Origin: Acinetobacter sp. 10FS3-1
GTDB taxonomy: Bacteria > Pseudomonadota > Gammaproteobacteria > Pseudomonadales > Moraxellaceae
Length of the DNA stretch: 64,000 nt
NCBI RefSeq assembly: GCF_013343215.1
Contig: NZ_CP039143.1
Coordinates: 124,001-188,000, forward strand
Direction of reading: 5' to 3'
The notes under the pieces were generated by a model. It did not search any database. It saw nothing but the letters and a program-made list of their open reading frames with translations, and was not told the origin of the DNA. The translations under genes and the position numbers were made by a program. Shown here piece by piece: positions 1-64,000 of this stretch. Position 1 is the stretch's first letter; the number at the start of each line of letters is the position of its first letter.

Positions 1-749
1 TGACACTTTTACAAGGACAAGTGAATTCCAGTATTTTGTCTAGCATTACTAAACTGGCTCAGCAGGGGAAACCTATTTTACTGTTACTTGATGAGATTCA
101 GGCTTTAGCTAGTTCAAAATATAAAACCACGATTGCCAGTTTACGTACCGCTTTAGATATGCATAAAGAAACAATAAAGGTGATTTTTACTGGTTCAAGT
201 CGAGAAGGCCTGAGACAAATGTTTTCTGTAAGTAGTGCTCCATTTTTTCATTATGGACAGAATTTACCTTTTCCAAATCTAACAAAAGCATTTACAGATC
301 ATCTGGCAGATGTATTTAATCAAACAACAGGACGTAGTTTGAATAAAGAAATTTTATGGCATGCTTTTTTAGATATGAAGCAAAGTCCTCAACTAGCAAG
401 ATCATTAGTGGAGCGTTTAGCCTTAAACCCAATGCTGGCTATAGATTTTGCAAAGGAACAGCTTATAGCCGATACAATGGGGCATCGTGACTTTTCGGGA
501 TTATGGGGAGAGTTTAAGTTATTAGAACAGCTAATTTTAAAAGCCATAGCGGAATCACAAGTTGAACTTTATAGTAGTCAATTTAGACAACATCTGGCTG
601 ATTCCATTGGTGTAGATAACATTGCGGTATCAAGTATTCAATCGGCCCTACGTTCTTTATCAAAAAAACAAATTATTTTTAAACCAGAAAATGGTACTTA
701 TGAAATCGAGGATGCTCTTTTTAAAGAATGGATTATGGATGAAGCATAA
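1..749 (+). CDS. AAA-type ATPase, C-terminal part (5' end outside window)
   Basis: The reading frame is open from the first bases of the window, so the start lies upstream and only about 249 C-terminal residues are visible. The fragment begins just before a hydrophobic strand ending in a Walker B-like LLLLDEIQAL motif, followed by a sensor-1-like strand (VIFTGSSREGL). This is the order seen in archaeal-type or STAND-like AAA ATPases. The last 80 residues look like a winged-helix domain. The Walker A motif would lie upstream of the window. It is followed by a HipA-like kinase gene 94 bp downstream on the same strand. The substrate is unknown. Family-level assignment is moderately secure; function is not. 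Confidence 0.6.
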   Translation, partial: TLLQGQVNSSILSSITKLAQQGKPILLLLDEIQALASSKYKTTIASLRTALDMHKETIKVIFTGSSREGLRQMFSVSSAPFFHYGQNLPFPNLTKAFTDHLADVFNQTTGRSLNKEILWHAFLDMKQSPQLARSLVERLALNPMLAIDFAKEQLIADTMGHRDFSGLWGEFKLLEQLILKAIAESQVELYSSQFRQHLADSIGVDNIAVSSIQSALRSLSKKQIIFKPENGTYEIEDALFKEWIMDEA

Positions 750-843
750 TTTTGAAAACTCACTTGGATAAAAATAATACTTTACCACTATAATAAGTAT
801 ATAATAGGCAAAACCGCCCATACTTTACTATTTAAATAGAATT

Positions 844-2136
844 ATGAATGATTTTTGCTCTGTCCAAATATTTCTGAATAATCAATGGATCGATTGTGCC
901 ACTATTGAAGTAATAGGTGAAAAAGCTAAAGGTTGGAAAGCTAGCTGCGGAACATATTATTCAATGGATTATGCAATTGAACATATGGGTTTACGAGATG
1001 GTCATGCTGTTTCAAACCATTATCCGATTAATTTAGAAAGCAATATTGAGCCTACGTGGCCAGCTTTTCTAGTTGATCTATTACCTCAAGGTTATGGTCG
1101 AAAAGAACTATTAAAAAAACTTGGCCGCCCCGAGTATGAAGAAGAGTCAGCAGATTGGCAATTGCTTAAAGTAGGAGCGAGCAACCCTATCGGTAACTTA
1201 AGAATAAAAGAAGCTCATGAATGGCTTTTAACTCAATATGCAGATCAGTTAGTACAAGGATTTGCAATACAGGAAATTATCGAACGTAGTGAAGAGTTTC
1301 TCGAGTCATTATCATCTTTTGGATTATTTATCTCTGGATCATCGGGTGTTCAAGGCGAGTGGCCAAAACTATTACTCACACAAGGTCATGATGAGCTATT
1401 TTATCTTGATCATACCTTACCTGATGAAATGGCTAAACAGCACTGGTTGGTTAAATTTAGCCGAGGAACAGATCAACGTCTAAACAAAATTTTGAATCAA
1501 GAACCCTTATATATGCAAATAGCAGCATATTTAGGATTGCGAGTATTTAGACCTCTAGAATTACATGGAAGAACTTTATTTATTCCACGTTTTGATCGGC
1601 AAGTGGTTGATAACCGTGTTGAAAGAATAGCCCAAGAAAGTTTAGCTTCTTTCAGTGGTAAAGCGGGCTTCGGAGTAAAAATGTCTCATAACGAAGTCTG
1701 CAAAATTATAATGAATTGCTGTACGGATCCAGAAACAGAAATTCTTGAATATGTAAAAAGAGATTTAGCCAATATCGCTTTAGGAAATAAAGATAATCAT
1801 ACCCGTAATACAGCATTTCAAAGGTTTAACAATGGCGATATTCGATTAACGCCTTTATTTGATTTTGCCCCTATGTGGTTACATCCAGATGGAATCGCAA
1901 GATCTACTCGATGGGAAAAAGACGATAATAACTGGGCTTCAATTGCTCATCAAATTGTAGAATGCAGTTCTTTAACCATAGAACAAATAAAATCTTTATT
2001 TTCTGAACAGTTACCTTTGTATCAAGGGCTTTTAACCAAGATGAAATCTATCGGGATAGATGATGAAATTCTAGAAAATTGTGCATATCGCATTGAAGGT
2101 ATTTGCGCACAATTAAAGGAGATTTGCTATGGATAA
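844..2136 (+). CDS. HipA-family serine/threonine kinase toxin
   Basis: 430 aa, the usual full length for HipA kinases, which in characterised systems phosphorylate aminoacyl-tRNA synthetases or other targets and arrest growth. Visible kinase features in order: a P-loop-like SGSSGVQGEWPK segment near residue 165, an ATP-contacting lysine in HWLVKF, RFDR near residue 250, the catalytic loop GNKDNHTRN near residue 318 (equivalent to GNxDxHxxN) and the metal-binding DFAP about 25 residues later. All catalytic positions look intact. The 3' end overlaps the downstream HTH gene by 8 bp, giving a toxin-first operon, the reverse of the classical hipB-hipA order. The N-terminal about 130 residues diverge from E. 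coli HipA, so the target could differ. Confidence 0.85.
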   Translation: MNDFCSVQIFLNNQWIDCATIEVIGEKAKGWKASCGTYYSMDYAIEHMGLRDGHAVSNHYPINLESNIEPTWPAFLVDLLPQGYGRKELLKKLGRPEYEEESADWQLLKVGASNPIGNLRIKEAHEWLLTQYADQLVQGFAIQEIIERSEEFLESLSSFGLFISGSSGVQGEWPKLLLTQGHDELFYLDHTLPDEMAKQHWLVKFSRGTDQRLNKILNQEPLYMQIAAYLGLRVFRPLELHGRTLFIPRFDRQVVDNRVERIAQESLASFSGKAGFGVKMSHNEVCKIIMNCCTDPETEILEYVKRDLANIALGNKDNHTRNTAFQRFNNGDIRLTPLFDFAPMWLHPDGIARSTRWEKDDNNWASIAHQIVECSSLTIEQIKSLFSEQLPLYQGLLTKMKSIGIDDEILENCAYRIEGICAQLKEICYG

Positions 2137-2407
2137 ACGTTTTATTCCACTCTCTCAAATAGAGCAAATTAAAAAAAGACAATATGTCTTAGAACAGATT
2201 CAACTGAATCCCGATTGGCCGATACATGTCATTGCAAAATTCATTAGAACAGAGTTGCATCTGACTTTAAATGAAATGTCCAAGATCACTAAAATTTCGC
2301 TTCAAACTTTACAGAAGCTAGAGCGATCCGATGCAAATCCAACCTTAGAAACAATGCTAAAACTTTTAACCCCATTTGGTTTAAAATTAACGGTCGTGAA
2401 GAAATGA
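2129..2407 (+). CDS. HipB-like XRE-family antitoxin
   Basis: 92 aa helix-turn-helix protein. The HTH spans roughly residues 35-80 (LTLNEMSKITKISLQTLQKLERSDANPTLETMLKLL), and the protein ends in GLKLTVVKK, as HipB-type antitoxins often do. Its start overlaps the preceding kinase gene by 8 bp, so the two are translationally coupled. By family knowledge it should neutralise the HipA-like kinase and repress the operon. The roughly 35-residue N-terminal extension before the HTH is longer than in E. coli HipB. Confidence 0.85.
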   Translation: MDKRFIPLSQIEQIKKRQYVLEQIQLNPDWPIHVIAKFIRTELHLTLNEMSKITKISLQTLQKLERSDANPTLETMLKLLTPFGLKLTVVKK

Positions 2408-2592
2408 TAACTTTCTATCAGGATATTTTCGACCTCAATGATCTGTTTAACTTCTCGGATTTGATTGTCTTTACTCACAATATTCCTATTGAGTGAGTCG
2501 AATCTGTGCTCAGGTTGAGCAGTTCGGCTACTGTTCTGAAATGAGAGCTTTGTCCGTTATAATTGTATAAACATTTTTAGTGTCTGGTAATT

Positions 2593-5500
2593 ATGTCCTC
2601 ATTGATCAATTTTCTATCTCGTTTTAGTACCGCAACTATTCAGCGCAGTCTGAGCTATGCTAAACACATTGATAGGGAAACGGTTGAGTTCTTTGAGGAA
2701 AAAGACGGTGTCACGATGTATGCCCAAATTGAAGGGACAGATTATTACGATACTGCGATTACCTATAATCCCCAAAAAGACCGTTTAATTGATGACGACT
2801 GCACTTGTCCGGTTGGATATAACTGTAAACATGCTGCGGCTTTAGCGCGGTTATTCTTTCAGGAATATCGCCAGGAATTTCAGCAGCGTTATGCTGACTC
2901 TCAATCCCCGCAGGGAATCACAAAACGCCAACGGGGGGATGATCAGGCGCAGCGCTGGTTGAATGATTTTAAACGGTATTTACAACAGACTGAACCAGAG
3001 CAATCTGTCAAAACAAACAATTATTTAATTTACCTGCTAGATCAGTCGGTCAGCTTAAAGAAATTGACAGTTGATGTTCAGAAGGCCAGACGCAATAAAA
3101 ACGGCTCAATTGCAGGGGAAAGTTATTATACCCAATATGAAAATATCACCAGAAAGCATCTGACTTTACCTGAACAAAAACGACAATTATTTAACCAGAT
3201 TTATTATTACGCCAAAATAAACAGCGACGAGCGTTTTTATCAAAGCAATCTTGATATCTCCGGAATTTCATTGGAGCACTTTAAATCTTTTATTCAAAGT
3301 GGCGATGTGTACTGGCAAAAAAAGAGCTATGCTGCACTTCAATGGTCAGAACAAGGCTATCACATCGAATTGATCTGGGAACAAGGTGTCAACAAACAGA
3401 CGGAGCATTTAAACATTGAATTGGTCAATGGCGATATTCGACTCGATTTAAAATCAAATCCACATATCCAGATTCTCGCGAGCCAGCCACCATGTTATGT
3501 GGATATTCAACAGAACACGGTGGGCCAGTTATATGGTGAATATACGGCAAATCTGCTCTACCATTTTTTACAGATGCCTGATCTTCCAGCTAAGCTCTTG
3601 CCAGAGTTTGAGAAACTGACTCATCAATATTCAGATGTGAAAAATCTGCCTCAACCCGAGTTTATTCAGCATATTGATGTCTTTGAGGGTAGTCCCCAGC
3701 CAATTTTACGCTTCGGTGTTTTAGATAAATTTGATTGGAAATGGGAAGAGTCTGTTTGTGCTGAAATTGAATTCTCCTATGCAGGTGGGCGAATTAAAGC
3801 AGGTACATCAGGTGACAGTTTTATTGGTGAACAGCATGGCAAAATGGTGCGACAGCTTCGGGACTTAGTTCAGGAACAACAGTCAATCCAGCGTTTACAG
3901 CTATTGGTCGAATCACTGAAGTGGGTGAAAGATCTTAGTTATGACCAGCAATTAAAACTGGATAAACAACGTCTTGATTCTATGGTTTTTGCTTTCTATG
4001 GAGACTGGATCAAACAGCTCATGCCCATCAATCAAATTGAGTTGATGGGCTGGCAGATAGAGCATTTGGAAAACAGCCCCTTTAACCTGCAATATGTCGA
4101 AAATTTAAATATTTCTATCACTGAATCTGAAGGTCAGCAGGACTGGTTCAATATCGGGGCGACGGTTCAAGACAGTGCAGGTAATTCTTATAATTTGCTT
4201 GATGCGCTCGTAGCTTTGGTGCGAGTAAATCCTGATTTACTTGATCCGCGGACGTTTATTCATCTGCATGACAGTCAAATTTTCACCGTGAAAACTGCAG
4301 TTGATCAACCTGATTTGGCTCTATCCGCTAGGGATATTAAGCCGGTATTGTTACATCTGCAGAGCATTTTACAGCAAGAAGAGCGCAGTATTGATCGCTA
4401 TGATGCGAGTCAATTATTAGAATTGCAGCATAATCTTGGGATGACATGGCAGGTCAGTGATCGCCTGCAGCAATTTGTACAGAAATTCAAACAAGGCTAT
4501 CAGCAACAACTGCCGACACCACAAGGTTTTCAGGGGGAGTTGCGTCCATACCAGCAGCAGGGCTTAGGCTGGTTACAGTTTTTAAGGGAAACCCAGCATG
4601 GCGGGATTCTGGCAGATGATATGGGCTTGGGGAAAACAGCACAAACTTTAGCCCATTTACTCATGGAAAAGCAGGCTGGATATTTGCAGGACAGTCCCGC
4701 CTTAATTGTTGCACCCACATCGCTGATGCATAACTGGTTCAAAGAAGCGGAGAAATTTACCCCTGAGCTCAAGGTATTGCTGCTACAGGGGCCCGACCGC
4801 CATCAGAATTTTGAGCAGATTCCGCACTATGATATTGTGTTAACCACCTATCCGCTTCTAGCGAGAGATGAAGAACAACTAAAGCAATATGAATATCATC
4901 AACTCATTTTGGATGAGGCGCAGAATATCAAAAATCCACGTGCCAAAGCTGCACAGGTAGTACGCCAATTAAAAGCACGACATCGTTTGTGTCTAACAGG
5001 TACCCCGATGGAAAATCATTTGGGTGAACTGTGGGCACTATTTTATTTCCTGATGCCAGGATTTTTATATTCACAAGAAATTTTTAATAAAAAGTACCGT
5101 CATCCGATTGAAAAACGCGGTGATCAGCAGTTAAGGCAAAAGCTGGTCAACCGGATTAAGCCCTTCATTTTACGTCGCTTGAAAACTGACGTAGCCAAAG
5201 AATTGCCAGAAAAAACCACGATTGAAGTCAATATTGATATGAATGACCAGCAATCCAAGTTATATGAGGCTGTTCGTGCCACGATGCAGGAAAATATTCA
5301 GAAAATTGTGGCAGAAAAAGGCTTTAAACGTAGTCAAATTCAAATTTTAGATGCCTTACTGAAGCTACGTCAGGTGTGCTGCCATCCTAGCTTACTAAAG
5401 CTGGATTCAGTGAAAACCGGGCAGGCACACTCTGCCAAACTTGAACAGTTGATGGATATGGTCGTTCCAATGGTGGAGGAGGGGCGAAAAATTCTGATCT

Positions 5501-5940
5501 TCTCTCAGTTTACCTCAATGTTGGAACTGATTGAGCAACAGCTCCATCACGCAGAAATTGGCTATGTGAAGCTGACTGGAAAGACCAAAAAGCGAGATGA
5601 AGTCATTACAGCATTTCAGTCTGGACAAGTGCCAGTATTTTTAATCAGTCTGAAAGCAGGAGGAGTCGGTCTGAATCTAACTGCCGCAGATACGGTCATT
5701 CACTATGATCCATGGTGGAACCCTGCTGCTGAAGATCAAGCTTCAGATCGTGCATGGCGGATTGGACAGGACAAGCCAGTATTTGTGTATAAGCTGATTA
5801 CCAATAAAAGCATAGAAGAAAAAATTCTTGCCTTACAGCAAAATAAAGCAGAACTGGCACAGTCTATTCTAAGTACCGATCATGAGGGCGAAGCGAAACT
5901 GACGGAAAATGACGTGATGAACTTGTTTGAGAAATTTTAG
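2593..5940 (+). CDS. SWIM zinc-finger SNF2-family DEAD/DEAH helicase
   Basis: 1115 aa. A SWIM zinc-binding motif (CxCPVGYNCKH) lies near residues 72-85. After a long middle region comes the SNF2 ATPase: Walker A in DDMGLGKTAQT near residue 678, motif Ia VAPTSLMHNW, Walker B LDEAQNIKNP near residue 775, motif III LTGTPMEN, and the C-terminal helicase lobe with ILIFSQFTSM, SLKAGGVGLNL and DRAWRIGQ. The complete motif set predicts an active dsDNA translocase. Bacterial SWIM-SNF2 proteins are widespread and mostly uncharacterised, and some lie in defence loci. There is no co-directional gene immediately downstream; the next gene, 17 bp away, runs convergently. Confidence 0.9.
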   Translation: MSSLINFLSRFSTATIQRSLSYAKHIDRETVEFFEEKDGVTMYAQIEGTDYYDTAITYNPQKDRLIDDDCTCPVGYNCKHAAALARLFFQEYRQEFQQRYADSQSPQGITKRQRGDDQAQRWLNDFKRYLQQTEPEQSVKTNNYLIYLLDQSVSLKKLTVDVQKARRNKNGSIAGESYYTQYENITRKHLTLPEQKRQLFNQIYYYAKINSDERFYQSNLDISGISLEHFKSFIQSGDVYWQKKSYAALQWSEQGYHIELIWEQGVNKQTEHLNIELVNGDIRLDLKSNPHIQILASQPPCYVDIQQNTVGQLYGEYTANLLYHFLQMPDLPAKLLPEFEKLTHQYSDVKNLPQPEFIQHIDVFEGSPQPILRFGVLDKFDWKWEESVCAEIEFSYAGGRIKAGTSGDSFIGEQHGKMVRQLRDLVQEQQSIQRLQLLVESLKWVKDLSYDQQLKLDKQRLDSMVFAFYGDWIKQLMPINQIELMGWQIEHLENSPFNLQYVENLNISITESEGQQDWFNIGATVQDSAGNSYNLLDALVALVRVNPDLLDPRTFIHLHDSQIFTVKTAVDQPDLALSARDIKPVLLHLQSILQQEERSIDRYDASQLLELQHNLGMTWQVSDRLQQFVQKFKQGYQQQLPTPQGFQGELRPYQQQGLGWLQFLRETQHGGILADDMGLGKTAQTLAHLLMEKQAGYLQDSPALIVAPTSLMHNWFKEAEKFTPELKVLLLQGPDRHQNFEQIPHYDIVLTTYPLLARDEEQLKQYEYHQLILDEAQNIKNPRAKAAQVVRQLKARHRLCLTGTPMENHLGELWALFYFLMPGFLYSQEIFNKKYRHPIEKRGDQQLRQKLVNRIKPFILRRLKTDVAKELPEKTTIEVNIDMNDQQSKLYEAVRATMQENIQKIVAEKGFKRSQIQILDALLKLRQVCCHPSLLKLDSVKTGQAHSAKLEQLMDMVVPMVEEGRKILIFSQFTSMLELIEQQLHHAEIGYVKLTGKTKKRDEVITAFQSGQVPVFLISLKAGGVGLNLTAADTVIHYDPWWNPAAEDQASDRAWRIGQDKPVFVYKLITNKSIEEKILALQQNKAELAQSILSTDHEGEAKLTENDVMNLFEKF

Positions 5941-5957
5941 TTTGGTTTCAGATTACC

Positions 5958-7247
5958 CTAATCATCTGTAAGTATCTGAAAGTCTGGATGCAATTTTTTC
6001 CAATGTTCTCTTAATTTTTCTTTATGAACAGAAATCATAGGTAAGTCTAGTAATAGCACTGGCCATACTGACCGTGCTTTGTCCATGATCGCGTGAAGTT
6101 GTTTTTCAATAACACGCCATGGAACACCGACTTTTTCAGCCCATTGTTCAAAGTGTTTCATCTCAGCTAAATACCAATCTTTATTTTTGGTAAGATTCAA
6201 TGCGAAATGACGTTCATTTTCAACATATACACTAGTCATCAATATATCGTATGCGGGAGATAATCTTGGTGTTCTTTTGTCCTGATAAATCATACTCCAG
6301 TTTTTTAAGTGTGCATCTCCATTGGCGAGCAAAATGTTGACAAGTAAGCGGCTGGCAAATTGCTGAATATCAAAAATTTTGTTATCTGAAAATTGATAAA
6401 TGATCTTTCCTATCTGCTCATAATTTGTGGTGCTGTATTTCTGATGTGGATATGCGCCGAAGATCTGAGCAAAATCTTCGATGTGAATAAGCTCTGTAGT
6501 ATCAGCAGTACTCTGTCTATCAAATCTTTTGATTGCGAAAGCATATTGCTCTAGGGGTAAATTTAATGGTGGAAGGTCTTGTAAAAGGGCCATATCCACC
6601 AAGCGAATCTCAGGGACATCTATTCCGACCGTTTTGGCAAGGGTCATCATAGAATATTCATTTAGCGGAACAAAAGCATGTCTGGAAGAAGGAGTTTTGA
6701 TAATCCAGTCCCCGAGTAGAGTCGTTTCCGTTGCCTGTGCTAGTGTAAAACGCCCATCTTTGGCTTTCATGGAAAACTTCATTTGGACGCCGGCCAAGGA
6801 AAACTTATTATCTGTTCGAATCTCTTGCTTTAAAATTTGATCTGGATTCGAGATCTGCAGTTTGAATTTTATTTCATCTGGAATTTCTTCTGGATCTAAT
6901 GGAGTCGCAATGAGTGCTCCAGGTAAATCATGACCTAAATCTGCCAATAACTGAAATTCATTGTCTATATGTACTTTGAGGCTTTGTGCAATCAGTTCAC
7001 GTAATGCCCCTTCTGGTAGCAAGTTTGATAGCAAGGGGTGTAAGCGCTGATGTGTAACATAGGTCTTTTCTAAAATTTTATCCGCTTAAGGATACAAGGG
7101 GGAAGTTAGCAGGCTCAAGGTCGGACGTTGCTGATCAAAGCGGAAAGAATCTGTAAAAACCAGAATATTTTTTCCGCTCTGAAATCCTGCCAAGTATCCA
7201 ACGATACCGTGATGTAATGTTAATTTCAGGACGGCAACAGTATTCAT
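5958..7247 (-). pseudogene. HipA-family kinase gene with an in-frame stop codon
   Basis: Two ORFs belong to one HipA gene. The first encodes the N-terminal beta-barrel-like domain starting MNTVAVLKLTLHHG. The second encodes the kinase core, with LAGVQMKFS, IIKTPS, FAIKRFDR, the catalytic loop NGDAHLKNWS and metal-binding AYDIL. They are separated only by a TAA at 7086-7088. Reading through it keeps the same frame and gives the conserved HipA stretch RPTLSLLTSPLYP-stop-ADKILEKTYVTHQRLHPLLSNLLPEG, so this is a nonsense mutation, not a frameshift. The start at 7247 is supported by a GGAGGAG ribosome-binding site and by an ATGA overlap with the upstream antitoxin gene. A TTG at 7034 could restart translation of the kinase part, but that product would lack the N-terminal domain. 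Confidence 0.85.
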
Positions 7248-7552
7248 GGTTCCTCTCCTCCTAGAAGACCCTTCCATGGATTAGTCATTAAGTCATCCTG
7301 ATCTTCAATAGTGACTTTAATTTCATCATTCAATAATTGTCTGATCAAATGAACCTTATCATCAGGGATGAGCATCAGTTGAGCATTTAATCCTGCCGCT
7401 ATAATTTCTAAGGTCTCTAATCGAGGGTTGCCCTGACTTTCCAGTTTTTGGTACTGCTGTCTTGAAATGCCTGTACGGGATTGCATATCAACTTGCTTTA
7501 AGCCCAATTGGGTTCGTCTTTTTTTGATTTGCTGAAGTAAAGACTTATTCAT
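7244..7552 (-). CDS. XRE-family antitoxin (HipB-like)
   Basis: 102 aa when started at the ATG at 7552 (MNKSLLQQIKKRRTQLGLKQVDMQSRTGISRQQYQKLESQGNPRLETLEIIAAGL), which begins immediately before a canonical Cro/C1 helix-turn-helix. A longer frame to 7678 adds an unconserved-looking basic leader and is not preferred. The stop codon overlaps the start of the downstream hipA gene (ATGA), the classical hipB-hipA arrangement. Because the kinase gene carries a nonsense codon, this may now be an antitoxin without an active toxin. Confidence 0.8.
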   Translation of the reverse strand: MNKSLLQQIKKRRTQLGLKQVDMQSRTGISRQQYQKLESQGNPRLETLEIIAAGLNAQLMLIPDDKVHLIRQLLNDEIKVTIEDQDDLMTNPWKGLLGGEEP

Positions 7553-7921
7553 TGTAGATACATTTATTGCTTTTAGGTTCTGTAAGAAACATATTAGTTT
7601 CTTTTTTTTTGAAAAGCAATTTATGACTTTATCATTTCGATCTATAAAAGCCTTAGCTACGTAGTGATCTGAAATCACTCTGAAAATACAGTTAAAATAC
7701 GCGGTTCAATTTACCTTAATCTCCTTACGTAATTGGCAGCCAGATCTGAACTGTTGGCAACTCTCTGGCAAAATTTCCTGGCAGCCCTGCATTTAACTGC
7801 CTAGCGCAATCTGATAATAAATAATAACAAACCCGCCGTGCAGTTAGCATACAGTAAGTAAAGGAATGGTTGACTGTGATCATAAAAATAGCATATCAAG
7901 CCGGAGGGAAACTAGACGGCT
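7553..7921. other. Intergenic region between hipB-like gene and acnA remnant
   Basis: About 370 bp with no supported gene. It contains an alternative 5' extension of the antitoxin frame (to 7678) and, nearer 7921, a purine-rich GGAGGG stretch about 20 bp before the acnA remnant, which may be a relic of that gene's leader. Nothing else is recognised. Confidence 0.4.
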
Positions 7922-8562
7922 AAGTATAGTAATATCAATAGTTTTAATACTTTAGAAATATTAACCGTCGGTTCAGAACACTATCAGATTTTCAACCTGT
8001 CTAAATTGCAAGTGCAGTTAGGTGACCTGTCCCGACTACCAAAAACTTTAAAAGTCTTGCTGGAAAATTTACTACGTTTTGAAGATCAGCTCACGGTGAA
8101 AACCGAGCATATTCATGCCTTGGCAGGATGGCTTAACGATCGAACTTCAGAACAGGAAATCCAGTATCGTCCGGCACGGGTCCTGATGCAGGATTTTACC
8201 GGTGTTCCTGCAGTGGTTGATCTTGCTGCAATGCGTGCAGCAGTGGCCAAAGCCGGTGGTGATCCGAAAAAATTAATCCGTTGTCACCAGTGGATTTAGT
8301 CATCGATCACTGGGCGATGGTCGATTACTTTGCTAGCCCGCAAGCTTTTGAGTAGAATATCGCCATTGAGATGCAACGCAATGGCGAGCGCTACCAGTTT
8401 CTACGTTGGGGGCAGGCGGCGCTCAATCAGTTTCGCGTGGTGCCGCCAGGAACCGGAATTTGCCATCAAGTCAATCTGGAATATCTGGCACAAGTGGTCT
8501 GGAGCAATGAGGTCGATGGGCAGGGCTTTGCCTTTTCTGATACCTTATTCGGTACCGATTCA
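7922..8562 (+). pseudogene. acnA: Aconitate hydratase A (acnA) 5' remnant
   Basis: Translation matches the N-terminal part of AcnA: LPKTLKVLLENLLRFED, RPARVLMQDFTGVPAVVDLAAM, GGDPKK, then in another frame INPLSPVDLVIDHWAMVDYFASPQAFE and [14 protein letters not shown]...[24 protein letters not shown]. Three lesions are visible. There is a one-base deletion in an A-run near 8270 (six A where the frame needs seven). A TAG stands at about 8351 where a Gln codon is expected. Homology ends abruptly after GTDS near 8562. Only about 215 of roughly 900 residues remain and there is no convincing start codon. An intact acnA presumably exists elsewhere. Confidence 0.85.
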
Positions 8563-8566
8563 CAAT

Positions 8567-8827
8567 TTATTCATCATATTCTGAAAATATTTCTTCAATT
8601 TCATCCCACTGCGGCAATTTATGCTTTTTTTTATTCACTTCGAATTGTAAACCAACACCATCAAGCACACGTTCAAATATGTCAAATGAACCTGTAAAAT
8701 GGCCATTTTCCATCTCTGAAATTGTTGTTTTATTGACTTGAGTTTTTTCTGCAAGGCTTTTCTGTGTATAGCCTAACCCTTTTCTTGCCAAACGTATTTC
8801 TTTACCTATTTCACCTCGTGTAGCCAT
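8567..8827 (-). CDS. XRE-family transcriptional regulator or antitoxin
   Basis: 86 aa. A Cro/C1-type HTH occupies residues about 6-60 ([53 protein letters not shown]), followed by a short acidic tail ([11 protein letters not shown]). The gene abuts the broken end of the acnA remnant, suggesting that its arrival or a deletion made the truncation. The upstream region carries two copies of a 16-bp repeat, consistent with autoregulation. No toxin partner is adjacent on either side. It could be a solitary antitoxin or a small regulator. Confidence 0.75.
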
Positions 8828-8847
8828 TTTTTCTCCCGAAATTTGTT

Positions 8848-8906
8848 AGCCATATAGCAAACTTTTAACTAATTATGGTTAATATTCGCTATATAGCAAA
8901 CTTTTA
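8848..8906. promoter_or_regulatory. Direct-repeat operator upstream of XRE gene
   Basis: The 16-mer ATATAGCAAACTTTTA occurs at 8852-8867 and again at 8891-8906, 39 bp apart. Each sits in a GCYATATAGC core, and the 8888-8897 copy is a perfect palindrome (GCTATATAGC). The position just upstream of the XRE start at 8827 suggests two binding sites for the encoded repressor. Confidence 0.6.
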
Positions 8907-9110
8907 TAATGATTCTTGAATAGCTAAATTGAACTTATAAGATTCAATTTAGCCTCAAATTAGGTTAATAGAATCCATATATGTATGGTAGTTCTCAATA
9001 ATGAGGCAGTTGTATACCTCTTGAGAAGAGAAACTTCTTATACCTTGAATTTGAATTATTAGACAAAATTATGACTTTTAATTTTCTGTGTAATGAAGCT
9101 TTATATATTC

Positions 9111-9479
9111 TTAATATTTACCCTGAAGCCGAAGTCCTTCGACTACGTTTAATACTGTAGCTAATCCCTGAGTAGTCTGAATCTGTTTTATCGGAATGCC
9201 TTTGGTTAGCTTATTTGGTGACTTCATAAAATGCTGCATCCATTTAGCCTCTCCACCTGTTAGAGCATCTAGTGATATCGCAATACGAATTAAAATAATT
9301 GCGAGTTCTCCCTGACTTGAATCGGGATCTAACTCAAGCGAATTTAAAGTTTCCACTGAATCTAAATTGATAACGATAGCAAGCTGGTCCAGTGTCAAAC
9401 CAAGTTGTTTTGCAGATGATAAAACAGCTTTAGTTAATACTTTTTTTTGTTTTGCAATTTTTTCTGACGTTTTATGCAT
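9111..9479 (-). CDS. MbcA/ParS/Xre-like antitoxin (DUF2384-type), orphan
   Basis: 122 aa. A degenerate N-terminal helical HTH (TKAVLSSAKQLGLTLDQLAIVINL) is followed by a C-terminal segment with the DUF2384 pattern: LIRIAISLDALTGGEAKWMQHFMKSPNKLTKGIPIKQIQTTQGLATVLNVVEGLR. In characterised systems such antitoxins partner RES-domain NAD-degrading toxins. No RES gene is present upstream or downstream here. It lies 130 bp after the last recombinase gene, on the same strand. Confidence 0.7.
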   Translation of the reverse strand: MHKTSEKIAKQKKVLTKAVLSSAKQLGLTLDQLAIVINLDSVETLNSLELDPDSSQGELAIILIRIAISLDALTGGEAKWMQHFMKSPNKLTKGIPIKQIQTTQGLATVLNVVEGLRLQGKY

Positions 9480-9609
9480 GACTGATCTCAGTTTCAGACG
9501 TTGCTGATACCTAGAGTTTATACTATTTGATTATCGTTTCTCAGACATCCAATTTTTACTGAAGATATATTAAATTTGGCTTTAGATAAGGAAGCAACGG
9601 TTAAATTAT

Positions 9610-12600
9610 TTAACAGCATGTGGTTATTTTTAGACCTTCAGCTTTAAGTTCAAGAGATCGAGGTCTGCCGATACATGCTAGATGTAAGCAAAATTTAAAT
9701 GCAGCAAGAGCATGACCATCTTTTACTGAGTAGAGTTGTAGACGAGGAAATTCCTCTTGAGTTGATGGATGTTTATCTGTTGATGCTTTTGCTAATTTGA
9801 ATAGTTGAGGCTGTTGTTTAGCATCTAACTTTGTTTGCAAATCTTGTCCAAGTAAGTGCCAAAATTTGGCAGGAAATAAAGCCTTAACCTGGGAGTAAAA
9901 ATGTTCGAGTTGATTGATATCCTTCCAGCGATAATGGATACCTGTGTGTGATGCGGTCACTCGACTCAAAAATACATTCAAAATGAATTCAATTTGTATT
10001 GGATTTTTGCGAGTTATTTTCTGTAGATGTTCAAAAAAATAAGTCACAGCGTGAAGCTCTTCAGCGGTATCAAGCATCGCTGGCTTTAAAAGGGTTGAGC
10101 TATCAATACTAAATAAACGAGGATTCCCTTTTTTTGATTTAATGTCTGCTAAATTTAGGGCATTTTCATACCAATAATTTACGAGCTCTTCTGGTAAGCA
10201 TATACGTTGAGCTGCACTTTTAGGATCGTGAGTAGTCTCTAATAAGTTGAGTGTTTCATAAAAGCGTTGAAGTGAAATTTTAGAATCTTCTGTGCCGGCG
10301 AAGAAAGCAAAAAAGTCATGGGGTTGATTTGTTTGTACTGACAGTTCGTTAAGAATGTCAGTAGCATTACTTTGGAGCCAGTTTGTTTGATCGTTCAATA
10401 ATATAGTTGCTAGAACTACCTGATTTTTCTCAAAATTAAAGTCTTCTTCATCCGTTGTTATTTTCAAATTTTTAAACGTTGCATTGTAGCCTATGATTTT
10501 TTTAGCCAGTTCATTTGGCATATCTGGATGATGTTTCAGTAGTTTTTGACCAGCAATGAGATAACTTAAGTGAATATAACTTTTGAAAGTTTCAACGGGT
10601 TCTATATGCCCTAAAAGATGGGCGATAACAAACCAATGGTTTTGTCCATGTTGATTTTGAAGAAGTTCAGTTCGAATTTTTTCATATTCGTTTTCACTAT
10701 AGTCAGTCAGCTCTTGCACAAGTGGTGCATATTCACAGTTCAGTAAAAGCGATAAATGATTCGCTGCCGTGTGACGAAAAGAGTGAAAGGAGTAATGATG
10801 CTCTTTAAAGACCTGATTCAATATCAGTTTTAGGGGCACAGTGACAGTGTGTTTATTCAGTTTTTTATTTTCATTCAAGTTGCTGAATAAATATAGACTT
10901 TTCTTATTCTCTAAACGTTTTTCAACAATAAAATCGCTAAAGAATTGGTACTCATCATCTTTAAGCAAAGCGTAGGCAGGCACAATCCGTTCCGCACTAT
11001 CAGTTTTGAGCAGATGTTGATTCCCTTGTTTTTTTGAACCATAAGGTTGAACCCAGATAGAAAATTGATCTAAACCCTCGATATCTTTTACACGTAATCC
11101 CAGTATTTCATTGATACGCATACCAGTTCGGTAAGCTAAAATATAAATGATTTTTAATAATCTATATTGATGGTCTGAGATGGATTGATCATGTAAGAAC
11201 TGATTTAACTTCTTTAATATGACTTGGAAGGCTGTGTGACCTATGATGCGTGCCCGTGGTCGACTTTGCGATGCAATAAATTCAAGTTCGAAATCTTCTG
11301 CTTGAAAAACAATTTGCTGGAAGGTGTGAAAACGTTTCAACATGCGGATCGTTTGGTCTTTAGATTTTTTAAACTCAGGTTGATCTGCTTCATCAGCAAG
11401 TCGTGTATTGCTAATGATTTGTTGATAGATTTTGTTCAGTAGATCATTAATGTCATCATCGGCATCGACGTATTGCAAGGCATGAGTTAAAAACGGTTCT
11501 GCAATCCGGGTGTAATATGTATAGATTGAACTATCTGCGAGTTTTTGATTGTCTTGAGATGCCTTCGTGTACTGAGTTGTATCAAAATCAAAAGTGGCTG
11601 ATAATTTTTTTATTTGCTCTGAATTTGGTCGATACAGACTGATGAGCCATAAGATAATACGCTTAGAAAACTTATTAAACTGCTCTTGGTGAAGCAGGCA
11701 AAAATCAATAATAAGTTCAGCAATGGGGTGTTCCGTTGATGGTGTGCGAATAATTTTCAGCAAGTTTTTATGAATAAATATGATATTTTCTACTGCTTCA
11801 GACGTATTGAGATCTGGTAGGGCTTTGGCGGTAGAAGAGACATTTTGTTCGATTTCATCACTTAATTGAGTTTTGAGTTTTGGGAATGCAAAATTTTCAA
11901 ACTCATGTTCAGATAAACCACACGTGAGCGTGTTTTCTAACAAACATTGTGAGAGGGCAGGATCAATATCTGCATTGTGCAGTTGTACCCAATTAAAATT
12001 GGCGTAGTCACGTAGAAATTTGAAAGTCTTTTGGGTGTATGGATGTTTTATTTTTTGAAAAATGAGGTGTAGATAAGCATCCACGTCTAGACTGATGTCA
12101 CGAATTTGCCTTGTGTTGAAATGAATGAGCCAAAGTTGTGTGAGTTGATCTGGAACAAAATTACGCGATTTTCGAATTGTTTTCTCATCGACAAATAGAT
12201 CGCCATAGCTTGGAGAAAATGGCTCTAAAAAGATGATATTTAAATCGCAAATTTTTTGGATTTTTACGGGATTCTTTAAATGTTCAAGTAATGCATTTAA
12301 TGTTGCTGTTTGACTTAGTCCACCATATAGCATTGAGCAAAGCAGAATATTTGCAATAATTTCTTCATCAGAAAACGTCGAGCTATCTTGAGCAAGAATC
12401 CAGTAGTGCCACAGTTTTTCGAGGATGATGTCAATTTCATGACCGGCCTGGATCCAATCCAAAGTGAAAATTGGTTCATCACGTTTCATCTCGAAGGTAA
12501 GATAAGGTAGTGGGAGGTCTAGGTTATTGCTCTTATTGAGGTCTTTGATATATGTTCGGAAGAATTCATGTGCATATTTATTCCAAGCCAAATTTGGTGC

Positions 12601-12795
12601 TTTACGTTTAATAAACTCATAAATCGCAGGATAAGCTTGAATTAAGTCTTCAGTTGAGAATTTTTGTTCATCAAAGTATTGGCGGAGCTCATGTTCTGCA
12701 TCAGCTCGTAGATTCTTTTCTAATTCATTACGTTGAAGTTGACGTCTGTCTTCTGCATAGAGTTTTTTTGAGATTTTTTTATTGCGTGAGGACAT
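9610..12795 (-). CDS. Large tyrosine recombinase, third gene of a recombinase trio
   Basis: About 1061 aa, far longer than phage integrases (about 400 aa). The catalytic domain lies in the middle: box-I arginine in YRTGMRINEILGLR (residue about 560), a likely beta-hairpin lysine in YGSKKQGNQ, HSFRHTAANH (H-x-x-R, residue about 673), LLGH (residue about 730) and the nucleophile region KSYIHLSY (residue about 744). The R-K-HxxR-H-Y set therefore looks complete. Long N- and C-terminal regions of unknown function flank it. I prefer the ATG at 12795; a GTG at 12807 is possible. Either start overlaps the preceding gene (stop at 12779), indicating translational coupling. It is the only member of the trio that appears fully catalytic. 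Confidence 0.8.
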   Translation of the reverse strand: MSSRNKKISKKLYAEDRRQLQRNELEKNLRADAEHELRQYFDEQKFSTEDLIQAYPAIYEFIKRKAPNLAWNKYAHEFFRTYIKDLNKSNNLDLPLPYLTFEMKRDEPIFTLDWIQAGHEIDIILEKLWHYWILAQDSSTFSDEEIIANILLCSMLYGGLSQTATLNALLEHLKNPVKIQKICDLNIIFLEPFSPSYGDLFVDEKTIRKSRNFVPDQLTQLWLIHFNTRQIRDISLDVDAYLHLIFQKIKHPYTQKTFKFLRDYANFNWVQLHNADIDPALSQCLLENTLTCGLSEHEFENFAFPKLKTQLSDEIEQNVSSTAKALPDLNTSEAVENIIFIHKNLLKIIRTPSTEHPIAELIIDFCLLHQEQFNKFSKRIILWLISLYRPNSEQIKKLSATFDFDTTQYTKASQDNQKLADSSIYTYYTRIAEPFLTHALQYVDADDDINDLLNKIYQQIISNTRLADEADQPEFKKSKDQTIRMLKRFHTFQQIVFQAEDFELEFIASQSRPRARIIGHTAFQVILKKLNQFLHDQSISDHQYRLLKIIYILAYRTGMRINEILGLRVKDIEGLDQFSIWVQPYGSKKQGNQHLLKTDSAERIVPAYALLKDDEYQFFSDFIVEKRLENKKSLYLFSNLNENKKLNKHTVTVPLKLILNQVFKEHHYSFHSFRHTAANHLSLLLNCEYAPLVQELTDYSENEYEKIRTELLQNQHGQNHWFVIAHLLGHIEPVETFKSYIHLSYLIAGQKLLKHHPDMPNELAKKIIGYNATFKNLKITTDEEDFNFEKNQVVLATILLNDQTNWLQSNATDILNELSVQTNQPHDFFAFFAGTEDSKISLQRFYETLNLLETTHDPKSAAQRICLPEELVNYWYENALNLADIKSKKGNPRLFSIDSSTLLKPAMLDTAEELHAVTYFFEHLQKITRKNPIQIEFILNVFLSRVTASHTGIHYRWKDINQLEHFYSQVKALFPAKFWHLLGQDLQTKLDAKQQPQLFKLAKASTDKHPSTQEEFPRLQLYSVKDGHALAAFKFCLHLACIGRPRSLELKAEGLKITTCC

Positions 12796-15055
12796 CAACT
12801 TCAACACCTGTAATTTTAAAATACGTTTTCATTTGCTCTAAAACATCTGCAATTTTGGAAAATTGAGAGAGCGATAAACTGGAAAATGGATGGGCTGCTT
12901 CTTGTTGCATAAGCTCATGTCCAAAAAGTGCCAAAATTTCAGGTTCAGAAACTTTATGAGTTAAAAATGCACGAGCTGTGTGGCGATGCCAGTTTGCATG
13001 ATCAAGACCTAATTCTGGATGAAATTTTTTTACTGAAGATGGGCTTAACGGTATCCAGTCATTATTCTGAATGATTCCCAAGAGGGGGAGCTTACTCATT
13101 TTGATTTGTTGTATGACCTCACTTAAAGCGGGTTGACTCATCATGATTTGAATCAAAAAATATTCTAAAAAATTAAGGAATTTTTTTATCTCTTCAACTA
13201 AAAATGGGCAAAGTGGAATGAGGCGTCCAAATCCATTACGGCCGCCTACTTCTTTGTCTGAAACCATCAAAATTTGGCGTTTTAAATTAAAGTTTTTAAG
13301 AAATCCAGGGAATTCAGCAACGGGGCGTGCTGCTGTAAAAAGAAGAAGGATATGCCATAACCAGATGTTGTAATGATTAAAGATTGAAATTAGGTCATCT
13401 TCGGCTTGTGAAAAAATATTAAATTTCAATACAGCAAAAATTTCTGTAATGACCTGTGGCTTGGGAGCTTTACGACTACCAAAATAAAGTGTTGAATCAG
13501 ATGGTGAAGTGGTAACACCACTTTCATATTTACGCACTATATCCGTACAGAGTGATTTTAAAATATCGAGATATTGTGCGTGTAAACGCGGGATATTCTG
13601 ATGACAATAAGAAATAGACGATGACTGATTTGCATCAATCCCTGTAACTAGGTCTGCAAGTTGTTTATTACCTGTTTTTTCAAGAACCGTGTGATGCAGT
13701 AGAGAACTCACCTTTACGACAGACAGTTTTGGAATCAGTAATTCTTGTCTTAATTTGCGTAAATATTGCTGTATATCATCGATACTAACCGAATCCATTT
13801 TGCGAAGATCCTCTATGAATAGATTCGGAATTGGAATGTCTAAATAGATAGTCTGATTGAGCAAGCTGTCCGAATACTTAAAATTGCGGTTCTCAAATAT
13901 ATTAAATTTACTGCGTAAGAAGAACTGATCATTTTTATGGAGCAATTCTTGGCGGTTATTTAATTTTTTAGCTCGCTTGCTTTCTATATATAACCACTCA
14001 TTCACACTATTGCCTGTTAAAAATGCGAGTATCAGGATCAAAGCACTTTTATTTTGATGTTCAGAGTAGTCCATATGAAGTCTTTTCAGTAGATGGTTCA
14101 CGCTAGATGGATTTGGGAAAAAACTACTCGACGTGAGTAAATGTTCTTTGCGTTGAATATGTTTTGCAACAAGCGGTAGAACATAGCTTTGACTCGTTTC
14201 TGAATATGCTGCGAGTGGTGTGACGTCAGTTGGATTGACAACAATTTGCCGATTAATCGGCTCATCGATTAAGGTTTCTATATTCAGTGCTTTAGATTTA
14301 GCCCCTTTTTTGATTTCGATACTTTCTTCAATGAATTGTTCTTCATCAAGAAACTGATGTTGAAGCTGCGTATCGATACTTGCACGTGCAATCTTCGCTT
14401 TGTTTTTTAAAATGTAGTTAAAAGTAATCCGAATATCATTGAGTAGATTGCGATCAAACTCAGGCAATTCATGCGTATCTAATGTGATCAGATGTTGAAT
14501 GAATTGTTCTAAGCTCTGTGTTGGATCTTGAAGATAGGTACTCCAGAGACGTTGATACTCTTGTGTATTTTGATATTTTTTTTCAGTATCTAAATTTTTA
14601 TTTGCAGTCCTAAAGCGCTGGAATAAGCGCTTTACGGTATTGAAGTGTTCTGTGTGTGCTTGTTTAAAAAGCTCTGGTTTAAGCTCAGGAAGAGCAATTA
14701 AATAAATTGCCGCTTTTAAAACTAGAATATTCCAATTTTTTGCATGCGTGTGTGATGCAGGTAATTGCGCAATTGAATTGATGTATGACGTAATGGATAA
14801 ATCACTAACCTTAACTTTTTTCGTGAAAGGGATTACCGGAGGTGTCGGCAGCTGCGAATCAAACTCTATATCGATATCAAAGTAATCGAGATTGAGACCA
14901 ACCAGAAAATTGTCAGTCTGTTGAGAAGACAATAGTTTAAGCACAAAGTTGATATGTTGCGTACGTTCAAATTGCTCATCACCAAACAGTTTTTCTAGTG
15001 TTTTTTGCAGTGAAATAACTGGCAAATCAATATACTCGTTTAGAGAGTTCGACAC
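12779..15055 (-). CDS. Tyrosine-recombinase-like protein, second gene of the trio
   Basis: About 758 aa. A C-terminal catalytic-like region contains the box-I arginine in FTAARPVAEF (residue about 575), WHRHTARAFL (H-x-x-R, residue about 692) and LFGHE (residue about 711). The following segment (HPFSSLSLSQFSKI) has no tyrosine where the nucleophile should be, so it may be structural or a non-cleaving partner. The start is taken as the GTG at 15055: GGAG lies 6 nt upstream, and the G is shared with the TAG stop of the preceding gene. An ATG at 15088 would give a longer product with a larger overlap. Roles for such multi-recombinase operons are known in Tn554 and RIT elements. Confidence 0.75.
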   Translation of the reverse strand: MSNSLNEYIDLPVISLQKTLEKLFGDEQFERTQHINFVLKLLSSQQTDNFLVGLNLDYFDIDIEFDSQLPTPPVIPFTKKVKVSDLSITSYINSIAQLPASHTHAKNWNILVLKAAIYLIALPELKPELFKQAHTEHFNTVKRLFQRFRTANKNLDTEKKYQNTQEYQRLWSTYLQDPTQSLEQFIQHLITLDTHELPEFDRNLLNDIRITFNYILKNKAKIARASIDTQLQHQFLDEEQFIEESIEIKKGAKSKALNIETLIDEPINRQIVVNPTDVTPLAAYSETSQSYVLPLVAKHIQRKEHLLTSSSFFPNPSSVNHLLKRLHMDYSEHQNKSALILILAFLTGNSVNEWLYIESKRAKKLNNRQELLHKNDQFFLRSKFNIFENRNFKYSDSLLNQTIYLDIPIPNLFIEDLRKMDSVSIDDIQQYLRKLRQELLIPKLSVVKVSSLLHHTVLEKTGNKQLADLVTGIDANQSSSISYCHQNIPRLHAQYLDILKSLCTDIVRKYESGVTTSPSDSTLYFGSRKAPKPQVITEIFAVLKFNIFSQAEDDLISIFNHYNIWLWHILLLFTAARPVAEFPGFLKNFNLKRQILMVSDKEVGGRNGFGRLIPLCPFLVEEIKKFLNFLEYFLIQIMMSQPALSEVIQQIKMSKLPLLGIIQNNDWIPLSPSSVKKFHPELGLDHANWHRHTARAFLTHKVSEPEILALFGHELMQQEAAHPFSSLSLSQFSKIADVLEQMKTYFKITGVEVDVLTQ

Positions 15056-15738
15056 TATGATCTCCAAATTTTTTCTGTACTTAGGCAACTATCAGAGTGA
15101 CCCATGAGTTCTTTTACACAGCTGCTGTTGAGTGATAATTCATTAAAAATATGTGTGCGCTGTTGTTCGATATTTTTAGTACGCTGATTCAGTTGATTTC
15201 GAGAACATGAAAGTAGTTGTGCTAGCAGTTCCAGACTCATTTGATGATGTGGCTTTAAAGATGATTCTTTGTTAAGGGTCAATAGTGTTTGACGTGAAAG
15301 ATGTGTGTTAATTAAATGCAATGTTTTTCGTGGATTTAACGAACGAATATCAAATTTTGTAGATTTGATGAATTGAATAAATTCACGACTGCATAACTCC
15401 ATCAGAAATGCTAACTCATCCTCTGAAAAAGATTGTTGATGATGAATAATTAAAGTGACTTCTTTGATATCATTCTTTAAGTAGCTAAGATATAAGTGAA
15501 TATTATTAAAAACGGTGTAGCTATCAAATTCTGGAGTTTTCCAGACATGAAGTTCTTTTATACGATTAGAAATATCTAAATCTACTGCGAGATTTTTCCA
15601 CATATTTAAGTAGCATAGATTGAAACCATAAGCGTGTGGATGAATGGTGATTCTGCTTTTTTTGAAATTTTTTACAGTACTTATCTGTGTTGCTGGAAAC
15701 TTTAAAAGTAGTTCAGATGTCAAATCCATAAATGCCAT
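15055..15738 (-). CDS. Small recombinase-related protein, first gene of the trio
   Basis: 227 aa. Most of the protein is unrecognised. The last 40 residues resemble the tail of a tyrosine recombinase: QQRTHIFNELSLNSSCVKELMGHSDSCLSTEKIW, aligning by eye with the R-H-T...LLGHSS...T..IY pattern but with Trp in place of Tyr. No box-I arginine is evident, so catalysis is unlikely. It is the promoter-proximal gene of a three-gene operon; its stop overlaps the GTG start of the second gene. Three-gene recombinase modules include RIT elements, Tn554 TnpABC and the gamma-mobile-trio islands; which one this belongs to is not determined here. Confidence 0.6.
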   Translation of the reverse strand: MAFMDLTSELLLKFPATQISTVKNFKKSRITIHPHAYGFNLCYLNMWKNLAVDLDISNRIKELHVWKTPEFDSYTVFNNIHLYLSYLKNDIKEVTLIIHHQQSFSEDELAFLMELCSREFIQFIKSTKFDIRSLNPRKTLHLINTHLSRQTLLTLNKESSLKPHHQMSLELLAQLLSCSRNQLNQRTKNIEQQRTHIFNELSLNSSCVKELMGHSDSCLSTEKIWRS

Positions 15739-16092
15739 TGAATAAAAATAATATAGTAATATTCAAGGATATTTAGAGTTTTTGAATATGGCAGGAGGCA
15801 TCATTTTTTTCTTAATTTTAAAGTTTTTTATTATCGAAGGTTTCAAAATTTCCTACTGGATAGGATACTCACTATTAGTTAGCTATATTTGTGAATTGGC
15901 AAAAAATAACATGTTTTTATTATGATGTTCACATAGCAGATTACAATGAATACAGTAGGGATGAGTACAGTTAAATTATTACAATAACAATGCTCAAATT
16001 TGACCTTTTTTAATGGTAACTAAAATCAAGCAGGAATCAATTTTTGATAAGTATGTAGACAAATTTAATTTGATTGATATCGGGAGCCGTAT
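15739..16092. other. AT-rich intergenic region upstream of the trio
   Basis: 354 bp between the divergent trio operon and the next plus-strand gene. Strongly AT-rich with several TATAAT-like and poly-T stretches, so it probably holds promoters for both directions, but no specific element or RNA gene could be supported. Confidence 0.4.
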
Positions 16093-16356
16093 ATGGAAAT
16101 TAAACAACTGAAACAGGTAGAAGTCGTTACAGATGTTGTATGTGATGTATGCAACCAATCAACGGAACTACAGTTCGGAACGCTATCAGCGCATTGGGGG
16201 TATGGCTCCAGGCATGATGGTGAAAAATATGAGTTGCAGTTATGTGAAAAATGTTTCTTTTATGCCCTAGCGACATTAAAAAAAGAGCGAGCAGATGAGT
16301 TTATGTTTGATGAAAATTTTGACCCTTCAACACTAGATGGGTTTGGGTTGAAGTGA
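16093..16356 (+). CDS. Conserved hypothetical small zinc-ribbon-like protein
   Basis: 87 aa. Two CxxC pairs (VVCDVCNQ at about residue 17 and LCEKCF at about residue 52) could bind one zinc ion. Between them lies a distinctive SAHWGYGSRHDGEKYELQ segment, a pattern I associate with small uncharacterised proteobacterial proteins. The start is preceded by GGGAG at 16081-16085. It stands alone, with no operon partner. Function unknown. Confidence 0.7.
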   Translation: MEIKQLKQVEVVTDVVCDVCNQSTELQFGTLSAHWGYGSRHDGEKYELQLCEKCFFYALATLKKERADEFMFDENFDPSTLDGFGLK

Positions 16357-16425
16357 ACCTATCATCGCGACAGGTTCTAAGAATCCAGAAAATACTGACT
16401 CAGATCCAAGCCAGCAGCTTCATTT

Positions 16426-16740
16426 TTAATGGCGAGTAAGGGATTCAGGAAAAATATTGTTCTTTGCTTCAAGGTCACTGAGCTCTGAAAAGGCCTGAAT
16501 ACCGCCTGCGGCTTTAATTCCATCTAAAGCGACAGATAGAGCTTCCTGATCTGACGGGAATGTTTCATCCCATACCGTAGAAGTACCATTTTGGTTTACC
16601 ACTTCCAGTGTCCAGTCACTATCAGGTAATCGATAAATTAGAACTTCAATTTGCTCATTATCCTCTTGTAAAATTTGAGATAAGGGAGAATCGATTAAAT
16701 CATTTTCATCATAATCCAGAGTATTGTCATTATCAGACAT
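16426..16740 (-). CDS. Hypothetical acidic protein
   Basis: 104 aa, acidic N-terminus (DNDNTLDYDENDLIDS), then a compact alpha/beta-looking segment (IEVLIYRLPDSDWTLEVVNQNGTSTVWDETFPSDQEALSVALDGIKAAGGIQAF). Cytosolic, with no signal peptide or membrane segment. The composition resembles chromosomal genes rather than the mobile cargo. Not recognised as a named family. Confidence 0.6.
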   Translation of the reverse strand: MSDNDNTLDYDENDLIDSPLSQILQEDNEQIEVLIYRLPDSDWTLEVVNQNGTSTVWDETFPSDQEALSVALDGIKAAGGIQAFSELSDLEAKNNIFPESLTRH

Positions 16741-16840
16741 TAGCGGCAGCCTTTATTGTATTTAACATCCGTCCATAGTAATGAATGAATTAAATTTTGC
16801 CTAGCGGAATGAATGTTATGGGTACAAAGGACGGCTAATT

Positions 16841-17170
16841 CTAAAAAATAATAGCCCCGACAATAAAACAAAATAATCCAAAAATTACCCAAATCCAGAC
16901 ATTCGATTTGGGTTTCTCAGTATGTGATGTATAGAGTGGTTGTTGTTCCTGAGTAAGATTCTCTTGGTTGCCAGCTCTGTTCTTATAGGGTTGGTGCTTG
17001 GAATAGGATAGGCCTGTGCCTGGAATACCAACGCTGGTTCGGGTGCCTTTTTTGCCAATATTTAAAGAAGCACCAGGTTTGCCAATGCTTGCACTGCTGA
17101 TGCCTTTATGCGTCAGATTGATTTTTAATCCAGGTAATATTTTAATACTCTTGCGAAATCTGAAGCCCAT
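16841..17170 (-). CDS. DUF4236 domain protein with C-terminal membrane anchor
   Basis: 109 aa. The N-terminal 60 residues match the DUF4236 pattern: MGFRFRKSIKILPGLKINLTHKGISSASIGKPGASLNIGKKGTRTSVGIPGTGLSY. A polar linker is followed by one hydrophobic helix at the end (NVWIWVIFGLFCFIVGAIIF), so it is likely tail-anchored. DUF4236 proteins occur in many bacteria and phages with no assigned biochemical role. Confidence 0.8.
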   Translation of the reverse strand: MGFRFRKSIKILPGLKINLTHKGISSASIGKPGASLNIGKKGTRTSVGIPGTGLSYSKHQPYKNRAGNQENLTQEQQPLYTSHTEKPKSNVWIWVIFGLFCFIVGAIIF

Positions 17171-17321
17171 TTTTTTTCCATTTACAAGAACCAGTTTGGT
17201 TTCTATCTCAGTTGTCGGGATACAGTGAAATAAAAGTTTGATTCATTCATAGGACTGATCATTTGACTTATCTAGTGAAATATCAGTATGTTCTTCAACA
17301 TAAGATATTGGCTTTTAGGCA

Positions 17322-17912
17322 ATGAATCAAACATCAAATTATTACAATCAGCATGCTCAAGCATTTTTTGAAAATACCTATCAGGTTGAAATGGCAAGTC
17401 TTTACGCACCATTTCTAAGATATTTGCCGGAACAGGCATTGATCCTGGATTTGGGCTGTGGCTCGGGGCGGGACACTTTGGCATTTAAGAAAAAAGGCTA
17501 TCAAGTTGAGGCAATTGATTATTCTGCCGAGCTGGTTGAAAAGGCGAGAGAACTGACAGGCATCAATGTACGTCAGCAAAGTTTTTACGAGCTGAATGAA
17601 GTAGCTAAGTATGATGGTATTTGGGCCTGTGCTTCTCTTTTACACTGTGAAAGAGATCGCCTGACTGAAGTGTTGGGGCGCTTATTTAAAGCATTAAAGC
17701 CAAATGGTGTGTGTTACATGTCTTTTAAATATGGCAATACAGACCGTGAGAAAGAAGGGCGTAGCTTTACTGACTTGAATGAGCAGCAAGCTTACGACTT
17801 ACTCAAACAAATAGATCAGGCTTTACTGTTACAGCAATGGATTACTGTAGATAAACGTCCAGACCGTACAGAAGAGTGGATCAATATCCTGATTAAAAAA
17901 GAGCAGGCTTAG
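17322..17912 (+). CDS. Class I SAM-dependent methyltransferase
   Basis: 196 aa. The SAM-binding motif I is LILDLGCGSGRDTLAFKKKG (residues about 40-60), with acidic motif II VEAIDYSAELV, and later GIWACASLLHC and LFKALKPNGVCYMSFKYG (motif post-I/III). This resembles TehB/UbiE-like small-molecule methyltransferases more than DNA methylases, as no DPPY or PCQ motif is present. It is followed after 2 bp by an HNH nuclease gene, so the two are co-transcribed. Substrate unknown. Confidence 0.85.
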   Translation: MNQTSNYYNQHAQAFFENTYQVEMASLYAPFLRYLPEQALILDLGCGSGRDTLAFKKKGYQVEAIDYSAELVEKARELTGINVRQQSFYELNEVAKYDGIWACASLLHCERDRLTEVLGRLFKALKPNGVCYMSFKYGNTDREKEGRSFTDLNEQQAYDLLKQIDQALLLQQWITVDKRPDRTEEWINILIKKEQA

Positions 17913-17914
17913 AT

Positions 17915-18964
17915 ATGTTCAGTACAGCTGACATACCAACACCCAACGAGCAGCTGAAATTTTTGAAGCATATTCAGCAGATATTGCATTCTGGGACTTT
18001 TACTTCGACATATAAGTTTGCTTTGCTGATAAGTATCACGCGTCTGGCGATTGAACAGGGGCAAGATACTGGTGCTGCCTTGCATTTAGAATATCAAGAT
18101 ATTGCTGAAAAGTTTATTAACCTATACTGGAAACAGTCACTGCCGTTTCAGTTTAACCAGTATGAGCCTTTTACTATTCATCAAAGCACTGGTAAGCAGG
18201 CAAAGATCATCAGTGAAATCCAGAATGCACAGCAACAATTCAAGACCTTGGCCGCGCTGAGAAAGGAGGTGCTTTACTGGAACAAGCTAAAGCGAACAGT
18301 TGCAACAACGGTTAAGCAAATGCCGGTGGTATATTTGCAGAATCTGAATGGTCAAACCATAGAGTTTCTCTATAGTCTTGAAGATTCCAAGCAGTCCCTC
18401 AACTTGTTGCCCAAGGTGATGTATTGCTTAAGACAATTTAGTGAAATCATTGAAGAGTTGTGCCAGAAGCGCTGGATTGATTTTGTTCGGCTAAACAAGC
18501 AGAACCTGGTGGTACTGGATGGTTTGCCTGACCTAGATGAATTCATGTTTGCTCCAAGTCGTAATCAATTGGGGCAGGTCGCGGACTTCTTAATTGACTT
18601 ACAGCAATGCCAGTGTTTTTACTGTGGAAAAAGTCTCAAAAATTCAAAATATGCCGTGGATCATTTTATTCCATGGTCATTATATCCTGCCGATACCGGA
18701 CATAATTTTGTCCTGGCGGATGAAAAATGCAACTCACAAAAAAGTAATTATTTAGCATCACAGCAATTCTTACATCAGTGGCAGGAACGTAATCATCTGC
18801 ATGATCAATCTATTGTTCGGGAAATTTCCCAATTGGGTTTTTTAACCGATATGCAGCGTTCGCATCGGGTTGCCGACTGGGCATATAAGCAGGCAATAGA
18901 GAATGAGTATTTAGTTTGGTTGGGTGCAAAAGATAAGCAAATTTTTCGATCTATTGGTTTATAA
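17915..18964 (+). CDS. HNH endonuclease domain protein
   Basis: 349 aa. The C-terminal third carries an HNH motif with zinc-knuckle cysteines: QCFYCGKSLKNSKYAVDHFIPWSLYPADTGHNFVLADEKCNSQKSNYL (residues about 231-280). The metal ligands (DH...N...N) look complete. The N-terminal 230 residues are helical and unrecognised, possibly the DNA-recognition part. It is coupled to the preceding methyltransferase gene (2-bp gap), an arrangement that may be a paired functional unit, though the methyltransferase does not look like a DNA methylase. Confidence 0.8.
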   Translation: MFSTADIPTPNEQLKFLKHIQQILHSGTFTSTYKFALLISITRLAIEQGQDTGAALHLEYQDIAEKFINLYWKQSLPFQFNQYEPFTIHQSTGKQAKIISEIQNAQQQFKTLAALRKEVLYWNKLKRTVATTVKQMPVVYLQNLNGQTIEFLYSLEDSKQSLNLLPKVMYCLRQFSEIIEELCQKRWIDFVRLNKQNLVVLDGLPDLDEFMFAPSRNQLGQVADFLIDLQQCQCFYCGKSLKNSKYAVDHFIPWSLYPADTGHNFVLADEKCNSQKSNYLASQQFLHQWQERNHLHDQSIVREISQLGFLTDMQRSHRVADWAYKQAIENEYLVWLGAKDKQIFRSIGL

Positions 18965-18972
18965 GAAAGACC

Positions 18973-20427
18973 TTAGGTCCCTTGGTTATATAGTTTATTG
19001 TAGTTGATGATATCTTGGGTCAATGGAAATTGATCAGGATATAATTTGTACCTTTCAATATATATTTTACGTTTCTGGTCATAAATTTTTTTAATTTGCA
19101 CCAGATCTATATGAAGGAAATCACGTAAATAAATGCTGTTTAAGACTAAGATTGCCAATGCTTTTGAGTTTTTCTGATTTTCTATAGCCATAAGTGTATT
19201 TTCGATATTTTGAAATTTGGTAGAAGACTTATCTAAGTTGTTCTTACCTATTTTTTTTAGCTCATCATAAAAAATAAAATTTAAATCGGGGAAAAAATAA
19301 TGTTTCCATTTTTGTGATGTTAGATATTGACTGTATCTCTGTTCGATGAGTTGAAAGGCTTGCTGTTGCTTTTGTAAGGGTATACTAGCTTGGTGTTTTA
19401 ATTTTTTAATATACGGTAAGTATTGAAGACCAAATTTATCCAGCATTTGTTCCAAACGAAGCTTTTCTTTTTGTAATTCTAACTCTTTGATCTTTTTACC
19501 AAAGCCACCTCCCACTTTTGAACCGATTAATGCGCCGACTCCTGCTCCTATAACACCTCCAATAACTGGCATAAACACAAGACTCCCTAAACCAAGCCCG
19601 ATGGATGCACCAACTTTTGCCATGGTCAGACTCCCTACAGTTTTGGAAGAAAAGTCGATAAGAACGTTCTTATTTATGGAATTTTCGTCTCCACCAGCTT
19701 TTAATAAACGTTGTCTTTCATTGAATGCAGCTATTCCGCTTGCAATAGGCAAATGTAGGTCGAATGAATCTAAGGCAGCATTACCATTTGCCTGTTCTAT
19801 GGTGGAATCAAATTGTTGTGATATATCGGCATGACTCAAATCGTCTAATACCTGTATATTATCTATTCCAATATTTTGATAGGTATCTTCAGGCACTAAA
19901 TAAGTTACATCTGGATGTGCCAAAGCTGTCATTTTAATGCTGTCTATATCTAGAATGGTTTTGATATTTACGAGATCGCCGTCAATTTTTAAGTCCCAGA
20001 CTTCTTGATTGGATGTGCTAGCCCAGACAATTTCATGGGTTTGTCTATCTAACAGATCACTCACTTTTTGTTCACCAATATAACCGATTAGACGATTTCT
20101 AAAGCCTGATAAAGAAGTTTCATCTTTCTCCAACATATTCAACATTAAATAGTTTGAGACATCTAATGCTGAATTTAACTCTTCCTGGCTACTAAAATCG
20201 ACGGCTTTAATTACGCTTGGATCAATACTGTAAACTTGCCATAAATACTCACCGATAGCTAAGCCTGCTGGAAAAAAACCTGAATAATCATTTTTCTGAT
20301 TTTCTGTAGGTAAATGTAAACTTGCACGGATATGCTCACAGCGACTACGATGCATTTTTATCTTTCTTATAAAAATAAAACTGCTATAGCCTAAAATTGT
20401 CACCACGAAAAAAATTAACCAAATCAT
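18973..20427 (-). CDS. Membrane-anchored PD-(D/E)XK-like protein with glycine-zipper region
   Basis: 484 aa. Layout: an N-terminal membrane helix (residues about 2-20); then about residues 110-160 a stretch with the PD-(D/E)XK pattern, YIGEQKVSDLL (E), WASTSNQEVWDLKIDG (D) and LVNIKT (the xK strand); then a Gly/Ala-rich hydrophobic stretch near residues 265-305 (GASIGLGLGSLVFMPVIGGVIGAGVGALIGSKVGGG), typical of glycine-zipper membrane segments; then a helical, Lys/Gln-rich C-terminal region. The inference is a membrane-bound nuclease-like effector. It lies 12 bp after the DUF4407-like gene in the same operon and divergent from the DISARM-like operon. The fold assignment is by motif only and could be wrong. 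Confidence 0.55.
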   Translation of the reverse strand: MIWLIFFVVTILGYSSFIFIRKIKMHRSRCEHIRASLHLPTENQKNDYSGFFPAGLAIGEYLWQVYSIDPSVIKAVDFSSQEELNSALDVSNYLMLNMLEKDETSLSGFRNRLIGYIGEQKVSDLLDRQTHEIVWASTSNQEVWDLKIDGDLVNIKTILDIDSIKMTALAHPDVTYLVPEDTYQNIGIDNIQVLDDLSHADISQQFDSTIEQANGNAALDSFDLHLPIASGIAAFNERQRLLKAGGDENSINKNVLIDFSSKTVGSLTMAKVGASIGLGLGSLVFMPVIGGVIGAGVGALIGSKVGGGFGKKIKELELQKEKLRLEQMLDKFGLQYLPYIKKLKHQASIPLQKQQQAFQLIEQRYSQYLTSQKWKHYFFPDLNFIFYDELKKIGKNNLDKSSTKFQNIENTLMAIENQKNSKALAILVLNSIYLRDFLHIDLVQIKKIYDQKRKIYIERYKLYPDQFPLTQDIINYNKLYNQGT

Positions 20428-20439
20428 ATAAATTTATTC

Positions 20440-22380
20440 TTAAGGTATATACGACGGTACTTGAGTCGAAAGCTGGCTTTTCAGTTTCTCTACCAACATC
20501 GGTATCTCTTCATCATGGTGTGGTTCATATGGCGTATCAATTAAGCCCTCAGCTCCTAATAGCTCCATTTTTCGTGCTTCAATTTTGGAACGAGAAGTAG
20601 AAATAATTTCTAAAGGTTCCTTGAGCTCAGTTAATGTAGCCCTAGTTTTACTTAATTGCTCACGAATACGAGCCATACTTTCTTGAAAATACTTTTGATC
20701 TGTTTCAAAAGTTAGTAATGAAGATTTAATGTTTTTAATATAGGCCTTTTGCTCAACGACCGCAGATTCTGCAGTAGTAAATGCTCGTAGACTTTCAATG
20801 GTATGATTTTCTTCTGGGCGCTGAAGTTTACGTGCTAGGTCTTGCATATCAGATAAATCTGCTTCAGCAATACTAATTCGTTTGTTGCGAGCCTCGATAT
20901 TATCTTCATGGTTCTTATAAGTACGTTCAATATCATGGAGCTCTTCAATTAAGTTTTTCTCATCAATTTCTAGTTGATCTATTTTTTTAGAAAATTTGTT
21001 TAAATATTCTATTTCAGCTTCTTCTACTTCATTTAATGCTTTTAGAATTTGCCCTTCATAAAAAACACGAGCTTTTTCACGCATTTCAATCTCAGCTTTT
21101 TCTTTAGCAAGACGTTCAAAATGAATTTGTTGTGCTTTTTTTAGTTCAGCTTCCACTAATTCTTGGCGTTCTTGTTCCTGTTTAGCTTTAGCCAGTAAAC
21201 GCTCTTCCTCTAACAATTGTTTCTGCTGCTTTTCTCGAGTAATTCTTTCTTTTTCTTGAATCATTAATATTTCTTGTTTTTTCCGTTCACGTTGGTCTTG
21301 AGCATATTGAACCATGATCTCCTCAAATTCTTCAGGAATAGACTGATTAGTTTGTAGAATAAGATCACTGCGTTCCTGTTCTGGCAAGTATTTATCGAAT
21401 GTTCCGAGTTTATATAGCGCCCATTTCTCTTGTAAGCGACTTGAGAAATACATCTGCAAAGTACGAGGTTGCATAAGTTTTGCAGAGATTAATATCGTTC
21501 CGAGAATAATTAAAAAAACATCTACAGCATATTTTGTTTGATTAAAAGCTTTTTGATTTTCAAATTCTTCAATGGCTTGTTGCCTAAATATTGGGCTATC
21601 CTTTGTAATGGTAATCCCATATTTTTTTAACTCTTCTTCATTGCCACGATCTACCGCTTGATCAAATTTGGCTAAAAAACTTTCTCTTTCTATACGAGTT
21701 GATTTTAAATCTGATTGTAATGTTTCTAATTGCCTTTCAATACTTTGAGCAACGTAACCACGACCATATCCAGTGCCACTTTTACCACTGATTTCTACCT
21801 GTAATTTTTCATTAGTATTGTTGACTAACTGTTCAAGTTCCGCAATTTTCTTATCACGATTTTCCAGTCCATTTTTTTTCGCTAGAGCAATATTGTCTTT
21901 GTATTGCTCCATCATTTTATTATCAATATCTGCTTTAAAAACTAATTGAGTTAAAAAAGGTGCAGTAATATATAAAGATAAACAGACAATTCCAATCCTG
22001 ATAGCAAATGGAAAATATTTTGCTATGAATGATTTGATACCCGACCGTGAATAAAAAGGTTCTTTTGTTAATTGCAAACCATTCAAGGTTTTTTCATGTT
22101 CATCTTTTAATAGATCAGCAGATGCCATTGATCGGTCGAAAAACCACATTAGAAGAAAAACGAATCCACCTACGATAGTCCAGCCGACGTAAGGTGAATT
22201 AGGAGTAAAAGTACTACCTAAAAACCCCCATGCGAAACCTTCCGACAAAGCAGCAAGAATCATGATAAATGAAATAACTGTAAGATAAGTCGAACCACCA
22301 CTTGTCAATAAATTTTTATGGTAGGTTTTGAGTGTCAAAAAATCCCAGAATTTAATAAAAATATTTGGTTCTTTATTCAT
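20440..22380 (-). CDS. DUF4407-like coiled-coil membrane protein
   Basis: 646 aa. Three predicted membrane helices lie in the first 140 residues (TYLTVISFIMILAALSEGFAW; VGWTIVGGFVFLLMWFFDRS; FAIRIGIVCLSLYITAPFL), then a long charged coiled coil (residues about 150-280), a fourth helix (YAVDVFLIILGTILISA) and a further 300-residue coiled-coil tail rich in Glu, Lys and Gln. The FDRS motif right after helix 2 is characteristic of DUF4407-type proteins. Such architecture suits a membrane sensor or signal transmitter. It is first gene of a two-gene operon with the PD-(D/E)XK-like gene and is divergent from the DrmA-like gene, separated by 175 bp. Confidence 0.6.
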   Translation of the reverse strand: MNKEPNIFIKFWDFLTLKTYHKNLLTSGGSTYLTVISFIMILAALSEGFAWGFLGSTFTPNSPYVGWTIVGGFVFLLMWFFDRSMASADLLKDEHEKTLNGLQLTKEPFYSRSGIKSFIAKYFPFAIRIGIVCLSLYITAPFLTQLVFKADIDNKMMEQYKDNIALAKKNGLENRDKKIAELEQLVNNTNEKLQVEISGKSGTGYGRGYVAQSIERQLETLQSDLKSTRIERESFLAKFDQAVDRGNEEELKKYGITITKDSPIFRQQAIEEFENQKAFNQTKYAVDVFLIILGTILISAKLMQPRTLQMYFSSRLQEKWALYKLGTFDKYLPEQERSDLILQTNQSIPEEFEEIMVQYAQDQRERKKQEILMIQEKERITREKQQKQLLEEERLLAKAKQEQERQELVEAELKKAQQIHFERLAKEKAEIEMREKARVFYEGQILKALNEVEEAEIEYLNKFSKKIDQLEIDEKNLIEELHDIERTYKNHEDNIEARNKRISIAEADLSDMQDLARKLQRPEENHTIESLRAFTTAESAVVEQKAYIKNIKSSLLTFETDQKYFQESMARIREQLSKTRATLTELKEPLEIISTSRSKIEARKMELLGAEGLIDTPYEPHHDEEIPMLVEKLKSQLSTQVPSYIP

Positions 22381-22555
22381 AATGTGACGTAGTTGGATTT
22401 AATTTGAATAGAAGTGTATCTTATTGTAAGTTTTTTGTGCATTATTGTTTCAATTTAAGTTTGAATTTTTGGTAAAAACTTATAAGAACACTGTAATAAG
22501 TCTATTATAAATAATAATATAGTTAGCTATAAGAATTAGACGGTATTTTAATTTA
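22381..22555. promoter_or_regulatory. Divergent intergenic region between two putative defence operons
   Basis: 175 bp separating two start codons that face away from each other. Very AT-rich, with TATTATAAATAATAATATAG near 22503-22522 as a possible promoter core. Both operons must start here, so co-regulation is plausible. No operator repeat was seen. Confidence 0.4.
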
Positions 22556-25500
22556 ATGGAAGAGTTTAATAAGGCGAGAGCAGAAATAGCTGAATATTTG
22601 AAAACTCAGTTAATGGGCCCTGCAAATGGTGAAGAAGAGAAAATAACAGATGTTCCTCATAAGCGTTATTTGATGGGTATACTTTTTCCTCCAGCAGCTT
22701 GTGTTGATGAAACAGATGAAAGTTCAGGTGAGGACTCCACAACAGAAGCTTTGAGTAATGATTTTAAGCCATCTTCTATGGCTTTTTCTTTTGCTGTCCA
22801 AAAGCATACAAAAGTAAAGTTAAAGATATGCGCGGCTAAGTATGAAAAAAAGGATCAAGATACGGCATGGCAAAGAAAGCCCTTTGAGTATCTTGAAGAG
22901 ATTAAGTTTGAAGAAAACATCAAAAGAAATATATTTGAAGAAAGTGCAAGAGTTGATGTTACTGTTCGACCATATACTAAAGGTACAATGGTTACTATTG
23001 CCCTTTCAAATCAAGAGAAATCTGGTGACCGGTTAAATCCAGCCCAATGTCTATATCAATGTAGTCTTGAAGTGACAGTAGTTGAGGGCGGTATCAAAGA
23101 ATATCCTACGAGTGATCGATTTAAATTAGATGATGAGCAAAAAGAATTAGATTTGATTTATCGTAAACGTGTTCCTTGGGCAGTAGGCCATGGCGTTGCT
23201 GTGGATTGGGAATTAGGTGAATATAAAGTTCCTTTCCTAATTAAAACTGAAGTTATGCCTTTTCATGAGGTTAAAGATTTCAGTACTGAATTGGATACGT
23301 GCAGGTATTCAAGTCTTAATGATGAAATTCTTAGCATTTCAAGAATTGCAGATGAAGGAACGCCTCAAGAAGACTTGCTAGGTGATTATGAAAAATTAAT
23401 TAGTGCATATGATTGTTGGATAGATGAACTTGACAGTGAAAATCTACCTGAGCGTTATAGTGCTGCAAAAGTTAGAGTTATAAATCGATTAAAGATCGCC
23501 TCGCAACGTATGCAAAAAGGTATTGCTTTATTAAGAAGATCAGAAGATGCATTTACGGCATTTCGATTAGCTAATAAAGCCATGCTAATGCAAATGATTC
23601 ATACAAGTAAAAGCTATGCAGGTCAATCTAAGGGAAGAAATTGGGGGTATGTAAAACCTGAATATGATAATGAAGACATAAGAAAAAATTATAAATGGCG
23701 CCCTTTTCAGTTGGCTTTTCAGCTTTTGGTTTTGGAGTCTATGATTCCAGATCCTGATACTAATAAGTTTTCAGACTCCCATGCTGATGTGGATTTGTTA
23801 TGGTTTCCTACTGGTGGCGGAAAGACAGAAGCTTATCTAGCTATTGCAGCTTGGGAAATGATCTACCGTCGCCTTACAGCAGGGAAAAAAGGAGGGGGTA
23901 CTGCAGTAATTAAAAGATACACTCTTCGATTGTTAACTTCCCAGCAATTTCAGCGTGCAGGAACGTTAATTTGCGCTCTCGAAACTTTAAGACAAGAAGA
24001 TAAGCGTTTAGGTAACGAAACATTTTCATTAGGGTTATGGGCAGGTCAAGATAGTACACCGAATGATTATAAAACAGCGTATGAAAAATTTAGTATTGCA
24101 CGTCAGGATCAAGAACCACAAAATATTTTTCAGCTACAATCTTGTCCTTGGTGTGGTACAGAAATCATGCCAAAAACACATGAAGAGGAAAGTTCGGCTT
24201 ATGGGATTAAATGTAATGAATTCGATAATTTTTATTTTTTCTGTCCGAGTTTAGATTGTGAGTTTCATGAGTTATTACCAATCCAAGTAGTTGATGAAGC
24301 GCTTTATAAAAAACCTCCTTCTTTATTGATTGGAACAGTTGATAAATTTGCGCGATTAACATGGAAAGAGAATGCTTATGTTTTTTTTGGTAATGAAAAG
24401 ACTTTGCCTCCCTCTTTAATTATTCAGGATGAACTACATCTCATATCTGGTCCTTTAGGCACTATTGCTGGTATATATGAAGCTGGTTTTGATTCAATTA
24501 TAGAATTACGTGGACAGCCTCCTAAAGTAATAGCAGCAACTGCTACTATTCGAGCAGCTCAGCAACAGTGTCGGCGTATATTTGGCCGTAATGTAAATAT
24601 TTTCCCTCCATCTGGCACAGACCAAGCTGATTCTTTCTTTTCTAAAGAGGAAGAAAATAAACCAGGACGTTTATATGTGGGAGTTATGCCATCAGGTCAT
24701 ACATCCTCTACAGCCTTAGTCCATACAGCTGCTGCGACATTGCAAGCACCAAATGATTTAGGCTTTCAAGATAAGATTCTAGATAGCTATTGGACGCTTC
24801 CAATTTATCATAATAGCCGTAGAGAGCTAGGTAAATCTATGACTTTAGCTCGGGATGATATTCCTGAACGTATTAGGGTAATTGCTAAAGAAGCAAGGAG
24901 AATTGACTGGGTTGAAGAGCTGAGTGCTGGTATAAAAGGTTCAAAAATTCCAGAAGTATTAGCTAACCTGAACAAGTCAGTGCCAAATACAGTAGATGTA
25001 TTGCCATGCACAAACATGATCTCTGTCGGAGTAGATATTGGTCGGTTAGGTATCATGATTGTAGCAGGACAGCCTAAGGCTACAGCTGAATATATACAAG
25101 CCTCAAGTCGTGTAGGGCGTGATAAAAAACGACCACCAGGGGTAGTAATCACACTTTACTCTGCAACGAAACCACGTGACCGGTCTCATTACGAAACTTT
25201 TAAGAGTTATCATCAGGCCCTATATCGTTATGTAGAACCAACAAGTGTGACGCCATGGGCTAAACCAGCACTTGAACGAGCTTTACATGCTGCCTTAATC
25301 GCTGTAGTCAGAGTAAATGGTTATCTTAGAAAAAATGAAAGTGCAAAATTCTTTGATCCAAGCCAAGAACAATTTAAGAGAATACGACAAGTATTTGAAA
25401 AAAGAATTGTATTAGCTATGCAAGGATTATCAGAGTGGGATCAGCAAGAAGTTAAAGACTATTTGCAAGAGTTGATTGATACTTGGGAAATTCGTGTAAA

Positions 25501-25672
25501 TGCGACAGAAAATAAGTTAACCCATTATGAAACACAGCGCGCAGGCAAGCAATTTCAGCCATTGATTCAACCCTTTGAAAAAAATTCTCATAGTGAAGCG
25601 TGGAAAACTTTGAATTCTATGCGTAACGTTGATACAGAAACAAAATTATATATTCGTGGTGAGTTGGAATAA
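22556..25672 (+). CDS. DrmA-like helicase (DISARM-type)
   Basis: 1038 aa. Walker A LWFPTGGGKTEAYLA lies near residue 420, a four-cysteine zinc insertion (CPWCG...C...CPSLDC) near residues 530-560, motif II variant IIQDELHLISGPLG near residue 622, motif III AATATIRAA, and C-terminal lobe motifs ISVGVDIGRLGIMIVAGQPKATAEYIQASSRVGR. The DELH/ISGPLG and QASSRVGR signatures are those of DrmA, the SF2 helicase of DISARM anti-phage systems. The stop overlaps the next start by one base (TAATG). The expected DISARM partner drmC (phospholipase D) is absent from the adjacent operon. Confidence 0.85.
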   Translation: MEEFNKARAEIAEYLKTQLMGPANGEEEKITDVPHKRYLMGILFPPAACVDETDESSGEDSTTEALSNDFKPSSMAFSFAVQKHTKVKLKICAAKYEKKDQDTAWQRKPFEYLEEIKFEENIKRNIFEESARVDVTVRPYTKGTMVTIALSNQEKSGDRLNPAQCLYQCSLEVTVVEGGIKEYPTSDRFKLDDEQKELDLIYRKRVPWAVGHGVAVDWELGEYKVPFLIKTEVMPFHEVKDFSTELDTCRYSSLNDEILSISRIADEGTPQEDLLGDYEKLISAYDCWIDELDSENLPERYSAAKVRVINRLKIASQRMQKGIALLRRSEDAFTAFRLANKAMLMQMIHTSKSYAGQSKGRNWGYVKPEYDNEDIRKNYKWRPFQLAFQLLVLESMIPDPDTNKFSDSHADVDLLWFPTGGGKTEAYLAIAAWEMIYRRLTAGKKGGGTAVIKRYTLRLLTSQQFQRAGTLICALETLRQEDKRLGNETFSLGLWAGQDSTPNDYKTAYEKFSIARQDQEPQNIFQLQSCPWCGTEIMPKTHEEESSAYGIKCNEFDNFYFFCPSLDCEFHELLPIQVVDEALYKKPPSLLIGTVDKFARLTWKENAYVFFGNEKTLPPSLIIQDELHLISGPLGTIAGIYEAGFDSIIELRGQPPKVIAATATIRAAQQQCRRIFGRNVNIFPPSGTDQADSFFSKEEENKPGRLYVGVMPSGHTSSTALVHTAAATLQAPNDLGFQDKILDSYWTLPIYHNSRRELGKSMTLARDDIPERIRVIAKEARRIDWVEELSAGIKGSKIPEVLANLNKSVPNTVDVLPCTNMISVGVDIGRLGIMIVAGQPKATAEYIQASSRVGRDKKRPPGVVITLYSATKPRDRSHYETFKSYHQALYRYVEPTSVTPWAKPALERALHAALIAVVRVNGYLRKNESAKFFDPSQEQFKRIRQVFEKRIVLAMQGLSEWDQQEVKDYLQELIDTWEIRVNATENKLTHYETQRAGKQFQPLIQPFEKNSHSEAWKTLNSMRNVDTETKLYIRGELE

Positions 25673-27459
25673 TGTCATCAAATAATAGAGCATATCGTAG
25701 TTCCCAGTTAATTAGTCCATTTGGTCCTGGTTGTATTATTGAGCTAGGAGAGGAGTCACTAATTTTAGTGGATCCACAGTTATGGCCGAAAAAATTAGAA
25801 GAAATTAAGCTCGATAGATTAACCAAAGAGGCAGGTGTTTGGGCTTTAAAGAAACCACCTGTAATTAAAGGTATATCTGAGAAACTTACAAAAGATAATT
25901 CTTTAATGGCTGTAAGATTTCCTAAATGGATGTTCTGTCCACGTTGTAGAAAATTAGAGCTATGGCGAAAAGATATAGGGAAGACAAACTACGATGGGGT
26001 TCCTGTCTGTTCGAATGAAAAATGCAAAGACAAAGTATTAGTTCCTATGCGGTTCGTTGCAGCTTGTGAACATGGACATTTACGTGATGTTCCTTGGAAC
26101 ATTTGGGCTCATAGAAATAGTAAAGAAAGTTGTTCAAGCCCAGAGTTATATTTTAAATCATCTCCAGAAAAAGGAAGTGGATTGGATGCTCTTTATATTG
26201 AGTGCACAAACCCTAACTGTGGTGCTAAAAATGATCTAAAAAATCTAATGAGCAAAGGAGCTTTAGCTGGAATTAAGTGTTATGGAAATCAGCCTTGGGA
26301 ATATGATAACAAAGAGTGCTCTGAGGAATTAAAGGTGCTGCAACGTGGTGCTAGTAACCTCTATTACTCCATAATCAGATCCGCGCTGGATATTCCATAC
26401 GATGAAGTAAGTGTGGGTAACCCTACATACGATTTAATAAAAAAGTCACAAGATTTTGAAGATTTATTGCGTGCGATAGATCAAAACAGTGATAGAAAAA
26501 TACAAAAATTTGCTGAATGGATTGCAGAAGAGTTTGGGTTAACTGAACAAGAGGTTATTCGTGCAGCTACTAGTCAAGAAAAGGAGCAGAGGACATTTAA
26601 AATACCTCAAGATAAGGATCTTCGAATAGCAGAGTGGGATATATTATCTTCAACAAATATTGAGCAAAAAAAATCTAAAACTTTTAAAGCTGAAATATTA
26701 GAGTGGAATACTCCTATTACTTTTGGGTTTGAAAAAATTATAGATAAAGTAGTACTACTACATAAATTACGTGAAGTAAGAGCATTTTGTGGATTTGAAA
26801 GAATTTCACCTAGTGACAATATTGTTAAACCAGAATCCGCTCAACAATCTTCCTCTTGGTTACCTGCTACAGAAGTTTATGGGGAAGGTATTTTCTTACA
26901 GTTTGATCAAACATACCTTGATGATTGGGAGTCTAATCTTTCTATAGAAATGAAAAAAAGAATCGAGGACTTCCTGAATCGTCACGCTAACGCCTCGTCT
27001 AATTATTTACCTATCCCTACTGCTAAGTTTTTAGTCCTGCATACATTTTCTCATTTACTCATTAGACAACTTAGTTTTGAAAGTGGATATTCGAGCGGCT
27101 CTTTAAGAGAACGTATTTATGCTGATGAGGGGCAAGCAGGGCTTTTAATTTACACTGCAGATGGTGATTCAGAGGGAAGTCTAGGCGGACTAGTGCAACA
27201 AGGTAAATTAAAAACCTTATTGCCATTAATATTAGCCACATTAGAAAACTCTCATTGGTGCTCAAATGACCCGATATGTAGTGAAATGGAAGCTCAAGGA
27301 GTGATGAGTCTCAATAAGGCTGCGTGTCATTCATGTACATTAGTTTCGGAAACAAGTTGTGAACACAATAACTTACTGTTAGATAGGAAAATATTAATAG
27401 ATGAAGAAGAGAAAGGATTTTTCAGTCAGATTCTGATGAAAGCTAGAGAGTTAGACTAA
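25672..27459 (+). CDS. DrmB-like protein (DUF1998)
   Basis: 595 aa. Begins with the typical DrmB opening RSSQLISPFGPGCIIELGEESLIL, has zinc-type cysteines (CPRCRKLELW...CSNEKC; AACEHGHLRDVPW) and ends with the DUF1998 signature LLIYTADGDSEGSLGGLVQQGKL...CSNDPICSE...AACHSCTLVSETSCEHNN. In DISARM, DrmB partners DrmA; the complex blocks incoming phage DNA. It is coupled to drmA by a one-base overlap and followed 1 bp later by a UvrD-like gene, all on one transcript. Confidence 0.88.
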   Translation: MSSNNRAYRSSQLISPFGPGCIIELGEESLILVDPQLWPKKLEEIKLDRLTKEAGVWALKKPPVIKGISEKLTKDNSLMAVRFPKWMFCPRCRKLELWRKDIGKTNYDGVPVCSNEKCKDKVLVPMRFVAACEHGHLRDVPWNIWAHRNSKESCSSPELYFKSSPEKGSGLDALYIECTNPNCGAKNDLKNLMSKGALAGIKCYGNQPWEYDNKECSEELKVLQRGASNLYYSIIRSALDIPYDEVSVGNPTYDLIKKSQDFEDLLRAIDQNSDRKIQKFAEWIAEEFGLTEQEVIRAATSQEKEQRTFKIPQDKDLRIAEWDILSSTNIEQKKSKTFKAEILEWNTPITFGFEKIIDKVVLLHKLREVRAFCGFERISPSDNIVKPESAQQSSSWLPATEVYGEGIFLQFDQTYLDDWESNLSIEMKKRIEDFLNRHANASSNYLPIPTAKFLVLHTFSHLLIRQLSFESGYSSGSLRERIYADEGQAGLLIYTADGDSEGSLGGLVQQGKLKTLLPLILATLENSHWCSNDPICSEMEAQGVMSLNKAACHSCTLVSETSCEHNNLLLDRKILIDEEEKGFFSQILMKARELD

Positions 27460-27460
27460 A

Positions 27461-28828
27461 ATGAGAATGCCTAATGCCCGTGAAATAAGTGAAGAACAAC
27501 AAGACATATTTGAAGAAGCCCCTCTAGAAGGCTGTATATTAGTTTCTGGACCTCCAGGAACAGGCAAGACCGTTATTGCTTTTTTACGTGCACAGCTTAT
27601 AGCTAAGAAGAAAATAGATGTAACGGTATTAATGTTTAATAGAGTATTAAAACGCTATACCGAAAATGTAGCTGAAGATCTTGGAGATTTAGTTGCAACC
27701 AATACTATGCATACTTGGTTTCCAGAGTGGTGGAATAAGCACAAAATTCAAAATCATTCATTTATCTTTCCAATTATTAAAGATAATAAGGTGTATTTAA
27801 ATTGTCCTTATGAAGCGAAGGAAAATATCAAACACCTTGGAGGCAAATGGCAAAGTACTCATCCTTTGACTAATAAAAAGCCAGGAATGTGGTATGTAGA
27901 CAAGACAAAGTATGAGTCCTCACCAGATAGCTATGAACAGTGGTGTAAATCGTATGATCCTCTAAAATTAGATGAATGGAAGTTTGATTGGGGACAAATG
28001 AAGGATATCTATGTTGAGCTAGAAGAAGATAAAATGATTGACTGGGGGCATATTATTATTGATGAAGGCCAAGACTTTGAAGCAGGTTTCTACTCATTTT
28101 TGCATATGGCCAGTAGACAATTAGAAAAGGGCGGGATTACAGTTTTAGCAGATGAAAATCAGCGTTTAGAAGAAGAACATCATTCCAGCCTTCAAGATAT
28201 AAGACAAGCTCTACGCATTGCCAACAAGCCAGAGCGACAGTTTGTATTAAATAAAAATTTCAGAAATACTACAGCGATCGCTAAGCTAGCTGGATATTTT
28301 TATGTAGGATTAGAAACTGGGATACCAGATCTTCCTAATAAAATTGGAGTTAATCCCTTACTCTTGAAAAATATAAATGTTGAAGAACAAATTAAATATA
28401 TTTGTAATACTCTAAAGTTCAGAGGTGCTCTGGAGGTCGGAATTATTGTTGATAATGAATCTGATAGGAAATTATTTTTTGAAGGTCTAACTTCCCAGCT
28501 GACAAACTATAGTGTACAAACTTATACCAGCAGAGATCCTCAACTGAGTAGAAATCTTGTATTTGATAAGCAAGGTATTGTTAGCATTCTAAATCGAAAA
28601 AGCTGTAAGGGTTTAGAATTTGACATGGTATTCGTGCCACAATTACAAAAGATAAAAGTTGATGATTCCAATTTGACAACTTTTAAAATGAATATGTATG
28701 TGATTTGTTCTAGAGCCCGATCAGAACTAGTGTTTATGTGTGATAAAGGAGAGACCGGTTCTCCTGAGATATTAAATCATTTTCCTTCACAAGATTCGCA
28801 ACTAATTGAATATAGAGAGCTAGCTTAA
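27461..28828 (+). CDS. UvrD/DUF2075-like superfamily 1 helicase
   Basis: 455 aa. Walker A SGPPGTGKTVIAFLRAQ at residues about 30-45, motif Ia VLMFNRVLKRY, Walker B IIIDEGQDFEAGF near residue 200, motif III ADENQRL, motif IV FVLNKNFRNT and C-terminal SCKGLEFDMVFVPQL plus NMYVICSRARSELVF (motifs V and VI). Short for UvrD (about 720 aa): it lacks most 1B/2B insertions, so it is probably a DNA-binding NTPase rather than a processive helicase. A DUF2075-like region is possible. It is translationally linked to the DrmB-like gene and overlaps the next start by one base. Confidence 0.8.
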   Translation: MRMPNAREISEEQQDIFEEAPLEGCILVSGPPGTGKTVIAFLRAQLIAKKKIDVTVLMFNRVLKRYTENVAEDLGDLVATNTMHTWFPEWWNKHKIQNHSFIFPIIKDNKVYLNCPYEAKENIKHLGGKWQSTHPLTNKKPGMWYVDKTKYESSPDSYEQWCKSYDPLKLDEWKFDWGQMKDIYVELEEDKMIDWGHIIIDEGQDFEAGFYSFLHMASRQLEKGGITVLADENQRLEEEHHSSLQDIRQALRIANKPERQFVLNKNFRNTTAIAKLAGYFYVGLETGIPDLPNKIGVNPLLLKNINVEEQIKYICNTLKFRGALEVGIIVDNESDRKLFFEGLTSQLTNYSVQTYTSRDPQLSRNLVFDKQGIVSILNRKSCKGLEFDMVFVPQLQKIKVDDSNLTTFKMNMYVICSRARSELVFMCDKGETGSPEILNHFPSQDSQLIEYRELA

Positions 28829-30291
28829 TGGAACCACTCTTAAATTCTTCTTCATACATTCTAGTACCCAAAAAAAATTTCGTTCGTTATGCATTGCCAT
28901 ATGAAGTATTACCGACATTTATGTGTTGTGAAGTTAATCAGAAAAAAGTATTTGATAAAGAAATAGCAAAAAGCTTATTTTCTCAAGAATCAGTAGCGAA
29001 TGAAAATCTTATTTTAGAAGTGAATACTGAAGATAATGATGAATATATTTCATTTTCAAATATCAAAAAAGTTTACTTTTCTAACCAAGAAAATTTAGAT
29101 TTATTTTTAGAAAGAAGTTATGAAAATTATGATGTAAATTCTCTTGATTGTTATATTCTTGCTTTAGGTGGAAATGATATTAATACAAAAGTCGATATTA
29201 TATATCCTTCAAAAATTAATAAAAGTCTTTTCACTAGGAAAATGGCACTAAGAGATTCTGTTATTGGATTAATTTATGAAAAATTAAAAAACAATACTAA
29301 TTTGCAATATTTTTTTGGATTATTGAAAAGTCCAATAAAATTAAATGAAATAATAAATTTATTATTTGATTCTGATTTAAATAAAAGTATAGAAAAAGAA
29401 ATTCAGATAGATTTTTTTAAAATATGTTCAGAATATAATTTAACAGAAGGATGGAATCCTATTAATATTGTTTCTGATTTTGAAAATAAAATAAGTGAAA
29501 ATATTAAAACAAGTAGTGAATTTCAGGCATGGGTTTTGACTGTTAAGAAAATTATTAATGGAGATAATGTTAATATAGTTTTTGATGATAATGGTAATAT
29601 TACATTGAGGGCTATGACTCTAGTTCTACTTAATCCAGAAATATTTCAACTTGAAAGTATTAAAAATAATTCTAATTTTGTAATAGGTGATAATGTATAT
29701 AAACTTGCACTAAAATTTTTGAAAGCAAGATTGGGATATAGTTATTTAAGTGCTGACGATAGAATGTTAGTAGGTGAAAATCGAGAGTTACTTCAAGATA
29801 TTATTTCCTATGTCTATAATTTGGACGAGACAAGTTGTGATAATTATCTTTCTGATAAGATAGAAATTAAAAATACTAATCAAGATAAACAATTTAATAT
29901 TTTAAAACATGGATGGTTGAAAACTGTCTCTGAAGATCAGTTTAAGATAATCTTCAGTATAAAGGGTATTAAACCAATAGCTGGTTTTAGTTTGGACTTA
30001 ATATATGAAAAGGAAGAAAAACTTTTATTAAGAATAATTGATCGTAATTCACCTAAAGGTATGACTAAATTTAAGGGGCAACTTGCTCTAAATATAATTG
30101 AATTACAAAAGGATTTGCCAGATAATTCACGATTTGAAGTTAATGACCAAGGTTTAGTTTTAATACTTCCTTTATTATGGATTAATGAAATAAATTTAAG
30201 TAATCATTTGAAAGAAGTATTTGATATTCTTAAGCCATTAGCTATTGCTCAAAAATCAAGTAAGTTAATAGATGATGTTTTGATTTCATAA
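28828..30291 (+). CDS. Unrecognised protein ending the DISARM-like operon
   Basis: 487 aa, no family recognised. Base composition is strikingly more AT-rich than its three operon partners (long runs of AAT, ATT and AAA codons). The protein is rich in Asn, Ile, Lys and Asp, with no membrane helix, P-loop or cysteine cluster visible. The N-terminus (SSYILVPKKNFVRYALPYEVLP) and a segment LALKFLKARLGYSYLSADDRML look structured. The one-base overlap with the UvrD-like gene shows it is the fourth cistron. It could be a specificity or effector subunit. Confidence 0.6.
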   Translation: MEPLLNSSSYILVPKKNFVRYALPYEVLPTFMCCEVNQKKVFDKEIAKSLFSQESVANENLILEVNTEDNDEYISFSNIKKVYFSNQENLDLFLERSYENYDVNSLDCYILALGGNDINTKVDIIYPSKINKSLFTRKMALRDSVIGLIYEKLKNNTNLQYFFGLLKSPIKLNEIINLLFDSDLNKSIEKEIQIDFFKICSEYNLTEGWNPINIVSDFENKISENIKTSSEFQAWVLTVKKIINGDNVNIVFDDNGNITLRAMTLVLLNPEIFQLESIKNNSNFVIGDNVYKLALKFLKARLGYSYLSADDRMLVGENRELLQDIISYVYNLDETSCDNYLSDKIEIKNTNQDKQFNILKHGWLKTVSEDQFKIIFSIKGIKPIAGFSLDLIYEKEEKLLLRIIDRNSPKGMTKFKGQLALNIIELQKDLPDNSRFEVNDQGLVLILPLLWINEINLSNHLKEVFDILKPLAIAQKSSKLIDDVLIS

Positions 30292-30349
30292 TATTGAAAA
30301 TCAATAAATAATCATTAAAAATATTTTAGAATATATGTTATCGATGAGT

Positions 30350-30379
30350 CCCGTACCAATTTTTTATATTTTGGACGGG
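30350..30379. terminator. Possible hairpin after DISARM-like operon
   Basis: CCCGTaCCAA at 30350-30359 pairs with TTGGACGGG at 30371-30379, with one bulged A, forming a nine-pair stem around an AT loop. No T-run follows, so a rho-independent terminator is uncertain; it may instead be part of a sequence whose other half was lost to the IS next door. Confidence 0.35.
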
Positions 30380-30847
30380 CTACCACTATGTGTTAGCAAG
30401 TTATTATTTAGTTGTATTAGTTCAGACTGGCTTTGTTGCACAAACCTATCTGTAAAGGCTTTTTCAGCGATATAAGTTTCAAATGAAGAAGCCTACACAC
30501 AAAATCTACCGCACAACCAATTGGCCCGCATATAACCGAGCACTCATGAGTCGCGGAAATATTGCCCTTTGGTTTGATCCTGCTACGCAATGGTATGCTC
30601 CATCAAAAGGCAAACAAGGGCGAAATCAAACCTACTCCGACGCAGCTATCCAATGCTGCTTAATGATTAAATCCTTATTCCGTCTATCTTTACGTATGGT
30701 CACTGGCTTTGTGCAAAGTCTGATTAAACTTTGCGGATTAAATTGGACCGCACCAGATTACAGTACGCTTTGTAGAAGACAAAAGCATATTGATATTGCA
30801 ATCAGCTACCAAAAAAGGTAAGCGTCCGCTGAATCCCATACCAATTT

Positions 30848-32473
30848 TTAATTCGATTTAGGTTTCCAGCAGTGTGGCAGTAACTCTTCAATCTGGGTCA
30901 CTTTATGTGTCGGCAGCCTTTTCAGCACATCACTTAAATAGGCATACGGATCCAAGCCATTCAGCTTTGCTGACTGGATTAAAGTCATGATATTCGCCGC
31001 TCGCTGGCCGCTGCGCAGCGAGCCAGCAAACAGCCAGTTCTTGCGCCCTAAGGCCCAAGGTCGCATTTGATTCTCTACCCAATTATTGCAAATCGGTAGA
31101 TTGCCATCATCCAAATAGCGGCTTAAAGCTGGCCAACGCTTCAGAGTGTAATTGATGGCCTTGGCGGTGGGAGAACTCGATGGCACCGTCAGATGATGTT
31201 GGTTGAGCCATTCATATAGTTGTTGCATCACTGGTTGACTATGCTGTTGTCGGTATTCGCGGCGGTCTTCCGCTGTACCATCGGTCTTTTTCCTGAGCTC
31301 TGCTTCTATCGCATACAGTTTCTGAATCAGCACTAATGCCTGTTCAGCGACCTGACTTTTCCCAGTTACATGCAGTTCATGGAATTTACGACGTGCATGG
31401 GCCATGCAGCCCACCTCAATGACCTGGCCTGATTTAAAGCGTGCTTTATAACCACTGTAATCATCACAGACTAGATAACCCTGCCAGCCTTTCAAGAACT
31501 CTGCAGCATGCTGGCCTGAACGACTATCCTGAAAGTCATAGATCACCGCCTGAACTGGATTGTACTGTGTAGTGGCATAGGCCCAGACATAACCTTTCTT
31601 CGGTTTTTTATCATTCTCACCCATCCGCATGATGGTGACCGGTGTTTCATCTGCATGCAGCACCTGCTGTTGTAGTACCACCTCTTTTAAGGCATTGGCC
31701 AGAGGCTCCAGTTCTACACCGCAGCGACCTATCCAGTCAGATAACGTTGATCTAGAAAGCTCGATTCCCGCCCGCTGATAGATCAGACGCTGACGGTACA
31801 GCGGTAAATGATCGGCATACTTCGATACCAGCACATGGCTGAGCAGTTCAGGTGAAGCAATGCCTTTATCAATCACATAGGCAGGCATCGCTTGCTGAGT
31901 CAGGGTGTCACACTGATCACAGACCCATTTGCCACGGACATGCTGTTCCTTGTAGAACTGTGCCGGTCTGAAATGCAGTTTTTCACTGATATCTTCGCCG
32001 ATACGACGTAACTGGCAGCCACAACTGCATTGGGTTGATGCAGGTTCATGCTCAATACGGATGGTGTGTAGATGATCGGGCAGCAGTCGACGTTTAGGTT
32101 TATTTGCTTTGGCTTTGTGTGTCGCTGCATCGGTTTTATCTGCATTCAGCCGTTCCAGTTCCAGATCAACGGCTGCAATATCTTCTTCGACCGCTTCATC
32201 CCAAAGATGGATTTGTTTTGCAGTGAGATGTTCGTTTTTACTGCCGAATTTGTGCTGTTTAAATAGTGCGAGTTCATGCTCGTATTTTTGATTGAGAATA
32301 GAAAGATGTTGAACTTTAGAATCTAATTGCTGATTGGTGACTTCAAGATGTTGAACTCTGGCATCTAATTGCTGGTTTGATTGTGCTAGAGACTGATGCT
32401 GCAGCGCCAACTGCCTGGTGAATTCCAGCAGTTGTTCATGGGTCAGTTGGCTTAAGTCAGGCAGCGTATTCAT
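30848..32473 (-). CDS. tnpC: IS66-family transposase TnpC
   Basis: 541 aa. An N-terminal heptad-rich coiled coil (residues about 20-75), then a zinc-finger-like CSCGCQ...CDQCD region, then the DDE domain: YVWAYAT, LHADETPVTIM (first D), LVCDDYSGYK (second D), CMAHARRKFHEL and NNWVENQMRPWALGRKNWLF with the terminal E. This is the catalytic IS66 transposase. It appears intact; stop lies 28 bp inside the element end. Confidence 0.93.
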   Translation of the reverse strand: MNTLPDLSQLTHEQLLEFTRQLALQHQSLAQSNQQLDARVQHLEVTNQQLDSKVQHLSILNQKYEHELALFKQHKFGSKNEHLTAKQIHLWDEAVEEDIAAVDLELERLNADKTDAATHKAKANKPKRRLLPDHLHTIRIEHEPASTQCSCGCQLRRIGEDISEKLHFRPAQFYKEQHVRGKWVCDQCDTLTQQAMPAYVIDKGIASPELLSHVLVSKYADHLPLYRQRLIYQRAGIELSRSTLSDWIGRCGVELEPLANALKEVVLQQQVLHADETPVTIMRMGENDKKPKKGYVWAYATTQYNPVQAVIYDFQDSRSGQHAAEFLKGWQGYLVCDDYSGYKARFKSGQVIEVGCMAHARRKFHELHVTGKSQVAEQALVLIQKLYAIEAELRKKTDGTAEDRREYRQQHSQPVMQQLYEWLNQHHLTVPSSSPTAKAINYTLKRWPALSRYLDDGNLPICNNWVENQMRPWALGRKNWLFAGSLRSGQRAANIMTLIQSAKLNGLDPYAYLSDVLKRLPTHKVTQIEELLPHCWKPKSN

Positions 32474-32547
32474 GACCGCAGTATGCCTGAGGTCATGAGA
32501 AGAATGAAATAGAACGTTTGGAGAATAGCAGAATGGAACAGCCTGGT

Positions 32548-32883
32548 TTAAAGCATCGTCACCACCTGCTGTCGTCCAATGCGCTGCCAGGGCAAACCTT
32601 GGATCAGTGCCTGTAACTGTTCCGGGCTGAGGGCCACGCTTTCACCTTGGTGAACTTTAGCCCAGTGGAATTTTCCCTGTTCCAAACGCCTGGCACACAG
32701 CCAGATGCCCAGTCCATCATGTACCAGCACTTTCATACGATGGCCACGTTTATTACAGAACAGGTAGGCGCAATGCGGTTTGATTGAGCCAAAGGCTTTC
32801 ATAATCTGCGCCATGACCGTATCCATCCCTGCTCGCATATCCAGAGGTTGGGTGGAGAGCCAGATTTCATCAATGCGGATCAT
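32548..32883 (-). CDS. tnpB: IS66-family accessory protein TnpB
   Basis: 111 aa from the ATG at 32883 (MIRIDEIWLSTQPLDMRAGMDTVMAQIMKAFGSIKPHCAYLFCNKRGHRMKVLVHDGLGIWLCARRLEQGKFHW), the standard IS66 Orf2 opening. The start overlaps the tnpA stop as ATGA, which fixes it over the longer frame to 32937. Required for transposition in this family, exact role unknown. Confidence 0.92.
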   Translation of the reverse strand: MIRIDEIWLSTQPLDMRAGMDTVMAQIMKAFGSIKPHCAYLFCNKRGHRMKVLVHDGLGIWLCARRLEQGKFHWAKVHQGESVALSPEQLQALIQGLPWQRIGRQQVVTML

Positions 32884-33263
32884 GTTGCCAGTGCCTTGAG
32901 TAATTCTGCCAAGGCAGGTATTTCTGATGTCTGCCATTTTAGCTGAATATCATTATTCGTATGAGGCACGGTGATACACAACGTGATCCTCTCATCAATA
33001 GGTTGGCTGATTGCAGCAGTGTAAGGCAAAGCAATAAATGCTGGATTCACATGAGTAGGATCCTGCACGGCACCCTCATGATGGCTGAAGATCCTGATCC
33101 AACGACTGACAAGGTTGGCATTAATACTATGTTGCAGTGCGACCGAAGCGATCGAGGTATTAGGATTTTTGCAGGCATTGACAATACTGAGTTTGAATTC
33201 TTTGCTGTATGTTCTGCGTTTTTTAGCAACAGGAGGTGTTGCTGAATATATATCCATGTTCAT
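32880..33263 (-). CDS. tnpA: IS66-family accessory protein TnpA
   Basis: 127 aa with a helix-turn-helix of the transposase_8 type (KKRRTYSKEFKLSIVNACKNPNTSIASVALQHSINANLVSRWIRIF). First gene of the IS66 operon, overlapping tnpB by ATGA. Probably binds the element ends. Confidence 0.9.
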   Translation of the reverse strand: MNMDIYSATPPVAKKRRTYSKEFKLSIVNACKNPNTSIASVALQHSINANLVSRWIRIFSHHEGAVQDPTHVNPAFIALPYTAAISQPIDERITLCITVPHTNNDIQLKWQTSEIPALAELLKALAT

Positions 33264-33614
33264 GGATTAAGTCCCCACTTGTTTTTAGGTGGGAACTAAA
33301 TTAAGGCTTATAGGATCGCTTGGTAAGGCTGTGTTAGCCGGATGCTTACCAAAAAAGTAGCGATGGGCTGCATCTACTCGTAGACTCTACAGGCATGAAG
33401 TTTCTAGGTGAGGGCGAATGGAAACGCAAGAAACATGGAGCTGAATATCGTCGCCAATGGCGTAAACTACATATTGGTATAGATGCCAAAACCCTACAAA
33501 TACGCGCTATTCAGCTCACAACCAATAATGTCAGTGATTCACAGGTGCTTGGTGATTTACTTAATGAACCGTACCGGGTTTGTCGGAGAGTCAATATTCT
33601 GAGAGACTATCCCG

Positions 33615-33932
33615 ATGACAAAATTAAAATATACCCCTGAAATCAGAGAAAGAGCGGTTCAATTATTGATTGAATCTGAAAAAGATTATCCTTCTACTTG
33701 GGCTGCAATCACAGCAATTGCGCCTAAGATTGGTTGTACTCCTGAAACACTTCGTGCCTGGCATCAAAAGCATTTAGATCAGCAAAATCCTATTAAAGTA
33801 CAACAGATATCTGATCAAGAAAAAATGAAGCAAATGGAACGTGAAATTAAAGAATTAAAGCGTGCCAATGAAATTCTACGTAAAGCAGCCGCTTTTTTCG
33901 CCCAGGCGGAGCTCGACCGCCCACACAAATAA
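33615..33932 (+). CDS. IS3-family OrfA (HTH protein)
   Basis: 105 aa. Helix-turn-helix EIRERAVQLLIESEKDYPSTWAAITAIAPKIGCTPETLRAWHQKH, then a leucine-zipper-like segment EKMKQMEREIKELKRANEILRKAAAFFAQAELD. OrfB starts at the last base in the -1 frame, consistent with programmed frameshifting; a TTTTTTC run lies near the overlap. Confidence 0.92.
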   Translation: MTKLKYTPEIRERAVQLLIESEKDYPSTWAAITAIAPKIGCTPETLRAWHQKHLDQQNPIKVQQISDQEKMKQMEREIKELKRANEILRKAAAFFAQAELDRPHK

Positions 33933-34861
33933 TGGTGGATTTCATCCATAACAATAAAGACTTATATGGTGTTGATGCGATTTGTAGGATTTTACCGATC
34001 GCAGCTTCAACCTATTACCGGACTCTAGATCTCTGCGAAAATCCAGAACATCGAGCAAAGCGAGATTTACATGACTTGCATCATGCTGAGGAGATTAAAC
34101 GAATTTGGAAGGAAAGTTCAGGTCGGTATGGTGTACGTAAAGTCTGGCAAAAACTGAAACGTGAAGGCTATATTATTGCACGCTGTACTGTTGCTCGATT
34201 AATGAAAAAGCTAGGTATACAAGGTGTTTGGCGAGGTAAGAACAAACAAACCACCCGTAGCCGAGATGACCAAAAACGAGCACCTGACTTGGTGAAACGG
34301 AATTTTAGAGCTGATCAGCCTAATCACTTGTGGGTTGCTGACTTTAGTGTGCCGCAGCAAGCGGCGTAAGAGATGAGGGTATGGCCCCTCGCTATCGGCT
34401 TGCAGGAGCAGGTAGCAAACCACCATAAGCGGCTTGGATCAAAAGTCCCGGTCGTGAGCGTTATGGAAAAGGCATCGTAGAGATGTCAGGTAAGAATTAG
34501 GAAGGCGAACAACAGTGAACTGCCGTTCAAGTGTCGAAAGTACTCAAATGACATCAAAACCGGGGATGGAAGTTACCCCGCGATTAGTTTGGCCGTTACC
34601 TGCTTACGGGCCATTCGGTGTCCGGCGTAGAGGCAGCGCGATCCTAATTCAGGCTCTTACGTTGAACTGCGGGAACCTTCGGTGGCGATGTCAAGCGAAA
34701 GGCACAAGCTCAAAAGGCAAGGCTGATAATAGCAATGCGTCACCAAGGGGCGGAGCAACTCGTAGTAGTGTTGAAGTTACTGTAATGGTAATGGAGCGAA
34801 GGGGTTGCATTATCCAGGTCTACGGATTTGTCAACTGTGCAAGCAGGAGGAGCAAAACTTT

Positions 34862-36103
34862 ATGACCAAACCATTTAACATTCCTAAAGCGTTAATCTGG
34901 GAGGCATTTAAGAAAGTCAAAGAGAATGGTGGCGCTCCAGGCGTTGATCATGAATCTATTGAGCAATTCGAAAAGCATTTAAAGAACAACCTATACAAAC
35001 TATGGAATCGACTTTGTTCTGGCAGTTATTTTCCACCGCCAGTTAAGGCTGTTCCGATTCCAAAGAAGTCAGGTGGCGTGCGTATACTAGGTATTCCAAC
35101 AGTTGCAGATCGAGTCGCGCAAACAGCAGTTAAGCTCTTATTAGAGCCGAAAATTGATCCATTATTTCATCCAAACTCATATGGATATCGTCCGGGGCGT
35201 TCTGCCCATGATGCAATTGCGATAGTGAGGAGACGAAGTTGGGATTATGACTGGGTTGTGGAATTTGATATCAAAGGTCTCTTTGATAACATCGACCATG
35301 ATTTACTCATGCGTGCACTCAAGAAACACTGTGAAATTCCATGGATTCTTTTATATGTGCAACGTTGGTTAAAAGCACCAATGCAACACATAAATGGCCA
35401 TCTTTTAGAAAGGAATCGCGGCACACCACAAGGTGGTGTTGTGAGTCCTTTATTGGCGAATTTATTTATGCATTATGCTTTTGATATGTGGATTACGAAA
35501 CATCTTCAAAGTGTACGGTTCTGCCGTTATGCAGATGATGGCGTAATTCATTGTCGGAGTTTATCTCAAGCCAAACTTGTTTTACAAAAGATCGATGCAC
35601 GATTTCGTGAATGTGGACTCGAATTGCATCCAGACAAGACAAAGATTGTTTATTGCCAAGATATTAATCGTCGTAAAGCATATCCCGATGTTCAATTTAC
35701 TTTTCTCGGGTACACGTTTAGGCCCCGTAAGGCTGTGGACAAGTATAAAAGAGTTTATGTAAATTTCTCTCCTGCAGTCAGTCGTGATGCACTTAAAACA
35801 ATGCGACAGACTATTCGGAAATGGCATCTACATCTGATGTGTAATCGCGAATTAAGTGATTTATCTGCAATATTCAATCCAATTCTTCAAGGTTGGCAGC
35901 AATACTATGGTCGATTCCATGGTTCAGCAATGTCAGCGATCTGGCAACACATGAATGCTTATCTTATACGCTGGATGAGGCGTAAGTATAAAAACTTGGC
36001 CCGTCATAAAAGACGGGCTAGATATGCCTTAGGGCGACTTGCGCGTGATTTTCCAAATGCCTTTGTGCACTGGAAAATGGGATGTTTACCATCGGTTGGA
36101 TAA
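34862..36103 (+). CDS. ltrA: Group II intron reverse transcriptase/maturase
   Basis: 413 aa from the ATG at 34862, chosen because AGGAGG lies 10-15 nt upstream. RT motifs: VRILGIPTVADRVAQTAV, YGYRPGRSAHDAI, VVEFDIKGLFDNIDHDLL, GTPQGGVVSPLLANL and the catalytic FCRYADDGVIH, then FLGYTF and a C-terminal maturase domain (ILQGWQQYYGRF...RRKYKNL). There is no C-terminal HNH endonuclease, so mobility probably relies on other DNA ends (as in ORF types lacking the En domain). Catalytic YADD is intact. Confidence 0.93.
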   Translation: MTKPFNIPKALIWEAFKKVKENGGAPGVDHESIEQFEKHLKNNLYKLWNRLCSGSYFPPPVKAVPIPKKSGGVRILGIPTVADRVAQTAVKLLLEPKIDPLFHPNSYGYRPGRSAHDAIAIVRRRSWDYDWVVEFDIKGLFDNIDHDLLMRALKKHCEIPWILLYVQRWLKAPMQHINGHLLERNRGTPQGGVVSPLLANLFMHYAFDMWITKHLQSVRFCRYADDGVIHCRSLSQAKLVLQKIDARFRECGLELHPDKTKIVYCQDINRRKAYPDVQFTFLGYTFRPRKAVDKYKRVYVNFSPAVSRDALKTMRQTIRKWHLHLMCNRELSDLSAIFNPILQGWQQYYGRFHGSAMSAIWQHMNAYLIRWMRRKYKNLARHKRRARYALGRLARDFPNAFVHWKMGCLPSVG

Positions 36104-36106
36104 TGG

Positions 36107-36140
36107 GAGCCGGATGAGCTGAGAGGTTCACGTCCGGTTC
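36107..36140 (+). ncRNA. Group II intron domain V
   Basis: The 34-nt segment starts GAGCCGGATG and ends CGTCCGGTTC: the two arms pair, with a GAGA loop between, the standard domain V hairpin. It is followed by a domain VI-like stem (AAGGGTGAAATTCCCTT at about 36152-36168) carrying the likely branch-point A. Located 3 nt after the maturase stop codon. Confidence 0.85.
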
Positions 36141-37236
36141 TGCGAGGGGCTAAGGGTGAAATTCCCTTGGTCTACTCACCCCTATATTCAAACAAATTCA
36201 GGCTGGGTCTATACCGCCTTTATTATTGATGTGTTCTCACGAGCAATTGTTGGATGGAAAGTATCTACACGGATGAATACAGATATGGTACTCGATGCAC
36301 TTGAGCAAGCATTGCACGATCGAGGCATGCCAAAGAATGTGATTCATCATTCAGATAGAGGTGTTCAATATCTTTCTATTCGCTATACCAATCGTTTAGA
36401 AGCAGCAAATTTACGAGCATCAGTCGGTACGACAGGTGATTCATACGATAATGCTTTGGCTGAAACGGTGAATGGCTTATACAAAACAGAAGTGATTGAA
36501 TATTTAAAAGCAGATTGGCAAGGTTTAGCAGATGTACAACTTGCGACACTAAACTGGGTAGATTGGTTCAATAAAAAGCGTGTACACAGTGCACTGGGTT
36601 ATGTATCGCCTTTTGAGTTTGAAGCAATGTACTATGATAAGATTAACCCGTTAGGTCAGGTGGCCTAACTTAAATAAAAAAGTCTCCGACAAACCCGGTA
36701 CGGTTCATAATCAGATTCCACAAGATGAGCAGATTGACTCTGTTTATACCGATGGAGCTTATGACACCAAGCAATGCCGTCAGGTCATTGCAGATCGGCA
36801 AGCACATGCGGTGATTCCACCTAGAAAAAATGCGAAACCATGGAAAGATACAAAGAGTAGCTCGCTAGAGCGAAATGAATTACTTCGAACAGTTAAACGT
36901 TTAGGCAGGACATTATGGAAAAAATGGTCAGGCTATCATCGCCGCAGTTTGGTGGAAACCAAGATGCATTGCATCAAATTATTAGGCGATAAATTAATGG
37001 CAAGAAGCTTTCCTAGTCAGGTGAATGAAATTCATGCACGTGTAGCAGTCCTCAACAGATTTGCGGAATTAGGTCGACCACTTACCCAAGTTACGCCTTA
37101 AATTTGGCTCAATTAGGGGCGCTTTGCATTTCAAATCTTTGTGCAACAAAGCCCTTAAGACCTAAAACCACTTTAATAAAGAAACCGACTTAAATTATTA
37201 AATCAATCGGTAGAAAGTGCGAAGCAAAATAGTAGG

Positions 37237-37692
37237 GTGAAAAGTATGGTAGATATTGTCGATGTTTCTACCCGAAGTCGTATGATGGCGGGTATCAAAG
37301 GACGGAATACGAAACCCGAGATACTAATCCGAAAATTACTACATAAAAAAGGATTCCGCTTTCGTCTTCATGTAAAGAATCTACCAGGTAAACCAGATAT
37401 CGTTCTGCCTAAATACAAGGCTGTGATTTTTGTAAATGGATGTTTTTGGCATGGTCATAAGGGTTGCCGTCTTTTTAAATTACCCGCCACCAGAACTGAA
37501 TTCTGGCAGGAAAAAATAATAAAGAATCAAGCTAATGACAGTAAATCAATAAATTTATTGTTAGAGAATGGCTGGAGAGTAGGTATTGTCTGGGAATGTA
37601 GTATTAGAGGTGCGACCAAAGATCCAGATAGGGTAATCAATATTATTTCCGAATGGTTAATGAGTGAAAGCTCTTTTATTGAAGTAATTTAA
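37237..37692 (+). CDS. vsr: Very short patch repair endonuclease (Vsr)
   Basis: 151 aa, full length for Vsr. Conserved blocks: TRSRMMAGIKGRNTKPEILIRKLLHKKGFRFRLHVKNLPGKPDIVLPKYKAVIFVNGCFWHGHKGC and TEFWQEKI. Vsr nicks next to T:G mismatches that arise by deamination of 5-methylcytosine. It lies convergent with the cytosine methyltransferase gene, as expected of a partner. Start is GTG at 37237; an ATG four codons in is possible. Confidence 0.93.
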   Translation: MKSMVDIVDVSTRSRMMAGIKGRNTKPEILIRKLLHKKGFRFRLHVKNLPGKPDIVLPKYKAVIFVNGCFWHGHKGCRLFKLPATRTEFWQEKIIKNQANDSKSINLLLENGWRVGIVWECSIRGATKDPDRVINIISEWLMSESSFIEVI

Positions 37693-37767
37693 GCTATCTT
37701 CAGAACTGATCATTCATTAGCAATTCTGATGTTCAGGCATTATTGACTGAACATCAGAATTTAATTT

Positions 37768-39330
37768 TTATAAATCGCTATAATGTTTTTTTAACAATGA
37801 GAAAACAATTGTACTGATCTGTCGAGCAAGAAATGGAGGTACAGCATTTCCGACCTGCGTATACTGATTAGTACGGTTTCCTTCAAATATATAATTGTCG
37901 GGGAATGTTTGTAATCTTGCTGCTTCCCTTACAGTGAGACTTCGACACTGCTTTGGATCATAATGAATGAAATAATGACCATCTTTTGAAATATGGCTTG
38001 TTATTGTAGTGGCTTCCTTATGAGCAAGCTGCACACGAAAACGGTCATTATAAGACCCAGAATTCCAGTTCTGGTGTTGTGGAGCAAGCTTAGTCGGGAA
38101 ATTTTCAGCTTTAGGTGAGAACCCTCTCTGTTCACCATATAATGCACAAAAACTGTATCTGAGCAGATCTGACTCCATATGTCCTCTTGTCTCATGATTG
38201 AGAACTAGATTCAGTTCAGGATCAAGAATCCATTTCCTCAAATGATCTGGCAACTGGTTCGATGATTTATATTTATGAATAGTTTCTTTTCTTTTTAAAT
38301 CTTTATATGGTTGGAGATCTGTTTTATTAACATCAACACCAATATTATTTAATGCGCTTAATGTCTCGGCATTACTTGATACAACTTGCTGCCAAGAATA
38401 ATAAGAATCATCTTTTTTTGATAACCCGCTTCGTAGTTTTGGTAAATCACCAATAGCCTCTTTAACTGAAACTTTAGGATAAATATTTTTATCCAAGATA
38501 TCAGGTATATGTTCAATATCCTCCCTCACTCCAAGCAGAATAACTCGGTGTCGAGCTTGAGGAATCCCGAATTCTTCGGATTTAATCAGGTAGTTCAGCT
38601 TGACTGGAGTAGAGTTATCAGCATCATCAGTTTTTTCCACAAGAGAATATATTCGATATGAAGGGCAATCTTCTGATCCCGTAATCTCTGAAGGATTTTG
38701 CAGGTCATTAAGAATTTGAGGAAATATGAGTTGATTCTCAACTTTGGCAGTAAGAATCCCTCTCACATTTTCCATAACAAACACATCAGGTTTTGCTATC
38801 GATAGAACCTTTAAATATTCTTTATAAAGGAAGTGGCGGTGATCTTCTTCAGGAACATAGTTTTTATTGCCGGCATTTCTAGAACGCCCAGCTAAACTAT
38901 AGGCTTGGCAAGGGGGACCTCCGATTAAAATTTTAGGTCCGTAATGATTTTCTGTTAGCTCTTTTACTTTAGCATGAATGTGGTCATTATCTTTACCTAA
39001 TTCAGAAGGACCTTTCAAGGTTTCCTGAAAAGCTGATTCATAAATTTCTTTATATGATTCAAACAGTTCATCTCTTGTAAGGTTGCCATTTAAATATTGA
39101 TAGTAACCATCTAGACAGCCTGTTTGCTTTGCAAGTCTGTAAAACGCTCTTGTAGTTAGTGTCATATGAGCATGTGGATCTTTTTCAACAGACATGCCTA
39201 TTTTAAAAGGATGCTTGTTATTATCTATGTAAGAGGCGAATCCTTCGCCGAGTCCACCTGGCCCAGAGAATAGATCAATTACTAAAATATCATTATCTTT
39301 CATAGTAGCCTGATAACTTAAAAAACACAT
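37768..39330 (-). CDS. dcm: DNA cytosine-5 methyltransferase
   Basis: 520 aa. All key m5C motifs are present: DLFSGPGGLGEGF (I), GGPPCQAYSLAGRSR with the catalytic Cys (IV), MENVRGIL (VI), QARHRVILLGVR (VIII), and RSLTVREAARLQTFPDNY...QVGNAVPP (IX-X). Start is either the ATG at 39330 or the ATG at 39303; the latter begins right before motif I and may be the true one. It belongs with Vsr and, by known clusters of MutL-like ATPases with Z1 and AIPR proteins, with the downstream genes at 41.6-47.1 kb. Target sequence cannot be read off. Confidence 0.92.
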   Translation of the reverse strand: MCFLSYQATMKDNDILVIDLFSGPGGLGEGFASYIDNNKHPFKIGMSVEKDPHAHMTLTTRAFYRLAKQTGCLDGYYQYLNGNLTRDELFESYKEIYESAFQETLKGPSELGKDNDHIHAKVKELTENHYGPKILIGGPPCQAYSLAGRSRNAGNKNYVPEEDHRHFLYKEYLKVLSIAKPDVFVMENVRGILTAKVENQLIFPQILNDLQNPSEITGSEDCPSYRIYSLVEKTDDADNSTPVKLNYLIKSEEFGIPQARHRVILLGVREDIEHIPDILDKNIYPKVSVKEAIGDLPKLRSGLSKKDDSYYSWQQVVSSNAETLSALNNIGVDVNKTDLQPYKDLKRKETIHKYKSSNQLPDHLRKWILDPELNLVLNHETRGHMESDLLRYSFCALYGEQRGFSPKAENFPTKLAPQHQNWNSGSYNDRFRVQLAHKEATTITSHISKDGHYFIHYDPKQCRSLTVREAARLQTFPDNYIFEGNRTNQYTQVGNAVPPFLARQISTIVFSLLKKHYSDL

Positions 39331-39400
39331 GCATAATACCAGGTCTTGTCAATCGCACAAGACTTAAAAAACTTTAATCAGTAAACGCCTAGAAATATGA

Positions 39401-40457
39401 ATTTTAAAAGGCTTTGTTGCACAAACCTATCTGTAAAGGCTTTTTCAGCAATATAATTTTCAAATGAATAAGCCCGCACCTAAAATCTACCGCACAACCA
39501 ATTGGCCCGCATATAACCGAGCACTCATTAATCGCGGAAATATTACCATTTGGTTTGATCCTGCTACGCAATGGTATGCTCCATCAAAAGGCAAACAAGG
39601 GCGAAATCAAACCTACTCCGACGCAGCCATCCAATGCTGCTTAATGATTAAATCCTTATTCCGTCTGTCTTTACGTATGGTCACTGGCTTTGTGCAAAGT
39701 CTGATTAAACTTTGCGGATTAAATTGGACAGCACCAGATTACACCACGCTTTGTAGAAGACAAAAGCATATTGATATTGCGATAAGCTATCAGAAAAGTC
39801 GTGATGGGCTGCATCTACTCATGGACTCTACAGGCATGAAGTTTCTAGGTGAGGGCGAATGGAAATGCAAGAAACATGGACCTGAATATCGTCGCCAATG
39901 GCGTAAACTACATATTGGTATAGATGCTAAAACCCTTCAAATACGCGCTATTGAGCTCACAACAAATAATGTCAGTGATTCACAGGTACTTGGTGATTTA
40001 CTTGATCAGATTCCACAAGATGAGCGGATTGACTCTGTTTATACCGATGGAGCTTATGACACCAAGCAATGCCGTCAGGTCATTGCAGATCGGCAAGCGC
40101 ATGCGGTGATTCCACCTGGAAAAAATGCGAAACCATGGAAAGATACAAAGAGTAGCTCCCTAGAGCGAAATGAATTACTTCGAACAATTAAACGTTTAGG
40201 CAGGACACTATGGAAAAAATGGTCAGGCTATCATCGACGAAGTTTGGTTGAAACTAAGATGCATTGCATTAAATTATTAGGAGAGAAACTCAGTGCAAGG
40301 AGTTTTGATAGCCAAGTCAATGAGATTCATGCACGTGTAGCAGTCCTCAACAGATTTACGGAATTAGGTCGACCACTTACCCAAGTTACGCCTTAAATTT
40401 GGCTCAATTAGGGGCGCTTTGCATTTCAAATCTTTGTGCAACAAAGCCATTTTAAAA
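39401..40457 (+). mobile_element. IS5-family element, copy 2, with 9-bp target duplication
   Basis: Element 39410-40448 (1039 bp) with ends GGCTTTGTTGCACAAAC and GTGCAACAAAGCC. The 9-bp target duplication ATTTTAAAA is at 39401-39409 and 40449-40457, supporting the IS903 group. It is the only one of three copies with an intact duplication, so it is a simple insertion. It sits in the interval between dcm and the ATPase gene. Confidence 0.94.
39464..40396 (+). CDS. IS5-family transposase (copy 2)
   Basis: 310 aa, intact. DDE-type: LHLLMDSTGMKFLGEGEWK (first D), YTDGAYDTKQCRQVI (second D), and HRRSLVETKMHCIKLLG (E region). One block near 40230-40330 (GEKLSARSFDSQVNE) differs by a cluster of substitutions from the same region of copies 1 and 3, while the rest is almost identical to copy 1. 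Confidence 0.93.
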   Translation: MNKPAPKIYRTTNWPAYNRALINRGNITIWFDPATQWYAPSKGKQGRNQTYSDAAIQCCLMIKSLFRLSLRMVTGFVQSLIKLCGLNWTAPDYTTLCRRQKHIDIAISYQKSRDGLHLLMDSTGMKFLGEGEWKCKKHGPEYRRQWRKLHIGIDAKTLQIRAIELTTNNVSDSQVLGDLLDQIPQDERIDSVYTDGAYDTKQCRQVIADRQAHAVIPPGKNAKPWKDTKSSSLERNELLRTIKRLGRTLWKKWSGYHRRSLVETKMHCIKLLGEKLSARSFDSQVNEIHARVAVLNRFTELGRPLTQVTP

Positions 40458-40568
40458 TATCTTTAGGTTAGAAGGTAAATTTTAAAGTTAACTATTTAGC
40501 AGATTTATTGTGGATGAGGTCCTATAGGGTTTATTAAAAGATGGTTATTAAAGAAGATTTAAAAATAT

Positions 40569-41556
40569 TAATTTAACCCGAATCGCGGATAAGAAATTAA
40601 CTTGAAAAATAGGAGGACTAGAGCCATCAGTTGAGTTATCACACCAAACTCACAACTCTAGTCCCGATGTTCAATAGTACCGAATTATTCTGTGTAATTG
40701 ATGATTTCTTTCTTAAATTTGAAGCAACCTACTGGAAATTCCTCAAGCAAAGCCATCACTGCTTAAGAATCCGAAAAGCGCAGCTGAGTATCTCTGAAAT
40801 CATCTTTATCGCCATTTGGTATAAGTATTCTCACTTCAATAATTTCAAAGCCTTTTTCACCTGGTTAAAAGAAGATAAAAGCCATTTATTTAAGTACTTG
40901 CCTTGCTATCAAAGGATGATTCATCTGATCAATATGCACCAATTGGCCCTACACGCTTTACATGTGGCGCTGATGAAAGACCAAGCTACACAATATTTAT
41001 GGATTGATTCAACAACTCTGCCAGTTTGTAAAAATCAACGTATTCAGCGTCATAAATCATTAGTCCAAATTGCATCACGTGGTAGAAGCTCAATGGGCTG
41101 GTTTTATGGCTGTAAATTACATATTGCGATGAATCAATTTGGTGAAATTGCCTGTTCTGCTTTATCAAATGGACATGTTGCTGACATTAAAATGGTTGAA
41201 CAATTAGCTGAAGGTTTACAGGCGCAACTCTATGCCGACCGTGGCTACATCAGTCAACAATTAAAAAGCAGATTAAAAGAACAAGGTATTGATTTAATTA
41301 CCTATCACCGAAAGAACATGAAGTCTATTAAATTATCTGCATCAGATGAATATCACTTAAAGCAGCGCAATAAAATAGAAACGTTATTCAGCTTATTGAA
41401 AGGACAATACAATTTAGTGACGAGTAGAGCACGTAGTGTTTGTGGATTTCTAGGAGGGATTTATGCTTCATTGTGCGCATATCAATTGAGCCACCGAAAT
41501 AAGCCAACCATTCGAGTAATCGAATGGTTGGCTTAAACAGGATTCGGGTTAATTTA
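40569..41556 (+). mobile_element. IS982-family element
   Basis: Element 40576-41549 (974 bp) with terminal inverted repeats ACCCGAATC at the left and GATTCGGGT at the right. A 7-bp target duplication TAATTTA lies at 40569-40575 and 41550-41556. It is inserted about 90 bp upstream of the GHKL ATPase gene, so it may separate that gene from its original promoter. Confidence 0.88.
40631..41536 (+). CDS. IS982-family transposase
   Basis: 301 aa. Family features: CVIDDFF N-terminal segment, LWIDSTTLPVCKNQRI (first D), WFYGCKLHIAMNQFGEI, LYADRGYISQQL (second D) and KQRNKIETLFSLLKGQYN (E). Intact. Confidence 0.92.
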   Translation: MSYHTKLTTLVPMFNSTELFCVIDDFFLKFEATYWKFLKQSHHCLRIRKAQLSISEIIFIAIWYKYSHFNNFKAFFTWLKEDKSHLFKYLPCYQRMIHLINMHQLALHALHVALMKDQATQYLWIDSTTLPVCKNQRIQRHKSLVQIASRGRSSMGWFYGCKLHIAMNQFGEIACSALSNGHVADIKMVEQLAEGLQAQLYADRGYISQQLKSRLKEQGIDLITYHRKNMKSIKLSASDEYHLKQRNKIETLFSLLKGQYNLVTSRARSVCGFLGGIYASLCAYQLSHRNKPTIRVIEWLA

Positions 41557-41639
41557 ATAAAAACATGAAATGTATGTTTTAAAATTAAATTATTGGTATA
41601 TTTGAATAAATAGTAAACTTTTTAAATTTTATAATAGAA

Positions 41640-43109
41640 ATGAGTGATACCAGATTACTTCAGCCAAGCGCAGCTTCAATTTTGCAATCTATGCGCGATA
41701 TAGGGTACACACTCGATACAGCAGTCGCAGATATTATTGATAATAGTATTGCAGCTTCAGCAGATAAGATCGAATTAATCTTTTTGGAAAATCCCACCCC
41801 ACATTTTTTGATAATTGATAATGGGGTCGGGATGTATGATGAAGAATTATATGATGCTCTCAGGTTCGCTACAAAAAGTCCTGTTGCTGCAAGAGCAGAT
41901 GAGGATTTGGGGAGATTTGGATTAGGACTTAAGACCGCTTCTTTTTCTCAATCACGTCGATTAACAGTAATCTCTTCAAAGAATAGCAAAATTTCTGCTG
42001 CCAGATGGGACTTGGATTACGTTGTTGAAAAGGATCAATGGTTATTAGAGATTTTGGATCCAAAGGATATCCGTTTGGATAAGGAATATCTGGAAAAAAT
42101 CAAAGTACATGGAACTATTGTCATGTGGGAGAACCTTGATAGGGTTTTATCAGGTGACAAAGATACTTTTTCCCCACGCCAAGTTGCGGGGGTGCTTGGT
42201 AAATTAAGAGAACATCTTGAGTTGGTATTTCATAAATTTCTTGAAGGAAAAGTATTTGGGAAAAAAATATCCATATTGTTAAATAACATAGAACTTCAAC
42301 CTTTTGATCCTTTTTGTTTACAAAATAGTTTTACTCAAAACCAAGCCCAAGAAAAAATAGTTATTAACGACTCTATTGTTACTATTCAGGCTTTTATCCT
42401 TCCTCATTTTTCTAAAATGGATAGAAGTGATTATGAAAATTTCAAAAAGAGAAGTGATTTTTTAAATAATCAGGGTGCTTATGTTTATCGAAATCATCGC
42501 CTTATGGTATGGGGTGACTGGTTTCGGTTAATTCCAAAATCAGAAGCAACCAAATATGCACGTGTTCAGATTAACTTTGATAAGAAGATTGATGATCTGT
42601 GGGCTATTGATATTAAAAAATCCAAAGCTACACCACCACTCGCAGTTTTAGAGAGGCTGAAACAGGTTATTGGTAGAATATCGGAAGCTAGCGTACGTTT
42701 ATCATCCCGAAGGGTTAATAAAGCTTTAGAAACCAATGAAGTGCCTTGGAACAGGTTTTCGGGGGAATATATAAATTACAGAATTAACAGAAACTTTCCG
42801 GTTTATCAGAAGTTTAAAAATTCACTTTCAGAAGAACAGAGAAATAATTTTAATACTTTACTAGAAATTCTGGAAAGTAGTTTACCAGTTCAAAGCATTT
42901 ATGCAGATATGACTTCTAATCCTAAGCAGATCTCGTTACATGAGAATTATGATCTGGAGGAGATGCAAGAAAAATTTATTGCTTTTGCAGATTTCATGGA
43001 AGCTAAACAAATGCAAAAGCATAGTTTCAAACAGGCTGCTTTAGCATGTGGTTTATTTGAAAAATACAGTAATAATTTAGAAGAGTGGTTGGAAGCATAT
43101 TATGCTTAA
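41640..43109 (+). CDS. GHKL ATPase, MutL/MORC-like (defence-associated)
   Basis: 489 aa. Bergerat-fold motifs: AVADIIDNSIAA (N box, residue about 35), LIIDNGVGM (G1), and DLGRFGLGLKTASFSQS (G2). The second half contains VYRNHRLMVWGDWFRL, as in the MORC-like bacterial ATPases described in restriction-modification contexts (Iyer, Abhiman and Aravind). It lies upstream of the Z1 gene, overlapping it by 8 bp. In such clusters the ATPase is thought to act with Z1 and AIPR nuclease-like proteins on invading DNA. Looks intact, but its partners are not. Confidence 0.85.
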   Translation: MSDTRLLQPSAASILQSMRDIGYTLDTAVADIIDNSIAASADKIELIFLENPTPHFLIIDNGVGMYDEELYDALRFATKSPVAARADEDLGRFGLGLKTASFSQSRRLTVISSKNSKISAARWDLDYVVEKDQWLLEILDPKDIRLDKEYLEKIKVHGTIVMWENLDRVLSGDKDTFSPRQVAGVLGKLREHLELVFHKFLEGKVFGKKISILLNNIELQPFDPFCLQNSFTQNQAQEKIVINDSIVTIQAFILPHFSKMDRSDYENFKKRSDFLNNQGAYVYRNHRLMVWGDWFRLIPKSEATKYARVQINFDKKIDDLWAIDIKKSKATPPLAVLERLKQVIGRISEASVRLSSRRVNKALETNEVPWNRFSGEYINYRINRNFPVYQKFKNSLSEEQRNNFNTLLEILESSLPVQSIYADMTSNPKQISLHENYDLEEMQEKFIAFADFMEAKQMQKHSFKQAALACGLFEKYSNNLEEWLEAYYA

Positions 43110-44566
43110 TTCAGAACAATATGATGTAGCACAATTTTCGATAGCTAAATGTACCAAAAAAAATGAGGAGTCTTATGAAATTCCTTATATTGAGGAGATT
43201 GTAAGAAAAACAGCTGATTTCCTAGATTATGAAGGTAATGTAGAGGGTATAGTTCGATATGTAGAATCTAAAGTAAATTGTCGAATGGATTTAGGGACAT
43301 CAGTCGTTAGTGAAGAGGCTGAACATGATAAGGATTGGGTTAAGCGTATCGAAAGTAGTGAAAAAATTTACGCTACTGCATATGAAAATTATTTACGTGG
43401 GAAGGGTATGCCTCCAGGAGTAGTAAATTCGATCTCACGAGTTAACGACTCTATTTTGAGCCTTTTAAGTGATCCTAAAAAGAAAGACAAATCTTTTCAG
43501 AGAAGAGGCTTGGTAATTGGTGATGTGCAATCAGGAAAGACAAGCAACTATCTGTCATTAATCACAAAAGCTGCCGATGCAGGATATAAATTCATTATTG
43601 TTATTGCAGGCATCCATAACAATCTCAGATCACAGACTCAGCAACGTATTGATGAGGGCTTCATAGGACGTATTAGTGCCAAAGACAGTAAAAAAACTCC
43701 AATTGGTGTTGGTGCAGAATTTGATGGACAATTCCCACATCCAGTTTCGTTTACTACGGTTGAGCAGGACTTTAATAAAACACTTGCGACTAGTATAGCT
43801 ACAGAAATTGGAGGCTTTAATAAACCTGTTATTCTGGTAATCAAGAAAAATGTAACAACCTTAAAAAATTTGTATGAATGGCTTGTAAACTTTAATATGA
43901 ACGGGTTAAAAGCCAATGGTGTAATTAATAATGTGCCTTTATTAATGATTGATGATGAGGCTGATAACGCATCAATTAATACGAATATTCCGGATTTGGA
44001 TCCTACTAAGACAAATAACTATCTAAGAACAATTCTAAAGTCTTTTAATCAGGCATGTTATGTTGGATATACCGCGACACCATTTGCAAATATTTTTATT
44101 GATCCTGATTCTTACGGGGAATGCGCTGAAGATCTTTTTCCAAAAGACTTTATCTATAATCTAGATGCTCCAACAAATTATTTCGGTGCCAGAAAAATAT
44201 TTCTTGAACCTGATTACCGATATGTACATGTAATATTAGATCCACAGGAAATAGGTAAGTATATCCCATTAAAACATAAAAAAACTTTTGTGTTAAAAGA
44301 CTTACCTGGGTCACTTAAAGAAGCTATAGCCTCTTTTTTGATAAGTAAATGTATCCGAAATATCCGACATGACGCTTATGAACATTGTTCAATGCTTATT
44401 AACGTTTCTACATTTGTAAATGTGTAAAACCAGATTAAAGATAAGGTGTTGGATTATATTGACGAGGTAAGTAATGAAATTCTTGCTTATTCCGCAATGC
44501 CTACAGCTTTAGAGCATGAAAATATAGCTTTACTTCATAGAGTATTTAATAAGCACTATGCAGAAT
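43102..44566 (+). pseudogene. Z1-domain ATPase/endonuclease, nonsense mutated and truncated by IS
   Basis: Intact N-terminal part of a Z1 protein: P-loop GDVQSGKTSNYLSLI (residue about 140), Walker B LLMIDDEADNASIN, SF2-like GYTATPFANIFID. At 44425-44427 a TAA replaces what looks like a CAA codon: reading through gives NVSTFVNV-stop-NQIKDKVLDYIDEVSNE in frame. Homology then runs to 44566, where IS5 copy 3 begins. Full-length Z1 proteins are roughly twice as long, so the C-terminal half is gone. The gene is doubly inactivated. Confidence 0.85.
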
Positions 44567-45605
44567 GGCTTTGTTGCACAAACCTAGCATCAAAAGCTTA
44601 TTCAGCAATATAATTTCAAAATGAATAAGCCTGCCTCTAAAATCTACCGTACAACCAATTGGTCATCCTATAACCGAGCCTTAATTAACCGAGGTAATAT
44701 TTCCATTTGGTTTGATCCAAAGACTCAGTGGTATGCACAATCACAAGGCAAGCAAGGTCGAAATCAAACCTACTCCGATACAGCGATTCAATGCTGCTTA
44801 ATGATCAAATTACTATTCCGACTCTCTTTACGTATGGTCACAGGTTTTGTTCAAAGTCTGATTAAACTCTCTGGATTAGATTGGACAGCTCCGGATTATT
44901 CCACCCTTTGTCGTAGACAAAAGCATATTGATATTGCGATTAGCTATCAAAAAAGTAGTGATGGACTGCATCTACTCGTAGACTCTACTGGTTTGAAGTT
45001 TCTTGGTGAAGGTGAATGGAAACGCAAGAAACATGGGGCTGAATATCGTCGCCAATGGCGTAAGCTTCACATTGCTATAGATGCTAAAACCCTGCAAATA
45101 CGTGCAGTACAACTCACCACAAATAATGTCAGTGATTCTCAAGTACTCGAAGATTTACTTGCTCAAATTCCCTTGGATGAACCAATTGATTCTGTTTATA
45201 CAGATGGTGCTTATGACACAAAGCACTGCCGACAAGTCATTTTAGATCGAGATGCACATGCGATCATTCCACCTAGAAAGAATGCAAAGCCTTGGAAGGA
45301 TCAGCAAGCGAGGTCTATAGAGCGGAACGAATTATTAAAGACAGTCAAACGGCTAGGCAGATCGCTTTGGAAAAAGTGGTCTGGTTATCACCGTCGAAGT
45401 TTGGTTGAAACCAAGATGCATTGCATCAAATTATTAGGCGATAAATTAACAGCGCGGAGTTTTCCAAGTCAGGTAAATGAGATCCACGCACGCGTAGCGG
45501 TTTTGAATAAATTCACAGAATTAGGTCGCCCGCATACCCAAGTTGTCTCTTAAATTTGGATTACTTAGAGGAGTTCAGCCTTTCAAACCTTTATGCAACA
45601 AAGCC
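44567..45605 (+). mobile_element. IS5-family element, copy 3, at a deletion junction
   Basis: 1039 bp, ends GGCTTTGTTGCACAAAC and ATGCAACAAAGCC. Flanking nonamers ATGCAGAAT and TCTACATGC do not match, so there is no target duplication. Left flank is inside the Z1 gene and right flank is inside the AIPR gene, so sequence between these genes was removed with or after insertion. Sequence is more divergent from copies 1 and 2 than those are from each other. Confidence 0.9.
44621..45553 (+). CDS. IS5-family transposase (copy 3)
   Basis: 310 aa, intact, same length and motifs as copy 2 (HLLVDSTGLKFLGEGEWK; YTDGAYDTKHCRQVI; HRRSLVETKMHCIKLLGDKL). Many synonymous differences from copies 1 and 2 mark it as an older or separately acquired isoform. 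Confidence 0.92.
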   Translation: MNKPASKIYRTTNWSSYNRALINRGNISIWFDPKTQWYAQSQGKQGRNQTYSDTAIQCCLMIKLLFRLSLRMVTGFVQSLIKLSGLDWTAPDYSTLCRRQKHIDIAISYQKSSDGLHLLVDSTGLKFLGEGEWKRKKHGAEYRRQWRKLHIAIDAKTLQIRAVQLTTNNVSDSQVLEDLLAQIPLDEPIDSVYTDGAYDTKHCRQVILDRDAHAIIPPRKNAKPWKDQQARSIERNELLKTVKRLGRSLWKKWSGYHRRSLVETKMHCIKLLGDKLTARSFPSQVNEIHARVAVLNKFTELGRPHTQVVS

Positions 45606-47097
45606 TCTACATGCTCATTTAGGTGATACAGCTTTACCTTCTTATCTAGTTATTTGTCCAGGTGATATTCTTGCTGATCTATATAATGATTATGGAGCAA
45701 GATTGCTAGAGCAAAATGTACGCAGTTTTTTACAAGCAAAAGGAGGAGTTAATAAAGGAATCAGAAATACTATTTTACATGAACCAGAATATTTCTTTTC
45801 TTATAATAATGGTATTACTGCTACAGCATCTGATATAGAAATTATTTATAAGGAAGGACGAAGCTGTATTTCACGAATAGTTGACTTACAGATAGTAAAT
45901 GGTGGACAAACTACTGCTTCTTTAGCAAAAGCAAAAATAAAGGATAAGGCAGACCTTTCCAAGATATTTGTCCAGATGAAACTAACTATAGTTTCTGACA
46001 GTCAAAGTGAGAAAATAATTCCTAAAATTTCTGAATATGCCAATACCCAGAATAAAGTGAATATTTCAGACCTTTCTGCTAATCATCCTTATCATATTAA
46101 GATTGAAGAATTATCAAGAAAGTTATGGGCACCACCAACAAAAACAGTTCTGAGGGACTCGGGATGGTTCTATGAGCGTTCACGTGGGCAATATAATGAA
46201 ATGTTGGCAAGTGGAAACCGTAATTTATTAAAAATTAAGTATCCCAAAACGCAGCTTTTTACTAAGACAGATTTAGCAAAATATATGATGATATGGGATA
46301 GCCCTGAACCTAAATGGGTAAATATGGGAGCACAAAAGAACTTTGCTAAATTCTCTGAATATATTTCTAAAAACTGGAAAAAAATGGAGGCAGAGGGGAA
46401 GGTAAATGATTATTACTTTAAAAAGATTGTGGCTCGAGCGATAATTTTTAAACAAACTGAAAAGCTAGTATCAGCTCAAGAATGGTATACAAATGGCTAT
46501 AGAGCTAATATTGTTATTTATACCCTTGCATATCTATCTTATTTTTTAAAGAAAAATAGTAAAAAAATTGATTATTTAAGAATGTGGAAGGAGCAGTGTC
46601 TCTCAGCTAACTTCGAAAAAGTTTTAGTTGAACTAACTAGGGAGATAAATAATATTCTGACCAGCCCAAACCAAGCTCGTACAACAAATAATACTTCAGA
46701 ATGGGCTAAGAAAGATGCTTGTTGGGGCACGATTATAGCTGAATCACAAAAACTTGATACATTTATTACCTCAGAGTTTATTAAGGAATTAATTGATAAA
46801 GAGAAGGCTGAATTAATCGTAGATGAGGCAAACCATAAACAGAAAATAGCTGATGCTATATCTATTCAGAACAAAATAAATTCTATAGATAAATATTTCT
46901 GGAGAGATTTTTTACAGTATCTAGAGAAAGAGCATCAAGTTGGATTTAAGGAAAAAGGTATTCTAAAAGCAGCAGGATTAAAGGTTAAGGATTTATCCTC
47001 AAAGCAATGTTTTGTATTGGAGAGACTACTTGAACAACATGGGGAAGAGTTTGAAAAAATTCAATCGTATGGAAAATTATCATTGCATGATTATTAA
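45606..47097 (+). pseudogene. AIPR-family abortive-infection protein, 5'-truncated
   Basis: About 497 residues starting at LHAHLGDTALPSYLVICPGDILADLYNDYGARLLEQNVRSFL, a region internal to AIPR proteins, then FFSYNNGITATASDI and RIVDLQIVNGGQTTASLAKA, both hallmarks of the family. The N-terminal part is missing; the frame begins inside IS5 copy 3, whose last bases supply no proper start. AIPR proteins are associated with phage resistance and occur with Z1 and MORC-like ATPases. A predicted terminator follows. Confidence 0.85.
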
Positions 47098-47117
47098 ATA
47101 TTAAATCTCTGAAATTA

Positions 47118-47144
47118 AAAGCCTCATATTATTGAGGCTTTTTT
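47118..47144 (+). terminator. Rho-independent terminator after AIPR gene
   Basis: AAAGCCTCATATTATTGAGGCTTTTTT: an 8-bp stem with a short AT loop and a T-run, 20 bp after the AIPR stop codon. Confidence 0.8.
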
Positions 47145-47215
47145 GACTCGAAAGTCAGAAAATAGTTTAATTAGATTCAATGTTTAATTTGTTTAAAGAA
47201 TAATATTCCATTTTG

Positions 47216-47362
47216 TCAAGAAGCAAGGATATATGCCTTGATAATATTCGAAATTTCTTCACTGAGTACAATATCTACATCATTATTGCCATGAACATTT
47301 AAAGGCTTTTTCTCTATAGTAAACAGGTCTTTAAATATTTTTATAGTGAGAGTGTTTTGAGG
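47216..47362 (-). pseudogene. C-terminal fragment of an unidentified gene
   Basis: Minus-strand frame open from the IS66-like end to a TGA at 47216-47218, encoding about 48 residues with normal protein composition (TIKIFKDLFTIEKKPLNV, then HGNNDVDIVLSEEISNIIKA). No start codon. It ends exactly where the IS66-type terminus begins, so it is probably the tail of a gene cut by that element. Family not recognised. Confidence 0.45.
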
Positions 47363-47363
47363 T

Positions 47364-47383
47364 GTAAGCGTCCGCTGAGCCCC
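47364..47383. mobile_element. IS66-family terminal inverted repeat remnant
   Basis: GTAAGCGTCCGCTGAGCCCC matches the first 15 bases of the left end of the IS66 element at 30818 exactly, then diverges. No matching opposite end is seen nearby, so this is a leftover of an internally deleted or truncated IS66-type element. Confidence 0.65.
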
Positions 47384-47390
47384 ACTTTTT

Positions 47391-47543
47391 CTAACTCAAT
47401 CTTGGATCGCCCGTTTCCATATAAGAGACTTTTTTAACTTCATAGGGATGACGATAGTTCTTAACTGGTATTAGCTTAAAAATTGGCTCTAACATAATGA
47501 TTTCTTGGGAACTCTGAATTTTAATAGTGTAATTTAGGTAGGG
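47391..47543 (-). pseudogene. Short coding-like fragment next to IS66 end
   Basis: Open frame of about 50 codons ending TAG at 47391-47393, with an ATG at 47495 giving 34 aa (MLEPIFKLIPVKNYRHPYEV...). The composition is protein-like. It lies just inside the IS66-type end, where TnpC would stop in a complete element, but it does not resemble TnpC of the copy at 30848. Unidentified; may be chance. Confidence 0.25.
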
Positions 47544-47732
47544 TAGGTATCAACTTGATGGATGATCTGCATAATCCATAAGAGGCAGTATTCGTATAAA
47601 GAACCTTTTTACCCAATTTTATCAAATAAAACTACCATTTATCTAAAATATAATATTAATGCAATTTTGAAAAATCTGATTATAAAAAGCCAATTATTTC
47701 AGTGAGATAATTGGCTTAAGTAAAGAGTCGTA

Positions 47733-48479
47733 TTATTTGGTTATCCGCTGATCATCCCAATAACATGGCACTACAATCAAATTGTTCTCATGTAATCGTG
47801 ACCATAATCGGACACCTAAATCCCGCTGCATATTTTGGACTGTGAAATTGGAAATTAGCAGAGTCGACTTCATACTGTCATAACGGCTATATAAAACCTT
47901 ATGTACCATTTCTAGACGTTTTTCATGCCGGTCATGCAGGCCATATTCATCTATCACTAATAAATCAAAATTGGAGAAATGGTCGATAACTTGCTTCTCA
48001 GAACGTGAAGCATCTGACCAGGTATCCATCATTTTTTGAGCAATTTCTGCACTGGTATAGTAGCGTGCAGATTTTGTACTGTTATGTAGAATGTTGCGAA
48101 TGATTGATGCACTCAGATGGGTTTTACCTGTACCCGGTGTACCAATCATCAACATGTTCGGGTTGTGGTCAGAAATAATCTGCTGTGCAAAGGCCTGACA
48201 TAGCTTGATGGTATTGTCTTGTTCAGGGCATGCAACTACATAATTCTTGAAGCCACGATCCAGGTAGCGTTTATTGAGCCCTGAATTTTTAATTTTCTGT
48301 TGTAGCAATCGCTGTTGCAATTCATCCTCATAGGCTGCATGTGAGTGATGGACGTTTTCTTTGGCACACAATTTACAGAGCCTGTGACCTGCAATTTCCA
48401 TCAGGGGTATATGATGGGTAGGGCAAAGTGTTTCCGTTGTTTCTGCGCGAAACTGGAGTGTTTTAAGCATGGTATTCAT
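47733..48479 (-). CDS. DnaC-like replicative helicase loader ATPase
   Basis: 248 aa. N-terminal Cys cluster (CPTHHIPLMEIAGHRLCKLCAKE) is followed by a AAA+ core: MLMIGTPGTGKTHLSASIIRN (Walker A, residue about 115), FDLLVIDEYGLHDRHEKR (Walker B), STLLISNFTVQNM (sensor 1) and RLWSRLHENN. This is the DnaC/IstB-type loader used by phages and islands for their own replication. It lies 10 bp downstream of the DUF1376 gene, a standard phage replication pairing. Confidence 0.87.
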   Translation of the reverse strand: MNTMLKTLQFRAETTETLCPTHHIPLMEIAGHRLCKLCAKENVHHSHAAYEDELQQRLLQQKIKNSGLNKRYLDRGFKNYVVACPEQDNTIKLCQAFAQQIISDHNPNMLMIGTPGTGKTHLSASIIRNILHNSTKSARYYTSAEIAQKMMDTWSDASRSEKQVIDHFSNFDLLVIDEYGLHDRHEKRLEMVHKVLYSRYDSMKSTLLISNFTVQNMQRDLGVRLWSRLHENNLIVVPCYWDDQRITK

Positions 48480-48489
48480 GGCTGATCTC

Positions 48490-49044
48490 CTAAATCCATT
48501 TTGAATTTTCTAAAAAACTCTCATTTTTTTCTTCAAAATTTGAAGATGAAGATGAAGATGAAGATGAAGATGAAGATGAAGATGAAGATGAAGGGCATGA
48601 TTCAAGCATGACTTGAGTAATACTCGGGCTCTTCTCAAGAGTTGCTTGAGCATTTACTTTGCGTTGCTTGGCTGATGCTTGAGCATTACTTGCGGATTTC
48701 CCCCAACGTGCTTGGGCTGCATTTTTAGCTTTATCAGATTTCATTTGCTGATTTTGCAATGCCTGGCTTTTTAAACTGGTTAAAAAATTTGAATGAATCT
48801 CCTCAGATTCGATTTCAAACAATTCCAGGGCCAACAGTGTATTCAACAAAGTTTTAGCCTTGGTATGTTGCGATAATTTCGTGATGCTACATACAGTAGC
48901 TAGGTCATGAGGAATGGCACCATTTTTCCAGAAATCCATCATTAACAGCAGTGCCGCACCAATTTGTTCTGCCGTCATTCGTGCAAATTTTGCCTGTAGG
49001 TCGCCAATATAGAGTGGCATCCAAATTGAAATATCTTTATGCAT
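48490..49044 (-). CDS. DUF1376 protein (phage-type replication protein) with serine run
   Basis: 184 aa. The N-terminal 80 residues show the DUF1376 pattern: WMPLYIGDLQAKFARMTAEQIGAALLLMMDFWKNGAIPHD, typical of phage and island replication initiation proteins. The C-terminal half is low-complexity with a run of 17 serines encoded by a hexanucleotide repeat. Functions with the adjacent DnaC-like loader by inference. Confidence 0.85.
   Translation of the reverse strand: MHKDISIWMPLYIGDLQAKFARMTAEQIGAALLLMMDFWKNGAIPHDLATVCSITKLSQHTKAKTLLNTLLALELFEIESEEIHSNFLTSLKSQALQNQQMKSDKAKNAAQARWGKSASNAQASAKQRKVNAQATLEKSPSITQVMLESCPSSSSSSSSSSSSSSSSSNFEEKNESFLENSKWI
48542..48593. repeat. Hexanucleotide microsatellite (GAAGAT)
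   Basis: GAAGAT is repeated 8 2/3 times without mismatch inside the DUF1376 gene. As the unit is a multiple of three, length changes would add or remove pairs of serines without shifting the frame. Confidence 0.95.
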
Positions 49045-49109
49045 GTGTTCACCTTTTTATAGGTATAGAGGGGCTAAGGTCATCGATTTGATGACCTTTT
49101 ATGTTTGTT

Positions 49110-49361
49110 TTATGAGTGAGCTAGGCTCATTAACCGGAAACGGGCCTGTTGAGCCAAGTCATCGTAATGAGCTTGCCCTTCATCCAGCATTCGCTGTAGC
49201 CAGAGTCTTAATGCTTGGTGATCATCGAAGCATTTATTGATTTCCAGCAAAAAGGCCAGATTGTGCAGTTTGGGAATGTGTAACTCTTGAATGAGTTCAC
49301 GCGCGACCATATCTGCTTCTGGGCTAACGACTACGCCACCAAAGAAAGCTTTACTGTTCAT
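49110..49361 (-). CDS. Hypothetical small protein
   Basis: 83 aa from the ATG at 49361, preceded by GGAG 7 nt upstream; a TTG at 49367 is less likely. The start overlaps the integrase stop region by 11 bp. Sequence MNSKAFFGGVVVSPEADMVARELIQELHIPKLHNLAFLLEINKCFDDHQALRLWLQRMLDEGQ is helical; no family recognised. It sits between the integrase and the replication genes. Confidence 0.65.
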   Translation of the reverse strand: MNSKAFFGGVVVSPEADMVARELIQELHIPKLHNLAFLLEINKCFDDHQALRLWLQRMLDEGQAHYDDLAQQARFRLMSLAHS

Positions 49362-50535
49362 GGGCAAGCTCCTCTGTATTTAGTCTCTCCAGCATGGCTT
49401 CAAAAGCACTACCATCGCGGCGCGTAACATTGGGGATGTAACGGCTATAGACCCGGAATAGCATTTCAGTCGTTGAATGTCCCAGCTGGCGTGCGATCCA
49501 TTCCGGGTTCTCGCCTGCAGATAACCATAATGTTGCAGCGGTATGACGTGTTTGATAAGCACGTCGGGGCTTAAGCCCTAAAAAGCGTAGTAGGGGATGC
49601 CAGACACGCTTGTTAATAAGGCGATAATCGAGAGGCCCACCATCACGATTGCAGAAAACAAAACTGGATTTACCATTATTTAAGCTTTTCTGTTGCAGAA
49701 AGGCCTGATAAACCCGATCACTCATTTGGATGGTGCGGTCAGAACCATAAGTTTTGGTTCCACCAAGCTCTCCATTTACTAATGCTTCACGAATGTGGAT
49801 TTCCCGACGTTGTAAGTCCACATTTTTCCATTGCAATCCATCGATCTCACTGGTGCGCATACCTGTGAAAAATCGAACAGTGTAATAGGGCTTAAAATCA
49901 TCACGAACTGTGGCTAAAATTGCATGTACTTCCTTTAATGAAAAAGGCGTGACTTCAATTTTCCCTTGCTTTAAGTTCTTGATATTCTTATAAGGACTGT
50001 CAAAGTCATATCGTTCGGCAGCACTATCGAGTATCATACGAAGTGCTATCATAATCTGGTTGATTCTTGATGGTGAAAGGCATTCTTGGTTTTTCCCGTG
50101 AGTCACTTTGGCGAGGGATGAACGGAATCCAAGAATGTCTGACTTTTTGATATTAATAACCGGAATTGTGCCAAAAAAAGGAATTAAGTACTTTCTGATC
50201 ACAATTTGAATTTTTTCCTTGTAGCTTGTACGCCATTCTATTTCTTTATCAGTGAACCAGATTTCACAGAACTTAGAAAATAGAGGTGTTTTTGAGCTGA
50301 TTTCATTTACTCTGTTTTCTGCATTTTTGATTTCTTTCAAACGAGAACTTTTTGGAAAGTATTTAGCATAGTCAAAAATACCCAATAAGATTTCTGCCTC
50401 CATTCGTTCAATCGCTTTTTCAAGCTTTTTTCGATTTTGAGCATTGTCTTCAAGAGCGGTGGTTTCACGGCAACGGATACTTAAGTATCGAAAATCGACA
50501 CATAACTTACCGTATCTAGTACGAATAGCAGCCAT
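49351..50535 (-). CDS. int: Tyrosine site-specific integrase
   Basis: 394 aa, phage-integrase size. An N-terminal Arm/SAM-like region, then catalytic residues: RFFTGMRTSEIDGLQW (R), GGTKTYGSDRTI (K), QTRHTAATLWL (H-x-x-R equivalent: Q/R..H context), WIARQLGHST (H) and MLFRVYSRYIP (Y nucleophile). This is a P2/P4-like island integrase. It lies 1 kb from two tRNA-Gly genes, the likely target. It is encoded 13 bp downstream of an excisionase-like gene. Confidence 0.92.
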   Translation of the reverse strand: MAAIRTRYGKLCVDFRYLSIRCRETTALEDNAQNRKKLEKAIERMEAEILLGIFDYAKYFPKSSRLKEIKNAENRVNEISSKTPLFSKFCEIWFTDKEIEWRTSYKEKIQIVIRKYLIPFFGTIPVINIKKSDILGFRSSLAKVTHGKNQECLSPSRINQIMIALRMILDSAAERYDFDSPYKNIKNLKQGKIEVTPFSLKEVHAILATVRDDFKPYYTVRFFTGMRTSEIDGLQWKNVDLQRREIHIREALVNGELGGTKTYGSDRTIQMSDRVYQAFLQQKSLNNGKSSFVFCNRDGGPLDYRLINKRVWHPLLRFLGLKPRRAYQTRHTAATLWLSAGENPEWIARQLGHSTTEMLFRVYSRYIPNVTRRDGSAFEAMLERLNTEELAHEQ

Positions 50536-50548
50536 AATTATGTTCTCC

Positions 50549-50764
50549 TTACAGAAGTTGTAGGCTGTGTAGCGAGCCTAAAGTTGTTTTAGTCATATCT
50601 TCTTCAATACGCTCCCATACATATAAAATTTTGCGACCACCAAAAGGGCGAATGTAATGAATGCCTTCGATCAAAACGCTATCTTTTAACTGATTACGGA
50701 TAGTACGTTCGTTATAATGGATTCGTTCCGCCAATTCTTTTGTAGTAATATAAGTAAGATTCAT
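50549..50764 (-). CDS. Excisionase-like HTH protein
   Basis: 71 aa. MerR/AlpA-like winged helix-turn-helix: TYITTKELAERIHYNERTIRNQLKDSVLIEGIHYIRPFGGRKILYVWERIEED. Size, fold pattern and place directly upstream of the integrase fit a recombination directionality factor. It could also be a regulator of the integrase. Confidence 0.75.
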   Translation of the reverse strand: MNLTYITTKELAERIHYNERTIRNQLKDSVLIEGIHYIRPFGGRKILYVWERIEEDMTKTTLGSLHSLQLL

Positions 50765-50787
50765 GTTTGTATCCTTTTATAAAGTAT

Positions 50788-50864
50788 CACAATGGTGTTA
50801 TTTAAGACCACAATGCGATAATAAATGCATTTAAGACACTATGCAAGTACTTTATTACACAATG
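50788..50864. promoter_or_regulatory. CACAATG repeats in the divergent control region
   Basis: CACAATG occurs at 50788-50794, 50809-50815 and 50858-50864, with TTTAAGAC (twice) between. The first and third are extended (CACAATGGTG). The repeats fill the 110 bp between the divergent excisionase-like and XRE genes, as expected for binding sites of the XRE repressor. Confidence 0.55.
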
Positions 50865-50874
50865 GTGGTAATTA

Positions 50875-51093
50875 ATGATAGTTTGTAACTTGCCAGTGCT
50901 TTTGGCAGAGCGAAGAATGAAAGTTGCGGATGTAGTTCGAGCGACTGGAATGAGTAAGACAACATTGCATAAGTTATATAATGGTCAATCGACTCGAATA
51001 GATTTTGAGACCTTAGAAAAATTGTGTGTATTACTTAATGTTGAAGTGGGTGATTTATTAAAATTTAAGAAAAATGAAGAGCAGAATGATTGA
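50875..51093 (+). CDS. XRE-family repressor (Cro/C1-type HTH)
   Basis: 72 aa, nearly all HTH domain: LPVLLAERRMKVADVVRATGMSKTTLHKLYNGQSTRIDFETLEKLCVLLNVEVGDLLKF. Small Cro-like repressors of this kind lie opposite int/xis operons and control excision. GGTGG lies a few bases before the start. It reads away from the integrase operon. Confidence 0.85.
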   Translation: MIVCNLPVLLAERRMKVADVVRATGMSKTTLHKLYNGQSTRIDFETLEKLCVLLNVEVGDLLKFKKNEEQND

Positions 51094-51445
51094 TTAAAAG
51101 AGATTAAAATTGAGTTTTTTGATCATAAGTAAATGTTTTAACTATGTATTTTTGGTGACCAAATTTGGTCACCATCAAAATAAAGCATATAAAAAAATAC
51201 TAAAATAGATGGAAAAAAGGGAAGTCAAGTGTATGGGGAAGGTGTTCTGATTATCTATACTGAAATTGATTAAAAAAATACCAGAATAGCGAATGAATTG
51301 ATTCGTATATGATAAAGGGAAGGCACGTTTAGGGCACTTTTGGTCACGCAGCGAGCTTATACAATACTTTTTCTAAAATTTTTAGAGCTTCTTCCAAAGC
51401 TGGAACATATAGGTTTTAGAAAAAATATTATTAATAATCAACAAG
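51094..51445. other. Island-edge non-coding region
   Basis: About 350 bp between the XRE repressor and the tRNA terminator with no supported gene. It holds a perfect 22-bp palindrome (51153-51174, reported separately) and a related half-site TTTGGTCAC at 51338-51346. The integrase core site or its arm-binding sites probably lie here or in the tRNA 3' end. Confidence 0.6.
51153..51174. repeat. Perfect 22-bp palindrome
   Basis: TGGTGACCAAA followed directly by its exact reverse complement TTTGGTCACCA, with no spacer. A half-site (TTTGGTCAC) recurs at 51338-51346. Position next to the island edge suggests a protein-binding site rather than a terminator (no T-run). Confidence 0.8.
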
Positions 51446-51479
51446 AAAAAAGCCCCCATCTTTCGATGAGGGCTTTTTG
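51446..51479 (-). terminator. Terminator of the tRNA-Gly transcript
   Basis: On the minus strand AGCCCTCATC pairs with GATGGGGGCT (one G-T pair) around a GAAA loop and is followed by a T-run. It lies 5 bp downstream of the tRNA-Gly 3' end. Confidence 0.8.
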
Positions 51480-51483
51480 AATC

Positions 51484-51559
51484 TGGAGCGGGAAAGGAGA
51501 CTCGAACTCCCGACCCCAACCTTGGCAAGGTTGTGCTCTACCAACTGAGCTATTCCCGC
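51484..51559 (-). tRNA. tRNA-Gly (GCC)
   Basis: 76 nt including an encoded CCA. On the minus strand it starts GCGGGAATAGCTCAG (acceptor and D arm), has the anticodon arm ...CCTTGCCAAGG... (anticodon GCC) and the T arm GGGAGTTCGAGTCTCC, and ends CCCGCTCCA. It is the downstream member of a tandem pair and its 3' end faces the integrase, the usual geometry of an island attachment site. Confidence 0.97.
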
Positions 51560-51604
51560 ATAGGCGATCAGTTTTTTACTACAAAAAATGAACAAAAAAG
51601 AATT

Positions 51605-51680
51605 TGGAGCGGGAAAGGAGGCTCGAACTCCCGACCCCAACCTTGGCAAGGTTGTGCTCTACCAACTGAGCTATTCCCGC
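51605..51680 (-). tRNA. tRNA-Gly (GCC)
   Basis: 76 nt, identical to its neighbour except one T-arm base pair position (GAGCCTCC versus GAGTCTCC). Anticodon GCC, encoded CCA. Separated from the other copy by 45 bp, so both are probably on one transcript read toward the island. Confidence 0.97.
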
Positions 51681-51910
51681 ATGCCGTGTATAATACAGCA
51701 TGAAAAATCAGGGTCAATCACTTTATGAAAAATCTTGTATCAATTGCATAAAATAAAAGCAATATTAGGGTTGTAAGCAGATGGGTGTACAAAAGTTATG
51801 CTGGTTTTAATGAAAATTGGCCACAATCAAATGATTAGAGGTAAATCGTTCACCGAAATAGAGTAGAGAACAAGGTATACTGGAGACAGATTATCAATGG
51901 GAGTCAGGCC

Positions 51911-52219
51911 ATGAGCTTAGAACAGCAACTGAAAGACCGTTTGGCACAATTGTCACCAAGTTATCTGGAAGTCGTCAATGAATCTTCGGGTCATGGGGGG
52001 TATTTTCCAGGTAAAGAATCGCATTTTAAGGCAGTTATTGTCAGTGAAGCGTTTGCTGGCCTGCGTGCGGTACAGCGTCATCAGAAAGTCTATGCTGCAG
52101 CGGGAGACTTGTTGGCTAAAGACAAGATCCATGCTTTAGCCATCCATGCTTTTCTACCTGAGGAATGGAAAGAACAAGATACCTCCAGCCCAGCCTGTGC
52201 ACATGCACCCAAACACTAA
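51911..52219 (+). CDS. BolA-family protein
   Basis: 102 aa. BolA fold signature: LEVVNESSGHGGYFPGKESHFKAVIVSEAFAGLRAVQRHQKVYAAAGDLLAKDKIHALAIHAFLPEEW. These proteins act with monothiol glutaredoxins in iron-sulfur handling. His-rich positions used in cluster binding are present. Followed after 9 bp by a SirB2-like gene. The start ATG is preceded by GGGAG. Confidence 0.88.
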   Translation: MSLEQQLKDRLAQLSPSYLEVVNESSGHGGYFPGKESHFKAVIVSEAFAGLRAVQRHQKVYAAAGDLLAKDKIHALAIHAFLPEEWKEQDTSSPACAHAPKH

Positions 52220-52228
52220 GAGCGTATT

Positions 52229-52621
52229 ATGGACACTCAACTTTTAGTTAAAATAATTCATATGTCTGTTGCAGGCGTGGCCCTAGTGGCCATCCTTGTA
52301 CGTGCGTTCACCTTGTTTGTGGGTACACAGGGAAATTTACCTAATCCAGTGGCACAGAAATTTTTAGTGGCCTTACAGCATTTGTCCATGACCATCATTG
52401 CGATAACAGGCGTAATTGCGCTGGTTCTTAAAGACTTTGATGTGCAGCCCTGGTTCTATGCCAAAATCGTTCTGTTTCTAGTTTTGCTTTCATCTTTGGG
52501 GAAAGCGTATAAAAAAGATGATTCAATCTTGTTGGTGCAACGTCGGGCAGGTCTACTCATTGCAGTGGTTTCTTTGCTTGCGATTATCGGGTTGGTCATT
52601 AGCAAACCAACGTTTGGTTAA
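52229..52621 (+). CDS. SirB2-family membrane protein
   Basis: 130 aa with four predicted membrane helices: MSVAGVALVAILVRAFTLFV; FLVALQHLSMTIIAITGVIALVL; PWFYAKIVLFLVLLSSLGKAY; RRAGLLIAVVSLLAIIGLVI. Pattern and length fit SirB2-like proteins of unknown function. Likely in one transcript with the BolA-family gene. Confidence 0.8.
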   Translation: MDTQLLVKIIHMSVAGVALVAILVRAFTLFVGTQGNLPNPVAQKFLVALQHLSMTIIAITGVIALVLKDFDVQPWFYAKIVLFLVLLSSLGKAYKKDDSILLVQRRAGLLIAVVSLLAIIGLVISKPTFG

Positions 52622-52688
52622 AAAAATGAATTAACTAACCGCAATATCATCTCAGTGAAATAAATACAAAAATGAAAAGGGGGTTCTT

Positions 52689-53525
52689 ATGCGTACACGT
52701 GTGATATTTAATCAAAAAGGTGGGGTGGGCAAGTCCAGTATTGCAGTGAATCTGGCTGCAATCAGTGCGCACCAGGGGCTGAAAACACTGCTGATTGATC
52801 TGGACCCCCAAGCCAATTCCAGTCAATATTTACTGGGCGATGATGCCACCTATTCACATGATAAACCTGCATTAGAACCCAATATTGAGAACTTTTTTGC
52901 AGATGTACTCGGTCAGCAGCAAAGCAAGGGACTGCTTGGCAATGCGATAGGCTCTATTTTAAAGACCCGCGCCAAAGGGTTGGAAAGTTATGTGCATCAA
53001 TCGCCTTTCAAGCATCTGGAGGTCATTCCCGCCAGCCCGAATTTGGGTGCTTTGGCGCATGGACTGGAAGCTAAACATAAAATCTACAAGCTACGTGATG
53101 CTCTGCAGACTCTGGCCGGTCAGTATGATCGGGTCTTTATTGATACGCCGCCAGCTTTTAACTTCTTTACCCTGTCTGCCCTGATTGCAGCAGATCGGGT
53201 TCTGATTCCGTTTGACTGCGATGTATTTTCCAAGCGTGCTCTGCATACTTTAATTGAAAATATCATCGAAACTCAGGATGATCATAATGCCGGTCTGGAA
53301 ATTGAAGGGATTGTGGTCAATCAGTTTCAGGCGCAGGCAAAACTGCCACGCGAAGTCGTGCAGCAGCTCAAAGATGAGGGACTGCCTGTACTGAACAGTA
53401 TGTTGCCACCTTCTATTATGATGAAAGAATCCCATCAAAAAAATCAGCCATTGATTCATCTCGCTACTGATCATAAATTGACTCAGGCCTATCAATCATT
53501 GTTCAATGAGATTGAGCAGAACTAA
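52689..53525 (+). CDS. ParA-family ATPase
   Basis: 278 aa. Deviant Walker A FNQKGGVGKSSIAVNLA at the N-terminus, LLIDLDPQANSSQYL (A'), and VFIDTPPAFNFFTLSAL (Walker B) are complete. No parB lies beside it, unlike the chromosomal parAB pair, so it may position some other cargo. AAGGGGG just before the start serves as ribosome-binding site. Confidence 0.88.
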   Translation: MRTRVIFNQKGGVGKSSIAVNLAAISAHQGLKTLLIDLDPQANSSQYLLGDDATYSHDKPALEPNIENFFADVLGQQQSKGLLGNAIGSILKTRAKGLESYVHQSPFKHLEVIPASPNLGALAHGLEAKHKIYKLRDALQTLAGQYDRVFIDTPPAFNFFTLSALIAADRVLIPFDCDVFSKRALHTLIENIIETQDDHNAGLEIEGIVVNQFQAQAKLPREVVQQLKDEGLPVLNSMLPPSIMMKESHQKNQPLIHLATDHKLTQAYQSLFNEIEQN

Positions 53526-53538
53526 GATCGAGCTAACT

Positions 53539-53931
53539 ATGAAACTTGTGAAACTAAGTCTGGGCCTTGGCATGTTGGTGCTGCTAAATGCCTGTGCAAG
53601 TACTATCAAGCCGACCTATGTCTCACCGACCCATTATCAGGCACTTAGCTGTCAGCAGTTACAGAGCGAATATAACCGAATTCAGCAGTATATTAATAAT
53701 GGTGTGGAAGCACCTAAACGTACTGGAGTCGGGGTGGGAGTAGGCTTAGGTGGCGGCTGGGGCAGTCGGGGGGGCTGGGGCATTGGTCCAAGCGTATCCG
53801 TCAATATGGGGCAATCTTCCAATACCAAACGTACTGAAACGGCACGACTATTGGGTGAACAGGAAGCCATTGCTCAAGCAGCACGCTATAAAAACTGTCC
53901 GATGATTGCCCGGAAAGCTGTGGCGTCTTAA
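53539..53931 (+). CDS. Putative lipoprotein
   Basis: 130 aa from the ATG at 53539, chosen because it begins a lipoprotein signal peptide (MKLVKLSLGLGMLVLLNAC with lipobox LNAC; Cys about residue 19). A frame extending upstream to 53506 would overlap ParA and spoil the signal. The mature protein has a Gly/Trp-rich stretch (GVGVGVGLGGGWGSRGGWGIG) between two helical parts with paired cysteines. Function unknown. Confidence 0.8.
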   Translation: MKLVKLSLGLGMLVLLNACASTIKPTYVSPTHYQALSCQQLQSEYNRIQQYINNGVEAPKRTGVGVGVGLGGGWGSRGGWGIGPSVSVNMGQSSNTKRTETARLLGEQEAIAQAARYKNCPMIARKAVAS

Positions 53932-53950
53932 CTATCTTTGTAATAATCAA

Positions 53951-53978
53951 AAATGCTGGCTTTAGGCTGGCATTTTTT
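53951..53978 (+). terminator. Probable terminator after the lipoprotein gene
   Basis: TGCTGGC and GGCTGGCA form a 7-bp stem with two G-T pairs, followed by TTTTTT. Confidence 0.55.
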
Positions 53979-54122
53979 ATATCTGCACTGTGATATGCTA
54001 GAAAAATAAAAATATTTTGATGAAAAAATGACTCATCAGCATAAAAAATAAAAATTTGTGCGCTTGTTCTCGGGCTTTAAGATTGGTTAAGGTACGGCCT
54101 GAATTGAAGAGTTGCTCTGCCT

Positions 54123-54716
54123 ATGATTGAAAACTGGTTGTTTGTGCTAGCCATTTTAGCGGTCCTGATGATTCCTGGGCCAGCCAATGCAATGGTCGCC
54201 AGCTCGGCCTATCAGCATGGCCCGTTAAAAACCAGCCTTTATATCCCGGCGATTCTGGTCGGCTATCTGTATGCCATTAATGCCTGGGCTTTACTGATTC
54301 ATTTGTTCTCCCCAATCTGGCCCGGCTTTAGAGGGGGGGTGCATGTCTTGAGCTTGATCTGGGTAGGCTGGATGACCTTTCATTTATATCAGGCCCAACA
54401 ATTACAACAGTATAACAAGGGCCATCCACATCTACATCCTTGGAAAATGTTTAGAATAACCTTGAAAAATCCCAAAGCAGCACTATTGGCTGCGGGGATT
54501 TTACCCACAGCAACCTGGCAAAGTCCGGTCAATTTTCTGCTAGTATTTTCAGCATTTATAGCGGTCGCAGTGCCGGTCACTTTTTTCTGGATATACTTCG
54601 GACAGGCATTACTTGCAAATCAGCTTAAACGCATCAGCAACAAGCTGATCTATAAGATCACCTTATTGCTGCTTTTACTGTGCCTGATTCCAGTATGGAT
54701 CAAGCTTTGGGATTAA
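54123..54716 (+). CDS. LysE-family translocator
   Basis: 197 aa, six hydrophobic helices. Opens with the LysE/RhtB-type segment VLAILAVLMIPGPANAMVASSAYQHG and has the conserved TLKNPKAALLAAGILP. Predicted inner-membrane exporter of amino acids or related metabolites; substrate unknown. Transcribed alone, convergent with the DedA gene. Confidence 0.82.
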   Translation: MIENWLFVLAILAVLMIPGPANAMVASSAYQHGPLKTSLYIPAILVGYLYAINAWALLIHLFSPIWPGFRGGVHVLSLIWVGWMTFHLYQAQQLQQYNKGHPHLHPWKMFRITLKNPKAALLAAGILPTATWQSPVNFLLVFSAFIAVAVPVTFFWIYFGQALLANQLKRISNKLIYKITLLLLLLCLIPVWIKLWD

Positions 54717-54732
54717 TTCTAAGAAAACAGAT

Positions 54733-55371
54733 TTAAGCCGGTTTGCTTTTTTTCAGCTTCTGCTGGATAAAGCCGACTATACCCGGCATCACACTCAGAA
54801 TAATGATACCGAAAATCAGATAGGTAAAGTTGTCTTTGATAATCGGCATATTGCCAAACATATAGCCTAAAATCACAAAAGAGCTGATCCAGAGCAGAGC
54901 GCCCACCACGTTATACGTCAGGAAGTACTTATAGTTCATGCTGCCAGCACCGGCCACAAAGGGTGCAAAGGTGCGGGCAAATGGTACAAAGCGCGCAAAT
55001 ATAATGGTTTTACCACCATGTTTTTCAAAGAACTTCTGTGTATAGGTTAAATGCTGTTTATTAATAAAACGTGATTCAATCTCGAACACCCGTGGACCAA
55101 TATATTTACCAATATGATAATTCAGGGTGTCACCCAAGACTGCCGCAGCAAACAGGAGCGGAATCAGCACCCAGGGGTCCATCGCGCCGGTAGAGGCAGC
55201 CAGTGCACCGGCAGCAAATAACAAGCTGTCGCCTGGCAGGAAGGGCATGACCACCAGACCGGTTTCCACAAAGATAATCAGGAAAAGAATGGCATAAATC
55301 CAGATCCCGTAATTGGTGATAAATTCAAGCAGATGGTCATCCACATGCAAGATAAAATCAATCAGTTCCAT
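54733..55371 (-). CDS. DedA-family membrane protein
   Basis: 212 aa. DedA signatures: FVETGLVVMPFLPGDSLLFAAGALAA, GDTLNYHIGKYIGPRVF, FFEKHGGKTIIFARFVPFARTFAPFVAGAGSM and FGNMP. Members flip undecaprenyl phosphate or lipids and affect membrane potential. Intact. Confidence 0.92.
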   Translation of the reverse strand: MELIDFILHVDDHLLEFITNYGIWIYAILFLIIFVETGLVVMPFLPGDSLLFAAGALAASTGAMDPWVLIPLLFAAAVLGDTLNYHIGKYIGPRVFEIESRFINKQHLTYTQKFFEKHGGKTIIFARFVPFARTFAPFVAGAGSMNYKYFLTYNVVGALLWISSFVILGYMFGNMPIIKDNFTYLIFGIIILSVMPGIVGFIQQKLKKSKPA

Positions 55372-55644
55372 GAGCCGAGTACAAGCAAAAGTGTGCTGAA
55401 ATCCTAACAGTGATCACCGTTAAAGTCAGTAATAAAAGTCGACTATTTTGCTGCTGGTGGTTTGGCTCGAGGGCTGATCCGGCCTGCTGCAAACTCATGA
55501 CTGTCACACCATCGCCCGGTTTTTATGGCTATGGTTTTAAAACAGATGACAGGGGCTAATGTTGCTGTTACATAATCGCTGCGGAGCAGATGGCAACTTT
55601 CTGCTTAGATGGTAGCTTAATGATACTGCAAGGAAAGGGTGAGT

Positions 55645-56007
55645 ATGAAGCAATATATTCTAGCAACACTAGTAGTGGCAGCAGCAAGTCCGACCCTTCA
55701 GGCCAAGTCCGATCAGGCGCTGATGGCAGAAGCCCAAAAGAATGTGGTCAGCATTGCCCAAGCGTATAAAATGAAAGATGAAACAGGCGTGACGGTAGTG
55801 GGCCAGATTGTAAAGCAGCGCTCGACAGACAGTGATGAATTTGAGCTGAAAGATCGAAGCGGCAGCATCATGATTGATGTCGATAATGATGACTGGAAAG
55901 TGTTAAAACTCAAAGCAGGTGATCGAGTAAAAGTCTGGGGTGAGGTTGATACTCATCGTTATAAACCGACCGATATTGATGTCATCAGGATTGAACGGGT
56001 GAAATAA
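55645..56007 (+). CDS. YgiW/YdeI-family periplasmic OB-fold protein
   Basis: 120 aa from the ATG at 55645; a GTG six bases upstream is possible, but AAGGAAAGG fits the ATG. Signal peptide MKQYILATLVVAAASPTLQA, then a BOF/OB-fold (VTVVGQIVKQRSTDSDEFELKDRSGSIMIDVDNDDWKVLKLKAGDRVKVWGEVDT). Relatives are linked to stress tolerance. The 270 bp upstream hold no other gene. Confidence 0.85.
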   Translation: MKQYILATLVVAAASPTLQAKSDQALMAEAQKNVVSIAQAYKMKDETGVTVVGQIVKQRSTDSDEFELKDRSGSIMIDVDNDDWKVLKLKAGDRVKVWGEVDTHRYKPTDIDVIRIERVK

Positions 56008-56208
56008 ACCCGGTTCTTATTTTTAAACAGGCAAGGCTGCAATGGGCTCTCCTGTTTTTAAGCCCAATACTGGCTTGGCGATTGTTTAAAAACAGCTCAA
56101 ATATAATTTAACTGTTTAATCTTGATCCTGTTTGGAATAGTGTGCGTAAACTCAAGAAAAATGCTAGAATACAGCGCTTATTTCGTTTGCCTTTCATAGT
56201 TGTTTGTC

Positions 56209-57777
56209 ATGACTACCAATACTCAAATTACTGAAGATCGTATCCTGATTCTGGATTTCGGTTCTCAATATAGTCAGCTCATCGCACGTCGTGTCCGTGA
56301 AGCTGGCGTATATTCTGAAATGTATGCCTATGATATGTCTGAAGAAGACATTCGTGCATTTAATCCAAACGGTATCATCTTGTCAGGTGGACCTGAAAGC
56401 GTTCATCTGGAAGGCAGCCCACGCGCACCGCAAGTAGTATTTGAGTTAGGTGTACCGGTACTGGGGATCTGTTATGGCTTGCAAACCATGTGTGAACAGC
56501 TGGGCGGTAAAGTTGAGCCAGGCACAGTCCATGAATTCGGTTATGCAGAAGTAGATATCTTGGTACGTGACCAGCTGATTGGGAACCTGCAAGACCGTGA
56601 AAACCAGCTGCATGTCTGGATGAGTCATGGTGACAAGGTTGCCCGTCTTCCTAAAGGCTTCCAGATTACTGCTCAGACACCAAGCTGCCCGATGGCAATG
56701 ATTTCTGATGAAACTCGCCGTCTCTATGGTATCCAGTTCCATCCGGAAGTGACGCATACCTCGAAAGGCGCAGAAATTTTATCAAACTTCGTGCACCAGA
56801 TTTGTGGTTGCCGTGGTCTTTGGACCCCAGAACATATTATCGATTTGCGTATTGAACAGCTACGTAAACAGATTGGTAATGAAAAAGTATTGTTAGGGCT
56901 TTCAGGTGGTGTGGACTCCTCTGTTGTAGCTGCACTGTTGCATAAAGCGATTGGTGACCAGCTGACCTGTGTATTTGTAGACAATGGTCTGCTTCGTTTG
57001 AACGAAGGCGATCAAGTGATGCAAATGTTTGCCGAAAACATGGGGATCCGCGTGATCCGTGCAGATGCTGAAGAGCGTTTTCTGTCTGCACTGGCTGGTG
57101 CAACTGATCCTGAAGTTAAGCGTAAAATTATTGGCCGTGAATTTATTGCAGTCTTCGCTGAAGAAGCACGTAAATTGGACGGGGTCAAATTCCTGGCACA
57201 AGGTACGATTTATCCAGACGTGATCGAATCTGCTGCTAGCAAACAAGGCAAGGCACATGTGATTAAATCGCACCATAACGTGGGCGGTTTACCTGCAGAC
57301 CTGGCCTTTGAACTGGTTGAACCATTACGTGACCTGTTTAAGGATGAAGTACGTAAATTGGGTACGACGCTGGGCTTGCCACACAGCATGATCTACCGTC
57401 ATCCATTCCCGGGTCCGGGTCTGGGTGTGCGTATTCTGGGCGAAGTGAAAAAAGAATATGCCGATATTCTGCGCCTTGCAGATGACATCTTTATGCAAGA
57501 ACTGCGTGCAAGTGGCTGGTATGACAAAACAGCGCAAGCCTTTGCGGTATTCCAGCCGGTGAAATCGGTGGGTGTGGTAGGGGATGGTCGCCGTTATGCC
57601 TGGGTGATTGCGCTGCGTGCAGTAGAAACGGTTGACTTTATGACAGCCCGTTTTGCACATCTTCCATATGAATTGGTAGACAAGATTTCGACTCGCATCA
57701 TGAATGAAATTGCGGATGTATCACGTGTGGTCTATGACGTGTCATCTAAACCACCTGCAACCATTGAATGGGAGTAA
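56209..57777 (+). CDS. guaA: GMP synthase (glutamine-hydrolysing)
   Basis: 522 aa from the ATG at 56209. Class I amidotransferase domain with nucleophile Cys in [18 protein letters not shown], and His-Glu in [12 protein letters not shown] pyrophosphatase P-loop [17 protein letters not shown]-terminal dimerisation domain ending KPPATIEWE. Converts XMP to GMP. An upstream frame start at 56200 adds three residues and is less likely. Followed by a terminator. Confidence 0.97.
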
Positions 57778-57867
57778 TTTAGGGGTTTTGGACAGCACTG
57801 CTGTCCGCCTAAATTACGCCAAGCGCTATGCGCGCGGCAGTATCTGATTTATCAGATATAACCTAAT

Positions 57868-57897
57868 AAAAAAGAGCGCTTCGGTGCTCTTTTTTAT
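57868..57897 (+). terminator. Terminator after guaA
   Basis: AAAAAGAGCGCTTCGGTGCTCTTTTTT: a GAGC(G)/(G)CTC stem with a UUCG-type loop and T-run. Confidence 0.85.
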
Positions 57898-58232
57898 ACT
57901 CTTAGATTCGCATTTGAAGTACAACAACCATGTTGTAGCCATAATATCTGACGGGGAATTTTAAAGCCGAACCCTTTTTCGGAGTGATGCTTCAAATCTT
58001 GAGTAATTTCTGAGAGATCTTCATTTGTATAGGCATTTAAATCACTGCTTTTTTAATATATTGCCTGATTCAGCCCTTGGTGGTTTTATTCATGTCTCGT
58101 TAGCAGATGCACGCATCAGTGAAATACCAGGCTATTTACGATTCTTGCGCAGCATGATTAGGCAGGCGGAACTGAAGGCTCTATAGAGTCTGATGTGTCA
58201 TATCCGCTTTAGCTGTATAAGTTCATTCTAAG
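57898..58232. other. Non-coding region with possible gene remnant
   Basis: About 335 bp between guaA and the diguanylate cyclase. Only a short plus-strand frame (about 58031-58186) with protein-like composition (DSALGGFIHVSLADARISE...) is seen, without a start codon; it might be the relic of a lost gene. Nothing else recognised. Confidence 0.35.
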
Positions 58233-59579
58233 TTATAACGGTGACGAGGATTGTACCTGTTTATCACTGTTTTTAGCCGCCTGCTGCACAGCTTGAACTA
58301 TGTTCCTGTGCTTAGAAGAAGAGGAGGTTGCCGGTTTAAGAATATCGGGATGATAGATTTTAATCCGGTTACGGCCAGCTTTTTTAGCCTGATACAGCGC
58401 AAGATCCGCTTTTTTGATCAGATCATCTAGAGTCTGTTCAGGTGATTCTAGCTCAGCAATACCGATTGAAATGGTGAACTGAATACTCTGGTCAGGGGTG
58501 ATATAAAAAACTTGTTTTTGAATAATTTTTCGAATGCGTTCAGCAATCATTAAGCTGTCATATGGCTGAGTATATTCGAGTAACGCAATAAACTCCTCTC
58601 CGCCAAAACGAGCCAGCACATCAGTTTGACGCATTTCTTTACGGGTCACTTCGGCAATCAGTTGCAAAACCCGGTCTCCTACATCATGGCCATAATTATC
58701 ATTAATCAGTTTGAAATGATCTACATCGAACATTAACAGGCAAGTACCGGCATGTTTAGGCCATTGCTGGATGGCCTGCTCGGCCAGATTGACAAAATGG
58801 CGACGATTGTAGAGCTTGGTCAGATCATCGGTATGGGCCAGATTTTTTAGGGTCTGATAGTTCCACTCATCCAGTAAATTACGCAGAAAGATACGGCGTA
58901 CATTTAGGGTATTATTCCAGTTAATATAGATGCTAAAACACCATAAAGGGATAGAAACGACAGCAAAGATAAGACCTTGGGACCAAGTCAGTAAATGAAT
59001 GGCTCCAATGGTCATAAACAGGGCAATAAATATCGAGCAATAGAGTGCGCCTTTGAACTGGGTTTTGATGCAAAGATTAGTGACCAGGATAAAAATAGCG
59101 GTAGCGTACAGATAGGTACTGACGTGCGGGCTATTAGAGAGCAACAGTAAACCAATCCAGATTCCGGCAGCGACTGTCGTACAAATGGGCAAGAACATCT
59201 CTAGAACCTGGATGTTTTTATAATGGTTAAACAGGTAAGAGCCGCAGAGCATGGCTACAATCACAAGCAGTACACGTGACACACCGGAGAGGAAAAATAT
59301 ATCTGGAATAATAAAGATATCGGCAAAGAAGTACAGTAAAAAGGCAATCTGCGCCATATAGTTTACCTGACGTAAGTCATGGTGATTATCCGCATACATA
59401 TAATCATAAAAATATTGCCGGAATAGCGGGGGAATGCGTGCAGAACGGTCTGCCAGTGCCTGTTCAATCAGTTGACGGTTTTGCAGATCACATTCGGCCA
59501 GTTTGAGCAGTTGATACATTCTGGCATTCTGAAAATAGACATCCTTTGGAGAATGTAAATCTTCATGAGAAGATGACAT
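58233..59579 (-). CDS. Membrane-bound diguanylate cyclase (GGDEF)
   Basis: 448 aa. N-terminal half has about six membrane helices (residues about 80-225). The GGDEF domain lies near residues 255-415: TDDLTKLYNRRHF, LLMFDVDHFKLINDNYGHDVGD, active site RFGGEEFIALL and TISIGIAELE. The GGEEF loop is intact, so it should make c-di-GMP. No clear RxxD inhibitory site precedes it. Monocistronic. Confidence 0.93.
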   Translation of the reverse strand: MSSSHEDLHSPKDVYFQNARMYQLLKLAECDLQNRQLIEQALADRSARIPPLFRQYFYDYMYADNHHDLRQVNYMAQIAFLLYFFADIFIIPDIFFLSGVSRVLLVIVAMLCGSYLFNHYKNIQVLEMFLPICTTVAAGIWIGLLLLSNSPHVSTYLYATAIFILVTNLCIKTQFKGALYCSIFIALFMTIGAIHLLTWSQGLIFAVVSIPLWCFSIYINWNNTLNVRRIFLRNLLDEWNYQTLKNLAHTDDLTKLYNRRHFVNLAEQAIQQWPKHAGTCLLMFDVDHFKLINDNYGHDVGDRVLQLIAEVTRKEMRQTDVLARFGGEEFIALLEYTQPYDSLMIAERIRKIIQKQVFYITPDQSIQFTISIGIAELESPEQTLDDLIKKADLALYQAKKAGRNRIKIYHPDILKPATSSSSKHRNIVQAVQQAAKNSDKQVQSSSPL

Positions 59580-60085
59580 TGTTATTATCCATTTATTATT
59601 TTGCCTAAGCAGTATTATGAATCATTGGAATGAAAAGCAACCTTCTAAAACGGGATTGTATAATTTTTCTCTGCTAAAAAGTAACAAAATTTATAGGCTT
59701 TAATCCAATATCGAGAATAATTATATTATTGATATTGTATATTTTTTATTATTTTGTGGGTTGTTTCACGTGAAATATATAAAACTATCTGGACCTGAGT
59801 AAAGTCTTTATTCATTGCAGCTAATTTTGAAGAGGGGCGGATTACTTTTTTTGCAGAACGTTAGAAAAATTAAACGGTAGAAACAGTTTTACAAAGTAAA
59901 ACTGCAATAGATCAAAGCAAAAGGATGTATAGCTTGGCATGAAATAAGTATCTAAATATTTCTGTTGTTAGACTTTATGCGCAGAAGCGGTACATTGTTT
60001 CAATAGTGCAACTTCATACAGCGGGTAGCTGCGAGGAAGCTGGCAAAGGAAATCATATTTTTAAGGTGCTGAGGTAAGCCCGACC
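59580..60085. other. Intergenic region containing a parS-like site
   Basis: 506 bp between divergent genes, no coding frame. The only recognised element is the palindrome at 59762-59777 (separate entry). The rest is AT-rich, with promoters for both flanking genes inferred only. Confidence 0.6.
59762..59777. promoter_or_regulatory. parS: Chromosomal parS-like site
   Basis: TGTTTCACGTGAAATA matches the widely conserved ParB-binding consensus TGTTTCACGTGAAACA at 15 of 16 positions. It lies in an intergenic region. Such sites cluster near the replication origin. Confidence 0.8.
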
Positions 60086-61033
60086 ATGTCATATAATCAA
60101 GAAACTGAACTGTCTTATTCCGATGACTGTCAAAAATATATCAATCAGTTTATTCAGGAATTTCCTCTGCGACGGGCAGAAATTGGGCAGGGGACTGTGA
60201 TTAAACGTGCCTTGCCTAGCCGGCATAAACGTATGATCGGCGCATGGTGCTTTCTGGATCATGCCGGGCCTGCCAGCTTTCCTCAGGGGAGTGGTCTGGA
60301 TGTGGGACCGCATCCGCATATCGGTCTGCAAACCTTTACCTGGATGATCGAAGGTACCATGATGCATAATGACAGCATCGGTAGCCAGCAGCTCATCCGG
60401 CCTAAACAGGTGAATCTGATGACTTCCGGCTATGGGATTTCTCATACCGAAGTATCTCCCGATACTGAAACCCAGATGCATGCCGCCCAGCTCTGGATTG
60501 CCTTGCCGGATGACAAGCTCAATATGGCGCCTGCGTTTGACCATTATCCGGAACTGCCTGTGGTACAAGCACAGGGGATTGAGTTTACCGTGCTGGTTGG
60601 AGAATATTTAAATACCAGATCGCCGGTTAAAGTACATAGTGAATTGCTGGGGGTAGATCTGTTTGCTCAAGAAAGTACCTCCGCCCGCCTTAGCTTAAAT
60701 CCTAAATTTGAATATGGCTTTATGGCCTTAGAAGGCAGCGCCAGCATTAATGGACATGAGCTGACAGAAGACAATATGGTAATTCTGGAGCCAGGACTGG
60801 AACATGTGGATATTCAGATTCATACAGGTGGCCGGGTTCTATTATTAGGTGGAGAACCTTTTGAAAGCCCGATTTTACTGTGGTGGAATTTTGTTGGCCG
60901 CACCACTGAAGAATTAAAAATGGCACGGGATCAGTGGAGTGAAGGGCATTCCCGTTTTGGCGCTATTCCCGATTATGACGGACCCCGCCTGGAAGCGCCG
61001 GCTTTTCCAGACCGGATGCGTCCTTCCAGATAA
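60086..61033 (+). CDS. Pirin-family protein
   Basis: 315 aa. Bicupin with the pirin metal motif DVGPHPHIGLQTFTWMIEGTMMHNDSIGSQQLIRPKQVNLMTSGYGISHTEVS, followed by a C-terminal cupin and PIXL-like WWNFVGRT. Metal ligands (HxH...H...E) look complete. Roles range from quercetinase to regulator; not resolved here. Confidence 0.9.
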   Translation: MSYNQETELSYSDDCQKYINQFIQEFPLRRAEIGQGTVIKRALPSRHKRMIGAWCFLDHAGPASFPQGSGLDVGPHPHIGLQTFTWMIEGTMMHNDSIGSQQLIRPKQVNLMTSGYGISHTEVSPDTETQMHAAQLWIALPDDKLNMAPAFDHYPELPVVQAQGIEFTVLVGEYLNTRSPVKVHSELLGVDLFAQESTSARLSLNPKFEYGFMALEGSASINGHELTEDNMVILEPGLEHVDIQIHTGGRVLLLGGEPFESPILLWWNFVGRTTEELKMARDQWSEGHSRFGAIPDYDGPRLEAPAFPDRMRPSR

Positions 61034-61193
61034 ATCAGTAAGACTGCAAGTCTACTTGGAGCATTTTTGAATTAAACTCCATGAATGAAGCGGAAAAATA
61101 GAAAAGCTGTCACCACAGTCATCAAAAACTGAGTTACAGGACGCAGCTTTTGCTATGCTCGAAAAGCAAGAACAATAAAATTATGAGTCTCAT

Positions 61194-61844
61194 ATGCGTG
61201 TTTTACATCATCTCGAACAATCGCGATCATTTCGTATCCTGTGGGCCATGGAAGAATTAGGGCTGGATTATGAGGTTAAATACTATAAGCGTCAGCCCAA
61301 TCTTGCTGCGCCACCGGCCTTAAAACAGATCCATCCATTGGGCAAGGCGCCGATTCTGGTCGATCAGGCTCAGGTACTGGCGGAATCTGCAGCGATCCTG
61401 GAATATTTACAGGAAACTTATGACCAACAGCAGCAGTTTCGTCCAGAAGATCCTGCCGACAAGGCCCAGTACCGTTACTGGATGCATTATGCGGAAGGTT
61501 CATTAATGCCGCTGCTGGTGATGCAACTGGTGATGACCACTGTGCCTAAACATACTCCTTTGCTGATTCGGCCTGTAGCCAAAAAAATCTGCGATGGAGT
61601 GAAGAAACAGTTTGTACAGAGCCGCTTAAAAGATCATATCCAGTTTCTGGAAAGTTATTTGAGCGAGCATGATTATTTTGCTGGGCACTTCAGTTTTGCC
61701 GATATTCAGATGAGTTTTCCTTTGGAGGCGATGCAGAGCCGGACAAGCCAAAGTTATCCGGCCATTCAAGCCTATCTTAAACGGGTGGCACAACGTGCAG
61801 CCTATGCGCGTGCACTGAGCAGAGAAAAACAGATCAGCTCTTAA
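61194..61844 (+). CDS. Glutathione S-transferase family protein
   Basis: 216 aa. Thioredoxin-like N-terminal domain (LEQSRSFRILWAMEELGLDYEVKYYKR; glutathione-binding LGKAPIL and ESAAILEYL), all-helical C-terminal domain (YWMHYAEGSLMPLLVMQLV...FSFADIQMSFPLEA). The Ser of SRSFR is a likely catalytic residue. Substrate unknown. Confidence 0.9.
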   Translation: MRVLHHLEQSRSFRILWAMEELGLDYEVKYYKRQPNLAAPPALKQIHPLGKAPILVDQAQVLAESAAILEYLQETYDQQQQFRPEDPADKAQYRYWMHYAEGSLMPLLVMQLVMTTVPKHTPLLIRPVAKKICDGVKKQFVQSRLKDHIQFLESYLSEHDYFAGHFSFADIQMSFPLEAMQSRTSQSYPAIQAYLKRVAQRAAYARALSREKQISS

Positions 61845-61850
61845 ATGCTT

Positions 61851-61876
61851 AAAAAAGGTGCAATATGCACCTTTTT
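61851..61876. terminator. Bidirectional terminator
   Basis: AAAAAAGGTGCAATATGCACCTTTTT: GGTGCA and TGCACC stem with A- and T-runs, serving the GST gene and the convergent phoR gene. Confidence 0.88.
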
Positions 61877-61891
61877 CCTTGGCTGTACGGA

Positions 61892-63250
61892 TTATTCTGG
61901 AAAGCTCAGACGTTCTTTAGGGAAAACCACTTTAAAGGTTGAGCCTTCATTTTCTTTAGACTCCACTTCCAGATGGGCTTGATGCTGCATCAGCACATGT
62001 TTGACAATGGCCAGACCTAAACCGGTGCCACCTGTGCGCCGGCTGCGGTCTGAATCGATCCGGTAAAAACGCTCGGTCAGGCGTGGCAAATGTTTCGGAT
62101 CAATCCCGATCCCATTGTCTTCTACAATAAAGTAGGCCGACTCGCCATCATCATGCCAGCCCATGGTGATGCTCCCGCCCTTAGGCGTATATTTGATGGC
62201 ATTGGTAATCAGGTTGCTAAAGGCGCTGGCCAGTTCCATGTCGGAACCAATCAGGTCACAATGACTGTCAATATCCAGATTCAGAGTATGACCATAATCA
62301 ACATTATAGGCCTGTGCGTCATCAAACAGCTGATTCATCAAGCTTGGCATTTCAATAATCTGGTTCTTGGCAATATTTTTGTCATTTTCCAGACGCGACA
62401 GCAGGAGCAGATCATTGACCAGTGCATTCATGCGCCGGGTTTGGGACTGCATCTGGTCAAAGGCACGTTTCCAGCGGGGATTGATATCTTCCTGATCGGT
62501 GAAGGTTTCAATATATCCACTTAAAACCGTCAGTGGAGTGCGCAGCTCATGCGAAATATTATCGACAAAATCTTTGCGCATCTGCTCCAGATTATGCATC
62601 CGGGTGACATCATAAGCCACCAGCAGGCGGCTTTCACCACCAAAACGAGTCATTTTGACCTGTACATAATGATCTTCAAACAAGGAAGATCTCATTTTCA
62701 GGCCATCAGGGGCCTGATCAATATTGTGGTAATATTCGATAAAAATCGGCTGACGTAACAGCGTAAGAATATTACGGCGGCGATCATCCGGAGAGATGCC
62801 AAGCAGGCGTTCTGCTGCCGGGTTCCACCATTCGATCTGCTGGTTGTCATCAATCAGCACCACCGCTTCTTGTAAGGCCACCAGTGAGGATTGCGCCCGG
62901 TCAATCAGCTCGACCATTTCCGCCTGAACAATACGTTCCTGACGCTGGGCCCGATATACATTGAACAGCAAAGCCCCCCAGATTCCGTGAATATTAGGGG
63001 GGACATCATAGGGGCGATTTGAAATCCACTCATTGACCAGATACAGGGAGCGCATCTGGGTGGCAAAAAAAGCCACAAATGCCAGTACCAGACAAACCCA
63101 GAAATACCCAATCCCGAAGCCGATAAAAGCGGCAATGATCAGAAAAAATGCCAGTAAGCGTAAATCCTGCTTGGCAAAATCCCATAAGCTGCTGTAACGG
63201 AATTTCTTGTGGTCACGTGCCAGCTCGGGGACAGGGTAAGGTTCATACAT
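61892..63250 (-). CDS. phoR: Phosphate-regulon sensor histidine kinase
   Basis: 452 aa. Two N-terminal membrane helices (LRLLAFFLIIAAFIGFGIGYFWVCLVLAFVAFFA), a PAS domain (residues about 115-220), HisKA FVDNISHELRTPLTVLSGYIETF with the phospho-His, and HATPase_c (NLITNAIKYTPKGG, VEDNGIGI, RTGGTGLGLAIVKH). It lies 24 bp downstream of phoB in one operon and transfers phosphate to PhoB. Confidence 0.95.
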   Translation of the reverse strand: MYEPYPVPELARDHKKFRYSSLWDFAKQDLRLLAFFLIIAAFIGFGIGYFWVCLVLAFVAFFATQMRSLYLVNEWISNRPYDVPPNIHGIWGALLFNVYRAQRQERIVQAEMVELIDRAQSSLVALQEAVVLIDDNQQIEWWNPAAERLLGISPDDRRRNILTLLRQPIFIEYYHNIDQAPDGLKMRSSLFEDHYVQVKMTRFGGESRLLVAYDVTRMHNLEQMRKDFVDNISHELRTPLTVLSGYIETFTDQEDINPRWKRAFDQMQSQTRRMNALVNDLLLLSRLENDKNIAKNQIIEMPSLMNQLFDDAQAYNVDYGHTLNLDIDSHCDLIGSDMELASAFSNLITNAIKYTPKGGSITMGWHDDGESAYFIVEDNGIGIDPKHLPRLTERFYRIDSDRSRRTGGTGLGLAIVKHVLMQHQAHLEVESKENEGSTFKVVFPKERLSFPE

Positions 63251-63274
63251 AAAACTAGGGTTACCTAAAAGAAA

Positions 63275-63985
63275 TTAACCAGCGGCAACATCGGCCCGTG
63301 TTGAGAAGCGGTAGCCGGTACCACGTACAGTCTGCACAAAACGGTCTGCCCCATAAGGCTCTAGGACCTTGCGCAAGCGGCGGATATGGACATCAATGGT
63401 CCGGTCTTCAATATAGACATTACCCCCCCAAACCTGGTCCAGTAATTGGGTGCGGGTATAGGCGCGTTCCGGATGCGTCATGAAAAATGCCAGCAAACGG
63501 TACTCGGTCGGACCCATTTCCAGAATCTTGTTGCCAAAATTCACCCGTTGGCTCACTGGATCCAGCACCAGACCATTGGCATCAATGGTTTTTTCTCCAC
63601 TTAGCGCATTGGCACGGCGCAGAACCGCTTTAATCCGTGAGACCAGTTCGCGTGTAGAAAATGGCTTGGTCATGTAGTCATCAGCACCGGCATCCAGTCC
63701 CTGTACCTTATGATCTTCTTCACCACGGGCGGTCAGCATGATAACTGGAATTTCAGACAGGGATTCATCACGTTTCAAGCGACGGCAGAGGTCTACGCCG
63801 CTCACTCCACCTGGCATCATCCAGTCCAGTAAAATGAGAGCCGGACGCTGATCCACAATCATCTGATGCGCTTGTTTGGCATCTTCTGCCTGCAGACACT
63901 GAAATCCTGCCATATCCAAAGAGGTATGAATCATTTCCCTGATTGGGAGTTCGTCATCGACGATTAATATGTAGTCATCTTTCAC
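63275..63985 (-). CDS. phoB: Phosphate-regulon response regulator
   Basis: 236 aa. Receiver domain ([13 protein letters not shown]; phospho-Asp in [17 protein letters not shown]) and OmpR-type winged helix ([71 protein letters not shown]). The start ATG lies 15 bp from the window edge, so its Pho box is not in view. Confidence 0.96.
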
Positions 63986-64000
63986 AACGCAATACCCTAT

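Follow-up and report, generated by a model that had tools for sequence, protein, structure and literature searches.

A probable DISARM-like operon, drmA-drmB-SF1-X, beside an apparently separate DUF4407 gene pair in Acinetobacter sp. 10FS3-1

Four consecutive plus-strand genes of Acinetobacter sp. 10FS3-1, encoding DrmA, DrmB, an SF1 helicase and a protein here called X, are likely to form one defence system. The system would belong to a DISARM-like kind separate from class 1, with the SF1 helicase and then X in the slot of DrmC and with the neighbouring DUF4407 gene pair standing apart from it. Judged by its gene content, the operon appears to represent a branch of DISARM that has not been described before, and we infer an anti-phage role for it. 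The window is the whole stretch of DNA analyzed, 64,000 nucleotides long (positions 124,001 to 188,000 of contig NZ_CP039143.1). The six ORFs in question are real, two on the minus strand and four on the plus strand, and are arranged as follows.

18973..20427, minus strand: DUF4407 partner protein, 484 aa, with an N-terminal hydrophobic segment and a candidate motif
20440..22380, minus strand: DUF4407 membrane/coiled-coil protein, 646 aa (Pfam; hydrophobic segments; copies in genomes G031 and G452)
22381..22555, no strand: divergent intergenic region, 175 bp, between the divergent starts
22556..25672, plus strand: drmA, YprA/DrmA-type SF2 helicase, 1038 aa (PADLOC, NCBIfam, motifs, trees)
25672..27459, plus strand: drmB, DUF1998/MZB zinc protein, 595 aa (NCBIfam NF038324, Pfam MZB)
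27461..28828, plus strand: SF1 (UvrD-like) helicase, 455 aa (Pfam AAA_19 and UvrD-helicase, motifs)
28828..30291, plus strand: X, 487 aa, without a family; its domain resemblances are tentative

The original prediction of two operons facing each other across a 175-bp divergent region agrees with these coordinates. The one-base overlaps that it placed between the plus-strand genes occur at two of the three junctions, the one between drmB and the SF1 gene being a one-base gap. A scan of 22250-22700 returned no sigma-70-like promoter (0 found, 2.6 expected).

The predicted identities of four of the six proteins were confirmed by profile searches. DrmA matches the PADLOC DrmA model with 678 bits and NCBIfam DrmAS with 913 bits, slightly below that model's cut-off of 950, and it carries the motifs GGGKT (Walker A) at 420, DELH at 625 and QASSRVGR at 848. 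The adjacent DrmB scores 465 bits with NF038324 (cut-off, 240) and 37.7 bits with Pfam MZB (cut-off, 24.2). The SF1 helicase matches AAA_19 (37.3 bits; cut-off, 25.1) and UvrD-helicase (24.9 bits; cut-off, 23) and has SF1 motifs; an insert at residues 110-161 resembles DUF5710 at 24.1 bits, below the cut-off of 26.5. The DUF4407 protein, which contains hydrophobic segments, matches PF14362 with 39.6 bits (cut-off, 31.3). Neither DrmC nor DrmE is among the PADLOC matches listed for the nine ORFs of 15055-30291, and Pfam finds no PLD domain there. DrmD and a PglX-like DrmMI are both absent from the plus-strand operon according to Pfam and PADLOC. The SNF2 protein at 2593-5940, about 17 kb from the operon, is DpdE-like (709 bits, as opposed to 134 bits for DrmD).

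We then evaluated how often the arrangement recurs across bacteria. Eighty-four loci with an SF1 relative were compiled from the best 80 of 198 confirmed SF1 relatives and 4 of 6 plasmid records, and in the phmmer counts a gene was taken only by its best-scoring label (E 1e-5). Sixty-six of these loci carried DrmA, DrmB and SF1, in tandem order in all 66; since the loci were found by an SF1 search, this proportion is a rate among SF1 relatives and not among DrmAs. The 66 loci span eight named phyla plus six records without a phylum name, 34 of them being from Actinomycetota, and relatives of the operon reside on plasmids of Photobacterium, Deinococcus and Streptomyces. Among the other 18 loci, five of which are contigs under 6.2 kb, 14 had no DrmA or DrmB match at the thresholds used; L025 is nearly devoid of upstream DNA, and L045, L077 and L078 are similar in appearance but truncated or fused.

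DrmC was detected by phmmer in none of the 66 loci; L158, L159 and L160 each gave a DrmC match with these queries. A NERD-helicase is encoded in 35 loci, directly upstream of drmA in 28, and in none of the window's own sub-branch. Three queries provisionally labelled DrmE (L098, L099 and L101) had been chosen by position; PADLOC found nothing in L098, and the label was dropped as evidence. An X-type protein follows SF1 in 28 of the 66 loci according to blastp clustering, as opposed to seven when the window's X alone was the phmmer query; remoter members were joined through hhalign. X recurs after SF1 and is divergent, and the earlier suggestion that SF1 and X accompany DrmAB as a variant is borne out by these loci.

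Phylogenies of DrmA point the same way. The DrmAs of SF1 loci made up one side of a single branch in both trees, with 50 of 67 rows and an SH-aLRT of 96 in the first and 42 of 70 rows and an SH-aLRT of 92, which is under the tool's star, in the second. The first tree omits 21 named loci (near-copies, cut loci and L001, which is the window), and the second omits 30 named loci together with L163 and L171. These DrmAs lie apart from those of class 1 DISARM, in trees neither of which includes a certain class 2 DrmA. A sample of 398 Pseudomonadota genomes drawn regardless of SF1 contained 15 with a DrmA-like match, the window's own included. Only one of the 14 other regions read has SF1, L167, which falls inside the SF1 group and has the order DrmA-DrmB-SF1-X-methyltransferase. 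Eleven of the sample DrmAs without SF1 could be placed, all of them outside the SF1 group, and two regions held fragments only.

The original description of X as an AT-rich protein of no recognizable family holds: its gene has a GC content of 24%, compared with 34-38% in the other five ORFs, and Pfam, PADLOC and NCBIfam yield no family at E 0.1. Tentatively, the N-terminal region may be ART-like, and degenerate in the window's X; the middle helical domain (about residues 136-337) may resemble ARH/ARG, and the C-terminal domain (about 354-473) T3SS/YbjN-type chaperones. All of these hints are below significance, those related to ADP-ribose consisting of sub-threshold and middling matches. The window's X did not match 2CompART (PF22546) at E 1, and its relatives in L031 and L046 scored 24.0 and 23.0 bits, under the cut-off of 27. 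A 2CompART search of the 398 genomes gave no match either, but neither did the controls, so that search is uninformative. Comparison with PDB sequences returned release-factor matches only, at E 0.2 or worse, and Foldseek returned nothing under E 0.1 from PDB or BFVD. Alignment with ARG by hhalign was not significant, though one and the same stretch of ARG was chosen by four of the six X profiles.

Were X an active ADP-ribose enzyme or sensor, the system could read or reverse ADP-ribosylation made by the phage, with DrmAB as the effector. We regard this reading as unlikely. About as unlikely is the proposal that the operon represents a third and widespread class of DISARM, whose DrmAB and SF1 would be joined to an ADP-ribose-handling sensor with pseudo-ART, ARG-like and secretion-type chaperone-like domains. 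Here, ADP-ribosylation by the phage, whether of host or of phage molecules, would license a DNA-end-sensing helicase complex in place of base methylation.

The surroundings of the operon include the following genes.

17322..17912, plus strand: small SAM methyltransferase, adjoining the HNH gene (Pfam)
17915..18964, plus strand: HNH endonuclease (Pfam HNH_4, 32.3 bits; cut-off, 22)
37237..37692, plus strand: Vsr mismatch endonuclease, adjoining the C5-cytosine methyltransferase (Pfam Vsr, 104.7 bits)
37768..39330, minus strand: C5-cytosine methyltransferase (best PADLOC model DrmMII, 336 bits)
49351..50535, minus strand: tyrosine integrase of the element, with a homologue in the G452 element

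The C5-cytosine methyltransferase, which is 7.5 kb from X with insertion elements in between, is a possible modification partner of the operon. It raises the question of a decayed class 2 DISARM, that is, DrmA, DrmB and a 5mC methyltransferase whose DrmC and DrmE were lost to insertion elements, with SF1 and X as bystanders. The DrmMII score would fit such a history, as would similar enzymes next to X in L167 (56% identical, directly after X) and L031 (50%, convergent), and the scanned ORFs of at least 90 aa between X and the Vsr gene are transposon- or intron-like. However, SF1 follows DrmA and DrmB in the 66 loci from several phyla, none with a detectable DrmC, and therefore the composition is old and not the product of local decay; moreover, the SF1 and X reading frames are intact. 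We consider decay improbable. As a fixed partner, the methyltransferase is doubtful, since it shows no clear enrichment: a 5mC enzyme is found nearby in 25 of the 66 SF1 loci, compared with 4 of the 14 sample regions and 5 of 17 comparison loci (including a query's own locus). The HNH and small methyltransferase genes were discarded as operon partners. Their relatives lie near DrmAB-SF1-X in L030 and L031, but over all 66 loci an HNH relative occurs in three and a methyltransferase relative in five, the near-identical L007 included.

SF1 helicases are common in DNA repair, and the operon might accordingly be a repair module of the MrfAB/YprA type instead of a defence system. DrmA and DrmB share with MrfA a helicase plus DUF1998 architecture, according to the portion of PMC12458937 consulted. 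This alternative is very unlikely given the patchy distribution, with a high-scoring SF1 in two of the 175 genomes from the genus, the best models being DrmA models in both PADLOC and NCBIfam, and the location of relatives on the plasmids named above. The operon itself lies in a tRNA-linked island together with MZA-like genes and insertion elements, and the G452 element that carries the DUF4407 pair has an integrase homologue near the same tRNA-Gly genes. No clear pair of att repeats was found in 47000-52500.

The DUF4407 pair is probably a separate mobile cassette that landed beside the operon. In G452, a genome of the same genus, a copy of the pair lies in a block corresponding to window positions 18645-22503, at 96.8% identity. 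The block takes in the last 320 bp of the HNH gene and, from the 175-bp divergent region, the 123 bp at 22381-22503 (but not 22504-22555), ending 52 bp before drmA. Within 18 kb around this copy there is no DrmA, DrmB or SF1, and there is no SF1 match genome-wide. A second copy, 34-36% identical, is found in G031, whose genome also has no SF1 match. The pair adjoins DrmA-DrmB-SF1 in one of the 66 loci, L007, which is from a near-identical genome. Full-length partner protein is encoded in four of the 175 genomes of the genus, two of which have SF1. A search of 369 genomes of the class for DUF4407 matched four others apart from the window's own, with scores of 18-27 bits, and there was no match on plasmids; titles and abstract openings of the literature naming DUF4407 included none that linked it to defence.

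The partner had been taken for a PD-(D/E)XK nuclease, an identity that profiles, predicted structure and hhalign do not support. Pfam, PADLOC and NCBIfam give no nuclease match for 18973-20427, a glycine-zipper segment scores below cut-off, and the AlphaFold model is of poor quality (mean pLDDT, 62.5; below 50 at residues 131-232). By hhalign the protein does not match NERD nucleases, whereas one NERD set recognizes another at 99.7%. The residues E119...D145...N154-x-K156 are invariant in 22 homologues, a pattern compatible with the PD-(D/E)XK fold as a candidate, although E or Q is usual where the partner has N. The originally predicted single system of all six genes, with DrmAB detection coupled to a membrane effector made of the DUF4407 and PD-(D/E)XK-like proteins, is scarcely credible: the divergent arrangement in its favor occurs in two genomes, G000 and G427, which at 99.2% identity over 13 kb are in effect one lineage, and the idea fails on the rare co-occurrence of the pair with the operon and on its SF1-free copies, and the nuclease domain of the partner is putative.

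In the preferred reading, a four-gene system, DrmAB would bind single-stranded or 5'-overhang phage DNA and become activated. This is known for class 1 DrmAB, which binds ssDNA and 5'-overhang DNA with activation through a trigger loop (PMC9142583, in part), the loop being a class 1 feature in the available portion of PMC12458937. The SF1 motor might then extend or clear the single strand, or DrmAB might load SF1. X could act as a sensor or adaptor; it may consist of ADP-ribose-related and chaperone-like domains, whose catalysis seems to be lost in the window's protein. Finally, the stalled helicase complex itself or host nucleases would destroy or block the DNA. In roughly half of the relatives, the neighbouring NERD nuclease-helicase, with its gene mostly just upstream of drmA, could do so.

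Published accounts build DISARM from DrmA, DrmB and DrmC plus a methyltransferase, and the parts covered of PMC9142583 and PMC10270631 leave open how it blocks phage when DrmC itself seems dispensable. A branch with DrmAB, SF1 and X and no detectable DrmC makes it possible to test directly which components carry out the function. PADLOC types I and II, as far as their definitions were available, require DrmC, so the operon would be called as neither. Separating the DUF4407 pair removes a wrong lead and lets the pair be considered a candidate in its own right.

The DrmA-DrmB-SF1-X order is not described in the portions searched of the literature, including PMC12458937, PMC9142583, PMC9503650, PMC9252829, PMC10952713, PMC10270631 and PMC11090510. 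ARG-centric systems with TY-chaperones (PMC9503650) recall the ARG-like and secretion-chaperone-like hints in X, but X appears catalytically degenerate, and DISARM occurs 0 times in the text of that paper. ARMADA type II, known from part of a preprint (PMC12458937), likewise combines a YprA-family helicase and a GajB/UvrD-like helicase in one operon. However, ARMADA also includes a PglX-like methylase, a BrxHII-like helicase and an SF1 fused to RelE, none of which is in the operon here, and its YprA protein bears a nuclease at the C-terminus. The NERD/UvrD DrmAB loci of Azospirillum (L091), Rhizobium (L094 and L107) and G819 (L165) share DrmA-DrmB, SF1-type and NERD helicases and the lack of a detected DrmC, but have a long UvrD upstream, a NERD-helicase downstream and a DrmA outside the SF1 group. 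Class 2 DISARM (DrmMII-DrmE-DrmA-DrmB-DrmC) has DrmA and DrmB in common with the operon, and its DrmMII resembles the 5mC methyltransferase 7.5 kb away; the operon differs in having no DrmC, no DrmE among the matches listed and its methyltransferase outside. Class 1 (DrmD-DrmMI-DrmA-DrmB-DrmC) shares the adjacent DrmA and DrmB core and a residence in islands and on plasmids, whereas the operon lacks DrmC, DrmD and the PglX-like DrmMI, has SF1 and X, and carries a DrmA from another branch.

All six open reading frames lie where the original prediction placed them.

18973-20427, minus strand: partner protein of the DUF4407 protein
20440-22380, minus strand: DUF4407 protein
22556-25672, plus strand: drmA
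25672-27459, plus strand: drmB
27461-28828, plus strand: SF1 helicase gene
28828-30291, plus strand: gene X

The predicted one-base overlaps are present at two of the three plus-strand junctions; a single base separates drmB from the SF1 gene. DrmA, DrmB, DUF4407 and the SF1 helicase were each backed by profile matches, with DrmA scoring 913 bits on the NCBIfam DrmAS model, slightly under its cut-off of 950. Profile searches of X found no family assignment. Homologues about 480 aa long, sharing 33-57% identity with X, are attributed to Acinetobacter indicus, A. bohemicus, A. gyllenbergii, Vibrio and Aeromonas (P0031, P0039, P0044 and others). The DUF4407 partner had been proposed to be a PD-(D/E)XK nuclease, an assignment we could not confirm: it had no nuclease profile, its predicted model was poor, and hhalign to NERD gave no match. 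An invariant E/D/N-x-K pattern in its sequence is only a hint of a nuclease.

Among the 175 genomes of the genus, the partner had some match in 51 and was full-length in only 4: the window's own genome, G427, G452 and G031. The best match after these four covered positions 44-383 at 98 bits. Roughly a dozen of the genomes encode proteins of ~715-750 aa (e.g., L135 5688-7835 and L136 6244-8391) that share the partner's middle part, positions 44-383 at best. The SF1 helicase scored highly in 2 of the 175, the window's genome and G427, and three further genomes had SF1 matches of 59-60 bits over positions 193-428. G427 carries the same locus as the window: its contig of 13,034 bases is 99.2% identical in DNA sequence.

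G452 has a block matching window 18645-22503 at 96.8% identity over 3,861 columns. It takes in the 3'-terminal 320 bp of the HNH gene, both genes of the pair and 123 bp of the 175-bp intergenic region, and ends 52 bp short of drmA in window numbering. On either side the block is flanked by a copy of the 248-aa IstB/DnaA-like ATPase gene of the element, and a type III restriction-modification locus lies beyond. DrmA, DrmB, SF1 and X had no match in the 18 kb read around this pair; elsewhere in G452, the search covered SF1 only and gave no hit. In G031, the pair is 34-36% identical to that of the window, and the genes around it look like housekeeping genes from their translations. The G452 block, the G031 pair and the distribution in the genus therefore indicate two separate cargoes, the pair and the DrmAB operon, rather than the single system originally predicted. 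The window's element has an integrase, an ATPase gene and tRNA-Gly genes homologous to those of G452, located at 47.6-51.7 kb of the window. In the G452 region (L133 5464-10855), the ATPase gene copies on the two sides of the pair share 93% and 89% identity with stretches of the window at 47.6-50.2 kb. The paired copies suggest a route of cargo exchange in the tRNA-Gly island.

An SF1 alignment scan of genome contigs yielded 198 confirmed relatives, the best 80 of which, with 4 of 6 plasmid records, made up 84 loci. DrmA, DrmB and SF1 occurred together in 66 of these, in the tandem order DrmA-DrmB-SF1 in every case. Among the remaining 18, 14 were without a DrmA or DrmB match at the thresholds used, one (L025) had hardly any upstream DNA, and three (L045, L077 and L078) were similar in look but cut off or fused. 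The 66 loci came from Actinomycetota (34), Pseudomonadota (20), records without a phylum name in the tally (6), and Planctomycetota, Chlorobiota, Verrucomicrobiota, Bacteroidota, Lentisphaerota and Myxococcota (one each); they include the window's near-identical relative L007, which is contained letter for letter in the G427 contig. By phmmer, DrmC was found in none of the 66, while the same queries did detect it in regions L158-L160; DrmD was found in 4 and DrmMI in 3. A NERD nuclease-helicase was present in 35 loci, 28 of which have it immediately upstream of drmA. A relative of the large sigma-70-like (sigma-factor-like) protein of L006 was also present in 35, L006 included, mostly upstream of drmA; the L006 protein itself (884-4705) matches PADLOC MzaA at 135 bits. 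Neither protein was found in the window's sub-branch (Photobacterium, Shewanella, Marinobacterium, Amphritea and L167). An Azospirillum plasmid locus (L091 5171-15406) reads UvrD-DrmA-DrmB-NERD helicase, after which comes a DarT ADP-ribosyltransferase (Pfam, 43.9 bits); DrmC was not found there.

All 50 SF1 rows of the first DrmA tree (67 rows) fell on one side of a single branch (SH-aLRT 96), as did all 42 in the second (70 rows; SH-aLRT 92, not starred); these trees contain no certain class 2 DISARM member. The second tree takes in 12 DrmAs from a sample of 398 Pseudomonadota genomes chosen without regard to SF1. Fourteen regions from this sample comprised five class 1-like by DrmD and DrmMI (three of these with DrmC), two NERD-DrmAB, one UvrD-DrmAB-NERD, three remote relatives, two fragments and L167, where the gene after DrmA-DrmB-SF1-X encodes a methyltransferase that shares 56% identity with the window's C5-cytosine methyltransferase (37768-39330, minus strand; best PADLOC model DrmMII).

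The window also holds the following genes and elements.

Within 844-7034: DpdE/ZorD-like SNF2 helicase, 1115 aa (PADLOC DpdE, 709 bits)
9610-15738, minus strand: three overlapping genes of 1065, 769 and 227 aa; integrase domain in the first, no Pfam family for the second and third
30483-36668: mobile elements separating X from the methyltransferase, with a short DDE transposase ORF and IS66 genes
Within 30483-36668: transposase ORFs (HTH_Tnp_1, integrase core) flanking a group II intron reverse transcriptase
Within 41640-47097: MzaB-like gene, 239 bits
Within 41640-47097: MzaC-like gene, 441 aa, 258 bits, only part of the 952-position model matched
44621-45553: 310-aa ORF following the MzaC-like gene, 86% identical to the transposase at 39464-40396
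Within 41640-47097, after the 310-aa ORF: MzaE/AIPR-like gene, 235 bits

The MZA-like gene set looks interrupted by an insertion element, and the three genes at 9610-15738 look like a multi-gene recombinase unit. The SNF2 helicase is flanked by two HipA-like genes, one on each strand. The small methyltransferase and HNH genes (17322-18964) have relatives near DrmAB-SF1-X in L030 (1348-3107) and L031 (15103-17234), on differing sides, and could be a separate two-gene system.

As described in PMC9142583, the studied DrmAB binds single-stranded DNA and 5' overhangs, its autoinhibitory loop opens, its ATPase is required, and DrmC is apparently dispensable. By transfer, DrmAB here would detect exposed phage strands. 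The SF1 protein, which has its helicase motifs in place, would then extend or clear the strand, X may serve as a sensor or adaptor, and DNA would be blocked or broken down by the complex itself or by other nucleases.

No description of a DrmA-DrmB-SF1-X system was found in the portions of the DISARM and DISARM-like literature examined. Since the preprint PMC12458937 mentions many uncharacterized DISARM-like classes in its tree, this branch may already be present in it unnamed. The DrmA-DrmB-SF1-X operon is thus best regarded as a variant within the known DISARM-like kind.
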